Positions 1-64,000 of a DNA stretch of 64,000 nt are shown piece after piece. How positions within the stretch are numbered: the first letter of the stretch is position 1; each line of letters starts with the position of its first letter. This DNA comes from Centroberyx gerrardi (taxonomy: Eukaryota; Chordata; Actinopteri; Beryciformes; Berycidae), in the NCBI RefSeq assembly GCF_048128805.1, contig NC_136001.1:2663501-2727500 (forward strand), given 5' to 3'. The notes under the pieces were generated by a model. That model was not told the origin of the DNA. It saw only the letters and a program-made list of their open reading frames with translations, and searched no databases. A program made the position numbers and the translations under genes.

Positions 1-1778
1 AAGAAATCTCAAGAAAATGGCACGATTCAAGAAAATTCTTCAAACAAGTTGTTGTTGTTGAAACAGAAAGTTAGGATGGTAAGAAATTTTTCAAAGTGAA
101 TATGAGGAAAAAAATATTTAGAATGGAACTTTTTTGCAGGGTTACCCATTTAGCATCAGAGTGTTCATATCTTTATCATATCTTGTGTATGAAAAAACTG
201 GGATTGCCAAGTGTATGTGGAAGTGTGGAAATGAGCAGAATGGCTCTCTGCTTTATGAATCCGTTTCACTCTTTCTACCACAAGGTTCAGTCCTTCCTAA
301 TTTGAATAGCAATTAGCTGCTAGCATCTAGATGACGTTTGTCAAAGTACAAATAACAGGTAAAATCTTCACCTTTAAATATTTTTGTTTTGCTTAAACTC
401 TTTGCCTACGTTCTCGTATCCTACTGATGTGGATATTATCTGTTTGAACAACAGATTTCAAAGAAATGCCTGGGTAGCATCTTACAATCATGTCTAATTT
501 TCTACATCAATCCAGCTTGAAGACACCAAAATGTCACTGGTATCTTAATCAAAAGTATTACTATTATTAACACAATCCATGATAATAGCTCTGGTTCCAC
601 CATTATGTACATCCAGTTGTTACAATAAATAAAATTACCAACAAAAAGAAACCAAAGAAAGCAGCTTTGTCCAAGTCAATAAAATTAATCAGAAAATGCA
701 TAACTACACATTGATTGAATTTGGTGTGACAATCTCCATAAATGGCCTAAAATATGCAAATAAATTATAAAATCATTTTTGTCTATAATGCTGTGGCTCA
801 AAAAAAGTATCAATGATAATATTGGCGACAACTGATTAACATTATAGGGGAAAAAAATCAAATCATTGATCATTTGACAATTTATAAAGGCTGGCTAAAC
901 AAAGTCTTTTTACAGACAAATGAATAACAGAGTAAAGCAATGACTTCATGAAACTTAAACACTATGAAAATTAACAAAGGCATGATGAGCTCAGAGGGGA
1001 ATTAGCCTCCAAAAAAATCATTCTATATTCAACTGATAGAAATCCCCTTTAAGCTGTGGCACTAGCACAGCCAAATACAGCTTAAACGGACAGGAAAAAT
1101 GACTACTGATTGAGCTGATATTGTCAGCAAATATTCTTAATCACATGCATTGTGATTAACATTACAGCTGCCACACTATGAACATTTGAGACAGCTGTAA
1201 CCTACTATGAGACATGAGGACATTGTCACAGTGTCATTTCTGAGCTCTATCCACTGTATAACTCTTAAAATATACGAAGATCCCTTATTCAAAATGGGTT
1301 GTGTGTGCAGTCCCTCCCAGTTCTTCTTGTTGGACACAGCCCTCCTCTTCAAGCCATCTCCAAATCGATGTACATATACCCAAATGTCAGACTGATGTCA
1401 CTTGCTTACATCTATCTACATAATACCAATGAGGGCTGCAGGGTTTGGAAGGATTAGACAAGAAGGGTTTAGAAAGGAATGAATTGGTTATTAGGTGTTA
1501 TTGGACTGGGCCACAGACGGAACATGTGTACAAGAACAAGACTTAGGTGTTTCTCATAGAAGAGAACCACTTTTCTAACAAGAGCAATGTTTTGTGTCAA
1601 GTCCTACAGGGGCAGGTGAGCTCCAGTTGCAACATTCCTCAACAGGAGGTGATACATTCTTAGCCAATCGGCAGCAGTGTGCATAACAAAGAGGGAGGAA
1701 CCTTGACGTCGAGTCCTGGCTGTCAAGTCCTTAACTCTCTCCTCCTTTACTTTCCACACAAAGTATTCCACTTCTACA
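1..1778. other. No gene recognised; 3' flank of the C6orf89-like gene
   Basis: I see no supported coding exon here on either strand. Open frames are short and show no family motif. The minus-strand part next to 1779 should hold the 3' untranslated region of the C6orf89-like gene, but I did not find a convincing polyadenylation site by eye. Confidence 0.5.
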
Positions 1779-4700
1779 TTAAAAGGCTGATCCGTCACAG
1801 AAGATGTTCTGGCCTCTCCCGGGGAAGAGTTCCATTTGCCAGTAGCGGGGGTCAGCGTACACTAGGCAGGTGACAGGTCAAAGAGAAAAAGGTCAAAGGG
1901 TTAAATGTGTGTTAAGACAGGCTGAAGGCTAAAGTGGAAAGGCTGAAGGTGGAAAGTCAGATGTACAATGTGTATTTTAAGGTTACACCAATATATGGGG
2001 CCAATATTGTCCTTTTATTAAAAATTGGATCTAGTCCAGTCAGTGTGGTTCACCTCTGATATGATAGATATGATGCAGTTTGAGTGATGAAGTATTTATT
2101 GAAGAATTGATCAATACTACACTGGTTGTCTATGGGAAGCCCTTAACCTGAATTATTCTAATGAGACATTTTGATCAGATTCCACACAAGTATGCATCGA
2201 TATATGTATATTGATGCATAGTATACTATGCATACTGTATCTATATGATGTAGTATGGTATTATATGATGACACTCCCAAATTTATACCAAGTTTGGAGC
2301 AGATTTGGCTCCACTAGACATCTTGAGTATTGTATTAGTGTGTTTTCATTGTTTTTTTTCTATGAAAAGGCATCAGTGTTAGCGTTAGTGTGACTGTTGG
2401 TATTAGAGTTAGAATTAGTATTAGTGTTGGTATGATGTAGTATGGTATATGATAGTATGTTAAGCCCTGTTATGACCCTGGGTCATAATTTGTATTTGTT
2501 GTTTATCCCTCCCTGCCTGAGGGTGGTGGTGTTCACCCCGTTTGTGTGTTCTCCAGTTTGTTGAGTTGCAGGTGCCGGCTGGTGATTGGACGGGAGACTG
2601 ATGGCGCCTATTTTAAAAAGGGCGTCTGTCCGATGCCGGCTCACTCCTTCTCCTTCCTGGCTCCCAACCGGACCGTGCTGTGCTTTGCCACATGAATACT
2701 GTGTTGACCTAGTGGTGTAGATTGACGTTGTTATTAAGAATGTAAATAACTTTTGGAAGAGCAGTCCCGGTAGCCATAGGGGTGAGAAGCCTTTTTTCTT
2801 TGTGTTCTTTTCTCTTGTTTCTGATAGGGAGGCAGGGAAGCTGATTGTACTTTTGTTTTCGTTTGCTTAAGTTAGGCAAGTTAGTTACCCTTTTTTTCAT
2901 AGATCGTTTTGTTTGTTATTTTGGCTGTGCTCCCCCCGACGTTTTGCTACCGTATTGAAGAGTGATTAAATAAATCAATTTTGTTTGGACTGCACCTGCT
3001 GTGGCACTGGTCATCTTTGGGAGTTGGGAAAGAGGGGAGTCATTTTTATGCTATGCTCGGTTTTCCCCTAGGCCGGGCGTAACAAGCCCTTTTAGACATG
3101 CTTGTGATAAAGGGCTATATAAATAAACATAAACACGACTAGATATGTTTTATTAATATTATTATTATTATTATTATTGTTATCCTGGATTTCAATGGAG
3201 CATTTTATTGTCCCATGGTCTAGATGCATTTTAGAGGCTTTTCCACCCGAACAAGAACATAATTCTGTGGGAAACACTGAACACTTGGAATTTTTTGAAA
3301 TAAAAACTTTAAAGATACTGAATATTATCAGCGATTTCGACACCAAAAATATCAGCACCTGCCTTCAAAAGCCTATATCAATACAACTCTAGTGTACTTG
3401 CTGCTTAGCAGGTAAAATGCCGGTGTCTGTGTTGCATGTGGCCAAAATAAATGTGGATTTGAAGTGGAGTGATTGTTACCCATGTCTCCAGGTCCCAGCC
3501 AGAGGTTGAAGGAGCTGCAGTGTTTCTGACAGCGTGGAACTGGCAGCACCCGAACGGTTGGCAGCCCCTCTCCTACCACCAGCCAGCCCAGCACTCCAAC
3601 ACCCTGAAACACACCTACATGTCAGCTTTCAGCACCTCTCTGGGCCCTTAGTTAAGTTAAATGGAGGGAGGGACATAACGTAACTTATGCTCACATTCAG
3701 CAAGCACATAACACAGAGCAGTTGAACTCACCTTGCTCTGTGAGTTTGTGCTGTGGGTGACCAGGCAGCGCTGCAGTGTTGTCCCAGCACTGTCCAGCAG
3801 GGGGCAGAGCTCTGCCTTGGGGAACAACCACCGCAACACCTTCTCTCTGGTCCCAGAGCTAAACCTCCTGGACAAAGAACACAAAATACAACCATTCCTC
3901 AATCACATAGTGTACAGTACTGTACAGTGGGCTGCCCTAAGGATTCCATGTCCAAAATGAATGCGGCAATTGGGCAAATATAATGTATATATACAGTTAT
4001 AGTGTAATGTATATACATTGTAATATCATATATAATATACATATATAATTGACAAATGTTCCTGCTTCTCCATAGGACAAGTCCAGATTGTGTCCAGTCC
4101 CATGGTGCATTTGTGGCTGTGGCATATAAACTTAATTTACAAGCCGTTTATTAGAATGCGATCTCAGTTCTCTCCCTGTCAGCTGCCTTCATTCAGAAGA
4201 ATTCAGAGAATATAATAATGTTAGCAAGCAAAGCTAATTACAACTTGACTGAATGTATCAGGCTGTCAATATGTACTTCTCTCAGAAATAGTGATACACA
4301 CCATCCAGAGGTAACTGTCAAGGCACAGGAAGTTCAGACAGTCTCTCATGTTAAGTATGTAGTAGGGAGTCCTTACAGATACAAACTTGACATTTAAAAA
4401 ACAAAGAAAAAAGGTTTATGGAACTGCTAAGTACTTTTTTGTACCCTGCTCCCTGTCTTTGTCTTCTGGTTGTGATTAGAAAGGCAAACTCTACTGTTGT
4501 GTTTAAATCCAGGCTTAAAACCTTTTTATTTTCACTATCATTTGGACTTCCTTAGCTTTGCACAATTACTAAGAGTGACTCAGTCTCTTAGAGTAAGGTT
4601 AGACCAGTTAGCTAAGCACTAGTTCAGGTTACTGCTGAAGAGAATTAGTGTGCTTGTCCTGTTTTGGCAGAGTTTCAACAGAACATGGTGGATGTGTACC

Positions 4701-7660
4701 AGAGCAGGGTGAAGTTAGCAGGTCCTTGGGGGAGGCCCTGGTTGAGGTTCTGAAGACCGTCGTCCTCCTCAAGCAGGATGGACATGGAGCCTGAATGGGC
4801 TAAGTAGAGCTCCTCTAGCTGCTGCCGCTGGACGCTCAGAGACTCCCCACCCTATGGGACCAAACAAGGGAAAGGAATGGAAAGGGCGCAGCAGGCAGGT
4901 AGGTAGATATGGGGTATAGAAAAAGAAAAGCCAGAAACATTTTTGTTTTCACACCTAGGTGATTTAAAGTAGTTATATAGAACCCTGGAGTGCCCCCCCC
5001 CCCCAGTTTGGTTTGCTTGCCCATATGAGAACTGATCAATCAGACCTTGTTGTTGTTTCCAAACCAACCCTGGAGCTTCATTTGGAGTGGCAACATGATC
5101 CAACCATAGTCCCACCCAACTACAGGGTGTACTGTGCATTATGGGGTAGACACTCTAATGCAGAGGTTCCCAAACTGGGGGGCGCGCCCCCTAGGGGGGG
5201 GGACAGAGGAACTACAGGGGGGGGCGCGACATAATACCCCCCCACATTGCATTCACATTGCGGAGCGGTTTCCGCTTAAAACGCCATTATTTTCTATGGA
5301 AGGGAGCGGATTCCATGCTCATTACCGACTCCGCGGAGGATCGCAGATTTTTCCGCCACGGATGGTCGCGCAAAGAGCTGAAAATAGTTCAACTTCTCAA
5401 AGATCTGCGCGGAATGCGTCACTACAGTTCAGCGCTTCTTTGGTTGCCTGGCAACAAACTGAGCGCGGATTTCAGGCGGAAACCGCTCCGCAATGTGAAT
5501 GCAGCTGACAACGCGACCACAACGACAGATAAAAGGTAAAAGTAAGGAAGTATGATGAGACAGTAAGCCGACATCAGTCATTGTTTGATACGTAGGATTT
5601 GTTTTTTTCTTGCACTCTAATTCAGTTTGAGAGAACCTGCTGTTAAAAGTGGGGAAATCTAAGTTGTTGCACTATTCCTAAATTCAATTTAAAAATTTAT
5701 AGTTAATTTTACTGAAAATGTTAAAAAAGATAAAAGGGGGGCCTGACAGAAAAAGTTTGGGAACCACTGCTCTAATGGGTTGTAACCAAGAAAGAAAGTC
5801 TTTACCGCACCAAAAGAAAATGACTGCTACCATGCTCTCTCAAAGTAGATATATGATGAGGACAACATTTGTTTGGCAGGATATGGCTACAGGCTATGTA
5901 AAAAGCTATATTTCAACTGCCCAAAGTATAGGGAACTTTCATGGTGAAATACTCCATATTTTACCTGAAAATCCAATTGCCGATCTGAGTACTTGAGTGC
6001 TGGATCGGTGCCTATCCCAATACTACAGATACTACCAGCGCATCTATACTAATTATTTCAATAAGGAACCTTTACTTATTTGATTGTGTACTTCTTTAGT
6101 AACGTGGCTGTGGTCAACTATACCTTAAGCAGTACAAGCTGGGGTCCTCTACGCAGGGCCACAGTCTCTCTGAGGCTCTCTGGGACTTCCAGCACAGAGG
6201 AGATCTCTGCACAGCCCGAACAATTGACTAGGCTCTGTCTGAGAGATCCTGCACTCCACCATTCATGGAAACCTGCAGGACGGAGGGGGATTTAAGAAAC
6301 AATAGTTCTTATCTGTCATGCAAGTGAAGCAACACACTAAAAAGCCATGCAGAGAGATGAAATTATCTGACTCGGGGTCACATTTAGGGTGCGTTCACAC
6401 CTAGCCTTTTTGGTTTGATTCATCCCAACCCTAGAGCATTTATTTAGTGTGGTTTGTTTGGGCAGGCGAGAAGAATGAATGTTGAACTCATGTATGCACA
6501 ACACAACCCTCGTCCAAGTGGACTGAAGGCGGGTTTATTTGTGGAGAGAACGCAACACGGACTAACCAGTCTCAACTGATGCTCATATTATTTTTTTGTG
6601 AGCTCTTGGCTGGTAAGACCACCAAAGAAGATAAATAAAGCCTATGAGCGCGAATTAAGTGCAGCATGATTTGCTCATGTCACCTGAATACACTTTGTTT
6701 TGATTTTCCCCCACGCAAAAAAGGATGATCACGTCGCAGGGTGACAGGCCACCAAAACGGTACAATGAATGAGTTACCTGTCAGTCCATGTGACCTGTTT
6801 ACAACTCTTGGTTCATGTGTAATAAGAGTGTAATACGCACCGAAGAAAACAAACTATACGTGTGATCGCACCCTTATAGTCCCCTACTCACTGGTTGGTT
6901 CCTGATTTTCAAAAAGTGGGCAAGTTAGCCTGATCTTTAACTAGTGCTTAGTGGACCAATTATGATCAACACAATAAAAAGCTAGGATCAACTGAGTCTG
7001 TAAATTAACTACTAACAAGATTATGTTGTTAGGTTAGGATATGAGCATAAACAGTAAGGCCATTGATGAGGAAATAATGGATTGACCTTTGGGCACCTTG
7101 CAGCCTTTTTCCCTTGCAATGAAAACATAGTATGTTTAATGTGACACAAGGCATTTCCCACCTGTGACCATACAGACACCAGAATTGAATTTGGGCAGGT
7201 TGAACAGGGTGAATCTACAGCATCTCAATTAGTGGCTGATAAGATAAGATAAACTTTATTGCATCTGTGTTGGACTCAGTGCTGCTGTTGTTAAAAGAAA
7301 CATCAAAACAGGCTTTAACAGACATAGACATAGATTACAATATAAGACAACAAACTGACAATAATAATAATAATGGGACACTCTTCTCTATTGCTGCAAT
7401 TTGTCATCTAGGCTGATAAAATGGCTGGATTTTTACATAGAAATCTTGCCTAGTGCAGCTTTAAATACTTTCAGCCAGGTAACCTACTCAATGCATAACA
7501 TATGATGATCCAGAATTTACTGTCTTTTCAACTCAATATGTGGTCTTGCCCCCTAGCATTCTAAAACATATTAATAAACATTTAACAAAGACAGTTTGAT
7601 TATTCCTTTCTCTAGATATTGAATGCCTCTTGATTGGTGAAAAATGCTATTTACATCTGA

Positions 7661-7693
<33 letters not shown>

Positions 7694-9162
7694 TGTGTAT
7701 AAGGGAACACTTTGGACCTTGCAGGTTGTACTTCTTGGCGATGGGCAGGGACAGCAGGCGGACATGGCTGAGGGGTGAGGACCAGTTGTAACAGCCCAGG
7801 TTGACCAGACCCAGCTGGGGGGAGCTCTGGGGGTAGGTGAAGGCCAGCACTACCACCAGCAGAAAGCCCACCGCCACTACAAACTGGGAACAAAACAAAG
7901 ACTCCATTTACACCTGGCATTTCATGCAACTTGTATCCAGATTGTATCCAGATTTATTCACATTTACATTTGTTATCAAAAATGTGTGTTCAGCAGCTGT
8001 ATAGAAATCTGATTGCCCTCCCCCCTAGCCTAGTTTTTAACCATCCTTCCTGTCTACTAGCTAACTCAAACACTTGGTCAACTTGAAGCCACAATGCGTC
8101 TCAAACCACCTGCCCAGGTGGTTTAATAATTGGCGTTTAACCCATCCCCAATGCGTCTTGGGTGGATTTTTATGTGGATATGTGCGATTGGATTACTATC
8201 CAAACACTCAAGATGCAGTTTAAGGCGAGGGGTAAATGGGATCCTTAAAGGATAAATTCAGCGACAAGCTATGGACCTATATAATTTGTCTCTGACATAA
8301 CTGTAGTAGGACCCACAGAGAATATCAGCTCCCAAGTCAGCTGTCCGTTGAAACGGCAATCTCCCATTGCTAGCCTCTTGCTGTTAACAAGCAGGCCAAA
8401 TTAGTTATGTCAAAATAACTACAAAAAGGCAATATGGTGACCAACCAAGTATTTATGTTCACAGCCCAGAAAGCAGCACCACCACACTATTTTCACTCAG
8501 TGGATAGTCTTCTACCAAACTCTACCTGGCTCACTTTCACCCCACAGCAGTCTATATTGCGGCAGAGAAAAATAGTTCCATGATTTCCTGTTAAGTGAAA
8601 GTGTGGGTAATGGTGGAACTGTGTCATGAAATCAGAGCTAATTTTAATTCCGCTTAGCCTATATCAAATTGGTAGACATGAAAACACTAGTAATTGGCTG
8701 AGCTATGTGCCATATAGTATGTGCTTACCTTAATCTAAGAGGTTAAAAAAAGCAATGTCAGATACAATCCCAAACATTATTGACTGATCAGTCAATGACT
8801 GAGTTATCAGTCGACTATTGGCCCATCCCTAGTAGCAAGCAGTGTGAACCCATTCTTACAGCTGATATTTTAATTAAGCGCTTGCAATGCAGACCAAACC
8901 TGACTTAATGCTTCAGCACAGTAAAAGCCTTTCTCCTGGAGTAGGATATTTTGGTAGTGTTTCCAGCCCTGACCTTGATGGTAGCTCTCAGGATGGGGAA
9001 CTGAGGGGGGTCTCTCCTGGGCTCGTTGGTCTCCAGGACCTGTTTGATGAACTTCTCTATCTCTCTCTCTGACATGCCGTAGCGGTAGCCCGACTGGCGG
9101 AGGATGTCGATGCTCTCAGACAGCTTGTCGTAGATACATGGCTCACTCATCATTGTACCCAT
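1779..9162 (-). CDS. c6orf89: C6orf89 (BRAP)-like type II membrane protein, 7 coding exons
   Basis: Coding exons on the minus strand: 9162-8974, 7883-7718, 6272-6124, 4851-4700, 3867-3732, 3603-3480 and 1861-1779. Every join has a GT donor and AG acceptor and the phases agree, giving 999 nt (332 aa plus stop); the human protein is about 347 aa. Exon 1 has the N-terminal block IYDKLSE...GMSE.EIEKFI followed by NEP.R.PPQ. Exon 2 gives one hydrophobic helix (VVAVGFLLVVVLAF, about residues 65-80) and then LPIAKKY. Exon 3 has a WW pair and NCSGCA; exon 6 has RCQKHC and GPGDM; the last exon ends CDGSAF-stop, like the CDGTAF block near the family's C-terminus. The family is a single-pass Golgi or cytoplasmic protein named for bombesin-receptor activation; its molecular role is unsettled. 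The middle exons 4 and 5 are poorly conserved, so this could be a fish paralogue. No frameshift or internal stop seen. Confidence 0.85.
2266..2434. repeat. Dispersed repeat, copy A
   Basis: This stretch, starting ACACTCCCAAATTTATACC and running into TTAG-rich triplet sequence, recurs at 15166-15332 in the same orientation with few differences. I do not recognise the family. It lies in the last intron of the C6orf89-like gene. Confidence 0.7.
2468..3084 (+). mobile_element. Solo LTR with 5-bp target duplication
   Basis: The segment begins TGTTATGACCC and ends GGGCGTAACA, a TGTTA/TAACA pair typical of LTR ends. It is flanked on both sides by AGCCC (2463-2467 and 3085-3089), a perfect 5-bp target duplication. 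It is 617 bp, with a TATA-like TTTTAAAAAGG near 2613 and an AATAAA signal near 2969, as expected for an LTR on the plus strand. No internal gag-pol is left, so this is a recombined solo LTR, probably Gypsy-like. It sits antisense in the last intron (3479-1862) of the C6orf89-like gene. Confidence 0.88.
3158..3330 (-). repeat. SINE-like dispersed repeat with (AAT)n tail, copy 1
   Basis: On the minus strand this reads through an AAAGCCTCT-like block, AGACCATGGGACA and ATCCAGGATAA, and ends in AAT triplets. The same order appears on the plus strand at 21160-21312 and 26075-26207. Three copies with a shared microsatellite tail suggest a retroposed short element, but I cannot name it. Confidence 0.6.
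5162..5769. mobile_element. Non-autonomous hAT-type element with 8-bp target duplication
   Basis: The ends CAGAGGTTCCCAAACT and AGTTTGGGAACCACTG are inverted repeats of the common hAT type. Both sides carry CTCTAATG (5154-5161 and 5770-5777), a perfect 8-bp target duplication diagnostic of hAT insertion. Length is 608 bp, with no transposase. It lies in the intron between exons 4 and 3 of the C6orf89-like gene and itself holds a second inverted-repeat unit (5248-5503). Confidence 0.9.
5248..5503. mobile_element. Nested foldback element inside the hAT-type element
   Basis: About 28-bp inverted ends (TGCATTCACATTGCGGAGCG and its complement) bound a GC-rich 256-bp unit. It is nested in the 5162-5769 element. 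No clear target duplication could be read. It is either a second insertion or the subterminal structure of the host element. Confidence 0.65.
6387..6873. mobile_element. PIF/Harbinger-type miniature element with TTA duplication
   Basis: The ends GGGTGCGTTCACAC and GTGTGATCGCACCC are near-perfect inverted repeats, flanked on both sides by TTA (6384-6386 and 6874-6876), the 3-bp TWA target preference of PIF/Harbinger elements. Length is 487 bp, without coding capacity. It lies in the intron between exons 3 and 2 of the C6orf89-like gene. Confidence 0.8.
7237..7400. mobile_element. LINE 3'-tail-like remnant
   Basis: GATAAGATAAACTTTATTG followed by degenerate sequence resembles the AACTTTATTGATCCC 3' tails of fish L2/Maui-like LINEs. 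A second such tail is at 13915-14100. There is no coding sequence; the family assignment is from memory. Confidence 0.45.
7661..7699. repeat. GT/GC dinucleotide repeat beside a splice donor
   Basis: An alternating GT run with a short GC stretch in the middle. On the minus strand it is a CA repeat starting about 18 nt inside the intron after exon 2 of the C6orf89-like gene (donor at 7717). CA repeats near donors can bind hnRNP L; a role here is inference. Confidence 0.85.
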
Positions 9163-9210
9163 AACGGTAGTAGTGACAGTGGCTCAACTCTGTCAAATAA
9201 GTCTTTCTTC

Positions 9211-9240
9211 TTATTCAACCACTGCTGGGCCAATGAACAT
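9211..9240 (-). promoter_or_regulatory. Upstream ORF in the leader of the C6orf89-like gene
   Basis: On the minus strand, 48 nt before the chosen start codon (9162), a nine-codon ORF (MFIGPAVVE) starts and stops. A candidate acceptor, TTCTACACAG, lies just upstream, so this is probably leader sequence in the same exon. A short ORF here could lower translation of the main frame. Presence is seen; function is inference. Confidence 0.35.
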
Positions 9241-9827
9241 GGTGTCACCTGTGTAGAAATTGGAGATATTAATTATGATTTTCAAGACCAGCTAGTTAGC
9301 TTAACTTACATAATAATGTTAATTACTGGTGTTGATATTTTTAGCTATGCTAAAAACAGTCAAATTAAACTCATGTACGTATTGTGTGTTCTCATGTATG
9401 GAGAAAATGTCATGCAGAACTCCATTCAAAATCTGGCTGTTTCATGTTGCCTTGCTTACAGGCAAACGTCTACACACCTCTAAGAACATGACAAAAGACC
9501 TTTTACAAATCATTAGGAGACATTACTAAATTTGGCATACATGTAGGCTAATCCACCAAGCAACTCTTATTTTAATAAAGTTACAACTTTAAGACCTGGA
9601 TCGTCTGTTATTTCCACCAAAATACACCATGCGACAACTGTGCAATCATAAAAGTTGATATAATGAAATAAAGCGCTGCTTGGTGGATCACTTGCATACT
9701 GAATTTACCAGACACACACCAGGAACACTGTTATTTGTGTAATAAAAAAAACATAAAAGCACATATTCAGAGCTCCCATGTTCAAGTGAGAGCAGTAGCT
9801 ATTGCCAAGAGTGCCTAATTATTAGAG

Positions 9828-10190
9828 ATGGGACGATATATCGAAATTCAATATATCGCAATACAAAAATGTGTTGTGGGGCAGAAAAATTAATTGCGAT
9901 ATTAGCTACATTTTATTTTGCTGTAGTAATCACAAATTAGATGGTTTGCCCATCACAATTTCACAAGCTATCCATTGAAATTATATTATTTGCACTTTGT
10001 ACTGACATTTTTAAATTGTTGTTTACATTCTAGCAAGCCAATGCCATCGCTAGAAAGATTTACGGCTCAGAAATAAACATAATTCTGCACAGTCATACTT
10101 TGTTGTCATTGAACATTGTATTTATTACATTGTATTGTGATTGTATCGAATCGTGAACCCTATATCATGTATCGAATTATATCATGTCAT
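9828..10190. mobile_element. AT-rich degenerate hAT-like repeat
   Basis: GGGACGATATATCGAAATTC near 9829 and the later ATTGTATCGAATCGTGA resemble the TATCG-rich ends of a common fish non-autonomous hAT family. The ends do not match well enough to fix borders, and I saw no target duplication. Confidence 0.4.
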
Positions 10191-11090
10191 TCTGACCTGT
10201 GGTTCATGAGAAGATTTGTGAAAGTTTTTCAAATGGTGACCAAAAACTGATGGCGGACATTGTGGGTCCCAGCCAGTCCCAGCATGTGCAGATACATATC
10301 TGTACCAAGTATGACTACAGGCGTGGTGGGGCTGAGCTTAGACTTTGAGGATTTCTTATTGCGCCTCCTATGGGCCAATCAGTAGACCATTCTTTATGTC
10401 CAGGTTATGAGTCACCAGGACTCCAAACTCCATGTGCCAAACTAGAAAAAAGATACCCATTTATGCCTGGGTTATTGGACTGAATGCAGAATAATGCAAG
10501 TATTGTGGGTATTGGAGTCTTTGTTAAAATGGTTCAAATAGCTGTATTTTCCTGACGCTGAAGAATCCCTAGGAAAGTAACAACTAAAGTAACTGCTGAC
10601 GCTGTGGTAACCTAATTACCCGAGTTTGGCGTTACTTTCTCTCAATTCAAGACAGAATGGGACATATCTCGCTAAATGGCAGCTACCTGAGGTAGCAGCG
10701 AACGGCCTACAATATCCAGCTGTGTAACATTAAATAACTTCGTCCAGTCACAGAAGATGCAAATGCCAACAGTCCAGCAGTAGTAGGCTCGTATTTACGT
10801 GAGCTTTTTGGATGGAATATTGTTACTGAGCACCACGTTTTAAACTGTCAACCTCATATATTACCAGCTTGTAGCCAATACCATGAGATAATAATCTATT
10901 AACCAAGTAAGCGACGTGGTCGTTAAGTGAGTTAGCAAAAGGCAAAAACTACCACGACATATGGCTAGCTCCTAGATGTCAGGTTAGCTGGTGTTTGCTA
11001 TCCTTAGTTAACATTTTGAGTTTTCACATCTAGAAAAAGAGCAAAACATAAAATAATGCAATCTCCCACCTTAAACTGGGATCCAATGCC
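10191..11090. other. No gene recognised; possible upstream promoter region
   Basis: No supported exon. The upstream untranslated exon and promoter of the minus-strand C6orf89-like gene must lie somewhere beyond 9250, so this stretch is a candidate, but I cannot point to a defined site. Confidence 0.3.
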
Positions 11091-11170
11091 GCAATGAGCG
11101 TTTCTTATGTCTCAGTTGACTTCGAAAGTAAACATTGTGACATATCTACATTAACGAGACAGCTAAAGAG

Positions 11171-11188
11171 AGTAGGTGGTGGTGGTGG

Positions 11189-11235
<47 letters not shown>

Positions 11236-11322
11236 CTTCTTCTTCTTCTTCTTCTTCTTCTTCTTCTTCTTCTTCTTCTTCTTCTTCTTCTTCTTCGTCT
11301 TCTTCGTCTTCTTCGTTTGCTT
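11171..11322. repeat. Compound triplet repeat GGT/GCT/CTT
   Basis: Runs of GGT, then about 15 GCT, then more than 20 CTT units with occasional CGT interruptions. The open frames across it (poly-Ser/Ala, poly-Leu, poly-Glu, poly-Lys) are products of the repeat in different frames, not genes. Confidence 0.95.
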
Positions 11323-11499
11323 CGTCTTCGGCAGACCAGAGGCTACGAGGCGTATTGCTGCCACCCACAGTTCATTAAAAGAACTAGATCAAGCTAAATG
11401 ATTAGAATCCACTTTGATACAAGCTCAAAAAGTTTAGAAAACTCCTCTCCACAAGTTGATGTTTATCATATCGACCAGGCAACATTTTTTTTTTAAGAA

Positions 11500-12523
11500 A
11501 ATGAGTAAATCCCCAGACCTTTAACCTCTTTGAAGAGTTCCTCTCTTTGTTTTGCATATTATTTGCAGACCAAATGTATATGAGATATGGTCTCAGGGAG
11601 ACCACAGTCACAAAGACCATCGGGATGTTTTCCTACCAGCTTTACTCTGCTATTTAGAGCACAATGCTCCAATCTTAGCCTGGTAAGCCTAACTGAGTCT
11701 CCTGTGCTGGTCCCCATATTGTGTGATAATGCCTCCTCTCCGAGTTCCAAATGTTTTGCCATTCCTTTAGAGGATTTTCTTTTATTGGGCTGTGGTATTC
11801 TACTGGGCCTAATAGCAGGGTGATGTCTATGTTTTACTTTTCTAATGACTTCTGCTCTTTCATCTCCTGTAACTCCCAGATAGCCTGAGACCTATATGAA
11901 CCCCACCATGCAACCCATTTTAAGCAAATTAAGATCTCATTCACAAGTTTAGGGCGAGCCGTAGAAGCACAGTTCTTTAAAGCCATCGATGCAGCCACCG
12001 AATCAGTGCACAAAACCACACAAGGTAATTTAGCGTCCTCAACCTTCCAGAACAGGCACTGAAAACCCAAAGCCAGATTTACCACTTTCAGGATCAATGG
12101 ATCCATCCTTGTAAATATGAACGCAAGATCCACAATTTTGCTGGATATATTTCTCAGTGCTGGGTTTTCTACTCCTTCTAGGAGAGCTAGATACATTTCT
12201 GGTTCTGGCAATAACCAATGAGGAATCAGAGGCCAGGAAGAGGCCTTCTCCTTCCCTAAAAAAAAATCCAACACCTCATTAATCAGACATTTGGAGGAGA
12301 AGTTTTGATCATAACCACAAAGTTTTACCCAGTAGTGTAGTCCCAACTTTATACGTCTTAGCTTCAAGGGAATCTCCCCCATCTCTACTAGTAAAGCAGG
12401 AACTGGAGTAGATGGGAATGCTCTGCTGCAAATTCTCAAAGCCTTTGCGTGAATATTATCTAGTTTCTCTAACGTGGTTTTAGCAGCTCCAAAGAGCATA
12501 CATCCATGTTTCTCTTTCCACAA
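11500..12523 (-). pseudogene. 3' end of an RNase-H LINE ORF2 (I/Nimb/Jockey-like)
   Basis: The minus-strand frame 12523-11834 begins with a reverse-transcriptase tail (LDNIHAKALRI..., VEMGEIPLKLRR) and continues into an RNase-H-like part with CTDSVAAS. Frame 11762-11559 carries the conserved C-terminal block LTRLRLEHCALNS...CDCGLPETISHIHLVC, with a CxC...H...C arrangement. Stop codons and a frame change separate the two, so it is dead. It ends in a T run at 11476-11486, an A tail on the element's strand. It abuts the Penelope-like fragment at about 12523. The clade is uncertain. Confidence 0.7.
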
Positions 12524-13710
12524 TCCTTAACTCGAGGTTGCGTTTGGTTTGGCCAGTGTATGTTAAACCACAGCTGCACTTAAGCATATAAATAATATGT
12601 GTAGAAACACAGTTAATGAATTCTTTTATAGTATAAACCTGTGTCACCTGTGTGTGGATGATGAAATATCTTTGTATCATAGGTATTCGAACAATGCGTA
12701 CATTTTCCACATCTGTAGTACACTTCTTGAGCAAGCCAACTCAAAGGTGTAGGTTCTCTATACATGGACTTTACCACGGCATCCCTATTCTTCCCTCTCC
12801 TAAAACAGAATCGAGGACTAGAGGATGTAAGATGACTTAGGTTAGGGTCACATTGTAAGACTTTCCAGTGTTTGTAATTTGTTTAATCTGTTTAGATGCA
12901 TTACTGTATTCAGATACAAATGATACCTTATTTTCAGTGGTCTTCTCAGTTGGAATCAATAATTGTTCACGATCTATTCGTTAAGTTCTTTCAATGGCTT
13001 GGGTTAATCATTTTCTTATCATAGCATCTCTCCATAAAGCGTTCAGCCATTTCCCTAGCCTTTGATTCATAGTCATCTTCTCTACCGCATATTCGTTTTA
13101 ACCTAACAAACTGTCCATATGGAATATTAGCAATCAAACTTTTAGGATGGAAACTTATGGCATGTAGAATAATGTTTCTGTCTGTTTCCTTTCGGTAGAT
13201 GGAAGAAGTTAACTCCCTCTTTTCAGTGACAAAAAAGCCTGCAAACCCCATCAAAATATCAAAAACATAATATTGTATTATATTAGAATATGTCTCTCTT
13301 TCCATCAGCAGGTTTGAATAGTTAGGGGCAAATGGTGATCCCATACTAGTGCCCTGAAATTGCAGATAATATTTTCCATCAAACATGAAATAATTGGATT
13401 TAAAATAAACTTGGTCAGAGACATAAGCAATTCCACCGGAGGCTCCTCCTTAGGTTACTCTAAATAGTATAAGATGGCAGAGTTCTTTACAATATTTCAA
13501 ATTAAGTGGTCAACAAATTGGCTCCGGACAGCGAATTATTCCCTGAAACAATCGGTCTGCCTGGAGAATTGACTAAGCTCTTATGTATTTTTGGCAGGAA
13601 GTAAAGAACAGGGGTGATAGGAAATTCAACTGCCATAAATTATTACATTTGTTTAGTTTTTAATTTGCTTTGAAATTTCACAGGGTTTCTTGAAACACTT
13701 AAGCACCAAT
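12523..13710 (-). pseudogene. Penelope-like retroelement fragment (RT plus GIY-YIG)
   Basis: Read on the minus strand from 13700: TPVLYFLPKIHKSL then GRPIVSGNNSLSG, typical of the Penelope RT fingers; next FMFDGKYYLQFQGTSMGSPF with the GTSMGS and APNY motifs; and at 12640-12530 IIYMLKCSCGLTYTGQTKR, a GIY-YIG endonuclease start. Several stops and frame changes break it (for example after 13386 and 12991). The order RT then GIY-YIG is diagnostic of Penelope-like elements. The C-terminal end is cut where the neighbouring LINE begins. Confidence 0.8.
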
Positions 13711-13914
13711 ATTTCCATCCCAGCCACACCGTATGTATGATGTGACAAGTATTTATATAGTAACTGGCTTCTATAATTATCATTACCCAAACCGGGTAAT
13801 GATACCCGATCGCACTCCCAAAGATGAGATTAGATGTGGTTAGCTGTGGTTCAATAGTCTAAAATCCTCCTTTCGTTTTTTGGAAATGAGAAAATATGGA
13901 GAAATATGGATTTT

Positions 13915-14100
13915 GTTATAAGGATAGATGAAAGTTTATTGATCCCTGTGGTGAAACTAGGTTGATGCTGCAGCAAATAGTAGGTAATAGGATACAGCAC
14001 AAGAACAGAGCAAATGGAGGGTATTAAACATAATGCATAGCAATTTCAACAGTAGAACGTTAAGAAGAATACATACAAAAAATAATTAAATATATGAATA
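13915..14100. mobile_element. LINE 3'-tail-like remnant
   Basis: GAAAGTTTATTGATCCCTGT followed by low-complexity sequence, another L2/Maui-type tail as at 7237. No coding capacity. Confidence 0.45.
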
Positions 14101-15165
14101 CCAGCATGTATGCAGAGTGCAAAAACAGCAACTATCATGTCCATTTACACTGTACAAGTAAATCTTCTTTCAGACAAAAAACAGGGTGAATGTGGAGTAA
14201 AATTATGATGATTGGAGATTTTGTTAAATTGTAGCAAACTAAAGGGCATTTTTTTGATATACAAATGTATTCCCTCTCAACAGGATGAGGATAAAAACAT
14301 GTAACACAAAATTACAAACAGACTTTGGACTTTTTGCAACAATGTAATGAAGCAGTTTTCTACAACAACCAGCAGAGGGCAGTATATGTATAGATTTGCC
14401 ATGGCGCAATACATATAAAACACATGGGCTAAGCAAGTGTTTATTTTCTTTCTATTCTATTCAAATTTTTTGAATTGCCAGCTGTCCCCTCTCTTTTCTC
14501 CTCCCAACTCTTTCACACGAGCAGCACATGAGGCAGTGAAAGATTTAGTGCTAGATTTAGAGTTAGTGTTGTGCGTGTTTTGACACATTTGACGTTGATG
14601 CTTCTATGATGCACTGCAGGCGAGAGATTTGAAGCTTCAACACCAAGGCACTGGCATTTGCACTTATAGCCACACCTCAATGAGTAATACATTTTATCAT
14701 CACATAAATTCTATCACCTGGCCTATGATATTGTCCTTATTTTTTTATAAATTTCAAATTTGCAGTCATATATTACAGAGCATTTTTGTATTTTGTTCAT
14801 TTTTCCTCATCCATGTCTCAGCAAGTTGGCTAGTTTGTGAAATTTATCGAGCTAGTCTGACGTCAGTCACAGATGGCAAAAAATGGAGCGAGAATCCCAC
14901 TGACCTGATGGCCTGAATGTTCAAGAAACCTACGTCATACAGGCACATCAGGATTCTCCTTCCATCAGTTTTAGATTAGCTTGATAAAACCTTATAAACC
15001 AGCCTACTTGACGAGCTGCCAGTGGGTACTAATTCAAATTGCATCACAGTCATGTCTGTTTAGATAATCATGAAGTCGAGAATTTCACCTTCTGGAAATA
15101 TTGCAGTAAGTACCTGCATAGTGGTTCCAGAAACCTCACGAAGAACATCTGTGCTGGTCCTCTGA
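14101..15165. other. No gene recognised
   Basis: AT-rich sequence with short open frames only. I see no family motif, no defined repeat border and no RNA gene. Confidence 0.4.
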
Positions 15166-15332
15166 CACTCCCAAATTTATACCAAGTTTGGAGCAGATGT
15201 GGCTCCACTAGACACCTTGAGTAGTATATTAGTGTGTTTTCATTGTTTTTTTTTCTATGAAAAGGCATCGCTTAGTGTTAGCGTTAATGTGACTGTTGGT
15301 AATAGAGTTAGTATTAGTGTTGGTATAGGAGT
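15166..15332. repeat. Dispersed repeat, copy B
   Basis: Same sequence and orientation as 2266-2434, with a handful of substitutions and a small insertion near the GTTAGCG triplet part. Confidence 0.7.
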
Positions 15333-18300
15333 TTAGCGTTGATGTTAGAGTTAGCAATAGTGTCCTGCCGATTGAAATTGAGGGGGCATATCATCTATAA
15401 AATAAAGTGTATTTTTGCTGCATTCATTTATGATATTGACACTGAGTTCCTGTCATAAATAGGTTGGCTCCACTAGAGAGTATTTGAAAAATGCAATTCT
15501 CTCCAAAGCAGAAAACTGTTAAAGCTGCAATAAGCAAATTTTTCTGACCACTAGAGGGTGACAGAAACCGCAACACATAAAGCACAGCGAAGTTAAGGAC
15601 AAGCCTAGCAAAGCACCGTGCATAAAGGCTAATAGCTAGGCTAGTACCTACAGAGTGGGTCGCCGGTTACCAGTCTCACTTTGACAGATCTTTCTCCCGC
15701 TGAAGGTTGCATGTCCCACAATGACAAGTGAAGAGGTAGGTAGCAAGTTTACCAGTTTAACAAGTTTACTCGCTCGCTTCAGCAATTCCGCCATTATGAG
15801 ATTTTTTTTCAGGAATAGGAGGGGGTGAGGGCCGCTTTTAAACAGCGAGCAAGGTGCCAAGCTAGTATAAAAAAATGAAAAGCTACTGAGGAGCTTTGTT
15901 TCAGAGCGGAATTTGACAACAAGCTTTAGAAAAGAGGTGAAAACAGCAACACAGTTTCAATGAAATCTCCACACAGCACACATTAGTTTTGGGATTGGTT
16001 ATAAGGTCTGATATCACTTATTACAGGTTTAATATCAATGTATACACTCAAGTGACTTTGTGGATGTTTCTGTGAATATGTGCCCCCTTAACAATGTTGG
16101 CTGCATTACCCCCCTGAGTGTTAGTGTTAATGTTGAATTAATTAAACTAATTATTGGCTTTAGGCAGCTTCAATACAAAAAATTTGGTATCAACCTTCAA
16201 AAACCCATATAGGTCGAATCCTAGTTTCGAACAGACCACTGGTGAGAAAACTCATCAAACGTTTTATCTAATTCAGATTAAAAGACTTGTTTGTTTGATT
16301 GTCTCTTGAAAGACCCCCTTCAGATGTTAGTTTTTCCTTGACTAAACGGTGTCAAGCTTTCAGCCAAGTTCTGCCAGTGAAAGCACTATTTGTTCAGGAT
16401 TGAAAGTAAGGAACCCCCAATGTTTACTTGTAGGCTTTTATTGATGTTTCCCATGTCTTTTAAAGTCCAAAATCAATCAGCCACCCATAATGAGGAAATG
16501 CCCCAACACTAGTAGCTATACCCTGACTGAGAGCCAGCGGTCAAAAACTCCACCGACCACCTGCTGATGGGACTCCGGTCCAGTTCCACCACCTACCGTC
16601 TTATTGACAGGATTGGGGCACAAACTGGACTGGTTCTGTGTTCTGGTGTCACTGGAAATGAAAGCATCCAGAGCCTCTGGCCCTTATGGGAGGCCCAGCC
16701 CAGCAGTCTCCACAGGACTCCAGCGTCAAGCCCTTAGAGAGCTGGACTTGTGGACAAGATTCTGTTAGCATTTCTGACGATCAACGGGCTGTCGTCTTGG
16801 TAATGGTTGGTACAAACAGAAGGAAGCGTGTGATCTCAGGCTATATATTTCCTGAGCCTGGGGGGCTGGATTGGTAACAAGACTGTGTCCAAAACACTAC
16901 TGTCACAGTACACAGAGGAGGGTCTAGACATTTAGACAGTACACACAAGAAGGCACAAATACATGAAGGCCAGTAGTTATATTTTAAAATGGTATATATC
17001 AATTGTACAAAACAAAATGATTACCTGTACTTCATCATTCAAAACCTATAAAATATTGACTGGTCTCTGGTCTCATTTTGTTAACCAATGACTTAAACTT
17101 AAACATGTGCACTCATGGAACTGTAAGGTCTTTTGTATAGATAGAAATATTTTGTAGGAGTAGTAGTCACTTTTTTCAAATGGTGAATATCCTGTTGTTA
17201 GCTTGAGCAGAATGCCATGAATCATGAATGTTGGATTTGCCCCAAACAAAAATCCCTCTTTGTACTGTGAAAGCTAGTGCCATTGAATCAAACTTTGTCA
17301 CAGTAAACCTCTTCATTGGGAGTAGCAGCTTGGGGTAATACAGTGGGGATCTGTAGGAGACTGACCATGTTGTGGAGCAGCTGTGTCCATCACAATAGTC
17401 TAAAGAAGGCTTACTCTTCTTCAACTGGCCAGAAGTGAAAAAGTTTGCTTCACTGGGACAAAGACATCCTTAGTGTCACATATACTTTGGGAAACCACAC
17501 CCCAGGGCTTATTCACATATATATAATATAATTCTAGCTTGCACAATTTGACTTCAAAGCTGTGATGTATAAAATTACCAATATGCAGGATCTGATGTAA
17601 CTATCCATTGTACTATCTAGAAACCTAGTTTGGATGTAAAAAAAAAAAAAAAAAAAGGTGGCTGAGAGCAGGTTTGCTGTCAGCCGACCACACCTCTAGA
17701 AGGATCAACAGGAGGTAATTTTTTGTTTGTTTTACAGAAAAGAGTTCAGAATTATTAAAAGATAAGAGAAATGGGACCATTTTAATGGTGGCTTTTTATT
17801 TGACTTATCATTTAGAGGAGGTTGAGCACAAATCTAGTGTGACTGAGAAAACTGAAAGAGCATCTGCATCCCTAACAGTAATCACTCTTACATTCCTTTG
17901 TCTCATTGGTCTAAGAACAGCAAATAACAGTCTCCTTTTGACTTATTGCAAAGCTCATGGAAACCATTTCATGCTGTCAATTCAAGTCTTTCCCAAAGTA
18001 GACCCTAGATATTTTATTTATTTCCGTCGGTACAAGATAATACCATAAAAGCTTTAGGTGGTTCACAGCACAAATAAGTTGGATCAACTGTGCCTCTCTG
18101 GAAAGCATTCATTTGCCAGTGTTGCCAGGTTTTGGTACCTTAACCCCATTGAAGGAGACACTTCAGACCACAAAGCCTGTTAATTAACAATTTAGACCTA
18201 GTGTGGTCAGAAAAACAAACAGTCCATTCTGTGAAGTGAGAGAACGATGGCCCCTCATGTTAATGAATCCATCAGACTATTTTTCCCTTATACCAGTGGC

Positions 18301-18830
18301 TTGTGTGAGAATGGGTGAATTTGACATTCATCAAGTTTATGAAGACTTGAAGGTGGAGGGAGAAAGGGTTGGATAGGTTCTGAGTTTCTGGCCCCATACA
18401 AAAGCTTAAAATCTCCTAAAGCCACCCCTCCCAAATAGCCACCAGACTCTCCACTGTCAAGGCAACCAAGAGGAACTGAGGGGTTTTGGGAAAGCGCAAC
18501 AGGGTTGTTTTGGTCTCTCTGTGTGGACTCAAGCAGCCTTCTACTCCCCTCCCCTCTTTCTTTTCTCTCTTCAGTGACTGCTAGGGCTGGGGTGGGTGGT
18601 GGGAGGTGGTGGTGTTTTTTTTTTTAGGGGGGGCGGTATGTGATGGTAGCTTGGCAACTCCCTTGATATCCCATTGATATGCAGTGAGGGGGCTCAGGCT
18701 AGGGAGGGGGACACGGAAACAAAGCAGGCCTTATTGAAGTTTCCCCCCCTCCTTTTTCCTTGCCCAGGACCAGGCACATCTAAGTGGGAGGACAAATATT
18801 TCAGCTCAGAGGACCGAGACGCAACTTACA
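15333..18830. other. No gene recognised
   Basis: About 3.5 kb of intergenic sequence 3' of the gpr37l1-like gene. There is an A run at 17640-17656 and purine/pyrimidine-rich patches at 18540-18760. No exon could be supported; the stretch 16500-16880 is locally GC-richer and open, but no motif was recognised. Confidence 0.35.
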
Positions 18831-18833
18831 GCA

Positions 18834-18912
18834 GCGGTTTTCAAAGTGGAGTCCAAGGACCCCCAGAGGTCCTTGAAGGGTTCCAGTGGGTCCTGGAAAA
18901 ATGACGAATAGT
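18834..18912. mobile_element. hAT-like miniature element end, copy 1
   Basis: CAGCGGTTTTCAAAGTGGAG followed by GACCCCCAGAGGTCC resembles the terminal part of common non-autonomous hAT elements. A similar sequence, in the same orientation, is at 19285-19385. Borders and target duplication are not clear. Confidence 0.5.
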
Positions 18913-19284
18913 TTAATTTTACTGTTTATCCCAATTTGAGAATGTATAAGGATAACTATTGTAATCATAGGTTTCACTCTCATCACTATTATCTCCCCAT
19001 GTACAGTGTAGACAGTTCTACAGTACAATTCAATACTAAATCAACAACTAAAATCTTCCTTTCTGAGGATTTGCCTTCGGGTTTACTTGGCTTCAGGTTA
19101 CTAAATAAATGAATAGTGCTTTCCTTGTGTGCTGAATATTATAGAATTCTGATGTTGATATGCAGCATGTGCTTCCTACTACAACATAATGTACTTCCTA
19201 CTACAACATACAGCAAGGATGAATCCCCACTGTGTATGAATATACTGAAGTTAGAATAAATCCTATGAAGAAGGTATGCTGAAC

Positions 19285-19385
19285 TAGTGGTTCTCGAAGT
19301 GGGGACCCCCCTAGGGCTCTTTCAGGGGTTTCAGGGTCCTTGAGGAGGTTCCAGGGGTCCCCAGCTAAATGAGGAATAGTATAAT
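19285..19385. mobile_element. hAT-like miniature element end, copy 2
   Basis: AGTGGTTCTCGAAGTGGGGA followed by direct and inverted GGGTCC/GGACCC blocks. Same family as 18834-18912. Because the two share orientation, they are two truncated copies rather than the two ends of one element. Confidence 0.5.
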
Positions 19386-21159
19386 GGTGGTTGGGTGGGT
19401 GTGTTGGTGGGCGTGGTGGGCCTCCTTTGACTTGACAATGACTTGCTCCTGTACTGAGAGATACGCACTTTCCTTTAGCCGCAGAAACCATGAACCAAGA
19501 CTGAACTTTCACTGTTTATTGACTACAACTTAATACAAAGCATACAAAATCCTGTGTACATTCAATATTTAACCTGTCTACTTCAAATATGCCACACTCT
19601 GTGTTAACCTAAATTCTAGCAAAATGGCAACATATTCACAATGCCAGGGAAACTCCCATTCTTGTGTCTTGTAAGCCTAGTAACATGCAACAATATCACC
19701 TGTAAGACATGAAGTTGTTCTTTTCATTATTTGTCACATTCCTGAGTTGTTGGAGACTCTTCAAAGAGTTAGGTGCCGTAGTTGTAACTGGTGTTCTGTA
19801 AACCATAAAAGAACATCAAGACCAACAGTATTTTATTACTGAGGACTGGTTTACAATGCCATCCACACATTGTATTTTCTCAGTTGTTCAAGATGAGAAA
19901 TGGGAAATTGTTTAAAATAAACTCATGTGTCTTATGTATCTGTATATAAGGTTTCTTCATTTCTAAATGGACACCAAGAAATAGGTAATATAATGAAACA
20001 ACTTCCACTAGGCACTAACTCAGACTATTACTGGCTGTAGCCTATAGTGTGTTCACATAGTCGTAGACACTACTCTACAAGGAATGCCCGGTACATTTTG
20101 TAGATCATGATGCGAAAAAAGTTGAGAAAGCCCTAAAATTCTGGGACAAGCAAGGAATTCTTGACTCCTCTCCCAAGCAACTGGTCATACATCGTCTGTG
20201 TTCATTATGGCTGGGCCAACTGTTATTGCGGAGCTGTGACCTTCAATAATTGAATACTGCCTCAAGGGGCCTTACAATCAGGCACAAACAGCTTTTTTTC
20301 TTCAGTGGTGGGTGTTATGACAGGGTTTGACAGCTACCATTGAATAGCATTCCTTCCATTGTACATCAGACAGAGACAGAGTTCAAGAGGTTAGCAAGAG
20401 CAGTGAGACTCCCAGACAAGTCAGAGCATCCATCAATAGCTCTTTTCACTGGTTAATTCCGTTTAAAGTGTATGCTGTAAGTTAGAAAACACACTGAGAA
20501 TTCAGAGAATTACTCACACAGCTAAGATAATGTTTCTTTTTCTTTGCTAAGATAATCAAAGGTTGTCTTAACCGAACAATAATAAAAACAAGTAAAAAAG
20601 TCAAAGTTCACACTGAGTTCATTCATTTGAAAGCTCATGAGAACAGCATCTGTGCTTCTGTATCATAGATGAAACATTAAATCATGACAACAGATGTCAA
20701 TAGATTCCCTTTACATGTCCTCTTATATGATTTTGATAAATGGCCTAATTTCCTAAGCTTTGACTCTTGATTTCCTTTGTCTTGAGTTTGAACTCTTGTT
20801 TCATGCAATGGAACTTGTGCTGGTCCTATACTGCAACCATTTCTACTCACAGCAGTTCTTTGCTGTGCTCAGAATTATTAAAAGAGAAGATAAATATGAA
20901 ACACTATCACCTTTTTTGAGGCATGAGAGGAGCAACAGCAAAAAATATACATGTAAAAAAAAAAACAATTCACAAACAGCAGTCTGTCAGTCTGTGGCTA
21001 AGAGTCTCCATGTGTTCTCTAAATAGGTTTTTTTCCTCTAGAATTTCCATGGTCTGATGTAGGGTTCAATGCTATTTTTGAAAGCCAATAAAGATATTTT
21101 TGGATCAAAGCTGCTAATAGCTGATATATTGTGCCGCTATGCCATGATTTTCAATTTGA
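19386..21159. other. No gene recognised
   Basis: AT-rich intergenic sequence. Open frames are short and lack motifs. A gpr37l1 3' untranslated region could extend into the upper end. Confidence 0.35.
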
Positions 21160-21312
21160 CCATTGTTAATTCCCCAAAAATTCCAAGTATTCAGTCTTTC
21201 TCCCAGAATTCTATTCTTGTCAGGGTGAAAAGGCCACTGAAACAGCATTTAGACCATGGGACATTAAGAGCTCCACTGAAACCCAGGATTATGATAATAA
21301 TAATAATAATAC
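21160..21312 (+). repeat. SINE-like dispersed repeat with (AAT)n tail, copy 2
   Basis: AAAAGGCCACTGAAACAGCA, then AGACCATGGGACAT and CCCAGGATTATGATAATAAT. Same order as the copies at 3158 (minus) and 26075 (plus). Confidence 0.6.
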
Positions 21313-21629
21313 CAATAACATATTCATGTACACTTGTGGTATCTGATCAAAATGGCTGATCTGATCAAAGTGTCACCCATTTACAGCCAGTGTAATATTG
21401 ATCAACTCTACAATAAATGTGTAATCAAACTATATCATATTATATCAGAGGTGGATGACACTGACTGGACCAGGTCCCATTTTAATAAAAGGATGATATC
21501 ATACCCAAATATTGTCAAACCCATATATCGGTCTAACCCTAGCCTGATGAGTTTCTCCTCCTATGGTGGCTCCACAGTTCATACAGTCTGAGATTAAACA
21601 GAGGCGTGGTAAAACAGCAGACAAGGACC

Positions 21630-24600
21630 TCAACAGGGGGTCCCAATAGCCACTGAGGAGTCTTTTGCCTTGTCATAGTAGATTGCTGGTGTTGTCCCCG
21701 AGACGATCTTCAGCTTCTCCTCCTTGGTGGAAGAGGGAGAGAGGGAGGACGGAGAGGGGGATGTGGGAGACGAGAGAGTGGAGGGGGAGGTGGAGGTGGC
21801 GGTGGTGGAGGCAGAGGAGGATGAAGAGGAGGCGCCGTCGGGGATGCACTCTTCACAACAGCAGCAGCAGCAATCCATGAAGGCCTGGCCGAGCGAACGA
21901 CACAGGCACAGCAGCAACACCGGTGTTGCTGAGCAACGCACAAACAACAGGAACTGGCCAATCAGAGCCAAGAGAGCCTCGGTTGCCACGGAGACAGGGG
22001 TGGAGATGTACGCCAGGGTGATGTTACAAGCGTTCTCCGGCAGGTTACACGTGGCGTACATGATGGCCAATGCAGTCACGGTCGAACTCAGCCTCTGCTC
22101 CCTTTTCATATGCTGCTTCTTCTTAGTTGAAGAGGAAGAGGAAGTGCATCCGCCTGTTACCTTGCTGCTGCCCTGCTTCTGCAGGGTGTGTTGGGCTAAT
22201 ACGTGCCTTGTCACTAAGTCGCAGGCCAATGTGAAGAGTAGCGGCAAACAGAAGTAGCAGCCAAAGTACCACCACATACGAGCCTCATGGTAGGTCAGCA
22301 CCAGAGAATACATATTCTCTGGAAGGTCCATGGAGGGCTGGCGGATACACATATCCACCAAAAAAACACCTGTTTGAGCTCTAGAGGTAGCCGCCAGTGA
22401 GCCTCCTGGTTGGGTTTCCTGGAGGCCAGCTGTAGCTGCCGGCGGGCTGGCATTTTGAGTTATGGTGGAGCTGCTGACAGCTTCCTGGGTGAGTTGCCAG
22501 AGCAGCAGTTCAGGCGCGGCCAGGACCATGGAGCCCACCCAGATAACGGATAGCTTGGCTAAGATGGACTGACAGGGCTCAACCTGGGGCATCTGGAGTG
22601 GCCTGGGACTAGTAGCCGCATGGAAGCGATCAATACTCAGGGCACATAGGCTGAAGGTGGCCACGCCCAGGGAGGTCACCTAGCAAAGAAATGAAAGAGG
22701 GATGTGCGGAAATGAAGAAGAATGGTACAAGTGGGTTGGGGTAGAAATGGGGGGAGGAGAGGAGAAAGGTAGAGAGGCAGGAGAGAGTGATTGTGTAAAC
22801 TGTGAATCAAGTTCTTTCCACACGGTTAAAACAACAGTGTTGTCACAGCTATTATAGACTGGGGACAACTATGAAAAAGCCACAAGCAATAAAGAAAATA
22901 CATTATGCACATTGTAGCCTCTGGTCTTGGCCAAAAAAGACCGTAGACTATCATTACAGAGGCATATGACCCACATCCCCTCCTTCCTTAAGTGCTTAAT
23001 GACCTCTTTAGTTGAGACCACCCCTCTAGATAATTAAGACAGACCGCTAATTAGCATGAAAATAGGTTAACTAACAGAGCACAGAAGGGGCTGGCGCCTG
23101 ACCTGTTTTAAAGACTGCTATATACAAAGCAGTAATTACCAACTATTAACACTCCCCTTCAGTGATTAAATGCACTCTGAAGTTGAACCAGACCCATCTG
23201 CACAGAGGGCATAGATACATAGGCCTATTCAAATGTCCTGTAATAGAAAACAAAATCTATAAGATTATATCCACATACAGTACAGAGGCCTCAATGCTAA
23301 AGTCCCTGCATCTAATACTATTAACCACCAAAACTTCCAAACCTGCTGCTATGCAACTGAACATTTCTGGGAAGAAAGTAAAGCAATAACTTGTGACAAG
23401 ACATATTATTATTATTATTTGCTCAGTGTTATAAATTATTAGTCATAGGAACTGACAAGATATTATTTGATCAATGTGATAACTTGAATTTAACATTATA
23501 TTTTATTTTACTTATACTGCAAGTTGTGTGTATCAGCGGTGCCCTGAACACAAGAAGAAGAATGAGAGGAAACTCAGGACACCAAACTATAGAAAGGATG
23601 GGACTCTAGCTTGGAACTACACACATAAGTGTTAAAGTTTCCAACACAACAGAAACACATGTTGACACAACATATACTGTTATTAACATAATGCATATGC
23701 ATGTGTTTTAAAGTAATGCAATGTATGTTCTACCCAAGGGTGGAAGTAATAAATTGCATTTAAGCTTGTTACTGGAATTGAGTAGCTTTTTGTGTAGCCT
23801 AATTGTGTGTTTTTATTATTATTATTATTTTAGCACAGATTCAATAAAAACATGAATTAACTATTTTTTTTTAGAACTCTAAAGTGAGTCTAAAACTTTA
23901 GCAGTATCACATGAACTAGGGCCTATGAGTTCCCTAGTCTTTTTTACATTGGGAAAGATCAACCCTAACTCTGGTTTTGGTGATTAACAATGTCTGTTCT
24001 GTTTAACAAACAACTTTTTTTTTTGAGAAGGCTACATTTTAAATGAGCTTTACCCACATTATACTTTTTTTTTTTTTTTACTATAGTTTTACACCATTCA
24101 TTTTACTTCTTTTGTAAGATTTCAGCAAATTGACAGCAATTCTACATGAGTACGATATTATGTTGATAGTCTTTCCACCTTTTTTCAGTATAAAAGGTGC
24201 TCCATCATCAGCATTACCATTGCAACGTGACAACCCGCCCTTCACGCGCACGCAACAACCTTTTCCTCACCTCCATATAGGGCACGAGCCGACAAGAAAC
24301 GTCCCCTAGCAACCTTTTCGCAGTAAGCTCGTGGAAGACGACCACGGGAAGGCAGAAGAACAGCACTAGGAAATCCCAGAATGCCAAACCCGCCAGGATG
24401 CTGTTCCACGCGTTCTTCAGATAGTAGTTATGCCACACGATGCACATGAGCGCGAGGTTCCCCACGATGCCCGCCGCGAAGAGGACCAGTGCGAGCAGCA
24501 TGACCGCGTAGGAGCCGTCGGTGACCGGGAACAGCGGGCTGTGGAGGAACACCGTGCCACGGGCCGACGAGAAGTTACCCGGGATCCCTCTGTGATGGTC

Positions 24601-24957
24601 GCTCTGGGGTGTGGTGAAGTAACCGTCCGGGTCGTGGGGTCGCGGATGCTGGTAACTGTTTGAGGAATGTGGATCTCTTTTCCTGGAGCTTCCATCCTTC
24701 GCTCCTCGGGGGATTCGCCTCAGTTTGGCTACGGATTCCTTCTCGGCGATTCTCAAACTTTCAAACCGATTCGTCGAAGCCCTTCCCCGGGAATCGGACT
24801 CATCTGTTCCCGCAGCCAGTGCGCCGGTATCGTCCTGCATATAATGTGTCTCCAGCGCGGAGCCCTGATGGACGCCCACGGCTGTTTGAGAAGGTCCGAC
24901 ATGACGGAGTTCCACAGTCCTCAGAAAAAGCAGCAGCAAAGCAAAAAAGGCTGTCAT
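21630..24957 (-). CDS. gpr37l1: GPR37L1-like orphan G-protein-coupled receptor, 2 exons
   Basis: Exon 1 is 24957-24271 (229 codons), exon 2 is 22679-21630; the intron has a GTGAGG donor and TTTGCTAG acceptor in phase 0, falling in TM3 right after PYME. The 578-aa product starts with a signal peptide ([11 protein letters not shown]), then a long, basic, Ser-rich ectodomain with an NFS glycosylation site (129). TM1 (about 151-174) has [13 protein letters not shown]2 has [11 protein letters not shown]. Exon 2 opens [19 protein letters not shown], with IDRF where most class A receptors have DRY, a GPR37-family trait, then CQSILAKL and WVGSM. A run of six Cys followed by EEC (from about residue 499) is a likely palmitoylated tail; the C-terminus GTPC matches GPR37L1, whereas GPR37 ends GTHC. 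This family is a glial and neuronal receptor whose ligand (prosaposin peptides proposed) is debated. The frame is intact. The tail is Ser/Pro-rich and longer than in mammals. Confidence 0.93.
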
Positions 24958-26074
24958 ATTTTACCGTTGAACTGTATGGTGCTGATTTGTAGTATTTGCC
25001 TCTTTCAAAGACATGTGCTACAATTGTAGAATTGGCCTCCTCGGTAACAAAAATGGACGTAAGGCTGTATTTAACTGTCCATAGTCCGCCCTTCCACTGG
25101 CCCTGATGGAGAAGTTTTGAGTCTCGGTCAAACTTGAGCGCCCGTTATTCACTAGTGTCAAGCTAGCCAGAATACAACATCGCACTTCCGGTCACAGATT
25201 TAAAAATAAAAGCCTTATCAATGAACATGCGTTTAAATATTTTTTGAGTGCCATAAAGTAAAGTTTCATTTTACAACATATATATTAACTCATGTAATGC
25301 AATGCTGGAATAAGCATCTAGGCTGCCAAAATGCCCTGAGCTTTTTTTTTTTAAATCTCAATTTTACATTTATCTAATGGGCAACACATCAAGGTTTTAT
25401 AATAATGCACTCAATTTTAAATGCTACATTTTATTCTGAATCTGAATATTAAACTGATAAGCTTCACACAGAGCCTGTAGCCATCTGTTAGACTCAAAAC
25501 TCACAAAAAAACTCAAACATCAAACTTAAACCAGATAACTTGGAAAGATGTCTATTAGTCCATTTTAGCCTATCAGTGTCACATTTGTTCCTAAAAGCTG
25601 TGCAATGAAGGTTCATGTCCTGGTGTCAAGTCAGCCATTTTTACTTTACTTTTTATTATTATTATTTTTTTTGTGAAGGCTGAATCGTCCTACTTCCGGT
25701 CTTGTTCTGGCAAACTGACAGCTTGACGCAGCTCATTTATTCTTATTTGAGCAACATGGAGGAAGTGCGCCTCCTCCTGGCTGTAGACCATAGGCACATT
25801 GACCTATATTCTCTGAAAAGATAAGGATGCTTGCTGGTTAGAACTACATGAGAGAAAGACTGTTTGCAATTTATTACAAATGTATTTATTACAAATTATT
25901 ACTACAAACTGACATAACTCCGCTTCCCTTCAAGATTTGTAAGTGTTTAACTCAAAGTCAGATACAGGGTAGTTACATGGATGGATGCTGATATGTCTGG
26001 ATTGAAGCTATTGAAACAGCCGATATTTTGTGATGATTTACAATTTCTTTAACCATTTGACAGTTTTCATGCCA
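24958..26074. other. Upstream region of gpr37l1; no other gene supported
   Basis: The gpr37l1 promoter should lie directly above 24957, but no clear TATA box or defined site could be named. A 22-codon plus-strand ORF at 25756-25824 (MEEVRLLL...) vaguely resembles the start of a MADF domain; it stops at once and I do not count it as a gene. Confidence 0.35.
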
Positions 26075-26207
26075 AATAATTCCATGTTTTCAGTGTTGCC
26101 CCTGGAATTTCACTCTTGTCAAGGTGGGAAAGCCTCTGAAACAGCATTTAGACCATCATGGGACACTAAAACTCTCCAATAAAATCCAGGATAATAATAA
26201 TAATGAT
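26075..26207 (+). repeat. SINE-like dispersed repeat with (AAT)n tail, copy 3
   Basis: GAAAGCCTCTGAAACAGCAT, AGACCATCATGGGACACT and AATCCAGGATAATAATAAT; third copy of the family at 3158 and 21160. Confidence 0.6.
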
Positions 26208-26872
26208 ATACTTTGTTCAGCATGAGGAAATGCATGTATGTTCCAAGTTTCAGGTGTCAGTGTGGTAGGAATAGCGGGGGCTTGAAGTATGCTTTAAGTA
26301 TGACACCTAATTATAGCGCCCCCTAATGGACAAATTATGGCATTTCGTTTGTGCAGGTCACTTGTGGTCTGTACTTTCTATTTGGCAAAATGGACAAAAA
26401 GCTACTGATACAGATTCAGATGTACTTTACTATGATGTATAACTGAGTTATTGAGCAAAGTGTGGGAGATTAAGGTGGACATATGAATAGTATGAAATGC
26501 AGATGGATTAATATTCTGTCCATCTTTTGACTGATCTCTGAGCTTTTTGCAAACTTAAAAGTGAAGACATGTCCAATGAACACACTTTTCAAATTTCAGG
26601 TCATTGGGGCCAACGATTCATTCAAATTTTGCTGTGGGCTCAATTAAAAAATGTTTTTTAAAACCTTATGTGACTTTTAATGTTGAGCATCTGCTGATTG
26701 TGTGGAAGCTGGTTTGGTGTCACATTTTAAACTTTGGATATTGGCCCCATATTACAGTAGGCCTATGCATCATTTTGGATTGAACCGGACTACTCTGCAA
26801 AGTTTCATGCATTTCATTCATGGGAAGGCAGTTTTTGTCAGAGGAAGGAACCTGTGTGGAATCTACAGAAGA

Positions 26873-26963
26873 GGATTAGGGCCACATGTGAAAAATGTTT
26901 AAAGTCAGAATTCTGACTTAAAAATCAGAACTCAAATAAATTTTTCACATGTGGCCCTAGTCC
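26873..26963. repeat. 91-bp foldback with central palindrome
   Basis: GGATTAGGGCCACATGTGAA is complemented at the right end by TTCACATGTGGCCCTAGTCC. The centre contains GTCAGAATTCTGAC, itself a perfect palindrome. It is probably a tiny miniature element; no target duplication was identified. Confidence 0.75.
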
Positions 26964-27214
26964 AATTCCGTAGCAATCTGATCAAAATATCTCATTAAAA
27001 TCAGTTCAGGTTGGATACTCTTCCACTGTTATGTATCATCAATCTGTGATGTTCAGTGCATTTCAGGAGTTATGGTTTGGTCAGTTATCCACAGGAATAA
27101 GGCAAATACACTGCCAAACCACAAGATTAACTCAGAAATGCAAGGTACATTGCCAATAGCTGTTTTTAACACTGTTCAATTGTTTTAGGGTGGATTTTGC
27201 CTATGAAGCAGCAT

Positions 27215-27556
27215 TCACAAGAATGCATTGTCTTGTGGGCGTGTCTCTTGTTGAGCAGGAACTAAGAACAAACCTGGAAGGCCAGTTTGAGCGCTCACCA
27301 CCTGCCATGCAAACGCTCTGTGGTGAATATCTTTATCAATTTTAACAGAGTCCTTGTGTACAGTGTTGAGGTGCTTCCTGAAGCCACTGTAAGTGCAAAA
27401 AGATGAAGTACATCCTGGCTCTCCACATTTCAAACGCGATGTTTCTCCCGGATATAAACCATGGTGAAATTTAACATGCTGACAAAGCAATGCACAACTT
27501 TTGTGGTGTACTTTACAGATAAAACATGTAAACATATTCCAGTGAAAGGATGGCAA
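27215..27556 (-). CDS. C2H2-like zinc-finger exon of a multicopy fish family
   Basis: A 113-aa minus-strand frame with CFICKVHHKSCALLCQHVKFHH (C-x2-C...H-x4-H type) and CGEPGCTSSFCTYSGFRKHLNTVH, a second C2H2-like unit. I remember this pair, with the LYPG linker between, as the N-terminus of many uncharacterised multicopy fish proteins, probably transposon-linked. Only this exon is seen; likely a partial copy. The 40 aa after KDSVKI look like non-coding read-through. Function unknown. Confidence 0.45.
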   Translation of the reverse strand: MPSFHWNMFTCFICKVHHKSCALLCQHVKFHHGLYPGETSRLKCGEPGCTSSFCTYSGFRKHLNTVHKDSVKIDKDIHHRAFAWQVVSAQTGLPGLFLVPAQQETRPQDNAFL

Positions 27557-28124
27557 TCAGGTCAAGTGTCATGCTGCAGCAGTCTTGCTCTAAGTTCCTT
27601 GACTCGTGGGCCGTGTCTTCATCCTATGCCAGCCTACACATGCAAGATATCATCTTATGCAGATCATTGGGACAACTGTGTATAATAATGAAAATCACAT
27701 TTTTTGTTTGTAATTTGGCTCTTGGTCAATGCAGTTCCTGCAGGTCAAAAGTTCAAAAGTCAAAAATTCTGATGGGATTAATGGAAGTCCCACAATTTTT
27801 CAGCCCAAAGGCATATTAAATAAAACACAGGTCCACAATTGATAGGAGACAACATCAAATCTTACATACCCTCAGATGGTAAGGTGGTCATATACAAGAT
27901 GGTTGGCAGCTTGTGCTGAGCTGATCTTAGCAGTCTTCTTATGAGGTAGGGGGGGAGTAGATGTAGTAACAAAAGTATTGCTGACATATCACTGTGCCAT
28001 CCTTCAAAAGGTTAGAAGAAAATACAAGCATAATATATAAATAAAACTATTCATTCAATAACCATTGAAATGGCTTCTGAAAAGGTTTTGGGAAAGCAAA
28101 ATTATTAAAACTCACCATAACTAT

Positions 28125-28672
28125 CTTCAGGATTGAGTTGCGCTGACAGGAGCTCTTCAACAGACACATTAGAGCGCAGAGTCTCGCAGTCTACGATAAC
28201 ATACAATACTGCCAGATACTTCCGCTCCAAACATCATGCAGAAATCTTGTTTAATCTTAAACAAAGAGGCAAGATTGCTCTACTCTGTCAGTTGTATCTT
28301 CCCTTTCAAATTTCAATATTTAGATCAGTTTCTTACCAATCCAGGTGTGTCAAGGAAATGAGGGAAGACCTCCAGGACTGAAGAAGATACATCCTCATCA
28401 TGCACCAGTCTCTGCCTGTACTGGAATGTGGCTCACATCCTCTCTTTAACCACAGACTCATCAGTTGAGTGCTTCAGTGTAGATATTGCCTCCCTATATT
28501 CATCACCAAACAGCTGTTCACTGGTTAGGAGACATTCTCGACAAGTTTTCTGACGACATTGATAGGTAGAGCTGGAACGCCTCTGGCTGCCTACAGCAGT
28601 GTTACGCTGGATGGTCTTTCTCCTCCACTCAAGGTAGCCACTATTACTGTTTGTGTCAACATACACATACAC
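28125..28672 (-). pseudogene. Remnant of a multicopy SAMD3-like fish gene family
   Basis: Exon at about 28660-28340 reads YLEWRRKTIQRNTAV...RRSSSTY, then CRECLLTSEQLFGDEYREA and STDESVVKERM, then a TGA at 28435-28433, after which the same frame continues ATFQYRQRLVHDED...FPHFLDTPGL up to a GTAAG donor. A second piece near 28255-28180 has FCMMFGAEVSG. From memory these match the C-terminal half of uncharacterised 'SAMD3-like' fish proteins. The in-frame stop and frame loss in the second exon mark it as dead. Confidence 0.5.
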
Positions 28673-29539
28673 ACATTAAATACATGTGCATTCATACAAA
28701 TATTTCAAAACACCATACAAGATTATGCTTCTAAAATAATGCAACACTTGCCAGATTGGCAATGAATCAAAAAATTATGAAATTTATGTAGAAACCACAG
28801 AAAATAAAGTAAGACATTAATATACAAACTTAAGCATACTTTTTCAGAGTATTGATCTTGGAGGTATGGAAACAAAGTGACAATTCCAAGTGCATAATTA
28901 GATGGCATGCTTGATGGTGGGATCCTCCTTTTAAAACAGAGGCTATACATTTACATGCATTAACTTATCTGAGTTGTTTTTGAAAAAGTTCAGTTTGTCA
29001 GCGTCTTAGTTTTTTTCATATTCAGTGAAGATTTCTTCACCCTTTGGGTTGGTCTGGAGAACGGCATTGACCATCTGAGAAAACATGGTCAATTTGACAG
29101 CATTTTTTTTTGGTACCAATAAAAGAACACTTGGCATTCTGAGAGCAAGAACAAAGACTAGACCTGTGTTCAATGAATGGCCTTTACATCTAAACATGAA
29201 AACAGCTACAACTATTTGCTATGATATATAGTGTGTTTAATATACTATGAGTGAGCTCAGAACTTTGCTCAAGTTTAATCATGTAATGTAAATTTAACCA
29301 ACATGGAGCTGCGTTAGCTAACTCGCTGGGTGTTATGTGGACATACAAACTTCACCAGTGTTTTGACTGACATGAGGGGGAGTAAATAATGACAAAATGT
29401 TCAATTTTGGGCAAACTATTCTTTTAATGACATTGCTAGTTTAAAGATAACTAGAAAAGGCTACATTTTCTGAAGAAAATTTAAGTGTGCTTGCTGTCCT
29501 AGCAACAGTCCCTTTGACTTGGTGTTTGTACATGCACTA
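28673..29539. other. No gene recognised
   Basis: Short frames without motifs. Nothing beyond AT-rich intergenic sequence could be supported. Confidence 0.35.
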
Positions 29540-30004
29540 GGTAGTGGTAGTAGTTGCAGTAGAACTAGTAGTAGTGATAGAAGTGGTAGCAGTAGTAGCA
29601 ATGTAGTAGTAGTAGTAGTAGTTGTAGCCTAGTAGTAGTAGTAGCAGTAGCAGTAGTAGTAGTAGTAATAGTAATAGTAGTAGCAGTAGTAGTAGTAGTA
29701 GTAGTAGTGGTAGTAATAGTAGTAGCAGTAGTAGTAGTAGTAGCAGTAGCCTAGTAGTAATAGTAGCAGTAGCAGTAGTAGCCTAGTAGTAGTAGTAGCA
29801 GTAGCAGTAGTAGTAGTAGTAGTAGTAATAGTAGTAGCAGTAGTAGTAGTAGCCTAGTAGTAGCAGTAGTAGTAGTAGTAGTAATAGTAGTAGCAGTAGC
29901 CTAGTAGTAGTAGTAGCAGTAGCAGTAGTAGTAGTTGTAGTAGTAATAGTAGTAGCAGTAGCAGTAGTAGTAGCCTAATAGTAGTAGTAGTAGTAGCAAT
30001 AATA
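29540..30004. repeat. TAG-rich triplet array (about 465 bp)
   Basis: A long run of TAG units with CAG, AAT and CCTAG variants recurring as AGTAGCCTAGTAGTAG blocks, so it has higher-order structure above the triplet. One frame is stop codons throughout on this strand. A short related run is at 31491-31530, beside a duplicated flank (see the LINE entries). Confidence 0.95.
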
Positions 30005-30796
30005 GAACTGTTCCCTGTCCATATACATATTAAAAGGAAAACTTACAAATTCTGGCAACACTTAAACCAATCAGACCAGCAATCATTAAAATATCAAGCC
30101 CTTCTCTGCAACCAGCATTCCCTACAATGTGGTTCCCTGAACCAGCTGGTATCAGACCTCAGCAGCATGTCAACACCAAGACACACACCTAGAGACCAAC
30201 ACACACCAAGAGACCAAAACACACCAAGAGACACACACAGTGCCATCACACAGTTCACAGACAAATGAAATTGGCCAAATACATTAGCATTCATGAAGTT
30301 AAAGAAAGAAACATTTTTAGGAAATATAGAATTGGGGACCATAACCTGGAAATTGAAAAAAAACCTTCCAGGTTTGTTCTTTGGGATTCCAGGTTTGGTC
30401 TTTAGGTTTCCAGGTTTGAAATAAAACTGGAAAACCAAAGACCAGAGGCTCTGCAGCACTGCAATCTCATGGAAATAGAGACAGAAATACACTTTCTGTT
30501 CTCATGTCCAGTGATAAGATAAGAGAAACCTATGACCCTAAATTGAAAGAAATATTCTCTGCTCTCTGTGCTACTATACATTTATTTTATTATTAATATT
30601 GATTTATATATATATTTCCAAGCTATCTGAATGAACATGAACAGATAGCAATTGTCGTTGTACAATATGCACTATTATAATATTTTAATATGTATAATAT
30701 TTGACTTCTTAATATGATTGTTTATTGTTGATGATTATATTCTTGCTAATGCTCTGGCAACAGAAATTGTCTTGCCCTGACAGTAAAGCTTATTTG

Positions 30797-30800
<4 letters not shown>
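30005..30800 (+). mobile_element. LINE 3' region remnants
   Basis: The stretch 30005-30075 (CATATACATATTAAAAGGAA ... CAACACTTAAACCA) recurs at 31535-31590. The part 30510-30800 ends with CTTGCCCTGACAGTAAAGC then TTATTTGAATTTGAGAGAG, like the 3' ends of fish LINEs that terminate in AATAAAGC...TTTGAATTTGA followed by GA repeats. No intact coding sequence. Confidence 0.45.
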
Positions 30801-30837
<37 letters not shown>

Positions 30838-30864
30838 AACAGAGAAACAGAGAGAGAGAGAGAG
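30801..30864. repeat. GA dinucleotide repeat
   Basis: GA run with a few AAAC interruptions, at the tail of a LINE-like remnant. Confidence 0.95.
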
Positions 30865-30949
30865 CTGGAAAGAATGCAACTTTTATAATCCGTGCATGAA
30901 CTGTCATATTGGAGAAATGCATGTATTTAATTCAATTTAAGGCATCGGG

Positions 30950-30950
<1 letters not shown>

Positions 30951-30997
<47 letters not shown>
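30951..30997. repeat. GT dinucleotide repeat
   Basis: Uninterrupted TG run of about 23 units. Confidence 0.97.
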
Positions 30998-30999
<2 letters not shown>

Positions 31000-31059
31000 G
31001 ACAACGTGAGAGAGACAGAGAAAGAATTAGGATGATACCCACTAATTATCAAAATCCAA

Positions 31060-31465
31060 AAGAGAGCATTTAAATTTTATAATCACCTAAGAGAAAGTGA
31101 CCCTGACACGCTCCATAACAAAGCCCTCACCTACAGAGAGGCTCTAGAGAGACCCCCCCCCCCTCAGCCAGCTGGTTCTGGGACTCTGTTCACAAACACA
31201 AGCAGAGCCCCCAGACAGAAACCCCATTAGACTAAAGCAAATTATAAGTAAACAAAAAGAAAACTATCTGACACATTGGAAATAATCAACAACCAGAGCA
31301 AGTTGGAATGCTATTTGACCCTAAACAGAGAATACACAGTGGCAGAATACCTGACCACTGTGACTGATCTAACACTAAGGAAATCCTTGACTCTGTACAG
31401 ACTCAGTGAGCACAGCCTCGCCATCGAGAGAGGCCGCCACAGGCAGACCTGGCTCCAAGAAAAGA
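31060..31465 (+). pseudogene. C-terminal fragment of a LINE ORF2 (L1/Tx1-like)
   Basis: The frame at 31276-31460 reads ECYLTLNREYTVAEYL, then RKSLTLYRLSEHSLAIE and GRHRQTWL, a block I remember from the C-terminus of fish LINE ORF2 proteins, after an upstream KQKENYLTHWK. It then runs into a GA repeat (31461-31488). No RT domain is present, so this is a truncated copy. Confidence 0.55.
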
Positions 31466-31597
31466 GAGAGAGAGAGAGAGAGAGAGATAGTAGCAGTAGT
31501 AGTAGTAGTAGCAATAGTAGTAGTAGTACTGTTCCCCCTCCATATACATATTAAAAGGAAAACGTATAAATTCTGGCAACACTTAAACCATATGGAA

Positions 31598-33535
31598 GTT
31601 GAGAAGTGACATAATTCAAATGAAATCATGAAATAGAATTGCAATTTCAATTCCCATATATGACAGCATATGTGACAAAATGAAAATGAAATAATCCAAA
31701 TTTCATTTTCATTTACGTTTGAAAAAGCATTATTACTGCCAAAATGAAAATGAAAATGAAAAATCCATTGACATTTAATTTTCCATGCACTCCAAAGTAT
31801 AACCATGCCATATTTAAAATGAAATTGAAATTGAGAAGTGACATAATTCAAATGAAATCATGCAATAGAATTGCAATTTCAATTCCCATATATGACAGCA
31901 TAATATGCGACAAAATGGAAATGAAAATGAAATAATTCAGATTTCATTTTCATTTACATGTTTGAAAAGCATTATTACTGCCAAAATTAAAATTAAAATG
32001 AAAAAAATCCAAATTTCATTTTCATTTTCATGTTCGAAAAGCATTATTACTGCCAAAATGGAAATGAAAATGCAAACTGTCAAACTCACCCATCAAAACC
32101 AGTGGGTGGGATCATCTGATTGGTTGAATGTTGTAGAACCGCCCACCAGACCAGAATCTGACCAATCAGATCCCGGCCACTGGTTTTGATCCCGCCCACT
32201 GGTTTGATGAGTGAGTTTGAAAGATTTCAAAATCTGTCAAACTCACCCATCAAAGCCAGTGGGTGGGATCTAATATCCGTAGCATCCGTATTGGTTGAAT
32301 GTTGTAGAACCGCCCACTAGACTAGATCAGTCCACTGCTTGCAACCAAGAACTACTCTAACTCATATGCCAAGATGCTGAAAAGCTAGGCCGAGTTCTAG
32401 CGGGAGACAGCTTGTTTAATTCAGGAGGCTTTACAGCATTCTTCTTCTTCACCATCCACACCAAACCTTAACACATTGATAACATCTTGATTTGTACAAG
32501 GTTACCATGAAAAGAGCCTGCAACTTCATCCTACTTATAATTAGGGGTTAAATTGGGCCGGAACAATCTGGAGCGGCACCCTCGGTTGGAGAAAAAAAAA
32601 AGTTTTACCTAATTGTCTGCCAGTCTTTCCCCTATATCTATATTCTACCGTGGCTATCCTTCACAGTAAGATCATGACATGACTCGCCAAGCCAAAAATA
32701 TTTTCAAATTAATTTTAGCCAGCAATGCTTGTACGGCCACGCCTCCGCCTCTCCCCCCTCCACATCGCCTCAACCCCAACTTAAGCACAAAGCCTCAAAA
32801 TACACAAGCAGAAATTAAAATTCATCATTGATATGGCTGATTATGCCTAGTTTATACATTTTCCCAATACAATATTTAAATATGTAGGCAATATGATAAA
32901 CACAAAAGTCATTGGACACTTAAACTATGGAACTAAATTAAACTACCAGGGAGAGATGGGAACACTATTGTCTGGACTGTAGGCTTCTGCAGCCAAGATG
33001 CCAACAGACCGCATCAGCTTTACAGCTGATGTCTGCATCCAGCAAGTTCAATCGTCCTGAATTCACTGCATGGAATTCTGGATTTTTTCATTTTAATTTT
33101 AATTTTGGCAGTAATAATGCTTTTCAAACATGTAAATGAAAATGCAATCTGGATTATTTCATTTTAATTTTAATTTTGGCAGTAATAATACTTTTCGAAT
33201 ATGTAAATGAAAATGAAATCTGGATTATTTCATTTTCATTTTGGCAGTAATAATGCTTTTCGAATATGTAAACGAAAATGAAATCTGGATTATTTCATTT
33301 TCATTTTGGCAGTAATAATGCTTTTCGAATATATAAATGAAAATGAAATCTGGATTATTTCATTTTCATTTTGGCAGTAATAATGCTTTTCGAATATGTA
33401 AATGAAAATGAAATTTGGATTATTTCATTTTAATTGTCATGTTGTCGTATATTACACTGTCATATATGGGAATTGAAATTGCAATTCTATTTCATGATTT
33501 CATTTGAATTATGTCACTTCTTAACTTTTATTTTA
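31598..33535. mobile_element. 1.9-kb inverted-repeat element with tandem arms
   Basis: The left end GTTGAGAAGTGACATAATTC is complemented at the right end by GAATTATGTCACTTCTTAAC. The arms (about 31598-32075 and 33060-33535) are inverted copies, and each holds several tandem units of about 80 bp built from TTTCATTTTCATTTAC and GCATTATTACTGCCAAAATG. The middle contains a smaller inverted repeat (32078-32218). No transposase is seen. It is a foldback or satellite-bearing non-autonomous DNA element; the family is unknown. Confidence 0.8.
32078..32218. repeat. Inner inverted repeat within the foldback element
   Basis: TCAAACTCACCCATCAAAAC and CCAGTGGGTGGGATC are mirrored by GATCCCGCCCACTGG and GATGAGTGAGTTTGA. 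A further partial copy of the left arm follows at 32237-32330. Confidence 0.75.
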
Positions 33536-33811
33536 AACAAAAAAGGGTTCTTTAGAGGCAAATGGTTCTAGGTAGATCCTTACCCCTCCCTAAAGAACTC
33601 TTTTGGAACAATGATTTCTAAGAGTGCATAATTAAGTCCAGTGTGTGGCCCTTGCAGTGGGTGGGCCCTGACACATGCTGAATCAGTCCAAAATTGTCCA
33701 GAATATCCCTCCTGGCTGGTGGAAGGGGCCAGTGGATATAGCCATGGGTCCATGCCTGGTAAGAGAGACATCGGACAAGCTACTAGGACAGGGGCAGGGA
33801 CCCTGACGGTA

Positions 33812-35560
33812 TCAAATCGCAGTCCTCATGGCTGAGGAATTGGTAGTGGCCTGATGAAGGTTTGATTGGTTGGAGTGTCGCTTGGTGGCAGCCACTAGCA
33901 ATTCATTCATTTCTCCTAGTTTTGACCTGAGGCTGTTGGCGACCTGCTTGAAGGGGGAGGTGGGGGGAGACTGGGGAGCCTCAGGAGCACGCTGTGGGGT
34001 CATGTGTCTGATAGCCATGTTGAGTTTCTTCTCCATCGCTTCAGTCAGGCCCAGAAACATATCAGAGGAAAGGGAGGAGGAGGGGGAGCAAGGGGTCGAG
34101 GGGGTGGAGGGAGTGGAGGGGGATGACGCATGCTCCTTATCAATGTTTTTGTCCTTCACATTTGTCATTATTTCTTTCTCTGGCTTTCTTTGCATTTTTT
34201 CCAGCAATCCATAGGAGGGATTTTGAAGTCCATGTATCATGTTGGCCCTAAGCACATGACTCCTAATCCAGTTTGGATGAATAGCATCCTGTAAAAAAGG
34301 TTTTTTTTGCTCCCAGAAAATGTTAAAATTGTCAATAAAGTTCACCCTGTGAGCAACACAAGCTGATGCCAGCCATGTGTTAAGACTGAGGAGCCTGCTG
34401 AAAGTTCCAGCTCCCCTGTTGAGTGTCGGGATGGGGCCTGAGATAAATGCCTGTACAGGAAGCTTGCCTAGCAACTCCATCAAGTGGGTGAAGTCCTCTT
34501 TTAGTAGTTCAGATCCATATGGTTTCCTGGGGAGAACGTCATATGATCCCGCGTGAACAACAATCTTCTTCACGTTATGTTGGCTGGAGAGGATCTCCGG
34601 TAGCAGCTTGGTTACTCGCCTGACTGTAGCATTAGGAAGAAAGCAGTTGACCATCGTCATACTCTGGATATCTCTAGTTATTGAATCCCCGACAAGTAAA
34701 GTTTCACGAGTTGTAGCTTAGTAGTGGCTTGATTGTGAGATTTTTCCCGACGATAGGTATTTGTCGACCTAGCATGGTTAGCATGTGAATTAGCAGGCCG
34801 CATTTTCCGCCTGGAGGTAGCCGGCTGTGTTGAGTGCCTGGGGGTAGCAGCATTAACGTTAGCACCGGGACCAGTGCTAGCATTAGCATTAGCATTAGCT
34901 CTGCGGCTAGTAATAGGCTGCATCCCTTGCATGGAAGTACCGTTATTAGCATTAGCAGTCACTAGATCCGGCTCACTGAGTATTTTGTACCTGTTCTCCA
35001 GTTGCAGTCCTGGGGGTGTATTGTATTGGGGAGAGTATTGGGGTTTCCTCTTGTTTTTGTTGTTTCCTCCTCTGCCCCTACGGCGGACAACATCCGACCA
35101 CAGCTCACCAGGTGTAGAGACCCTTGCTGTGCCAATAGGCCATATCTATGGCGAGTAGCGGTGGGGAAGCCTCCAGGGCCAGTCCACATTGCGGCCAGGA
35201 GATGGTGTCGGTCGGGTCTGTAGCGAGTGGCGGAGGAGATGCCTCCGCAGACGGTCCATTTGTGGCTGGGTCAAGCCAGGGGAGAGTGTCGGCTAGGTCC
35301 GTAGTATGGGTCGCAGTCTCGGAGTCTGCACTTTTGCCAGATGTTTGACAGGAGGAATGCGGGCTGAAGACTCAAACAGCGTGTCAATGAGCTGCTCATC
35401 CTGGTGAATTTGATAAAGTGTGGAAATCATTCCTTCCAGTTCAGCAATTTGCTGTGATAACCAAAGGCAGCCAGCACAGTCAGAGCAGGAGGAAGACTCA
35501 CTAACTTTAACCATCGACATTTTCCCACAGTAACAATAAAAAATAAAAAATAAAAAGATA
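33812..35560 (-). pseudogene. LINE ORF1 with SGNH esterase domain (L2-like), minus strand
   Basis: The esterase frame runs from about 34715 to 33812: TLLVGDSITRDIQ (SGNH block I), VVHAGSYDVLPR in the position of the usual HAGTND block, AFISGPIPTLNRG, and DAIHPN (the D-x2-H block), then a Ser/Pro-rich tail. Upstream, 35519-35293 carries CSDCAGCLWLSQQIAELEG, the ORF1 N-terminus of the same family; the linker 35290-34720 is broken by stops and frame changes. I see no ORF2 downstream, so the copy is truncated. The element points away from the plus-strand LINE at 35.9 kb. Confidence 0.7.
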
Positions 35561-35966
35561 AAAAAGAACAGCAACAGAAAAAATACTTAAAAAATAGTTG
35601 GTCAGCAGGAAAAAAAAGGAAAATATTGCTGAAAATAGATAAGCAGGCAAGGAGCAAAGCAGAGAGCGTCTGGTCAGGAAGAAAGCCGGAAGCTAGCTAA
35701 TTAATGAAAATATACATTTCAGTAAGAGTTATTTTCTTACCTTTATCTCGACCTTGAACTTCAGCATGAGCCTTCTTTGCCTTTCTCTTCTTGGCTCTGG
35801 AGGGATATAACCGTTTTTTGAGTGCCATATAGTTTTTTCTTTGATATTGCACGCATCACTGCAGTCTGAATATATGGCTTAGAGAAACAACGCCCCCTTA
35901 ACCAATCAGAGCCCTTGCGTGTAAGTCCCCATCCGTGTCGCCGCTTGGTTCCTACGCCCTCCACCG

Positions 35967-37221
35967 TTGCATTTACCACTGCCACTACTCCCTTTACTGG
36001 CTGTAGCTGTTTTCTGTTTCCCCAGCATCTACTACCGGACTCTGTCCGACCCTCTAACAATGGTAACCACCACTGAAATCACCTACATCAAATCTAAACT
36101 ACTACCGATTGAGCAGCTCATCAACGACCTTCTTCAGCGACAAACAGAGCTCTGTTCCCAGCTAGCTAGCCTGGAACCTGCCAATAGCCAGCTACCCTCG
36201 ACTGAGGAGATTGCAACTCACCAGGATGTCGTTAGCCCTGCTCCCGGCTGCTCCACCTGGGCGTCAGTGGTGAGAAGTAGGAGAAGAGTTTCACTTCCTC
36301 TTTTCAATCCACTGGGATATGAAGAGGTCTTGCAGCTATCCAGCCACTTTGCTCCCCTTGCTGACCTCATTCACAACCTAGCATCGCCGTCCATAAATGG
36401 AGCTGACCGATTTACACCAGCCCCCAAGAAGTGTTCTCTTCCGTGCGGCATCATCCCCTCCAGCTCCCAGTCCGGCTCTCCCAGGAGAAAACGGGTGTCA
36501 AGCCCTACATCGGAGCCCAGCACACCTGAAGCTACCCCCTCTGTAGTGTCCAGCTGTCCAGTGCCCCCATCTGCCTCTCCCCTGGCCCTGGATGGCGAGG
36601 CCACTCCCCCAGAGCGAAGCAGACCTGCTAGCATGGCTAACATGGCTAGCATTGCGGCCAGTCCGGCTACTAGCCTCCCACCTCCAAACAGTCATCCTCT
36701 GTACAGCGGTGGATGTGATAATGGCCCACCTGTGATTCTGGTTGTTGGCGACTCCATTATAAAATTTGTCAACCTCCCTGGTGCCATTACTTACAGTCTT
36801 TCTGGTGGTAAAGTAGAGAAGTTTATCAAGCTCATTCCCACACTCATTGACCACCACCCCTCTGTCCACACCGTGATAGTACATGCAGGAACTAATGACG
36901 TAATAGCCAGACAATCAATCAAACTTCACTATGAGCTTGAATCATTAGCCTCAACCATTGAGAGCCTAGGAAAACAGTGTATTCTGTCCGGCCCAATCCC
37001 AACACTGATGAACAGCAATGAACGTTTTAGCCGCCTCTACAGTCTGCATCACTGGCTTTAAAACTTTTGCACCGCAACAGGCTATGGTTTTATTACTACT
37101 ATTATTACTTTTGGACTAAACAGGACCTATTCAGAAGGGATGCGCTTCATCCCAACAGGAAAGGGACCAAGCAGTTGATCTCTAATTTTATTCACCACAT
37201 AGTTTTCAACTTACCCTGACA
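35967..37221 (+). pseudogene. L2-like LINE ORF1 with SGNH esterase domain, plus strand
   Basis: The frame 35967-37061 starts with an ITYIKSKL...EQLINDLLQRQ coiled-coil-like segment, then a Pro/Ser-rich region, then VVGDSIIKFVNLPG (block I), VIVHAGTNDVIARQ (catalytic block III) and CILSGPIPTLM. It stops after HHWL, but the next frame continues with TKQDLFRRDALHPNRKGTK, the final D-x2-H block, to about 37215. So the esterase is complete except for a frameshift near 37060. SGNH esterases are known in ORF1 of CR1/L2-type LINEs. Confidence 0.75.
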
Positions 37222-37416
37222 AGCACCTCAGCAAGACCCTACCCAGAAATCTACCCTCACCTAAATTTCTAGCAGTCTGGGTCCTGCTGGCAAACAAAAT
37301 GACTCTACCTTGGCCCATAGCAGTCATCCTAGACCCTCATGTGTCAAGAAGATATGCTTATACACTCTTCTTTTCATCTACGTAGACAGAATTTTAGACC
37401 CAAGAGAGTCTCAAGC

Positions 37417-38953
37417 AACAACCTGGTACAAATCAATTGTAGTAAAACACACAGTGCCACCTTCGGCCTACTCAATATCAGGTCCCTCTCCAAAAAAACC
37501 TTCATCTGTCAAGATTTCATCCTGTCTAACAACATGGACCTTTTTTTGTGAACTGAATGCTTCGACTGCTACCAATTTCTCTGCTGCTATCAGGTCCTCC
37601 TCGTTAGAAATGGGGCCTATTCAAGATGTTGACTTAATGTTAAACAACTTTAACAGCACCTGCTCCATGATTCTGGAACATATTGCCCCATTTAAACATA
37701 AAAAAAACTCCAAGTCCTCACATCCATGGTTATCTGAGGATCTGCGTGCCTTAAAGACGGAGTGTCGCAAGGCTGAGCGGAGGTGGAGAAGGTCTAGACT
37801 CACAGTCCATTTTTTAACCTTAAAAGATTTAATGAAAAGTTTCAATGCTGAGGTCAAGAATGCCAGAGCGCTTTATTTCTCTGATCTTATTCTTAAAAAT
37901 CGTAATAACTTAAGAGTCCTATTTAATGTAATCAGTTGTACAACTGATGCCCTCCCCTCTGCCAGTATTGATCACACCCCAGAAAAGTGTGAAGAATTTG
38001 TATCTTTCTTTGTGAACAAAAAAAAAGACGGATCCTTGCCAGTTACGGCTGCTACCTCGTCTAATTCTTTTAACTTTTTTGATACAGTGTAGAAGTGGCA
38101 GGAAAGTTGAGACGGACAACTTCTCTCATTGACTACACCAACTCGTGTGTCATTTATTTTAACCACAGAGCAAGACAATTTACTTTGCGCTCAAAAACAC
38201 AACATACGTCGAGCTGACTTCAGACTCAGGAAACCAGACTTTCTTAAAGGGACCGTGTCTACTTAACCCTGAGAAGCACACAATATAACTGTGTGTGTTA
38301 AACATACCCAAACCACAGATTATGGTGAATAATGTCCATAGAGTCCGCCACAACAGTTTCTATTGAGACCCTTACTGAGGCTATAACCAAAATGAATCCC
38401 TCCTCATGTGCCCTTGACGTCTTACCTGGTAGATTTTTTAAAGAGGTATATCCATCCATCTGCCCATTTATTTTATCTATAATTAATGCATCTCTTATGT
38501 CTGGCACTGTCCCAGCGTCTTTTAAAAAAGCTATCATTCAGCCGCTATTGAAGAAGCCATCCCTAGATCCTAACTCATTAAACAACTACAGACCTATTTC
38601 TAAACTACCCTTTTTCTCTAAGGTTTTAGAAAAGATTATAGCAGAGCAATTGGATTTCTTTGCAAGAATGGTCTGTTTGAGACCTTTTAGAGTACATCAT
38701 AGTACAGAGACTGCGCTCCTCAAAGTGTTGAATGACCTGCTTTTAGCTGCTGATGCTGGCAAAAACCTCTGTTTTAGTTCTTTTAGATCTTAGTGCGGCC
38801 TTCGACACAGTCGACCACACTATTTTATTGGATCGTCTTAAAAATTGGGTGGGATTCTCCGGTACTGTTTTAAAATGGTTTTATTCCTATTTTGGGCAGT
38901 GGCTGGTAAATTTGTGTGGCAAAACTCAGTCACAATTGAGTTACACCCTTTAA
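37417..38953 (+). pseudogene. L2-like LINE ORF2 with endonuclease deleted, RT truncated
   Basis: At 37465 the frame reads FGLLNIRSLSKKTFICQDF, the start of an APE endonuclease, up to NNMDLFL at about 37548. It then jumps straight to sequence that belongs after the endonuclease (DLMLNNFNSTC..., HPWLSEDLRALK). The catalytic core is missing. The RT follows at 38332-38793 with LNNYRPISKLPFFSKVLEK and HHSTETALLKV, then a frame change to [20 protein letters not shown] (first catalytic Asp), and ends near 38953 before the YADD block. The copy is dead, with an internal deletion and a 3' truncation. Confidence 0.75.
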
Positions 38954-39332
38954 AAGTATGGATGTATTAAACTCGGTTCCCACAGTAACTGTCCTCTCTG
39001 ATTATGTCCGATATGTTTTTCCCACGGCTTGGTACGCTGTTCCGGGAGTGAATTTGACGACGTAACGCGTGTTCTGAAAAAATAAATACAATAATACAAT
39101 AAAAACACAATACCGGTGGCTGTACCTGTTTTAGGAGCTTAAACTACTGGCTTGGTTCGTTTTTATGACCAAAGTTTTCCGGCTGGGCGGTGTTTGGACC
39201 TTCGGGCACAGTCCTTAAAAACAGAAAACTCCACTCAACCGGGATGACGGCCCACAATAAACAAACGCACAATCAAATGACAAGCACAGACAGTTTAATC
39301 TGAGCTGCGGAGCTGACAGGTTGTGTTGTGAA
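38954..39332. other. No gene recognised between LINE and hAT-like fragment
   Basis: Junction sequence after the truncated LINE. No motif, repeat border or RNA gene could be identified. Confidence 0.35.
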
Positions 39333-40177
39333 AATGTCGAGAAAGAAGAAACTAGACATTCTTTCCTATTTTCAACCCAATGTGAGTGATAAAACAATGT
39401 GTTCAAGTGAATTTAACTTGTTTCCATGAAGTAGCACCGTTATGAGCAAAGCTAGGCTAATGTATTTCTGCCTTTCACACCATCTTGACATTCCAAAACA
39501 GCCCAATGGACAGAAAGCTATCCATCAATAATTCTGTCTGTTTTCCGACGGATCAGTGTGGTCGCAGTTAGTGGTATTCAACACACGCGCCGTGGACCTG
39601 TACAGGATCTGTACTTGTTTTTCTTTGCATGACCACCTAACCTTACTTCACGACACAATTTGGAAATTGACAGTTTTGACATGAAATCTCGAAAGTTGTG
39701 TATCGCGTTATCACCACTACTCTTTCGCTCGTTTTTGTGGGGTTAGCTCTATGGGTTAACTTGACGCCGACTGAGACTGTGAAAGTGGAAGAATGTGGCG
39801 GTATATAGCAGACGTGAAGAGGCCAGGGGACACTAATAATGAAAACAGTACAGGTGGTGTGTCATTGCCAAATAAGGAGACAACGTCATGTCCCAAAATA
39901 AAAAAAAAACATATTTCAACGAGAAGTGGCGACATGATGAGGCAGGCAAGTCGCGCGACTGGCTTGTGTTAGAGCCGTCTAGCCAAATAATGCATTGCTC
40001 CCACTGTCGACTCTACGCCCCGGACAACTGCAAGAAAAAGTGCTTAAAACTTAATTTGGAAGCTATTAAGGTCTAGCATGAAGACGGCCCATATGGAGAG
40101 GATGAAGATCCTGTTCAGAAATGCTCATGCGATCGGCAAGAAAGGAAGACCATTCCGGGATCATGTATGGATGTGCA
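39333..40177 (+). pseudogene. hAT-like transposase N-terminal fragment (ZNF862-like)
   Basis: A short exon at 39333 reads MSRKKKLDILSYFQPN before a GTGAGT donor. At 39888 a second reads KKTYFNEKWRHDEAG...DWLV and MHCSHCRLYAPDNCKK (a CxxC zinc-finger half). After a stop and frame change, 40075-40177 reads MKILFRNAHAIGKKGRPFRD up to a GTAAGTT donor. These resemble the N-terminus of hAT-derived ZNF862/KRAB-like fish proteins. The DDE part is absent and the frame is broken near 40074. Confidence 0.5.
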
Positions 40178-40397
40178 AGTAAGTTACATAAGTTTTTAAA
40201 GCCTGTTAATACTGGCTAGCTAACGTTGGTTAACTTTAAACTTAGGTAGATAATGTTAGCATGCATGGCTAACGATGCATGGCTAATGATGCATGACTAA
40301 CGCGAACATGAAAATGTTTTTCAGTTGTGCAGGGGTTAATTAACTCTTTACTGTGAACATGAACATGTTGGTTAACGAACATTCACCCAGTTATTAG

Positions 40398-40514
40398 TGT
40401 GCTTGCTGTAGGCAAAGCACACTATTACAATCCTCTTGTGCTTGCTGCATGCGAAGCACACTATTATTATCTTGCATACTTATTATTGTGTGATTGCTGA
40501 GTCAGCAATCACAC
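40398..40514. repeat. Cluster of three short palindromes
   Basis: GTGTGCTTGCTG...GCACAC near 40398, GTGCTTGCTGCATGCGAAGCAC near 40440, and GTGTGATTGCTGA-G-TCAGCAATCACAC at 40488-40514 (13-bp arms, one-base centre), separated by ATT triplets. They look like one dispersed fish repeat family rather than regulatory sites. Confidence 0.6.
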
Positions 40515-40991
40515 TTAGAATCAAAATTCTCTTTTCCCTGGATTCCTTCGCATCTATCCATATAGGCTCATTTCCGTCTGACTAAATTTTCCGCCATTTT
40601 GAAACTTTTCAAAATGCTCCTCCTACAAATTTTGTCCAATCTTCACCACATTTAATAGACAGCATATCTAGACTGTCCTGCACAAATGTGCCAAGTGGTT
40701 TTTTGATATTCCATACCGTTTTGAACCCATAACTCATGAACACATTATGCTATCTCAACCAAATTTGCTACAATTGTGCATGTATCACCTCTGAGCCAAC
40801 CTGTATTATATTGGGGGCGCTACAGCAACCTTTTACATTTTAAATGGTCATAACTCGTGACTGTAAATCGTACACTACATAGACATATCATACATCAAAG
40901 TGTGTGGCACATTGAGGGGAAGTGTGCTATTACTTTTCTAAGAGATCCATCATAAGGTTTTTGAGATATTCATGATTAAATGCCATATTTT

Positions 40992-41059
40992 GACTACTAC
41001 TACTACTACTACTGCTGCTACTACTACTACTACTACTGCTGCTACTACTGCTACTACTA
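40992..41059. repeat. ACT/GCT triplet repeat
   Basis: ACT units with interspersed GCT; simple repeat. Confidence 0.95.
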
Positions 41060-41720
41060 GCCACAAAAGGGCGACATCACTCCGCACAAAAACCTCATCC
41101 TAACAAATCCAATTAGCCCAAATTAACTAACACAGGAATTAGCTGCTGTCCAGAAAACAAATAAACATTTTAACTGTCACACATATACAGGCCATTTTAG
41201 AATAACAGTTTATTGTATTGAAAATAGTTTTTTATTCTGAAATTCACCACCTGAGCTTTTGATCTTTTGATCAGTAAGTAACAGTTGAGTTTTACATTTA
41301 TTTTAATGCTGTAAAAGGTTTGTTTTCTGGAGTAAAACCAACTTACATTTCAAGTTACAATAGGTTCCGAAACTTCAAAAACCTTATTTTCCAGCAACAG
41401 TAATATTAAACAATAATTCAATATCACCGTGACTTTTAGAACCTGGCTAAGACGTAATATTGTCAGTATTTGTTTTTTTGTATTTTGACACTGTAAAATT
41501 AATTATTTTCCTTCTCATCATTTCAGCTTGATATTTTCTGTTATACAAAAATTGGGATTTTGAATATTATTAAAATAAAATAACTTCATAGATTGTTTCA
41601 TAAACAAAATAACATCTGATTTTAACATATGTTCAACCAATTCAGGAAGTGGATATTCTTCAACTTTCAAATATCGACAAACCCACCGGCATGAGAAGGT
41701 TGTCCTGTCTAACCTATAGG
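41060..41720. other. No gene recognised
   Basis: AT-rich sequence left of the first THAP unit. No exon or repeat border is supported. Confidence 0.35.
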
Positions 41721-41721
41721 C

Positions 41722-41808
41722 GTATTTCATGCGGCCGCCATCTTGGAATCGAAAGCGAGGCTACGGTGGGAGCCCCCAAGAGGAAATCCCCTCGGAAATC
41801 CCGGCTGC
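41722..41808 (+). repeat. Left terminal sequence of unit 1 (candidate TIR)
   Basis: GCGTATTTCATGCG-GCCGCCATCTTGGAAT, then GAGGCTACGGTGGGAG and GGAAATCCC. The same order appears, inverted, at the right end (49925-50002). Both ends carry CGCCATYTTGG, which also fits a YY1 site, so they may be both transposon ends and promoters of the genes they flank. Confidence 0.6.
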
Positions 41809-41875
41809 GGGAGCTAAACAACAATGGCGTGGACTGCCAACCTTGAGCTGTTACCAATGTTTACAATTGTTTACA

Positions 41876-42703
41876 ATGAACGATGTAGAAAAATGGGCCG
41901 AGGAGGGATCTCGAATACTAAGAGCAGTCTTGCTGAAAGGCTACAGCAATTGGATTGAAGGGTACATCACTGATATCGAAGGTAAGGTAACGTTTTTTGG
42001 GTTGTGTGACTTAGGCTAGTTATGTCGGTGAGCAAGTAAGCTAACGTTATTATATTAGCCTAGGGAACGGCTTATCATAGTCTTGTATTATCGTTAGATT
42101 GCACAATACGCACATAAGCTTTTGAAAATGCATTGTATTTGTTCGAGCTTTGCTTTGCATTAGCTAACGTTAGCCGTTTACTTAAGTTACTCTGTGCTGT
42201 TTGTTAATTGGTCTGCTAACGTTTGGTCATCTTATCCAACGATTTTACAGTCAGGAGGAGCGAGGCAGGCAGTGTTGTGAGGGCAAGGGCATTTCGCTCA
42301 ATGAGGAAAAATGACACCCCTTACAATGTTCAGGTAGCTGGTTAGTAGGCAATTTAGTGCTTAAGTTCAAGTTCAGACGTTCATGACTTTATCACCTTTC
42401 CTTGCTGGAGGACAACATACCACAGGAACCAGTAGCATATGCTTGATTAAGAGATGCATATTATGCATCTCTTATTATATTATGCATATTACTGGGTGTA
42501 TATTATTCATGGTATAATGAACTTCAGGGTTTGTTTGATAGATCTAGGCTACTACTAAATTGTTTCTTTAAGGGTATGTTAACTCCCAGCAGGGCCAGGT
42601 ACAGGTGCAGCTTGAGATCAAATGGATCATGGGTTTTCAATGAAGAAATAAAACAGCAGCTAGCCAAGCAGCACTCTGATGACATAATACTGTAGCTGAT
42701 GTT

Positions 42704-42758
<55 letters not shown>

Positions 42759-43982
42759 CTATTGAAAATCCATAAATCTACACAATACACAACTTGGTAT
42801 ATATTAAGTTTGTGCTTTTTGCTTATACTTTTTATCAGACACTCATGGTACATCATGGAAGGGGATTACACTTACACTGCAAGATAGGCCTATGAGTTTG
42901 AAACTGATCTGTTCCAGTTGATAGACTTGACATTGAAGTAGTCCTTTCCAAAGAGTTGTAAAAGATGACCAGTCAGGACATGAGAACACTTCCATGATGT
43001 TTGTTCTCCATTAAATGGATAATACATAACAAACTCTGATCTCTGTGCCCCCTAAAGGCACAGTATGTAGTTTAGGGAAGGGTAATTGGACTGTCCCATC
43101 ATTATTTTTCCTGAATCCTCATTTCCCCAAACAACATTCTGGAGCTTTTAGGTTGTGGCTAATTAAAATAAATAATGACTTGTTTAACTTGATTCTTTCA
43201 CTGTGTTACCAGGTGGATTTTCCGTCTGGAGGCGCCTTCATCGGGCAATCAAAGTGCAACTGCAAAGCTGGACTGAGTCACTGCAATCATCAGATTGGGC
43301 TACTTTATACTCTTGCACATTTAATTAAACTAGGCTACAAATCTGTACCACCTACAGTTAGTAAAACCTCACTGCCACAGACATGGCATGTTCCCTCACG
43401 TACATTGGGCTTGACACAGCAACCTATTAATACAGTAAAAATATCTAAATTAAAGCCACCCACAGCTAATCCACCCCCAAAGAAGTATAAAAGAATTTGT
43501 GATGGCATCGTACCCAACCTCTATTGCCCCGTTCCAGTCCCCCTACCAAGTGATCAATTTGCACGCGACCTTCAGAAGAACCTCGCTGACATTGGAAGCA
43601 ACAGCCAAATGTACAGTCTACTGCTGGCATCAAGCAGACACCCAGTAGATAAAGTCGCAACTGAGTTTGGAAACCTGCCCCGTGGATCAGTGTTGACCTA
43701 TCAAGTACTCACCCTGCCCACCACCACCACTGACCACCACTCTGCATTTCCTCTGCCACCACAACCATGCAATTATGCAACAGCTCTCAACAAAGATGAG
43801 AGTATCTACTACTGCGGCATGGCTGTCACCCTCTCTGATGCCGAGGCACTGGAGATCGAAACAAGGGGGCAGAGCACAAGCAAGACCTGGCACCATGTCC
43901 GCTCCCAGCGTCTGACATCTGGTTTTAAGAGGATAGTCTCAAGGGTGGCAGACTTCGACAGCTTGGCAGCCAGGATGCAGAG
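41876..43982 (+). pseudogene. SWIM zinc finger/YqaJ nuclease-like protein, cut by hAT
   Basis: Exons 41876-41981, 42251-42333 and 43213 onward; donors GTAAGG and GTAGCT, acceptors TTTTACAG and TTACCAG, phases consistent. Exon 1 starts MNDVEKWAEEGSRIL...NWIEGYI. Exon 3 has a SWIM finger, CNCKAGLSHCNHQIG (CxC...CxH), a Pro/Lys-rich linker, then ETRGQSTSKTWHHVRSQR and SGFKRIVSR, which match the N-terminal part of YqaJ/lambda-exonuclease-like domains. The coding frame is lost at 43983, where an hAT terminal repeat begins, so the G-D-ExK catalytic residues are missing. Such SWIM-YqaJ proteins occur as partners in eukaryotic DNA transposons (I recall ISL2EU-type). The gene converges on the THAP gene at 49198-49858. 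Confidence 0.65.
42704..42757. repeat. TA dinucleotide repeat
   Basis: About 25 AT units, in the second intron of the YqaJ-like gene. Confidence 0.97.
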
Positions 43983-45008
43983 CAGGGTTCCCGCAGCTCC
44001 TTAAAAAGTCTTAAAAGGTCTTAAAATAAAATCAGGGAAATTAAGGTCATAAATTGTCTTAAATTTACCGTAAATTTGCTGTAGGTATTAAATTTGCAGA
44101 TGGTGCATTTAAGGCTGATGGGAAAATTGTCAAGCACAGTGGCCTACCGTAAAACGTCTAGTAGCGTGTATTTGTTTGATTAACTTAGTGACAATGAGAG
44201 ACTCTGCCATTAATAGAAGTTTTACGTTACGTTTACGTTACGTTACGTACAGGCGTTGATGTCTGGCTGCGTGTCATCTTTTCGTTGTCGTCAGTCGTGG
44301 TTGCTAGATAGGGATGGGCCAAGATGGGGAAATGCAAGTTCAATGAAAAATGGTTGGAGGAAGATAAGTTTCGGAGGTGGTTGGCGCCGGCAGGAAACGA
44401 GGCTAGGTGCAATTTATGTCGAAAGACGTTCACGTTAGGGACCATGGGGGTGAAAGCCGTTGAATCCCACATGAGATCTCAAAAGCACCAGCAATACGCA
44501 GCGGCAACTAGTGGTTGTGGGCTAATGCCTGCATTGTTTGCACATGGCAGACCTGAAAGTTCAGACTCCCTTGTAACTTCTCAGCAGTCGGCTTTGAGCA
44601 GTTTTGTGTCACCGCCAGAGACACAAAGGGCTGAGGTGCTGTGGGTTCTCCACATGGTGAGCAGGCACCATTCATTCAAATCGAATGATGACATACGTAG
44701 CGTCTTTGCCGCTATGTTCCCTGATGGGGAATGCAAAGTCATTCACCTGTGGTGAAAATAAAACCGCCTATATCGGCAAATATGGCATCGCCTCGTTCAT
44801 TAAAAGAGAGCTATCGCGCAGCGTTAGTGAGAAACCCTATGTGGTAATGTTCGACGAAAGCATGAATAAAACAACAAAGAGCAAGCAAATGGATCTCCAT
44901 CTGAGGTACTGGACCACTGATGAGATGGGCACCCATGTCATCTCCCGCTATTATGGATCGCAATTCATGGGCCACTCCAGAGCCGAGGACATGTTGGATC
45001 ATTTCAAT

Positions 45009-45390
45009 GTAAGTAAGCTGTGTTCGAAATCGCATACTAACGTACTATTCATACTAAGTATGACGTCAAATTGAGTATGTAGTGCGGTCCAAAGCTCCTG
45101 TGCTAGCGGTGTAAACACCAACACTCCCCCGGTGCTCCGAGCTCCCAGTCCGGGCAGAGTCAGCTAATAGGACCGCTAGCTGCACGGCTAACTGAGCTAA
45201 CCAGCTAACGGCAGCCACAGTTAGCAGCAGTTAGCGGTTACTTTAGCAACAAGTAAAGCTATCTGTCCATCAGGAAACTTTGTAAATCACCGAGAGTTGA
45301 GGCAGCGCAGCCATCATTATTATCACAATTAAGTTATCAATGGGTCATGTTTTTGATCTCTCTCTCTCTCTCTAACCCTCTGTCTCTATA

Positions 45391-45430
<40 letters not shown>

Positions 45431-45992
45431 GCTATATAAGCACAACCATTATTATTATTATTGTTGTTGTTGTTATTAGGCTAATAGAACCTTCCATTAA
45501 AGACGAGATGAAATGAAAAATGCCTTTTTAACCCTTTTAGATCACATCCCCGGTCATACTGTGCACCTATTTAACAATATATGCCAAAAAAAATACCAAA
45601 AATCAATTTCATTGTATTCTTATATCAAAATTCAATCATGTTTTCTTCCTGTAAAACAAAATATGCCGTGTGCTTACGTAAGCATGCCCGTAACTAATTT
45701 CAACCAATAATATCATGACATCCACCCATCAATCAATCTTCAACTTTTAGCGCACAGAGCTAAGAGGCTAAGATTCATTAGTTAGCTAGCTAGCAACAGC
45801 ACACCCACTTTTCAACGTTCAAATCAAATTCCTCCCAACGTTATGTCCCGCCTGTCTTTCCTGTTTCACTCGGAAATACATCACGATACGGAAGTTAGAT
45901 ACTCTCGAAATGCCGTTTCATCTCGACTTTAACCTAATGTGGATTACTTGGCACATTGAATTGATCATTTCCTCCTTTTTTCAAATGTGCAG
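45009..45992. other. hAT intron holding repeat sequence
   Basis: This 984-bp intron begins GTAAGT and ends TGTGCAG. It contains CGAAATCGCATACTAACGTA near 45023, a fish miniature-element-like end, GCTAGC-rich sequence, CT and TA simple repeats, and no exon. An inserted non-autonomous element is likely, but I could not pair its ends. Confidence 0.4.
45395..45433. repeat. TA dinucleotide repeat
   Basis: Alternating TA run, in the hAT intron. Confidence 0.95.
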
Positions 45993-47425
45993 GAAGGTAC
46001 AAAGGAGCTGGATCTGAGCAACATGCTCTCTCTGTCAATGGATGGGCCCAACGTTAACTGGAAGTTTGTTGAGCTCTTACAAGAGGAACACAGAGAGCAG
46101 TGTGGTGGAGCCCAACTACAGATTGTTGGGAGTTGTGGCCTTCACATGATGCACAACTCGTTCAAGAATGGCTTCGCGGTGTGGCAAATTGAGAAAGTCC
46201 TCAGAGCCCTGTACTACCTGTTTCATTGTGCACCTGCAAGGAGGGAAGACTTCATGTTGGTGACCAAGTGTGGTACATTTCCTCAGCCATTTTGTGGGCA
46301 CCGTTGGCTGGAAAACCTGCCAGCAGTGGAGAGAGCCATTGAAATTTGACCATTTATCGTCACCTATGTGGATCAAGTCAAAGCCAAGAAGCTCCCCAAC
46401 CCAAGGTCGTCATCATATGACACCATCGCAGAAGCCCGGATGGATCCCATTATCCTGGCGAAGTTGCACTTCTTCATGAGTGTGTCAAGAAGTTTTCAGC
46501 CATTTCTCGCAAAGTACCAGAAGATGCCCCGATGATTCCCTTCCTCGGCAAAGATTTGGAGGATCTGATCAGGGTAGGCCTAATGAGTACTACAAATGTA
46601 TTAAAATGGTTTAGTCGTTCAAGCACCATTAATTACAGAGGAGACGAACAATTAAACAAAGTAATGAGTTTTCAGCATGTTGAATTGGTTTGTAGTTAGT
46701 ATTGTAAATACTGTACCTTTTTCCAATTATAAATTTAAGCCTATGCTATTCTATTTTCAGAGCCTTCTCAGACGCTTCATAAAGCGAGACGTCCTTGATG
46801 TTTCCCCAGTAAAACTGGTCAAGCCTGATGTGACTGACCAAAAGCTTTGGGTCAGTCCAAAGCAAGTGGACATTGGCATGGGAGCCACAGCTGCCCTCAA
46901 GGTAACTCTGATACATTTATTACCTTAGATGACTTCAACAATGTGCTATAGCAGCTGCAAAGTCACTTGAGCAGTGAAGTAATTATGTTGAAAAAGTAAG
47001 AGATTAGATGATTTGTTTAGACATCAAGCAGTTGGCATATTAACTGGATTTGTCAAATTTTGTGTAGTGTAAGTTACACATAGAGTTTATTTGGTGTTTC
47101 AGGCGACACTTGTGGCTTTTGTGCTTTTGTCAGGGAATGTCAGGCAGTCAGAGTGGTGGAAGTGAGCGTGATGCATAACTGTTCATGCGAGACAGCCAGA
47201 GTGCTCTGTCAAAAATTTGTCAGAAGATTCTATTAAAGTGCCCAATGAAGTACCCCACTGTCCGAAACATGATGTGCCTGGACCCCCCAAAGATGCACTC
47301 TAAGCCAGACATGTGCCTGCAGAAAATGCCCTCATCATGAAATTTGTGCAGGACAAGAAGTTGTCAGGAGTCACAGCGGGTAATATATGTAGACATAAGA
47401 AATTAACAACTAGCCTAGTGTTTGC

Positions 47426-47627
47426 AGGCATGTCCAAACTATTCCATAAAGGGCCGTGTGGCTGCAGGTTTTCATTCCAACCAAGCAGGAGCACACCAGG
47501 CTCGACTCATTTAATCAACTGATCTCAGTCTTCAGACAGTTGATTAGTCGAATCATGTGTGCTCTTGATTGGTTGGAACAAGAACCTGCAGGCACACGGC
47601 CCTTTATGGAATAGTTTGGACATGCCT
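47426..47627. mobile_element. 202-bp foldback miniature element inside the hAT gene
   Basis: The ends AGGCATGTCCAAACTATTCC and GGAATAGTTTGGACATGCCT are perfect complements, and the pairing continues through the AAAGGGCCGTGTG/CACACGGCCCTTT and GCAGGTT/AACCTGC blocks, so arms exceed 45 bp. It is in an intron of the broken hAT transposase. No clear target duplication. Confidence 0.88.
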
Positions 47628-47644
47628 GGCATAGGGAATCTTTG

Positions 47645-47746
47645 GGCACCTTCTCTAAATGTTATTAACCTGCTCTCCTCAATGTCTTTGACTAAGGCAC
47701 CTTCTCTAAATGTTATTGACCTGCTCTCCTCAATGTCTTTGACTAA
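47645..47746. repeat. Tandem duplication, 2 x 51 bp
   Basis: Two adjacent 51-bp units starting GGCACCTTCTCTAAATG, differing at one base (TTAACC versus TTGACC). A recent local duplication. Confidence 0.93.
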
Positions 47747-48556
47747 GATGATGTTATTTTTAATCAACAAATTGCCATATTTTAGATGTCAAGTTATACT
47801 AGCCTATTATTTTGCAGTTCAGCATTTTATAAGTGTTGTATTTTATCATTGAAAACATAGCCTAGTATGAGTCATAACAAATGTCTGTAGGCCTAATATA
47901 TGTTCTTAGACATAATAATTGAAATATAGTTGGAAATCTGAGATTAATTTTCCAGAGTATATTGAAAATAAATCTCATGTGATTTCCACAAGATATAATT
48001 TTAATTGGAAAATATTACAAATAATGTGCTTGTCTTTATCTAAATGCAGGTGATGAGATTGCACAACAATTTCAGAAGTTCCTCTTCAATGAGGCCAGAG
48101 GAGAGGAATTTATAGCCTTCAGTGTGTTGGATGGAAAATCGAGAGTTGACAGCTTCCTGCACAAGGCCATGAATGAATATGCAGAACTTTGGAACTTTGT
48201 GGAAAAGCAGTTGCTTCTGTCCCATGGACAAGCTACTGTGGAGCGTGGGTTCTCCATAAACAAGGAGGTGGAGATGTGCAATATGGAGGAGGACACTGCA
48301 GTCTCACAGAGACTAATCTGCGTGAGGGTGTGTGGTGGAGTGGTGAAGGTGCCACTAACTAAAGAGCTGCTAAATGAGTGTGCAACTGCACGCAACCGGT
48401 ATAGGATCCACTTGGAAGATGAGAGGAAGAAAAAGGGAAAGACAGAACAGATGGGCAAGAGAAAAAGGGCTGAAGATGAGCTTCAAGAGCTACGCAAGAA
48501 AAGAAGCACAATCACAAGTGTATGCGAAACTCTAGAAAAGGATGCAGACAGCTTTG

Positions 48557-48903
48557 CAGTTCCATGCAACGTTGTTCCGTGGGAGAACCATCCGATGAAA
48601 ATTATTAATTGGGTTTGTATCATCATTTGGAATGTTCCGGATGAGTTTGATAGCGTAGCAACAATAAAAGTTTCATGCAGATATTGCATGAAAGTTGCAT
48701 TGTGTGAGGGCAGCCAATAGGGCAGTTCAATAAGGAGAACACTACATTCATATTTCCCTTTTAGATTAGTCTTGGATAATAATAATAATCTTTTACAGTT
48801 GCTATGCTACAAAACTCACCCTGAACATTACAAATGATGATATAAACCAAATTCATGATTTTCATTCATTGGTTCTCCCACAGAACTCAGTTGCATGGAA
48901 CTG
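48557..48903. mobile_element. 347-bp foldback element with about 90-bp arms
   Basis: Left arm CAGTTCCATGCAAC, TGGGAGAACC, ATCATCATTTGGAATGTTC; the right arm is the complement with roughly 80% identity, ending GTTGCATGGAACTG. It interrupts the C-terminal coding region of the hAT transposase; open frame seen across the left arm is read-through. I did not find matching flanks. Confidence 0.75.
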
Positions 48904-49197
48904 AAGTTGTATTCAGGTTGCACCATGTAAAGCCAGCCTAAGAGATTGCTTGGTTGAGGTTAAGGATCCATGTGGAGAGGGCAAACAGAAGACTCAATGA
49001 ATACCACAGGGTTAGAGTACATACAAGGTAAAAATAACCTACATCCTATAATCATTATCCTGCATAGCCTAATCTTGCAGGCCAATCATAACTCAAAACA
49101 ACACAACTGACAGTAACTGACAGTGACAACAGTAACCAACTCACTTTTCTCCCTCATTTAGATTTGGAAACTCCTGCTGCTCTTCTTGTTCCTCCAC

Positions 49198-49858
49198 TTA
49201 ATCAGAGTCACTACAAATACAGGAGAAAAACATTAGCCATGATGATCTCAAGTTGATAGATGTGCAGTTAAGGTGTAAAACATACATGCATACTCACTAT
49301 AGTACATCTTCTAACTCTGATGTTGATGCCTTTACCCCTTGAACACAAACACGAACCCTAAACAAAAATTACATTTTATATTAATGCCAATGCATTTATC
49401 ATCTTTTTCATGACAACATGCAAGGGATTTAGCTATTGTCTGCTAAAGGTTACCTCTGGATTCGTTGAATTGTCCTCCTGGACTTGTGTTGACACCATGT
49501 AAACAAGGACGGCACACTCCCACCTTTCAGTTTATTCAGACCGGTGAGTGATCTGACTATGCAGTCCTTGGTAAAATGTTTGGAGCACACTCTTGTGTTG
49601 TCCGTGATCTATTGAGAGATGGAATCTGTTAACATGTAGTTAACATGTAGTAACATGTAGAAAGCTAGAAGCAAACGTTAGCTAGCCTAGCTAGTTTGCT
49701 AACGTAATTACCTGAAAATGTGGTCCAACATCCCTCCTTATTTTGGCAATCCATTTCCGACGGGTGTGTGGGTGACTCGGAAACCGATGGAAAGACAAGC
49801 CTTGATCACATTCTCTCCTTTGGTAAGATGAACAGTCTGGTACACAACAATATGACAT
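49198..49858 (-). CDS. Small THAP-domain protein, 4 exons
   Basis: Exons 49858-49712, 49608-49454, 49357-49298 and 49210-49198 (minus). Donors are GTAATT, GTAACC and GTGAGT, acceptors end AATAG, TTTAG and GTAG, and phases agree, giving 375 nt (124 aa). Exon 1 begins MSYCCVPDCSS (C-x4-C, with VPxC), then LSFHRFPSHPHTRRKW and IRRDVG; exon 2 has RVCSKHF (C-x2-H) and GGSVPSLF, where THAP domains have their AVPTIF-type motif. That is a complete C2CH THAP DNA-binding domain. The tail ends EDVLYDSD-stop; no transposase follows, so it may be a DNA-binding fragment or the first exons of a lost THAP transposase. No stop or frameshift is seen. It points toward the YqaJ-like gene. Confidence 0.72.
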
Positions 49859-49924
49859 GCCACCGCCCCTTGTTACTACTCGCTAGCCGGCCGGCTTGCC
49901 ACGATTAAACTCCGCTCTCAAAAT

Positions 49925-50002
49925 ACTTCTGGGATTTCTCCCACCACGGCCTCATTTTCATCCAGGGACATTCCAAAATGGCGACTTGCGTGATATAAGC
50001 GA
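49925..50002 (-). repeat. Right terminal sequence of unit 1 (candidate TIR)
   Basis: On the minus strand: GCTTATATCACGCAAGTCGC, CATTTTGGAAT, ATGAGGCCGTGGTGGGAG, AAATCCC. It aligns block by block with 41722-41808, with two small insertions. It lies just upstream of the THAP start codon, as the left one lies upstream of the YqaJ gene. Confidence 0.6.
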
Positions 50003-50493
50003 ATAGAACAATGATCCCAGTTCAAAGAAAATAGCATATAGCATAACATTTAGGCTTGCACTATGGTTTGATGTTCTCCTAAAACAAACAGCAAAATGAT
50101 AAAATAAAACAATTTTTTATTATTATTATTATTATTTTATTATTTAATCTAATTTTAAACCATACATCAGAAATTTTACAAATCATAGCTCCCCCCTGTA
50201 CCTAAAGCTACAAAAAAATTTAAAGGGGGGGGGTATCGTTTGCTTTTTCAGCAATTTTATATAATTACCGGTGTCTATAAAATACATGTTAAGTTTTTTT
50301 CAGTAAAAATCGTTTAGCTGTATCTTTAGCTATTCACTTTCCAGTGCTTGTTTCCCACCTACAAGAGAATAGGTCGTTTTACACAAGCAGATTCTTATGC
50401 TAATGAGCTACTGCTCTGATTGGCTGGGTGTTCTGGAAGGCCCGCCCCTTCCTCCTTTGGAGAGAGCATAACAAACAAGAAGACATTAGCACA

Positions 50494-53353
50494 ATGGCTA
50501 CCGCTCCAAGACCGTACATGTTCGAGCCTGAATCCGATCCAGAGAATGAAGACATTTTGGAGGAACAAATTCAACAGCACAGGTCACAGCAGGATGTTTC
50601 AGAATGGTAAGTTGATGCCATGTTGGTTAACTGTAAACTGTCGCGCCTTCGTACGTTAGCTTTATGATGAGTCTAATGTGAATTAGCATACATAGTTACC
50701 AATTGTTTGCTAATATGAATTAGCATAGCTACATAGTTATGTATGCTAAGGTATAGGCAATCTAAAGTTAGCAATTTGTTTGAATGAATAATGCTGTATC
50801 TATATTTACTGACTATAGTGGCTGGCAGATCCATAAGTAGCTATGGCAACATACATTGGAACTGGCTTTATGGACCAAGTTTCTTTAATCCTGTCACTTG
50901 TTACTCAACCTCCTAGGCCTTACCCTGCTTATATAGCAATCCAAGTTTACAAGGAATCCCTGTTGTGGATGAAAACTGATCACATTTTTATAGTCTGTGC
51001 ACTATTCTGACAGGTGTACTTGTGGCAACTGGCAGAAGATGCCCACAGAAGCAGAGAACGTTTGCTGCAGAGATTCCAAAGGTGCAGTTGCTGTGCAGGT
51101 TGAGAAGTATCAGCTATAGATATGCAATGTTTAAACAAGCTTTCAAGATAAAAATGTGTCCAGGTATCCACATAAAAACACAGTAGGTTAAGGTCTTCCC
51201 AGATAACTAAAAAATAAACAAGTACCTTGAATACAAAACCGTAAGTTTATTAATGCTACATAAGCGCAGAAGTGCTCACTTATGCACTTTTGTTCATTTG
51301 TGTGCTTACGTGTAGCATTAGTAAACGTTCACATTTTGCATTCCACATAAATCATGCTTATTTTTCAGACAAAAATTTGATTGTTTTATTCTTTATGTAA
51401 TCCTACCTTCTGCATCCAATAGGTCATGAGGAGGTGTAACCAGCTCCCTGAGCCACCAACCTGTATGGTGGACCACCCTGGCCTTCATCCTGTCTGCCTT
51501 AATCCCTATTCTCTGCAAAATGCCCTAAATATTTAGAGCAGACTATGGTCCCTTGCATCTCGGGAGAATGGAAAAGTAAGTCCAATTTTTTAACGGCTAA
51601 CACAGTGACTTGTAATGTGTGAAATGTGTGCAGTTGAATAAACAAATCAGGCTGCCATAAATGCAGTGGGTTTTTTTTATGATCAACAACAAAAACATAC
51701 AGTATCAAAGTGTCTTATTTGTCTATTTACATGTTTCACTTGCTCCTGCAGCCAATCCTCATAGAGGGAAGCAGAATTAGCAGGTGGTAAAAAGGGTAAT
51801 GTTTGATTTGCTGTACATAAAACCATTTCTCTCCCTTGTGTCATAGTCTTTGGTATTTCTCCATCGCTGCATGCCTCCCACCGTCTCATACTCCTCTGTA
51901 CATATACCTCTCTAGCTAAACAGATAATTATGCGCCTCTTGCAGTTTTATTGCCAACTAACCATTTCTTCAAAAATGAGGTGAAATTAATAGGAAAAAAA
52001 AAGTCTTGGACAATAGTTCCATCAATCTAGACTTGATTTTACAATAGGAATAATGATGCTGTGGAAGGTGGATTATTTTATTTTCATCTTATTTTTGGTT
52101 AAATAATGCAGTAATGATTATGTTTAATGGTCAATGTTATCTACAAGTTGCTATGAAAATAGTGATAAGATTAATTTTGAAACTGGGTAACTGGAATGAC
52201 TGCATTTAGAGTGCAATATGGAAGCACTCACTGAAAAGAGACAGAGCACACAATCAAGTAGTTGCTGCCAGTATAACAATAAAAAAAAAATAGCTATGTA
52301 CACATTTCCTTCCAGTGATAATTATTGGTAGTGACACCAACATCTCAGCATCAAGCCTGCATCATGGTGGATCTGTGTGAATGCTATGCACTTCCTTCAA
52401 TACAGAGTTGCATTCTGTGACCACTAATATGATCCAAAGTAATAGGTTACCACAGTGGTAACCTATTACTTTCCTAGGAATTACTGTTTTATATTCAGGC
52501 CGATACATTTTTTTCAAATTTGGCACATGGATAGTCCTGGTCATTCACTACTTGGAAACAAAGAATGGTACCGATTGGCCCAAAGGGGACACTATATCTA
52601 ATTATATGGTCACAATAAATTTGTAGTCATTTCCAACAGTATCCCATATCAATAATGCTCAAACTTAATTTCATCATGGGTTGGTAAGTTATTGGAATGC
52701 TATTGGTTATGTCAGGAATACTTCTGGAAATGATTACAAATGCATTGTGATCAATATTCTACATTTTTTAAGTATTATACAGTAAGTAAATATTGTATAT
52801 ATATAGAATAAGCATTTCCAAATTGAATCTGCTTGGATCATATTATTGGTTAAAACTAACCAACATAATACATCTCAAATCTTAGACATGTTGGAAAACA
52901 TGTAGTGGATTAGTAGTGGTTGGAAAAGGGGGTTAGTTGGGTTGCTACTTTAATATGTTTTAAATGGAAGAAATCAACAACAATAAATCATAAAGGACTT
53001 TTTCCGATATTTATATATCATGGTATATGTTCATGTATGCAAAATCACATTAAAAAGGTGTTTGTTCATCTCTGCATGCCTCTAACCACAAACAACAAAG
53101 CTGTAAATTGTGTGTGTATTTGTGTCTGTGTCCCATCTCCAGCCATTACAGGTTCCTGGCTTACAGGAGTTTTGTGAGCTGGTGTTGGGGCTTGCTGGGC
53201 CGGAGGATCAGGGTCGTTATACCCTCATGTGTCGTCCTCCGCATCCGCCAGGAGTACCCAGATGTGGAGGGTGGCTACACTGGCTTCAGACCCCCCCCTC
53301 GACTGAAGCGGGAGACAAATCCGGCGAGGGCCTCCTCTTTGGTTGGTCGCTAG
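50494..53353 (+). pseudogene. Stand-alone P2X7 C-terminal (ballast) domain gene, frameshifted
   Basis: Exons 50494-50606, 51014-51098, 51423-51575 and 53143-53353; donors GTAAGT, GTTGAG and GTAAGT, acceptors TGACAG, CAATAG and CTCCAG, and all phases fit. Exon 1 is acidic (FEPESDPENEDILEEQI). Exon 2 has WCTCGNWQKMPTEAENVCC, the Cys-rich zinc motif of the P2X7 cytoplasmic tail. Exon 3 has PPTCMVDHPGLHPVCLNP, then a stop; one frame over the match resumes as RADYGPLHLG, so a small indel near 51530 breaks it. Exon 4 has HYRFLAYRSFVSWCWGLLG, RVVIPSCVVLRIRQEYP and YTGF, the conserved end. There is no channel part. The stop codon overlaps the stop of the minus-strand THAP-DDE gene in CTAG (53350-53353). 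Confidence 0.78.
52436..52472. repeat. Perfect 37-bp palindrome
   Basis: AAAGTAATAGGTTACCAC, a single A, then the exact complement GTGGTAACCTATTACTTT. It is in the last intron of the ballast-domain gene. No flanking duplication was seen. Confidence 0.9.
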
Positions 53354-56300
53354 AACTGGGCGCACAGGTCATCAGGGATGGGGATTTTGAGGACCTCTTC
53401 CACATAGGGTGCAGGGTCCAGGAAAACACTCTCAAAGAGCAGCTCCAGTAGTTCATCTACATAGTCTAAAATGCCACAGTAGTACAAATGTTCTTTTTTT
53501 TTTATTGCCATTGTGCTGCATGTATGTTTTGCATTTCAAATTTATATTCAGATTACTAATAAATCTGCATTTGTAACTTACGGAATGTTGGCTCCATTTT
53601 GACGGGTTTGACACTGTATCCCCCCTTCTTGGCCTTGGGAAAGGTGATCTCAATGGCTGGTGCACCAGTGGAGGATGTGGCCTGGAGGCGGTCTGCATTC
53701 TCATTGTAATGCATCGTAGACAGGTACAGCCTGAAAACCGCCCCCCACAAAACAAAAAGGTTAAATGTACACTGCTCTACAAAACAGCAGCAATGGCATG
53801 AGTGGTCACACTAAAAAATACTTCAAATTTTGTGTCCTATCCTACAAAAGTAGATAGTATGCAAGTTGATAGTATGTAATGCCATCTTCTTTTATACCTG
53901 CAAAGCATTCCAAGGAAAGGGAACACCACACTCTTTGGGGCAAATCGTAGGATGACACTGTGGAAGGCCTCTAGTGAGGATGTCTGGTGGTGGGGGCTCA
54001 GTTTTTGCACGTCCTTAAGAACCCGTTTGTTGGTGAGGACCTTCTCCAACTTGTAAAGTGCCTTTGATCCTATGTGAAAGATTAAAAAAAAAAAAAGGAC
54101 ATTTTCTTCACATTCAGAGAGACATGTTCTGTTATTTTATGGTATGAAAAGTGTAACAAAATTAACCGTTCATACAATTTCAAAACCTGTAAACAGTGGG
54201 TGGGTGCTAGCCATGTCAGTACCTGGTTTTATCCACTTGCTCCGGTCCCTTGAAATGCAGTCAGGATGCTGACACTTGGGGAAGAGTGGGTCTTCATGTG
54301 TGTGAATGTCTTGGACATGGTTGATCACTGACATCCACTTAGCTACCCTCTCTGGTCCTGTCTTGGAAGATGATGCTGTCCAGTACAGGTGATTTTTCAG
54401 GCTTGGGTGCCACCTCTGGATAATTTCAGTCCATTTCCTTGGCCACCTTGTCCACCTGCTTAGACACACCTTAAAATTGAGAGAAGTAATGAATAACTAA
54501 TGTTTAGAGTTACTGCAATTTTTACCTAGATGCAATTGATTGAAGAATGTCCCTTTTTGCACTATTGATAACAAGTATGAACCAATCCTAATCATCCTCT
54601 TATGTAGTATGAACAGGATTTCATTAAGTAGATCATGATGCCAACAACCACGATTAAAGGGTTGGTTTACTTTTTTGGAACCTCAACCCTATTTAAAGGG
54701 TCTGGCATGATGCAGACTAGTACAGGACATAATCATCTCATCTCTTTAGTATTGAGCAACTTACCGTTCTGCTACATTCTCTCACCAATCATTTTAGCCT
54801 TCAAAACTTATGAAACATATAATTTATTTAAATTCAAAGTATAGTCTGATGGTTCGACACGTTTTGGTTTCAAACTGTACATCCTATTGTTATATTGACT
54901 TTCATACGCTTGTGTGGAAGTTGTCAGAATTACTCATTTGCTCAGGACCAATGACACTCTATGTTTGATACAATGTAGTTTGTGACTCTACTGCAAGCTT
55001 CCCATTTACGAAAAGGAAACGCATGATTTTTGAAGGCTAAAACAACTGTCCCATTGGAGTGTGTTGGAGCATGGTGAGAGGATGTAGCACAGCAGTAGGT
55101 TGCACAATACTTGTGTGATGGGTGAAATTATGGCTTGTACGTCATGCCACACAAAGTTTATACAGGGTCTGGGTGCAAAATAAGTTAACCTATCCTTTAA
55201 TTTTTACCTTTCTGCAGATGCCAGACATCATAGAAATGTTGGATGTCCTTGTCCCTCAGGAACGTCTGTATCTGTGAGTGCCGGTCTGTGACAATGCTAT
55301 CCAGTTTCACCCCCCGGTCCTCCAGAAGTGCAAGGCTTCTTTTGAGGCCTTCTTTCTCCATGTGGTAGCTCCCACCGACCTCGTTGCTCTATTTGAAACA
55401 CAAAAACAAAAAGTGAAAACATGTTGGAGAATCATTACCACCTGTCTTCTTGAAACAAAGCACTAGTCTGACTGATCAAAATTTGGTCATCAATAAGACC
55501 AGTGCGCTGGTTTTAGTCCACACACGCCGATTACTAACCTGCACAAGCTGAAGATCAATGATTTTGTGTGTCTCAAGATTCATAACAGAATAACAGCCTT
55601 ACTTGGCGGAGTGGCCTAAGAAGGCACAAACAGAGTTCCCAGCATGAGTTCAGTACAACACCACCAAAGAAATCTGGGCATATATCACAGACATGAAATT
55701 GAATTCACAACTTAATTATCAATAGATTGTAGAATTTTAAGTTTCACTTTTGTTTTCGTGACTGACTTTGATAGCGGTTAGACCACCCTCTAGTGGGGAA
55801 AAGCGGTATAAACGGGGTTGAGGAGGGAAGCACCACTGGTGAAAAAAAATGGCACCACCGTGACAACTCTAGGTGACACGCTGCGCAACATTTTTATGCC
55901 AGCTCTAATAAATATAATATGCTATAACGATAATGCAATGTTTAAGGATAATGTCAAATATAATATATACTGTATTTTGAGATGGTCAATGTGTTAAAAG
56001 TAGGTCCTGGGACAGTTTTGGGATGGTCGTGAAAAAAGTTAGTTTTAAGCCTTGATTGCCAGTATGTGAAGGGTTGGCAAAAAAAACCATAGATGAATAT
56101 GACTGTGTTCTAACAGATTGGATCATCCCATGAATGGATGAATCCACTCCCACCATTCTAACTTGCTTTCACAATTGAGTTTACCAAATTACTAACCTGG
56201 GGAGTCTGCCCGCATGTCACCTCCGATGATGACTTTCTCCTGTTGGCATAGCTGCTGTAAGGTGACGTCCTGTTCTTGCCTCCATTTATGCACAATTGCC

Positions 56301-59222
56301 GGCTCAAGGTACATCCTGGCATGCCTGCGAAATGTGTTGTATTCAAAGGCCTTGAGACGCATTGCAGCCATGACCTGGTTTGGAAAAAATGAAACAGAGT
56401 TCAAGGGTTTAGTAGGATGCATTTATGACACAAAACCACACAAACTTCACATTCTGCATAGGTGGCTATTCAAATCAAACCAAATACCTTCTCCAGTTGA
56501 ATGAATGATGAGCCAGTGAAGTACACAGCAGCTGAAAGTTGGAGGTTTCCCGCAGGAGTACTACCAATTATGGGCTGGCTTGTCCACTTCCTGCTGTACT
56601 GGCAATGGGGGCACAACTTGTCCACAGCCAGAAATGTCCCTCACCTCCTTGTTTGCAAGTCACACACCCTTTGGCATACTGGACAGAGCTCAAACAGCTG
56701 AAGGAGACAGTCCTCGAACACAATATATTTCGGGACGTCATAAATGGACCTTGAGTCTTGCCTTTACAAAGAAATATAAAGAACAGATTTTGTAGATAAG
56801 AGATATTGTTATTGTTAGCCTCCAAGTACACAGAAGTAGCTTGTGACAGCACCTTACTGTGAAAGCCAGTGTGTGTTTTTGGGTGTCAAGCTGACACTGA
56901 TAATGGAGCAATACAGCACTAAAGGAACAATTTCTGATGAGGTGTGGAGCATTTGAAAATAACTTACGATGGGATTGTTGACTGAGTCAAGACGGTGGCA
57001 GAGTCACTCGGATTGTATGTTGAGTCGTCAGGTTCAGTGGACTCAACATCATCCTCAAGATCTTCTAGGAGCAGAAAATAACACGGAGACAAGCAGGGTT
57101 GTAATGGTGGATGTAAACAAATTGATGAGACCAGTGGCATCCTCTGATATGGAAGGTTAACAATGGGAACTAATGATTGCAGTTTAGAGATCAATAGCAA
57201 AGGTAGATGTTATTGAACCATTCCAACTTGCTGAATAGTAGCAGACTAGTTACATTATGAGTCATTGGAGGTGTGGGTTTCTTTGCAATTTGATGTCAGA
57301 TTTTCTGCATTAGAATCATTGACTAACATTTCAGCCACAATTCTAGTCCCACCATGTAGAGAACACATTTCAGATCCAAGCAAGAAGTTATGTACAAGGC
57401 AATTGTTGACCCTGCCTTGTTCATTTAATTACCTTCAAAATCAAAGTCCAGGCGCGGCCTTTTGGCAGGACGAATGGGCTTCAGAGGTGTGGGTGAGAAC
57501 AGTGGTGATTAGGGCTGGGTATCGTTTAAAAAATTACGATACCAGTACCAATACCAGTACCCTTAAAGTGGTACCGATACCAATAGAGTACTTCATTCGA
57601 TACCTTTTTTTTACGTTTTGGTGGCATCTCGGCACGCTGAACTGCCAACTCCGTCACATACACCGCGCTCGACTTCACCACAGACTGTATGGGTTGTAGT
57701 TGCTGCGGTAGCGGGCCAATCACACATCGCATTAAATCGAAGAACGCTTCTGGTGATTGGCTGCGAGCAAAACCATACAAATAGTCATTTTATTCTAGAT
57801 CTGTGTACAAAAAAGTATCGAATGCAGGTATCGTTTGACTGGAGAAGTTTTGATACTACTTGGTACTGGGTTATTTCGGTCGATACCTTAAAAGGTATCG
57901 AGTACCGATACCCAGCCCTAGTGGTGATGCAGACTCCAGGCGGCCAGTGGTGCCTACTCCAACAGTTACAGTGGGAACACTTGCTTGTGAAGCTATTTTG
58001 GAGACAATATATTGACTGATGACTGAAGAGTATACATCCATAAGCACATGCACAATGACACATTGGAAGTCATGAGACGTGATGTCAACAGTTTCCCATA
58101 AAACTAATTTATACTCACAAAATAATAAATTGTGTATTTTCTTGCAATATCACAAAGCAAATTATTTGGAAATAACCTTTACATGTGGCTAACATGTAGC
58201 ATAACTAACCTCGGCTTCTTATATGACTTTTCAATGTTCCCCTGGAAAGCTGTGTCCCAACAGATCTCTTACAGGAGTCTGTCTGGCAGCCTACGTCCTT
58301 TTTAGAAGGGACTGGCAAACAGGATGCAACCTAAGGAAGACAGAATTGATATCAGGAAATTTAGTATAAATCAGTGACCTGATCAAATTAAGTGACATGT
58401 CCAGCAACTCAATACCTAACTGGATAACCTAACAACTGTCAAAGAAAATGCAACTTGTGGTTACATGTTAGCCAACTGATGGGCAACTTATCAAGCAAGT
58501 TGCATTTAATTCATAGTATTCTGTTACATCACCACACAGCCATCTTGGTAGGAAAATAACAGCCGATTGCAATACATTAACAGGTGATTATAATCAAATG
58601 ACAGCCACAGCTGATGAGCTGTGTATGTGGTAAAGCACCATATTGGTAGGAAATGCATGTGACATGGAAGAGACAACTTAGCAGCATGGTAAATACACCA
58701 CACACATACTAGTAGGAAGACCACACCCACATGCGCACATTTTTTCTGTACAGATTTGCGGGTTAGAGCACTTGTCTCACACCTATATTCAGTGTGTTGC
58801 ATGTTTTGGCTAAGCTACTGGTAGCTAGCGCTAGCTAGCGCCGTCTAGCCAAGCTAATTTCAGTACTACAGCTGAACTGCGGCTATAACTAACAAAATAA
58901 TAGATTTATCTCGCCACACAGGCTACTTACACACTGAATACTTGCAGATGAATCCCGGATGGTTGGTACTGATCCTGGTTTGAGTAAAAGCAAATCCGGC
59001 GATGTATTCAGCTTCGTTCATTAGGCACTCCGTTGAAAAGTGTGCAGAACACACCAACAAGTGGTGGCTGACTTTCGGAGGAATGCAGTTACTAAAAATA
59101 AACTGAAGCCACTGAGAACGAAGTCCCATATCTTTGGGAAGTCGATGTAAGGACTTGTTGGCTGATTTGCAGCCAGAAACAGAGCAGTTGGCGTTGCCTG
59201 ATTTGCTTGTCATCTTTCTCAT
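53350..59222 (-). pseudogene. THAP-DDE transposase gene (ISL2EU-like?), 12 exons, decayed
   Basis: Exons (minus): 59222-58931, about 58331-58212, 58022-57433, 57064-56968, 56749-56488, 56374-56197, 55615-55539, 55388-55208, 54469-54223, 54069-53898, 53730-53582 and 53465-53350; splice sites and phases agree. Exon 1 is a THAP finger (CSVSGCK, LHRLP, W, VCSAHF). Exon 5 has Cys-rich CPVCQR and CPHCQYS pairs; exons 6-8 carry the DDE core: IIGGDMRADSPGHS, EVGGSYHMEKEGL, SIVTDRHSQI. Exon 10 has PHHQTSSLEAFHSVI, exon 11 HYNENADR, exon 12 ends DDLCAQF. Breaks: TGA after QTRR in exon 5, TAA at 55601-55599 after HSAK, a frameshift near 54437, and a 411-bp element in exon 3. The architecture is that of multicopy fish THAP transposases; the superfamily name is my best guess. 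Confidence 0.78.
57510..57920. mobile_element. 411-bp hAT-type element inside a transposase exon
   Basis: The ends TAGGGCTGGGTATCG and CGATACCCAGCCCTA are perfect inverted repeats. Both flanks are GTGGTGAT (57502-57509 and 57921-57928), an exact 8-bp hAT target duplication. If the element and one duplication are ignored, the minus-strand exon reads continuously across the site (ESASP to LFSPTPLK), proving insertion into coding sequence. Confidence 0.95.
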
Positions 59223-60076
59223 TAAGAGTCGCAGAGGTGAAATGGCGGACGCGGTCGGAGCTAGACTGAGCGAAGTCTGCAGGTGCTTGGGCGCGAATAT
59301 GTTAATGAGTAGTTAGAGCTGATTGGTCGATTTTAGACAGTCCAGTGTCTACGTAGAAACTGGAGCAAAATCTGACTGGCTTGTACAAGGGGGCGTGTTT
59401 TATAGTTGGCGACTGTGGGGAAACGGCATAGTAACATGATTCCTGTTTTTTACTGTGATTACTTTACACCTCCAAGTACGAAAATCACAAGAAATACTAG
59501 GAATTGCCACTTACTAGGATACCCCCAAGCCCCCAGGAAGAGCTCTGGGCTGTGCGGCGATTTTGGCGTGGTGGCCAAGCTCGTATTGCAAGTCACGTGA
59601 CGCCATGGGGCCCAAAAAGACTTTTTCCCATAGACATAAATGGGGAAAGAAACAGCTGTAAAACTCCGGGAAAATTTTTCTGGGTATCACTCAAAGTCAA
59701 AAACGACTCTTTGAATTATCAAGTTTTAAATCATTGGGTCCATTTTTCTTTGGAAGCCACCAAGAGCCATATAAAGCTGTATTTTCTGGAGGTCCGTGAA
59801 CGCGCCTCTAGGCCACGGAACGCTCTGTGCGCATTCACCGCTTCTACTTCCAATGTTGACAAGCTATGCAGCTAGCTGATTGTTAGCGGAGGCTTTTAGC
59901 TGTATGTGATCAACCTAGATCACATTAAACTCAACCTACACGTCGGCCGACACTTACGTTTAACAGGCAAGACTTAAGAACAATAACGGATGGTTTCTAT
60001 TTTGTTTTTGTTTCTCTCTTGATTAAATAGGTCGCTTGCAAGCTAGCTAGCTAACGTTATAACATTGCTGAAGTTT
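59223..60076. other. 5' flank of the THAP-DDE gene; no gene recognised
   Basis: GC-richer sequence with a CCAAT-type box (59320 region, on the minus strand CCAATCAGC) that may be the promoter of the minus-strand gene. From about 59560 the sequence GGCCCAAAAAGACTTTTTCC onward resembles a dispersed fish repeat. No coding sequence supported. Confidence 0.4.
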
Positions 60077-60397
60077 TTTTTTTCTTTTTTTTTTTCACCT
60101 TTATTTATTCAGGGGAGTTTCACTGAGAGCAATGCTCTCTTTTTCAGGAACGCCCTGATCACATTCACACCTGGAAGCTGATCAGTACAACCACAGTCTG
60201 ATCTGCTGGCCACTGAGCAGCTCCACTGGAGCAGTTGGGGTTAAGGGCCTTGCTCAAGGGCACCTCAGTGGTGGTAATGAGGGAGGGGCAAGCGTTGCTT
60301 TTCACTTTCCCCACCCAGATTGATCCTGCCGGTCCGGGGGATTGAACCGACGACCTTCCGGTCACAAGCGGTCTTTAACCTTTAGGCCACCACTGCC
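60077..60397 (-). mobile_element. tRNA-derived SINE
   Basis: Minus strand: GGCAGTGGTGGCCTAAAGG (A-box-like TGGCCTAAAGG), then GGTTCAATCCC, a perfect RNA polymerase III B box (GGTTCRANNCC), then a body of about 240 bp and an A-rich tail (the T runs at 60077-60097). Length about 320 bp. The tRNA-like head and A tail make this a SINE; I cannot name the family with confidence. Confidence 0.82.
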
Positions 60398-61640
60398 TAT
60401 GTAGTTAACCAGCTACATGTAGCATAAGCAGTTCTACTTACTATTATATTTTTATTTACATCTCAAAATTCTCAGTTTACAGACTATGCCTATGTAATTT
60501 TCTTTATCCTGTTAAAGTTCTGAATATATTTGAGCTTTGATGGTTCTAATTTCTTTTACTGTCTGTAAATTTAGAGTTAGATGTCCAATTTGAGTTAACC
60601 TGCTTGAGTTACTGATAATGACTATTATGTAAATGGAATTGAGTCTTCCAACTAGGTGTGTTTCTGGGCACTGCATAGGGAGATCAAGCTTATAGAAATT
60701 TTGCTATGACAGAGTCTAGACAGTATAACACTTGCAAACTCAAGTAAACCTTGGTGTGACACCAAACGAACCTAGAATATTCTCAATGATAATAATTTAA
60801 GATTTTTTTTTTCACTTGCAAACCTTGCATCTAAGTTGCATAATGCAAACCTATCTTCATACACTGTTTATATAGGACTGTTTGATCAGAGTACTAATAT
60901 TTATGTCATGACTAAATGTTGTGAGGTGACCCACCTTTGATCCAGTGTAGTTCAGTCCCATGGATTAAAGCAATACATGCAGCAGAATAATAATGGCTAC
61001 AAGTAATACTATCTCTACACTGAGGCAACAGCATGTTGGTTAACTTGGACTATGTGGTCTAGATGTGTGGCTTTAGTCAATATTGTCAGAAATTACTCAC
61101 AAGGAAGAGACATTCAAAAAATGTATCAGTGTATATTCTGTAAGACTTGTATAAATAAAAACACTATTAGTAACATAATATTGATATTTGTGACTAGGAA
61201 AACATAATGCTGGTAAAATGTAATAACCAAGGTAAGATGGAGAAAAGTAATTTGAGGGCAATGGACTACAGAGTGATGACAAATAAGACTTATTTAAGAG
61301 ATGATCCAAGACAAACTGTTATATGTAAAGTAAACATTTATTTCAAAATACGTTCCATTCTACATGTTCCATTTTATATGGGTGAAACATTCTCAGGAGT
61401 ATCAAGCATTACAAGACAAAAAAAAAACAAAAAACACAATCATCTTTGAACTGGAACACTAGTTTATAACAGGTGGATATTTAGACAGCCCCGGTCCACA
61501 GAGAGCAGCTGTAATATGTCAGTACAAGGTAAGATTCAGTAAAAGCAAGGGGTTAAGAAATCTAATAAAGAAAGAAACTAGTGAAAAGGCCAGAACACAT
61601 CATAAATAAGTTAATTTCTTTGGGAGCATTTTCCAGAGAA
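60398..61640. other. No gene recognised
   Basis: AT-rich intergenic sequence; short frames with no motif. Confidence 0.35.
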
Positions 61641-62320
61641 GTGTCAGTGGTTCTTGAAGAGCAGGAGTTTCTGTAACAGAAGAAACTGCAGTTAGTAACT
61701 GCAACTCAGTGTCTTACAGAGAACAGTTAGCATACATCATGATGATGATTACAGCACAGGGTGAAAAGTACTTAATTTGTGAAGCACTGGCTCCAGTAGA
61801 GGTGAAAAAGTCGCTACCAAGTCATTACTATCTGTGACCGATGTGAACCATCTCTCGTCGAAAATGCTCTAAATTAAGTTCAAAATGAATCTCCTCTCCT
61901 CCTCTGGTTAAGCGCGAGTAAACCCTTGACATGGACCTGGCTAGCGATGTGTGGCATGAACTTGACTCCCTGTGAGAAACACAAGACAACGTTCAACACA
62001 ACAAGTGGAGCAACACGAGTGGAGCATAAATCACAAATGCAAAGTTTAGTCTATGATCTAACGTTAGCGAACATTTCTATCTTTAACTAAGTTAACTTGT
62101 TTAATGTTAACCCATGGATGTGTTAGCTGACTCCGTCTCGTTATGCTAACCGTTATTACCAACGTTAGCTTAGCTCAACTTTATCCAGACTGAATCACTT
62201 CACATCGGATGTAAGATTTATACAAATAAAGCAAATGTTCTGTGAATAAATGAGTCATACCTGGACGATGGTTTCCCCGAAGAGCCGAGTCTGCAGCAGC
62301 AACAGTCAATCAGAACCTAG
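61641..62320 (-). other. Possible small spliced transcription unit
   Basis: On the minus strand, a GC-rich block around 62320-62262 ends ACCATCGTCCAG before GTATGA; an acceptor TTTCTCACAG precedes 61972; and another (TTCTGTTACAG) precedes about 61670. Joining the first two leaves an open frame LFGETIVQGVKFMPHIASQ to a stop near 61886, without a start codon in the first block. I recognise no family. It may be a small gene or a non-coding RNA. Confidence 0.25.
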
Positions 62321-62695
62321 AACCTAGAAAGCTGCACATGAACGCGCCGTCGTCACGGTCGCTACGAGAACGCCACTAGACTCGTTCATGTGGGATAGGC
62401 GGGGCCAAGAAAAACACTACTGCGCAGGTGCTGTGGACACGGAAGTAGGATGCGTAAAAACTTTTTCGGCGTATGTGCTGGGTGAGCAACTTTCATTGGA
62501 ATGAATGGGCCGCCATCTTTGAATGCCTCATCCATAGTTTAATACATCCATGGATACCCCCCCCTTTAACATCAGAAGACAGATCTATATCAATTCCAAT
62601 CGACAAATGGTCCATAGACATAAATAACCCTCATCATGAAATCAATTGGCAAAATATATGCAATAACATATTTTCAATGACATGCAATTCCAAAA
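62321..62695. other. No gene recognised
   Basis: GC-rich at 62330-62480, possibly the promoter of the small minus-strand unit, then AT-rich sequence. Confidence 0.3.
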
Positions 62696-64000
62696 CCCAA
62701 CTAATATTTATTTTTATTTATACAGTTTAAAGTTACAGGGACAGTGCACATTAATAAACATTTCTGTAAATGTGCCAGCTTAGCCATCTTGGCTAATTTT
62801 CAACTGCAGTCCCTGGGCAGGTGTAATGACAGCTACAAAAGACACATAAAATACATTAAATCAGGAACAGCAATACTGTACATATAGCAGAGCACACTTC
62901 ATAAGAACACATAAAATACTTTAAAACAAGGACAACAATACATAAAACAAAGCACGCTTCAGATTATTTGAATAAGTTACAGAGTATGGTCACACACTTG
63001 ATTGTCTTTTAACCATGATTTTAAATTAATTTTAAATGAACAATATGTGTCACAGTCTCTGATAAGTGTTGGCAGACTGTTCCATGTGTGAGCTGCTCTC
63101 ACTGAAAAAGCTGACTGTCCGAAGGCAGTCCTCCTCATAGGTATTATACAATCCCCTCTTGCCACAGACCTAGTATGTCTATCATTAGTTGTTTTCTGCT
63201 TTATAAAAGCACTAAGAGGGGGAGGAGCCAAGCCATGCAGAATCTTATAGACAAGACAAGCGTCTGTAAATTTGATAAGATTGTCCCAGCTCAGTAAATT
63301 ATGATTTCTTAGGCAGTAACAATGGTGATGGGTGTTTGGCTTCCTGTCAAGCACCTTAAGAGCCTGGTGGTATACTGACTGTACAGGTTTGAGTGTTGTA
63401 CAGGAGGCTTGTGCCCAGCTAGTCAAACAGTATGACAAATATGACATGATCATGGCATTAAAATATAGTGTTGCTGCCTTAGTAGTTAGACAGTTTCTGA
63501 TATGGCGGAAATTTGACAAGTTGAACTTTACTACATTTGTTACCATCTTAATTTGTTTTTTAAATGTAAGATTAGAATCAATTGTTACACCAAGATATTT
63601 GAAATCAGATACCACTGTCAGCTTTTCCCCTGCAACATAACGTTAGGTGTGAGATTATCTGTTGACCTCTTAGTGAAGAACATACAAACTGTTTTCTTTA
63701 TGTTTAAGTGAAGACAGGAGTTATTAAGCCACTGTGTGACATAGGCCATCACTGCCGTGAGCTTACATGCAGCTTGCTGTTTGGTCGCTGCATGTACATA
63801 AATGACAGTATCATCTGCGTACATTTGAATCTCAGACTCATTGCATACAGTGGGAAGATCATTTATGTAAAGGCTAAACAACAGGGGCCCCAGACTTGAT
63901 CCCTGAGGTACACCGATATCACAACTAAGGGCTGATGACAGCTCCCCATTTATCTTAACCCTCTGTGCTCTGCCTTCCAGATAGGATTGCATCCATTTAA
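62696..64000 (-). pseudogene. LINE ORF2 reverse transcriptase 3' half, runs off the window
   Basis: Minus frame 63992-63618 has YLEGRAQRVKINGE, GVPQGSSLGPLLFSLYINDL and IQMYADDTVIY (the YADD catalytic motif). After a one-base frameshift near 63630, frame 63615-62977 continues FKYLGVTIDSNLTF, WAQASCTTLKPVQ and AAHTWNSLP, the usual C-terminal thumb region. Downstream, GGGACAGTGCACATTAATAA and a T-rich end (62700-62725) mark the 3' tail. The 5' part lies beyond 64000. It belongs to the CR1/L2/Rex group by gestalt. Apart from the frameshift it reads well, so this may be a fairly young copy. Confidence 0.75.

What the first reader, a model, noticed from the sequence alone, without database searches (positions are those of the whole stretch)
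50494..59222. P2X7-type ballast-domain gene converging on a THAP-DDE transposase gene
A four-exon gene encoding only the Cys-rich P2X7 cytoplasmic domain runs tail to tail into a 12-exon THAP-DDE transposase gene, with no room between them. Seen: motifs of both families and consistent splice phases. Known: the ballast domain was captured by an ancestral P2X gene and also exists alone. Inference: stand-alone ballast-domain genes may be cargo or accessory genes of THAP transposons, so P2X7 could owe its tail to a mobile element.
Basis: partly seen in the sequence, partly recalled or inferred. Interest (0 to 1): 0.82.

Follow-up and report, generated by a model that had tools for sequence, protein, structure and literature searches.

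The report
Dead fish Kolobok transposon with KolX
The two neighbouring genes are the two halves of a decayed fish DNA transposon of a known type (Kolobok, with its accessory gene KolX), whose link to the tail of the P2X7 receptor is already published; what looks new is that in intact relatives the two genes seem to overlap end to end on opposite strands.

Summary
The ballast-domain exons and the THAP-DDE exons are real and run tail to tail, but neither gene is intact: both carry stops or frame changes, and a short insert splits one transposase exon. Together they are a decayed copy of a Kolobok DNA transposon of the Kol0 kind: THAP-DDE transposase plus accessory protein KolX. New here, as far as searches show: the stops that fit the relatives lie past each other on opposite strands, and the C-terminal peptides of fish KolX and fish transposases are mutually antisense at exactly 20 nt: 224 of 6,372 tail pairs, against a mean of 1.2 (maximum 20) for permuted tails, and 77 of 5,616 in a second KolX set. 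Overlaps of 12-19 and 21-30 nt give at most 5. So the pairing looks like a family trait, not chance. Tails of nanor-b and ten non-fish proteins do not fit fish transposases; their own transposases were not tested. The element's ends were not established, and no second genomic DNA copy could be fetched.

The parts
50494..50606 (+). KolX exon 1 (start codon, PYMFEPESDPE motif)
   Evidence: tblastn with P0001, 61% identity, E 2e-9; donor at 50607
51014..51098 (+). KolX exon 2 (first cysteines of the ballast; the third cysteine of the relatives' WCxCxxC is W here); two possible donors, 51082 or 51099
   Evidence: Pfam P2RX7_C E 0.0012, below cut-off
51423..51575 (+). KolX exon 3, with a frame change and an in-frame stop at 51534
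   Evidence: tblastn with P0003 switches frame inside the exon
53143..53306 (+). KolX exon 4 to the family stop 53304-53306; frame change in the C-run 53291-53298
   Evidence: Pfam P2RX7_C E 6.9e-12; relatives end GFRPPLD
53286..53306 (.). antisense overlap of the two gene ends (family stop of the transposase to family stop of KolX), 21 bases in this copy; relatives' peptides fit 20
53286..59222 (-). THAP-DDE transposase gene of Kolobok type, twelve exons, dead
   Evidence: tblastn with P0071 and P0073; exon 3 by eye; exon ends
58931..59222 (-). transposase exon 1, THAP domain with SVPTIR box; frame change near 58990
   Evidence: Pfam THAP E 1.5e-10
56197..56374 (-). transposase exon 6 with first catalytic Asp (GGDMRADSPG)
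55208..55388 (-). transposase exon 8 with second catalytic Asp (TDRHSQIQ) and the DxxH motif (YDVWH)
54223..54467 (-). transposase exon 9 with the H2CH finger (NHVQDIHTHEDPLFPKCQH); frame change inside (by eye)
53898..54069 (-). transposase exon 10 with the third catalytic residue (SSLEAFHS)
57510..57920 (.). non-autonomous insert (hAT-like, a label recalled from the 8-base duplication) inside transposase exon 3; GTGGTGAT at 57502-57509 and 57921-57928
   Evidence: direct reading
54654..55200 (.). non-autonomous insert with TTAA at both ends and inverted ends AGGG...CCT, in a transposase intron; itself Kolobok-like
   Evidence: inverted arms 54653-54697 / 55157-55201, 76% complementary
50220..50223 (.). 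candidate left target-site TTAA, followed by AGGGGGGGGG; right end not found
   Evidence: terminal-repeat alignment not significant

Best explanation
The region is a decayed copy of a teleost Kolobok DNA transposon of the Kol0 kind. When alive it carried two converging genes: KolX (four exons, the P2X7-type ballast domain alone) and a THAP-DDE transposase (twelve exons). Shown: both gene remains, their layout, their damage, the Kolobok motifs of the transposase, and C-terminal peptides of fish KolX and transposases that fit an antisense overlap of 20 nt. Inferred: the transposase cut and pasted the element at TTAA sites using its THAP domain to bind the ends; KolX, a small cysteine-rich, probably Zn-binding protein, helped transposition, perhaps as a nucleotide- or Zn-dependent assembly factor; the end-to-end overlap keeps the two genes together because damage there hits both. 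This copy no longer makes either protein.
Against: No significant terminal inverted repeats (57 of 1000 shuffles reach the score) and no matching right TTAA, so the boundaries are not proven. Placement in Kol0 rests on KolX and motifs, not on a transposase tree with named Kolobok families. The overlap is seen in DNA only in this damaged copy; elsewhere it rests on peptides from pooled lists, not same-locus pairs; most pairs of tails do not fit (6,148 of 6,372), 12 of 30 clade members do not fit any listed transposase, and 72 of 126 ballast proteins have no partner. The 9-nt register also gives 175 and 99 pairs.
Confidence: 0.93

Rival explanations
1. Chance neighbours: a host ballast (nanor-like) gene that happens to lie beside an unrelated THAP transposon.
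For: Ballast genes also exist as low-copy host genes such as nanor, and transposon remains are common in this window (by eye).
Against: Reciprocal antisense tails in several teleost families at one register; this ballast sequence is closest to the fish KolX set, which forms a clade apart from nanor-b (the window protein itself was not in the tree); published KolX-transposase pairing.
Confidence: 0.02
2. A domesticated pair: both genes kept by the host for a new use.
For: Kolobok transposases have been domesticated many times in Xenopus (start of abstract and passages of PMC6004289).
Against: Both reading frames are broken in several places and one exon holds an insert.
Confidence: 0.03
3. The antisense match of the tails comes from two separately conserved peptides that fit by accident of composition.
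For: Both tails are short and biased (FRPPLD, FNQGxV), and the 9-nt register also gives 175 pairs.
Against: Permuting the transposase tails drops the 20-nt count from 224 to a mean of 1.2; registers 12-19 and 21-30 give 0-3 (0-5 in the second set); a later KolX set repeats it; FKRGDV fits only FKRPPV among the tails tried, and both occur in Gadus chalcogrammus.
Confidence: 0.03

Closest known systems
Kolobok DNA transposons, Kol0 group (type Kolobok-1_XT), KolX plus DDD/E transposase; Kojima and Bao 2022, PMC9587614
   Same: Same two proteins; DDD/E transposase with DxxH; KolX has the P2X7 ballast; proposed source of the P2X7 tail; THAP and H2CH as usual Kolobok features (PMC6004289).
   Different: This copy is dead. 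The passages read do not mention an antisense overlap of the two gene ends; figures and supplements were not seen.
P2X7 receptor ballast domain (PDB 6u9v, 9e3m, 8tr5, 9e3q)
   Same: Sequence similarity over the ballast region, residues about 456-594: E 2.3e-8 to 1.3e-7 for the window protein and 3.9e-10 to 4.2e-9 for the fish profile (which also lists opsins at E 0.001-0.008).
   Different: No channel domain found in the exons scanned; four exons here, whereas the ballast of P2X7 lies in exon 13.
nanor and other stand-alone ballast proteins (Rump et al. 2020, PMC7016195)
   Same: Ballast domain alone.
   Different: Danio nanor-b and the ten non-fish proteins in the tree fall outside the fish KolX clade and do not fit the 20-nt overlap with fish transposases. 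A protein named nanor from Engraulis falls inside the clade, also without a fit.
P element and Hermes (hAT) transposases
   Different: Sequence identity about 10%; the P element makes no KolX (recalled).

Membership tests
Kolobok superfamily | THAP domain with C2CH and AVPTIF-type box | tested here: met
   Pfam THAP E 1.5e-10; SVPTIR box in the window, in another frame after a frame change; list of features from PMC6004289; C2CH pattern in 54 of 120 relatives, many being partial gene models
Kolobok superfamily | DDE triad with C/DxxH and H2CH motifs | tested here: met
   GGDMRADSPG, TDRHSQIQ, YDVWH, NHVQDIHTHEDPLFPKCQH, SSLEAFHS in the exons; strict patterns in relatives: D1 79, D2 77, DxxH 96, H2CH 66, E 56 of 120
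Kolobok superfamily | TTAA target-site duplication with 5'-RR...YY-3' ends | tested here: inconclusive
   one left candidate TTAA at 50220 followed by AG; no matching right end; terminal alignment not significant
Kol0 lineage of Kolobok | carries KolX (ballast protein) beside the transposase | tested here: met
   tail test
Kol0 lineage of Kolobok | transposase groups with Kol0 in a tree of the DDD/E core | not tested
   named Repbase Kolobok proteins were not fetched
P2X7 receptor | P2X channel domain joined to the ballast domain | tested here: not met
   no P2X domain in the ORFs of ballast exons 1, 2 and 4 (3 of 4 scanned), and exon 1 begins with a start codon as in relatives; relatives of 90-324 aa list no P2X channel domain, though true receptors are too long to be candidates in those searches; no ORF further upstream was scanned
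Active autonomous transposon | open reading frames | tested here: not met
   stops, frame changes and an insert

The most novel reading that the evidence does not exclude
In the living teleost elements the last 20 bases of KolX and of the transposase are one dual-coding stretch read on both strands. This overlap is old and shared by several teleost families, it shapes both C-terminal peptides (FRPPLD against FSREVV, FKRPPV against FKRGDV), it ties the two genes into one unit, and its presence or loss helps to tell transposon-borne KolX from domesticated ballast genes such as nanor-b, giving a sequence-only marker for when a ballast gene, and eventually P2X7, left the transposon.
Probability: 0.7. 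Interest if true: 0.5.

Novelty: new member of a known kind. Interest (0 to 1): 0.4.

Why it matters
It supports, with a test that needs no neighbouring genomic DNA, that ballast-domain proteins and THAP-DDE transposases form one mobile unit in teleosts, in line with the published view that the tail of the P2X7 immune receptor came from a DNA transposon. It also suggests that many fish proteins named 'P2X purinoceptor 7-like' are transposon KolX proteins and not receptors. If the antisense gene ends hold up in DNA, they are a usable marker to separate mobile from domesticated copies.

Tried and rejected
Terminal repeats: inverted-repeat searches and gapped alignment of the flanks gave nothing significant. 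Other DNA copies: scans of viral contigs and genome contigs found no relative; these hold viral and prokaryotic sequence, so that says little. The window's own genome could not be searched (genome search did not complete). Inside the window, relatives match nothing else but a THAP fragment at 49.5-49.9 kb (4 of 879 transposase matches and 0 of 238 KolX matches lie outside 50.2-59.4 kb). Structure: the KolX model was too poor to use (mean pLDDT 47.7) and was not searched, so the ballast fold rests on sequence. P2X7 in the tree: one fragment on a very long branch, so its place says nothing. A seeming 2-base overlap of stop codons at 53350-53353 was rejected as an effect of the damage: relatives end differently. 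Labeo rohita KolX P0062 and transposase P0116 lie on contigs of the same length (597,028 bases), which suggests neighbours, but contigs are not named, and other shared lengths are whole chromosomes (tables, compared by eye), so this is not used as evidence. In one search tails were first filtered by pattern (21 KolX, 29 transposase; 12.6% of 609 pairs at 20 nt); one search uses all distinct tails of 70 and 120 proteins. The tree rows (29 fish, 17 named others, one P2X7) were also picked by hand from 126 ballast proteins.

Full report
What is there. On the plus strand, four exons (50494-50606, 51014 to 51081 or 51098, 51423-51575, 53143-53306) encode a small protein with the P2X7 ballast domain: Pfam P2RX7_C matches exon 4 at E 6.9e-12 and exon 2 at E 0.0012, the latter below the curated cut-off, and the read-through protein matches four P2X7 sequences in the PDB at E 2.3e-8 to 1.3e-7. 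On the minus strand, twelve exons from 59222 down to about 53286 encode a THAP-DDE transposase; eleven are matched by tblastn with relatives, exon 3 was read by eye.

Both genes are dead. Against intact relatives, ballast exon 3 changes frame and meets a stop at 51534, exon 4 changes frame in a C-run at 53291-53298 (judged from the relatives' ends), the exon 2 donor is doubtful, and a cysteine that relatives keep is a tryptophan. The transposase changes frame in the THAP exon near 58990 and, by eye, inside exon 9, has in-frame stops at 56641-56643, 55599-55601 and 53350-53352, and an insert (57510-57920, 8-base duplication) splits exon 3.

What was already known. Kojima and Bao 2022 (PMC9587614; abstract, outline and passages seen; [quoted passage not shown] Rump et al. 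2020 (PMC7016195; passages) had described ballast proteins across animals; words beginning with 'transpos' do not occur in its main text.

What seems new. In relatives KolX often ends in GFRPPLD or variants, and the transposase, where the gene model reaches that far, in SRF(N/S/K)xxxV: 41 of 120 end regularly. In the window the stops that fit these ends lie on opposite strands at 53304-53306 and 53286-53288. I asked whether the two sets of C-terminal peptides could be encoded by the same DNA on opposite strands, for every overlap length from 4 to 30 nt. All distinct tails were used: 59 from 70 KolX hits, 108 from 120 transposases. At 20 nt, 224 of 6,372 pairs fit; 12-19 give 0 to 3 and 21-30 none; 10 and 11 give 3 and 20; 6 to 9 give 52, 6, 26 and 175; 4 is trivial (5,358). 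Permuted transposase tails give a mean of 1.2 and a maximum of 20 at 20 nt in 200 runs; internal V-ending peptides of the same proteins a mean of 9 and a maximum of 54. Thirty of 59 KolX tails and 29 of 108 transposase tails have at least one partner; by protein, 54 of 126 ballast proteins and 33 of the 41 regular-tailed transposases do. A later set of 52 new KolX tails gives 77 of 5,616 pairs at 20 nt (10 of the 52 tails have a partner), permuted mean 0.45, maximum 9, and at most 5 at lengths 10-19 and 21-30, but 99 at 9 nt. Within species 17 of 59 hand-listed pairs fit, against a shuffled mean of 11.3 (18 of 1000 shuffles reach 17), a modest result; in Triplophysa rosa, the two Leuciscus species, Pimephales, Siphateles and others no listed pair fits. 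FKRGDV fits only FKRPPV among the tails, and both occur in Gadus chalcogrammus. The search for KolX in print gave one paper; the search for Kolobok, antisense and overlapping gave seven papers, none about this by title and start of abstract (listing only).

Where the trait sits. In a tree of 47 ballast proteins picked by hand, the 29 fish KolX rows and the Engraulis protein named nanor form one clade (98/92), while Danio nanor-b, four related fish proteins, a pipefish protein, ten non-fish proteins and the P2X7 fragment fall outside. Eighteen of the 30 clade members fit at least one fish transposase tail at 20 nt, and none of the 16 ballast-only proteins outside does. The outsiders were tested only against fish transposases, so an overlap with their own partners, at this or another length, is not excluded. 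The P2X7 fragment is on too long a branch to place. P2X7 has its ballast in exon 13 whereas the teleost KolX here has four exons, so if P2X7 came from KolX the donor may have been of another form; this is inference.

How it most likely worked. Inferred from family knowledge: the transposase binds the ends with its THAP domain and moves the element into TTAA sites; KolX assists. The ballast of P2X7 has GTP/GDP- and Zn-binding sites (start of the abstract of PMC9859053 in the listing), and P-element transposase uses GTP (recalled), so a nucleotide-linked helper role for KolX is possible but untested.

Noticed in passing
window 49501-49861 (-): A second THAP-domain gene fragment lies just upstream on the minus strand (CCVPDCSSYQRR..., VCSKHFTKDC...), weakly similar to the THAP part of the same transposase family.
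   Followed up: partly
P0052 (Corythoichthys intestinalis LOC130907587): A 297-residue gene model joins a THAP domain to a ballast domain in one protein; it may be a merged gene model or a real fusion.
   Followed up: no
window 54654-55200: A TTAA-flanked element with inverted ends AGGG...CCT, itself Kolobok-like, sits in an intron of the transposase.
   Followed up: partly
window 21630-24960 (-): Two ORFs that look like exons of a receptor of the GPR37 kind (name recalled, from reading the translation).
   Followed up: no
window 12991-13449, 33812-38793, 62977-63642, 44312-48720: ORFs that read like LINE and hAT-type transposon remains (recalled by eye).
   Followed up: no
P0067, P0068, P0069, P0070: ORFs from sources that give no organism hold only KolX exon 3 with unrelated residues on one or both sides, at borders like those here, so the intron positions appear shared (by eye).
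   Followed up: partly
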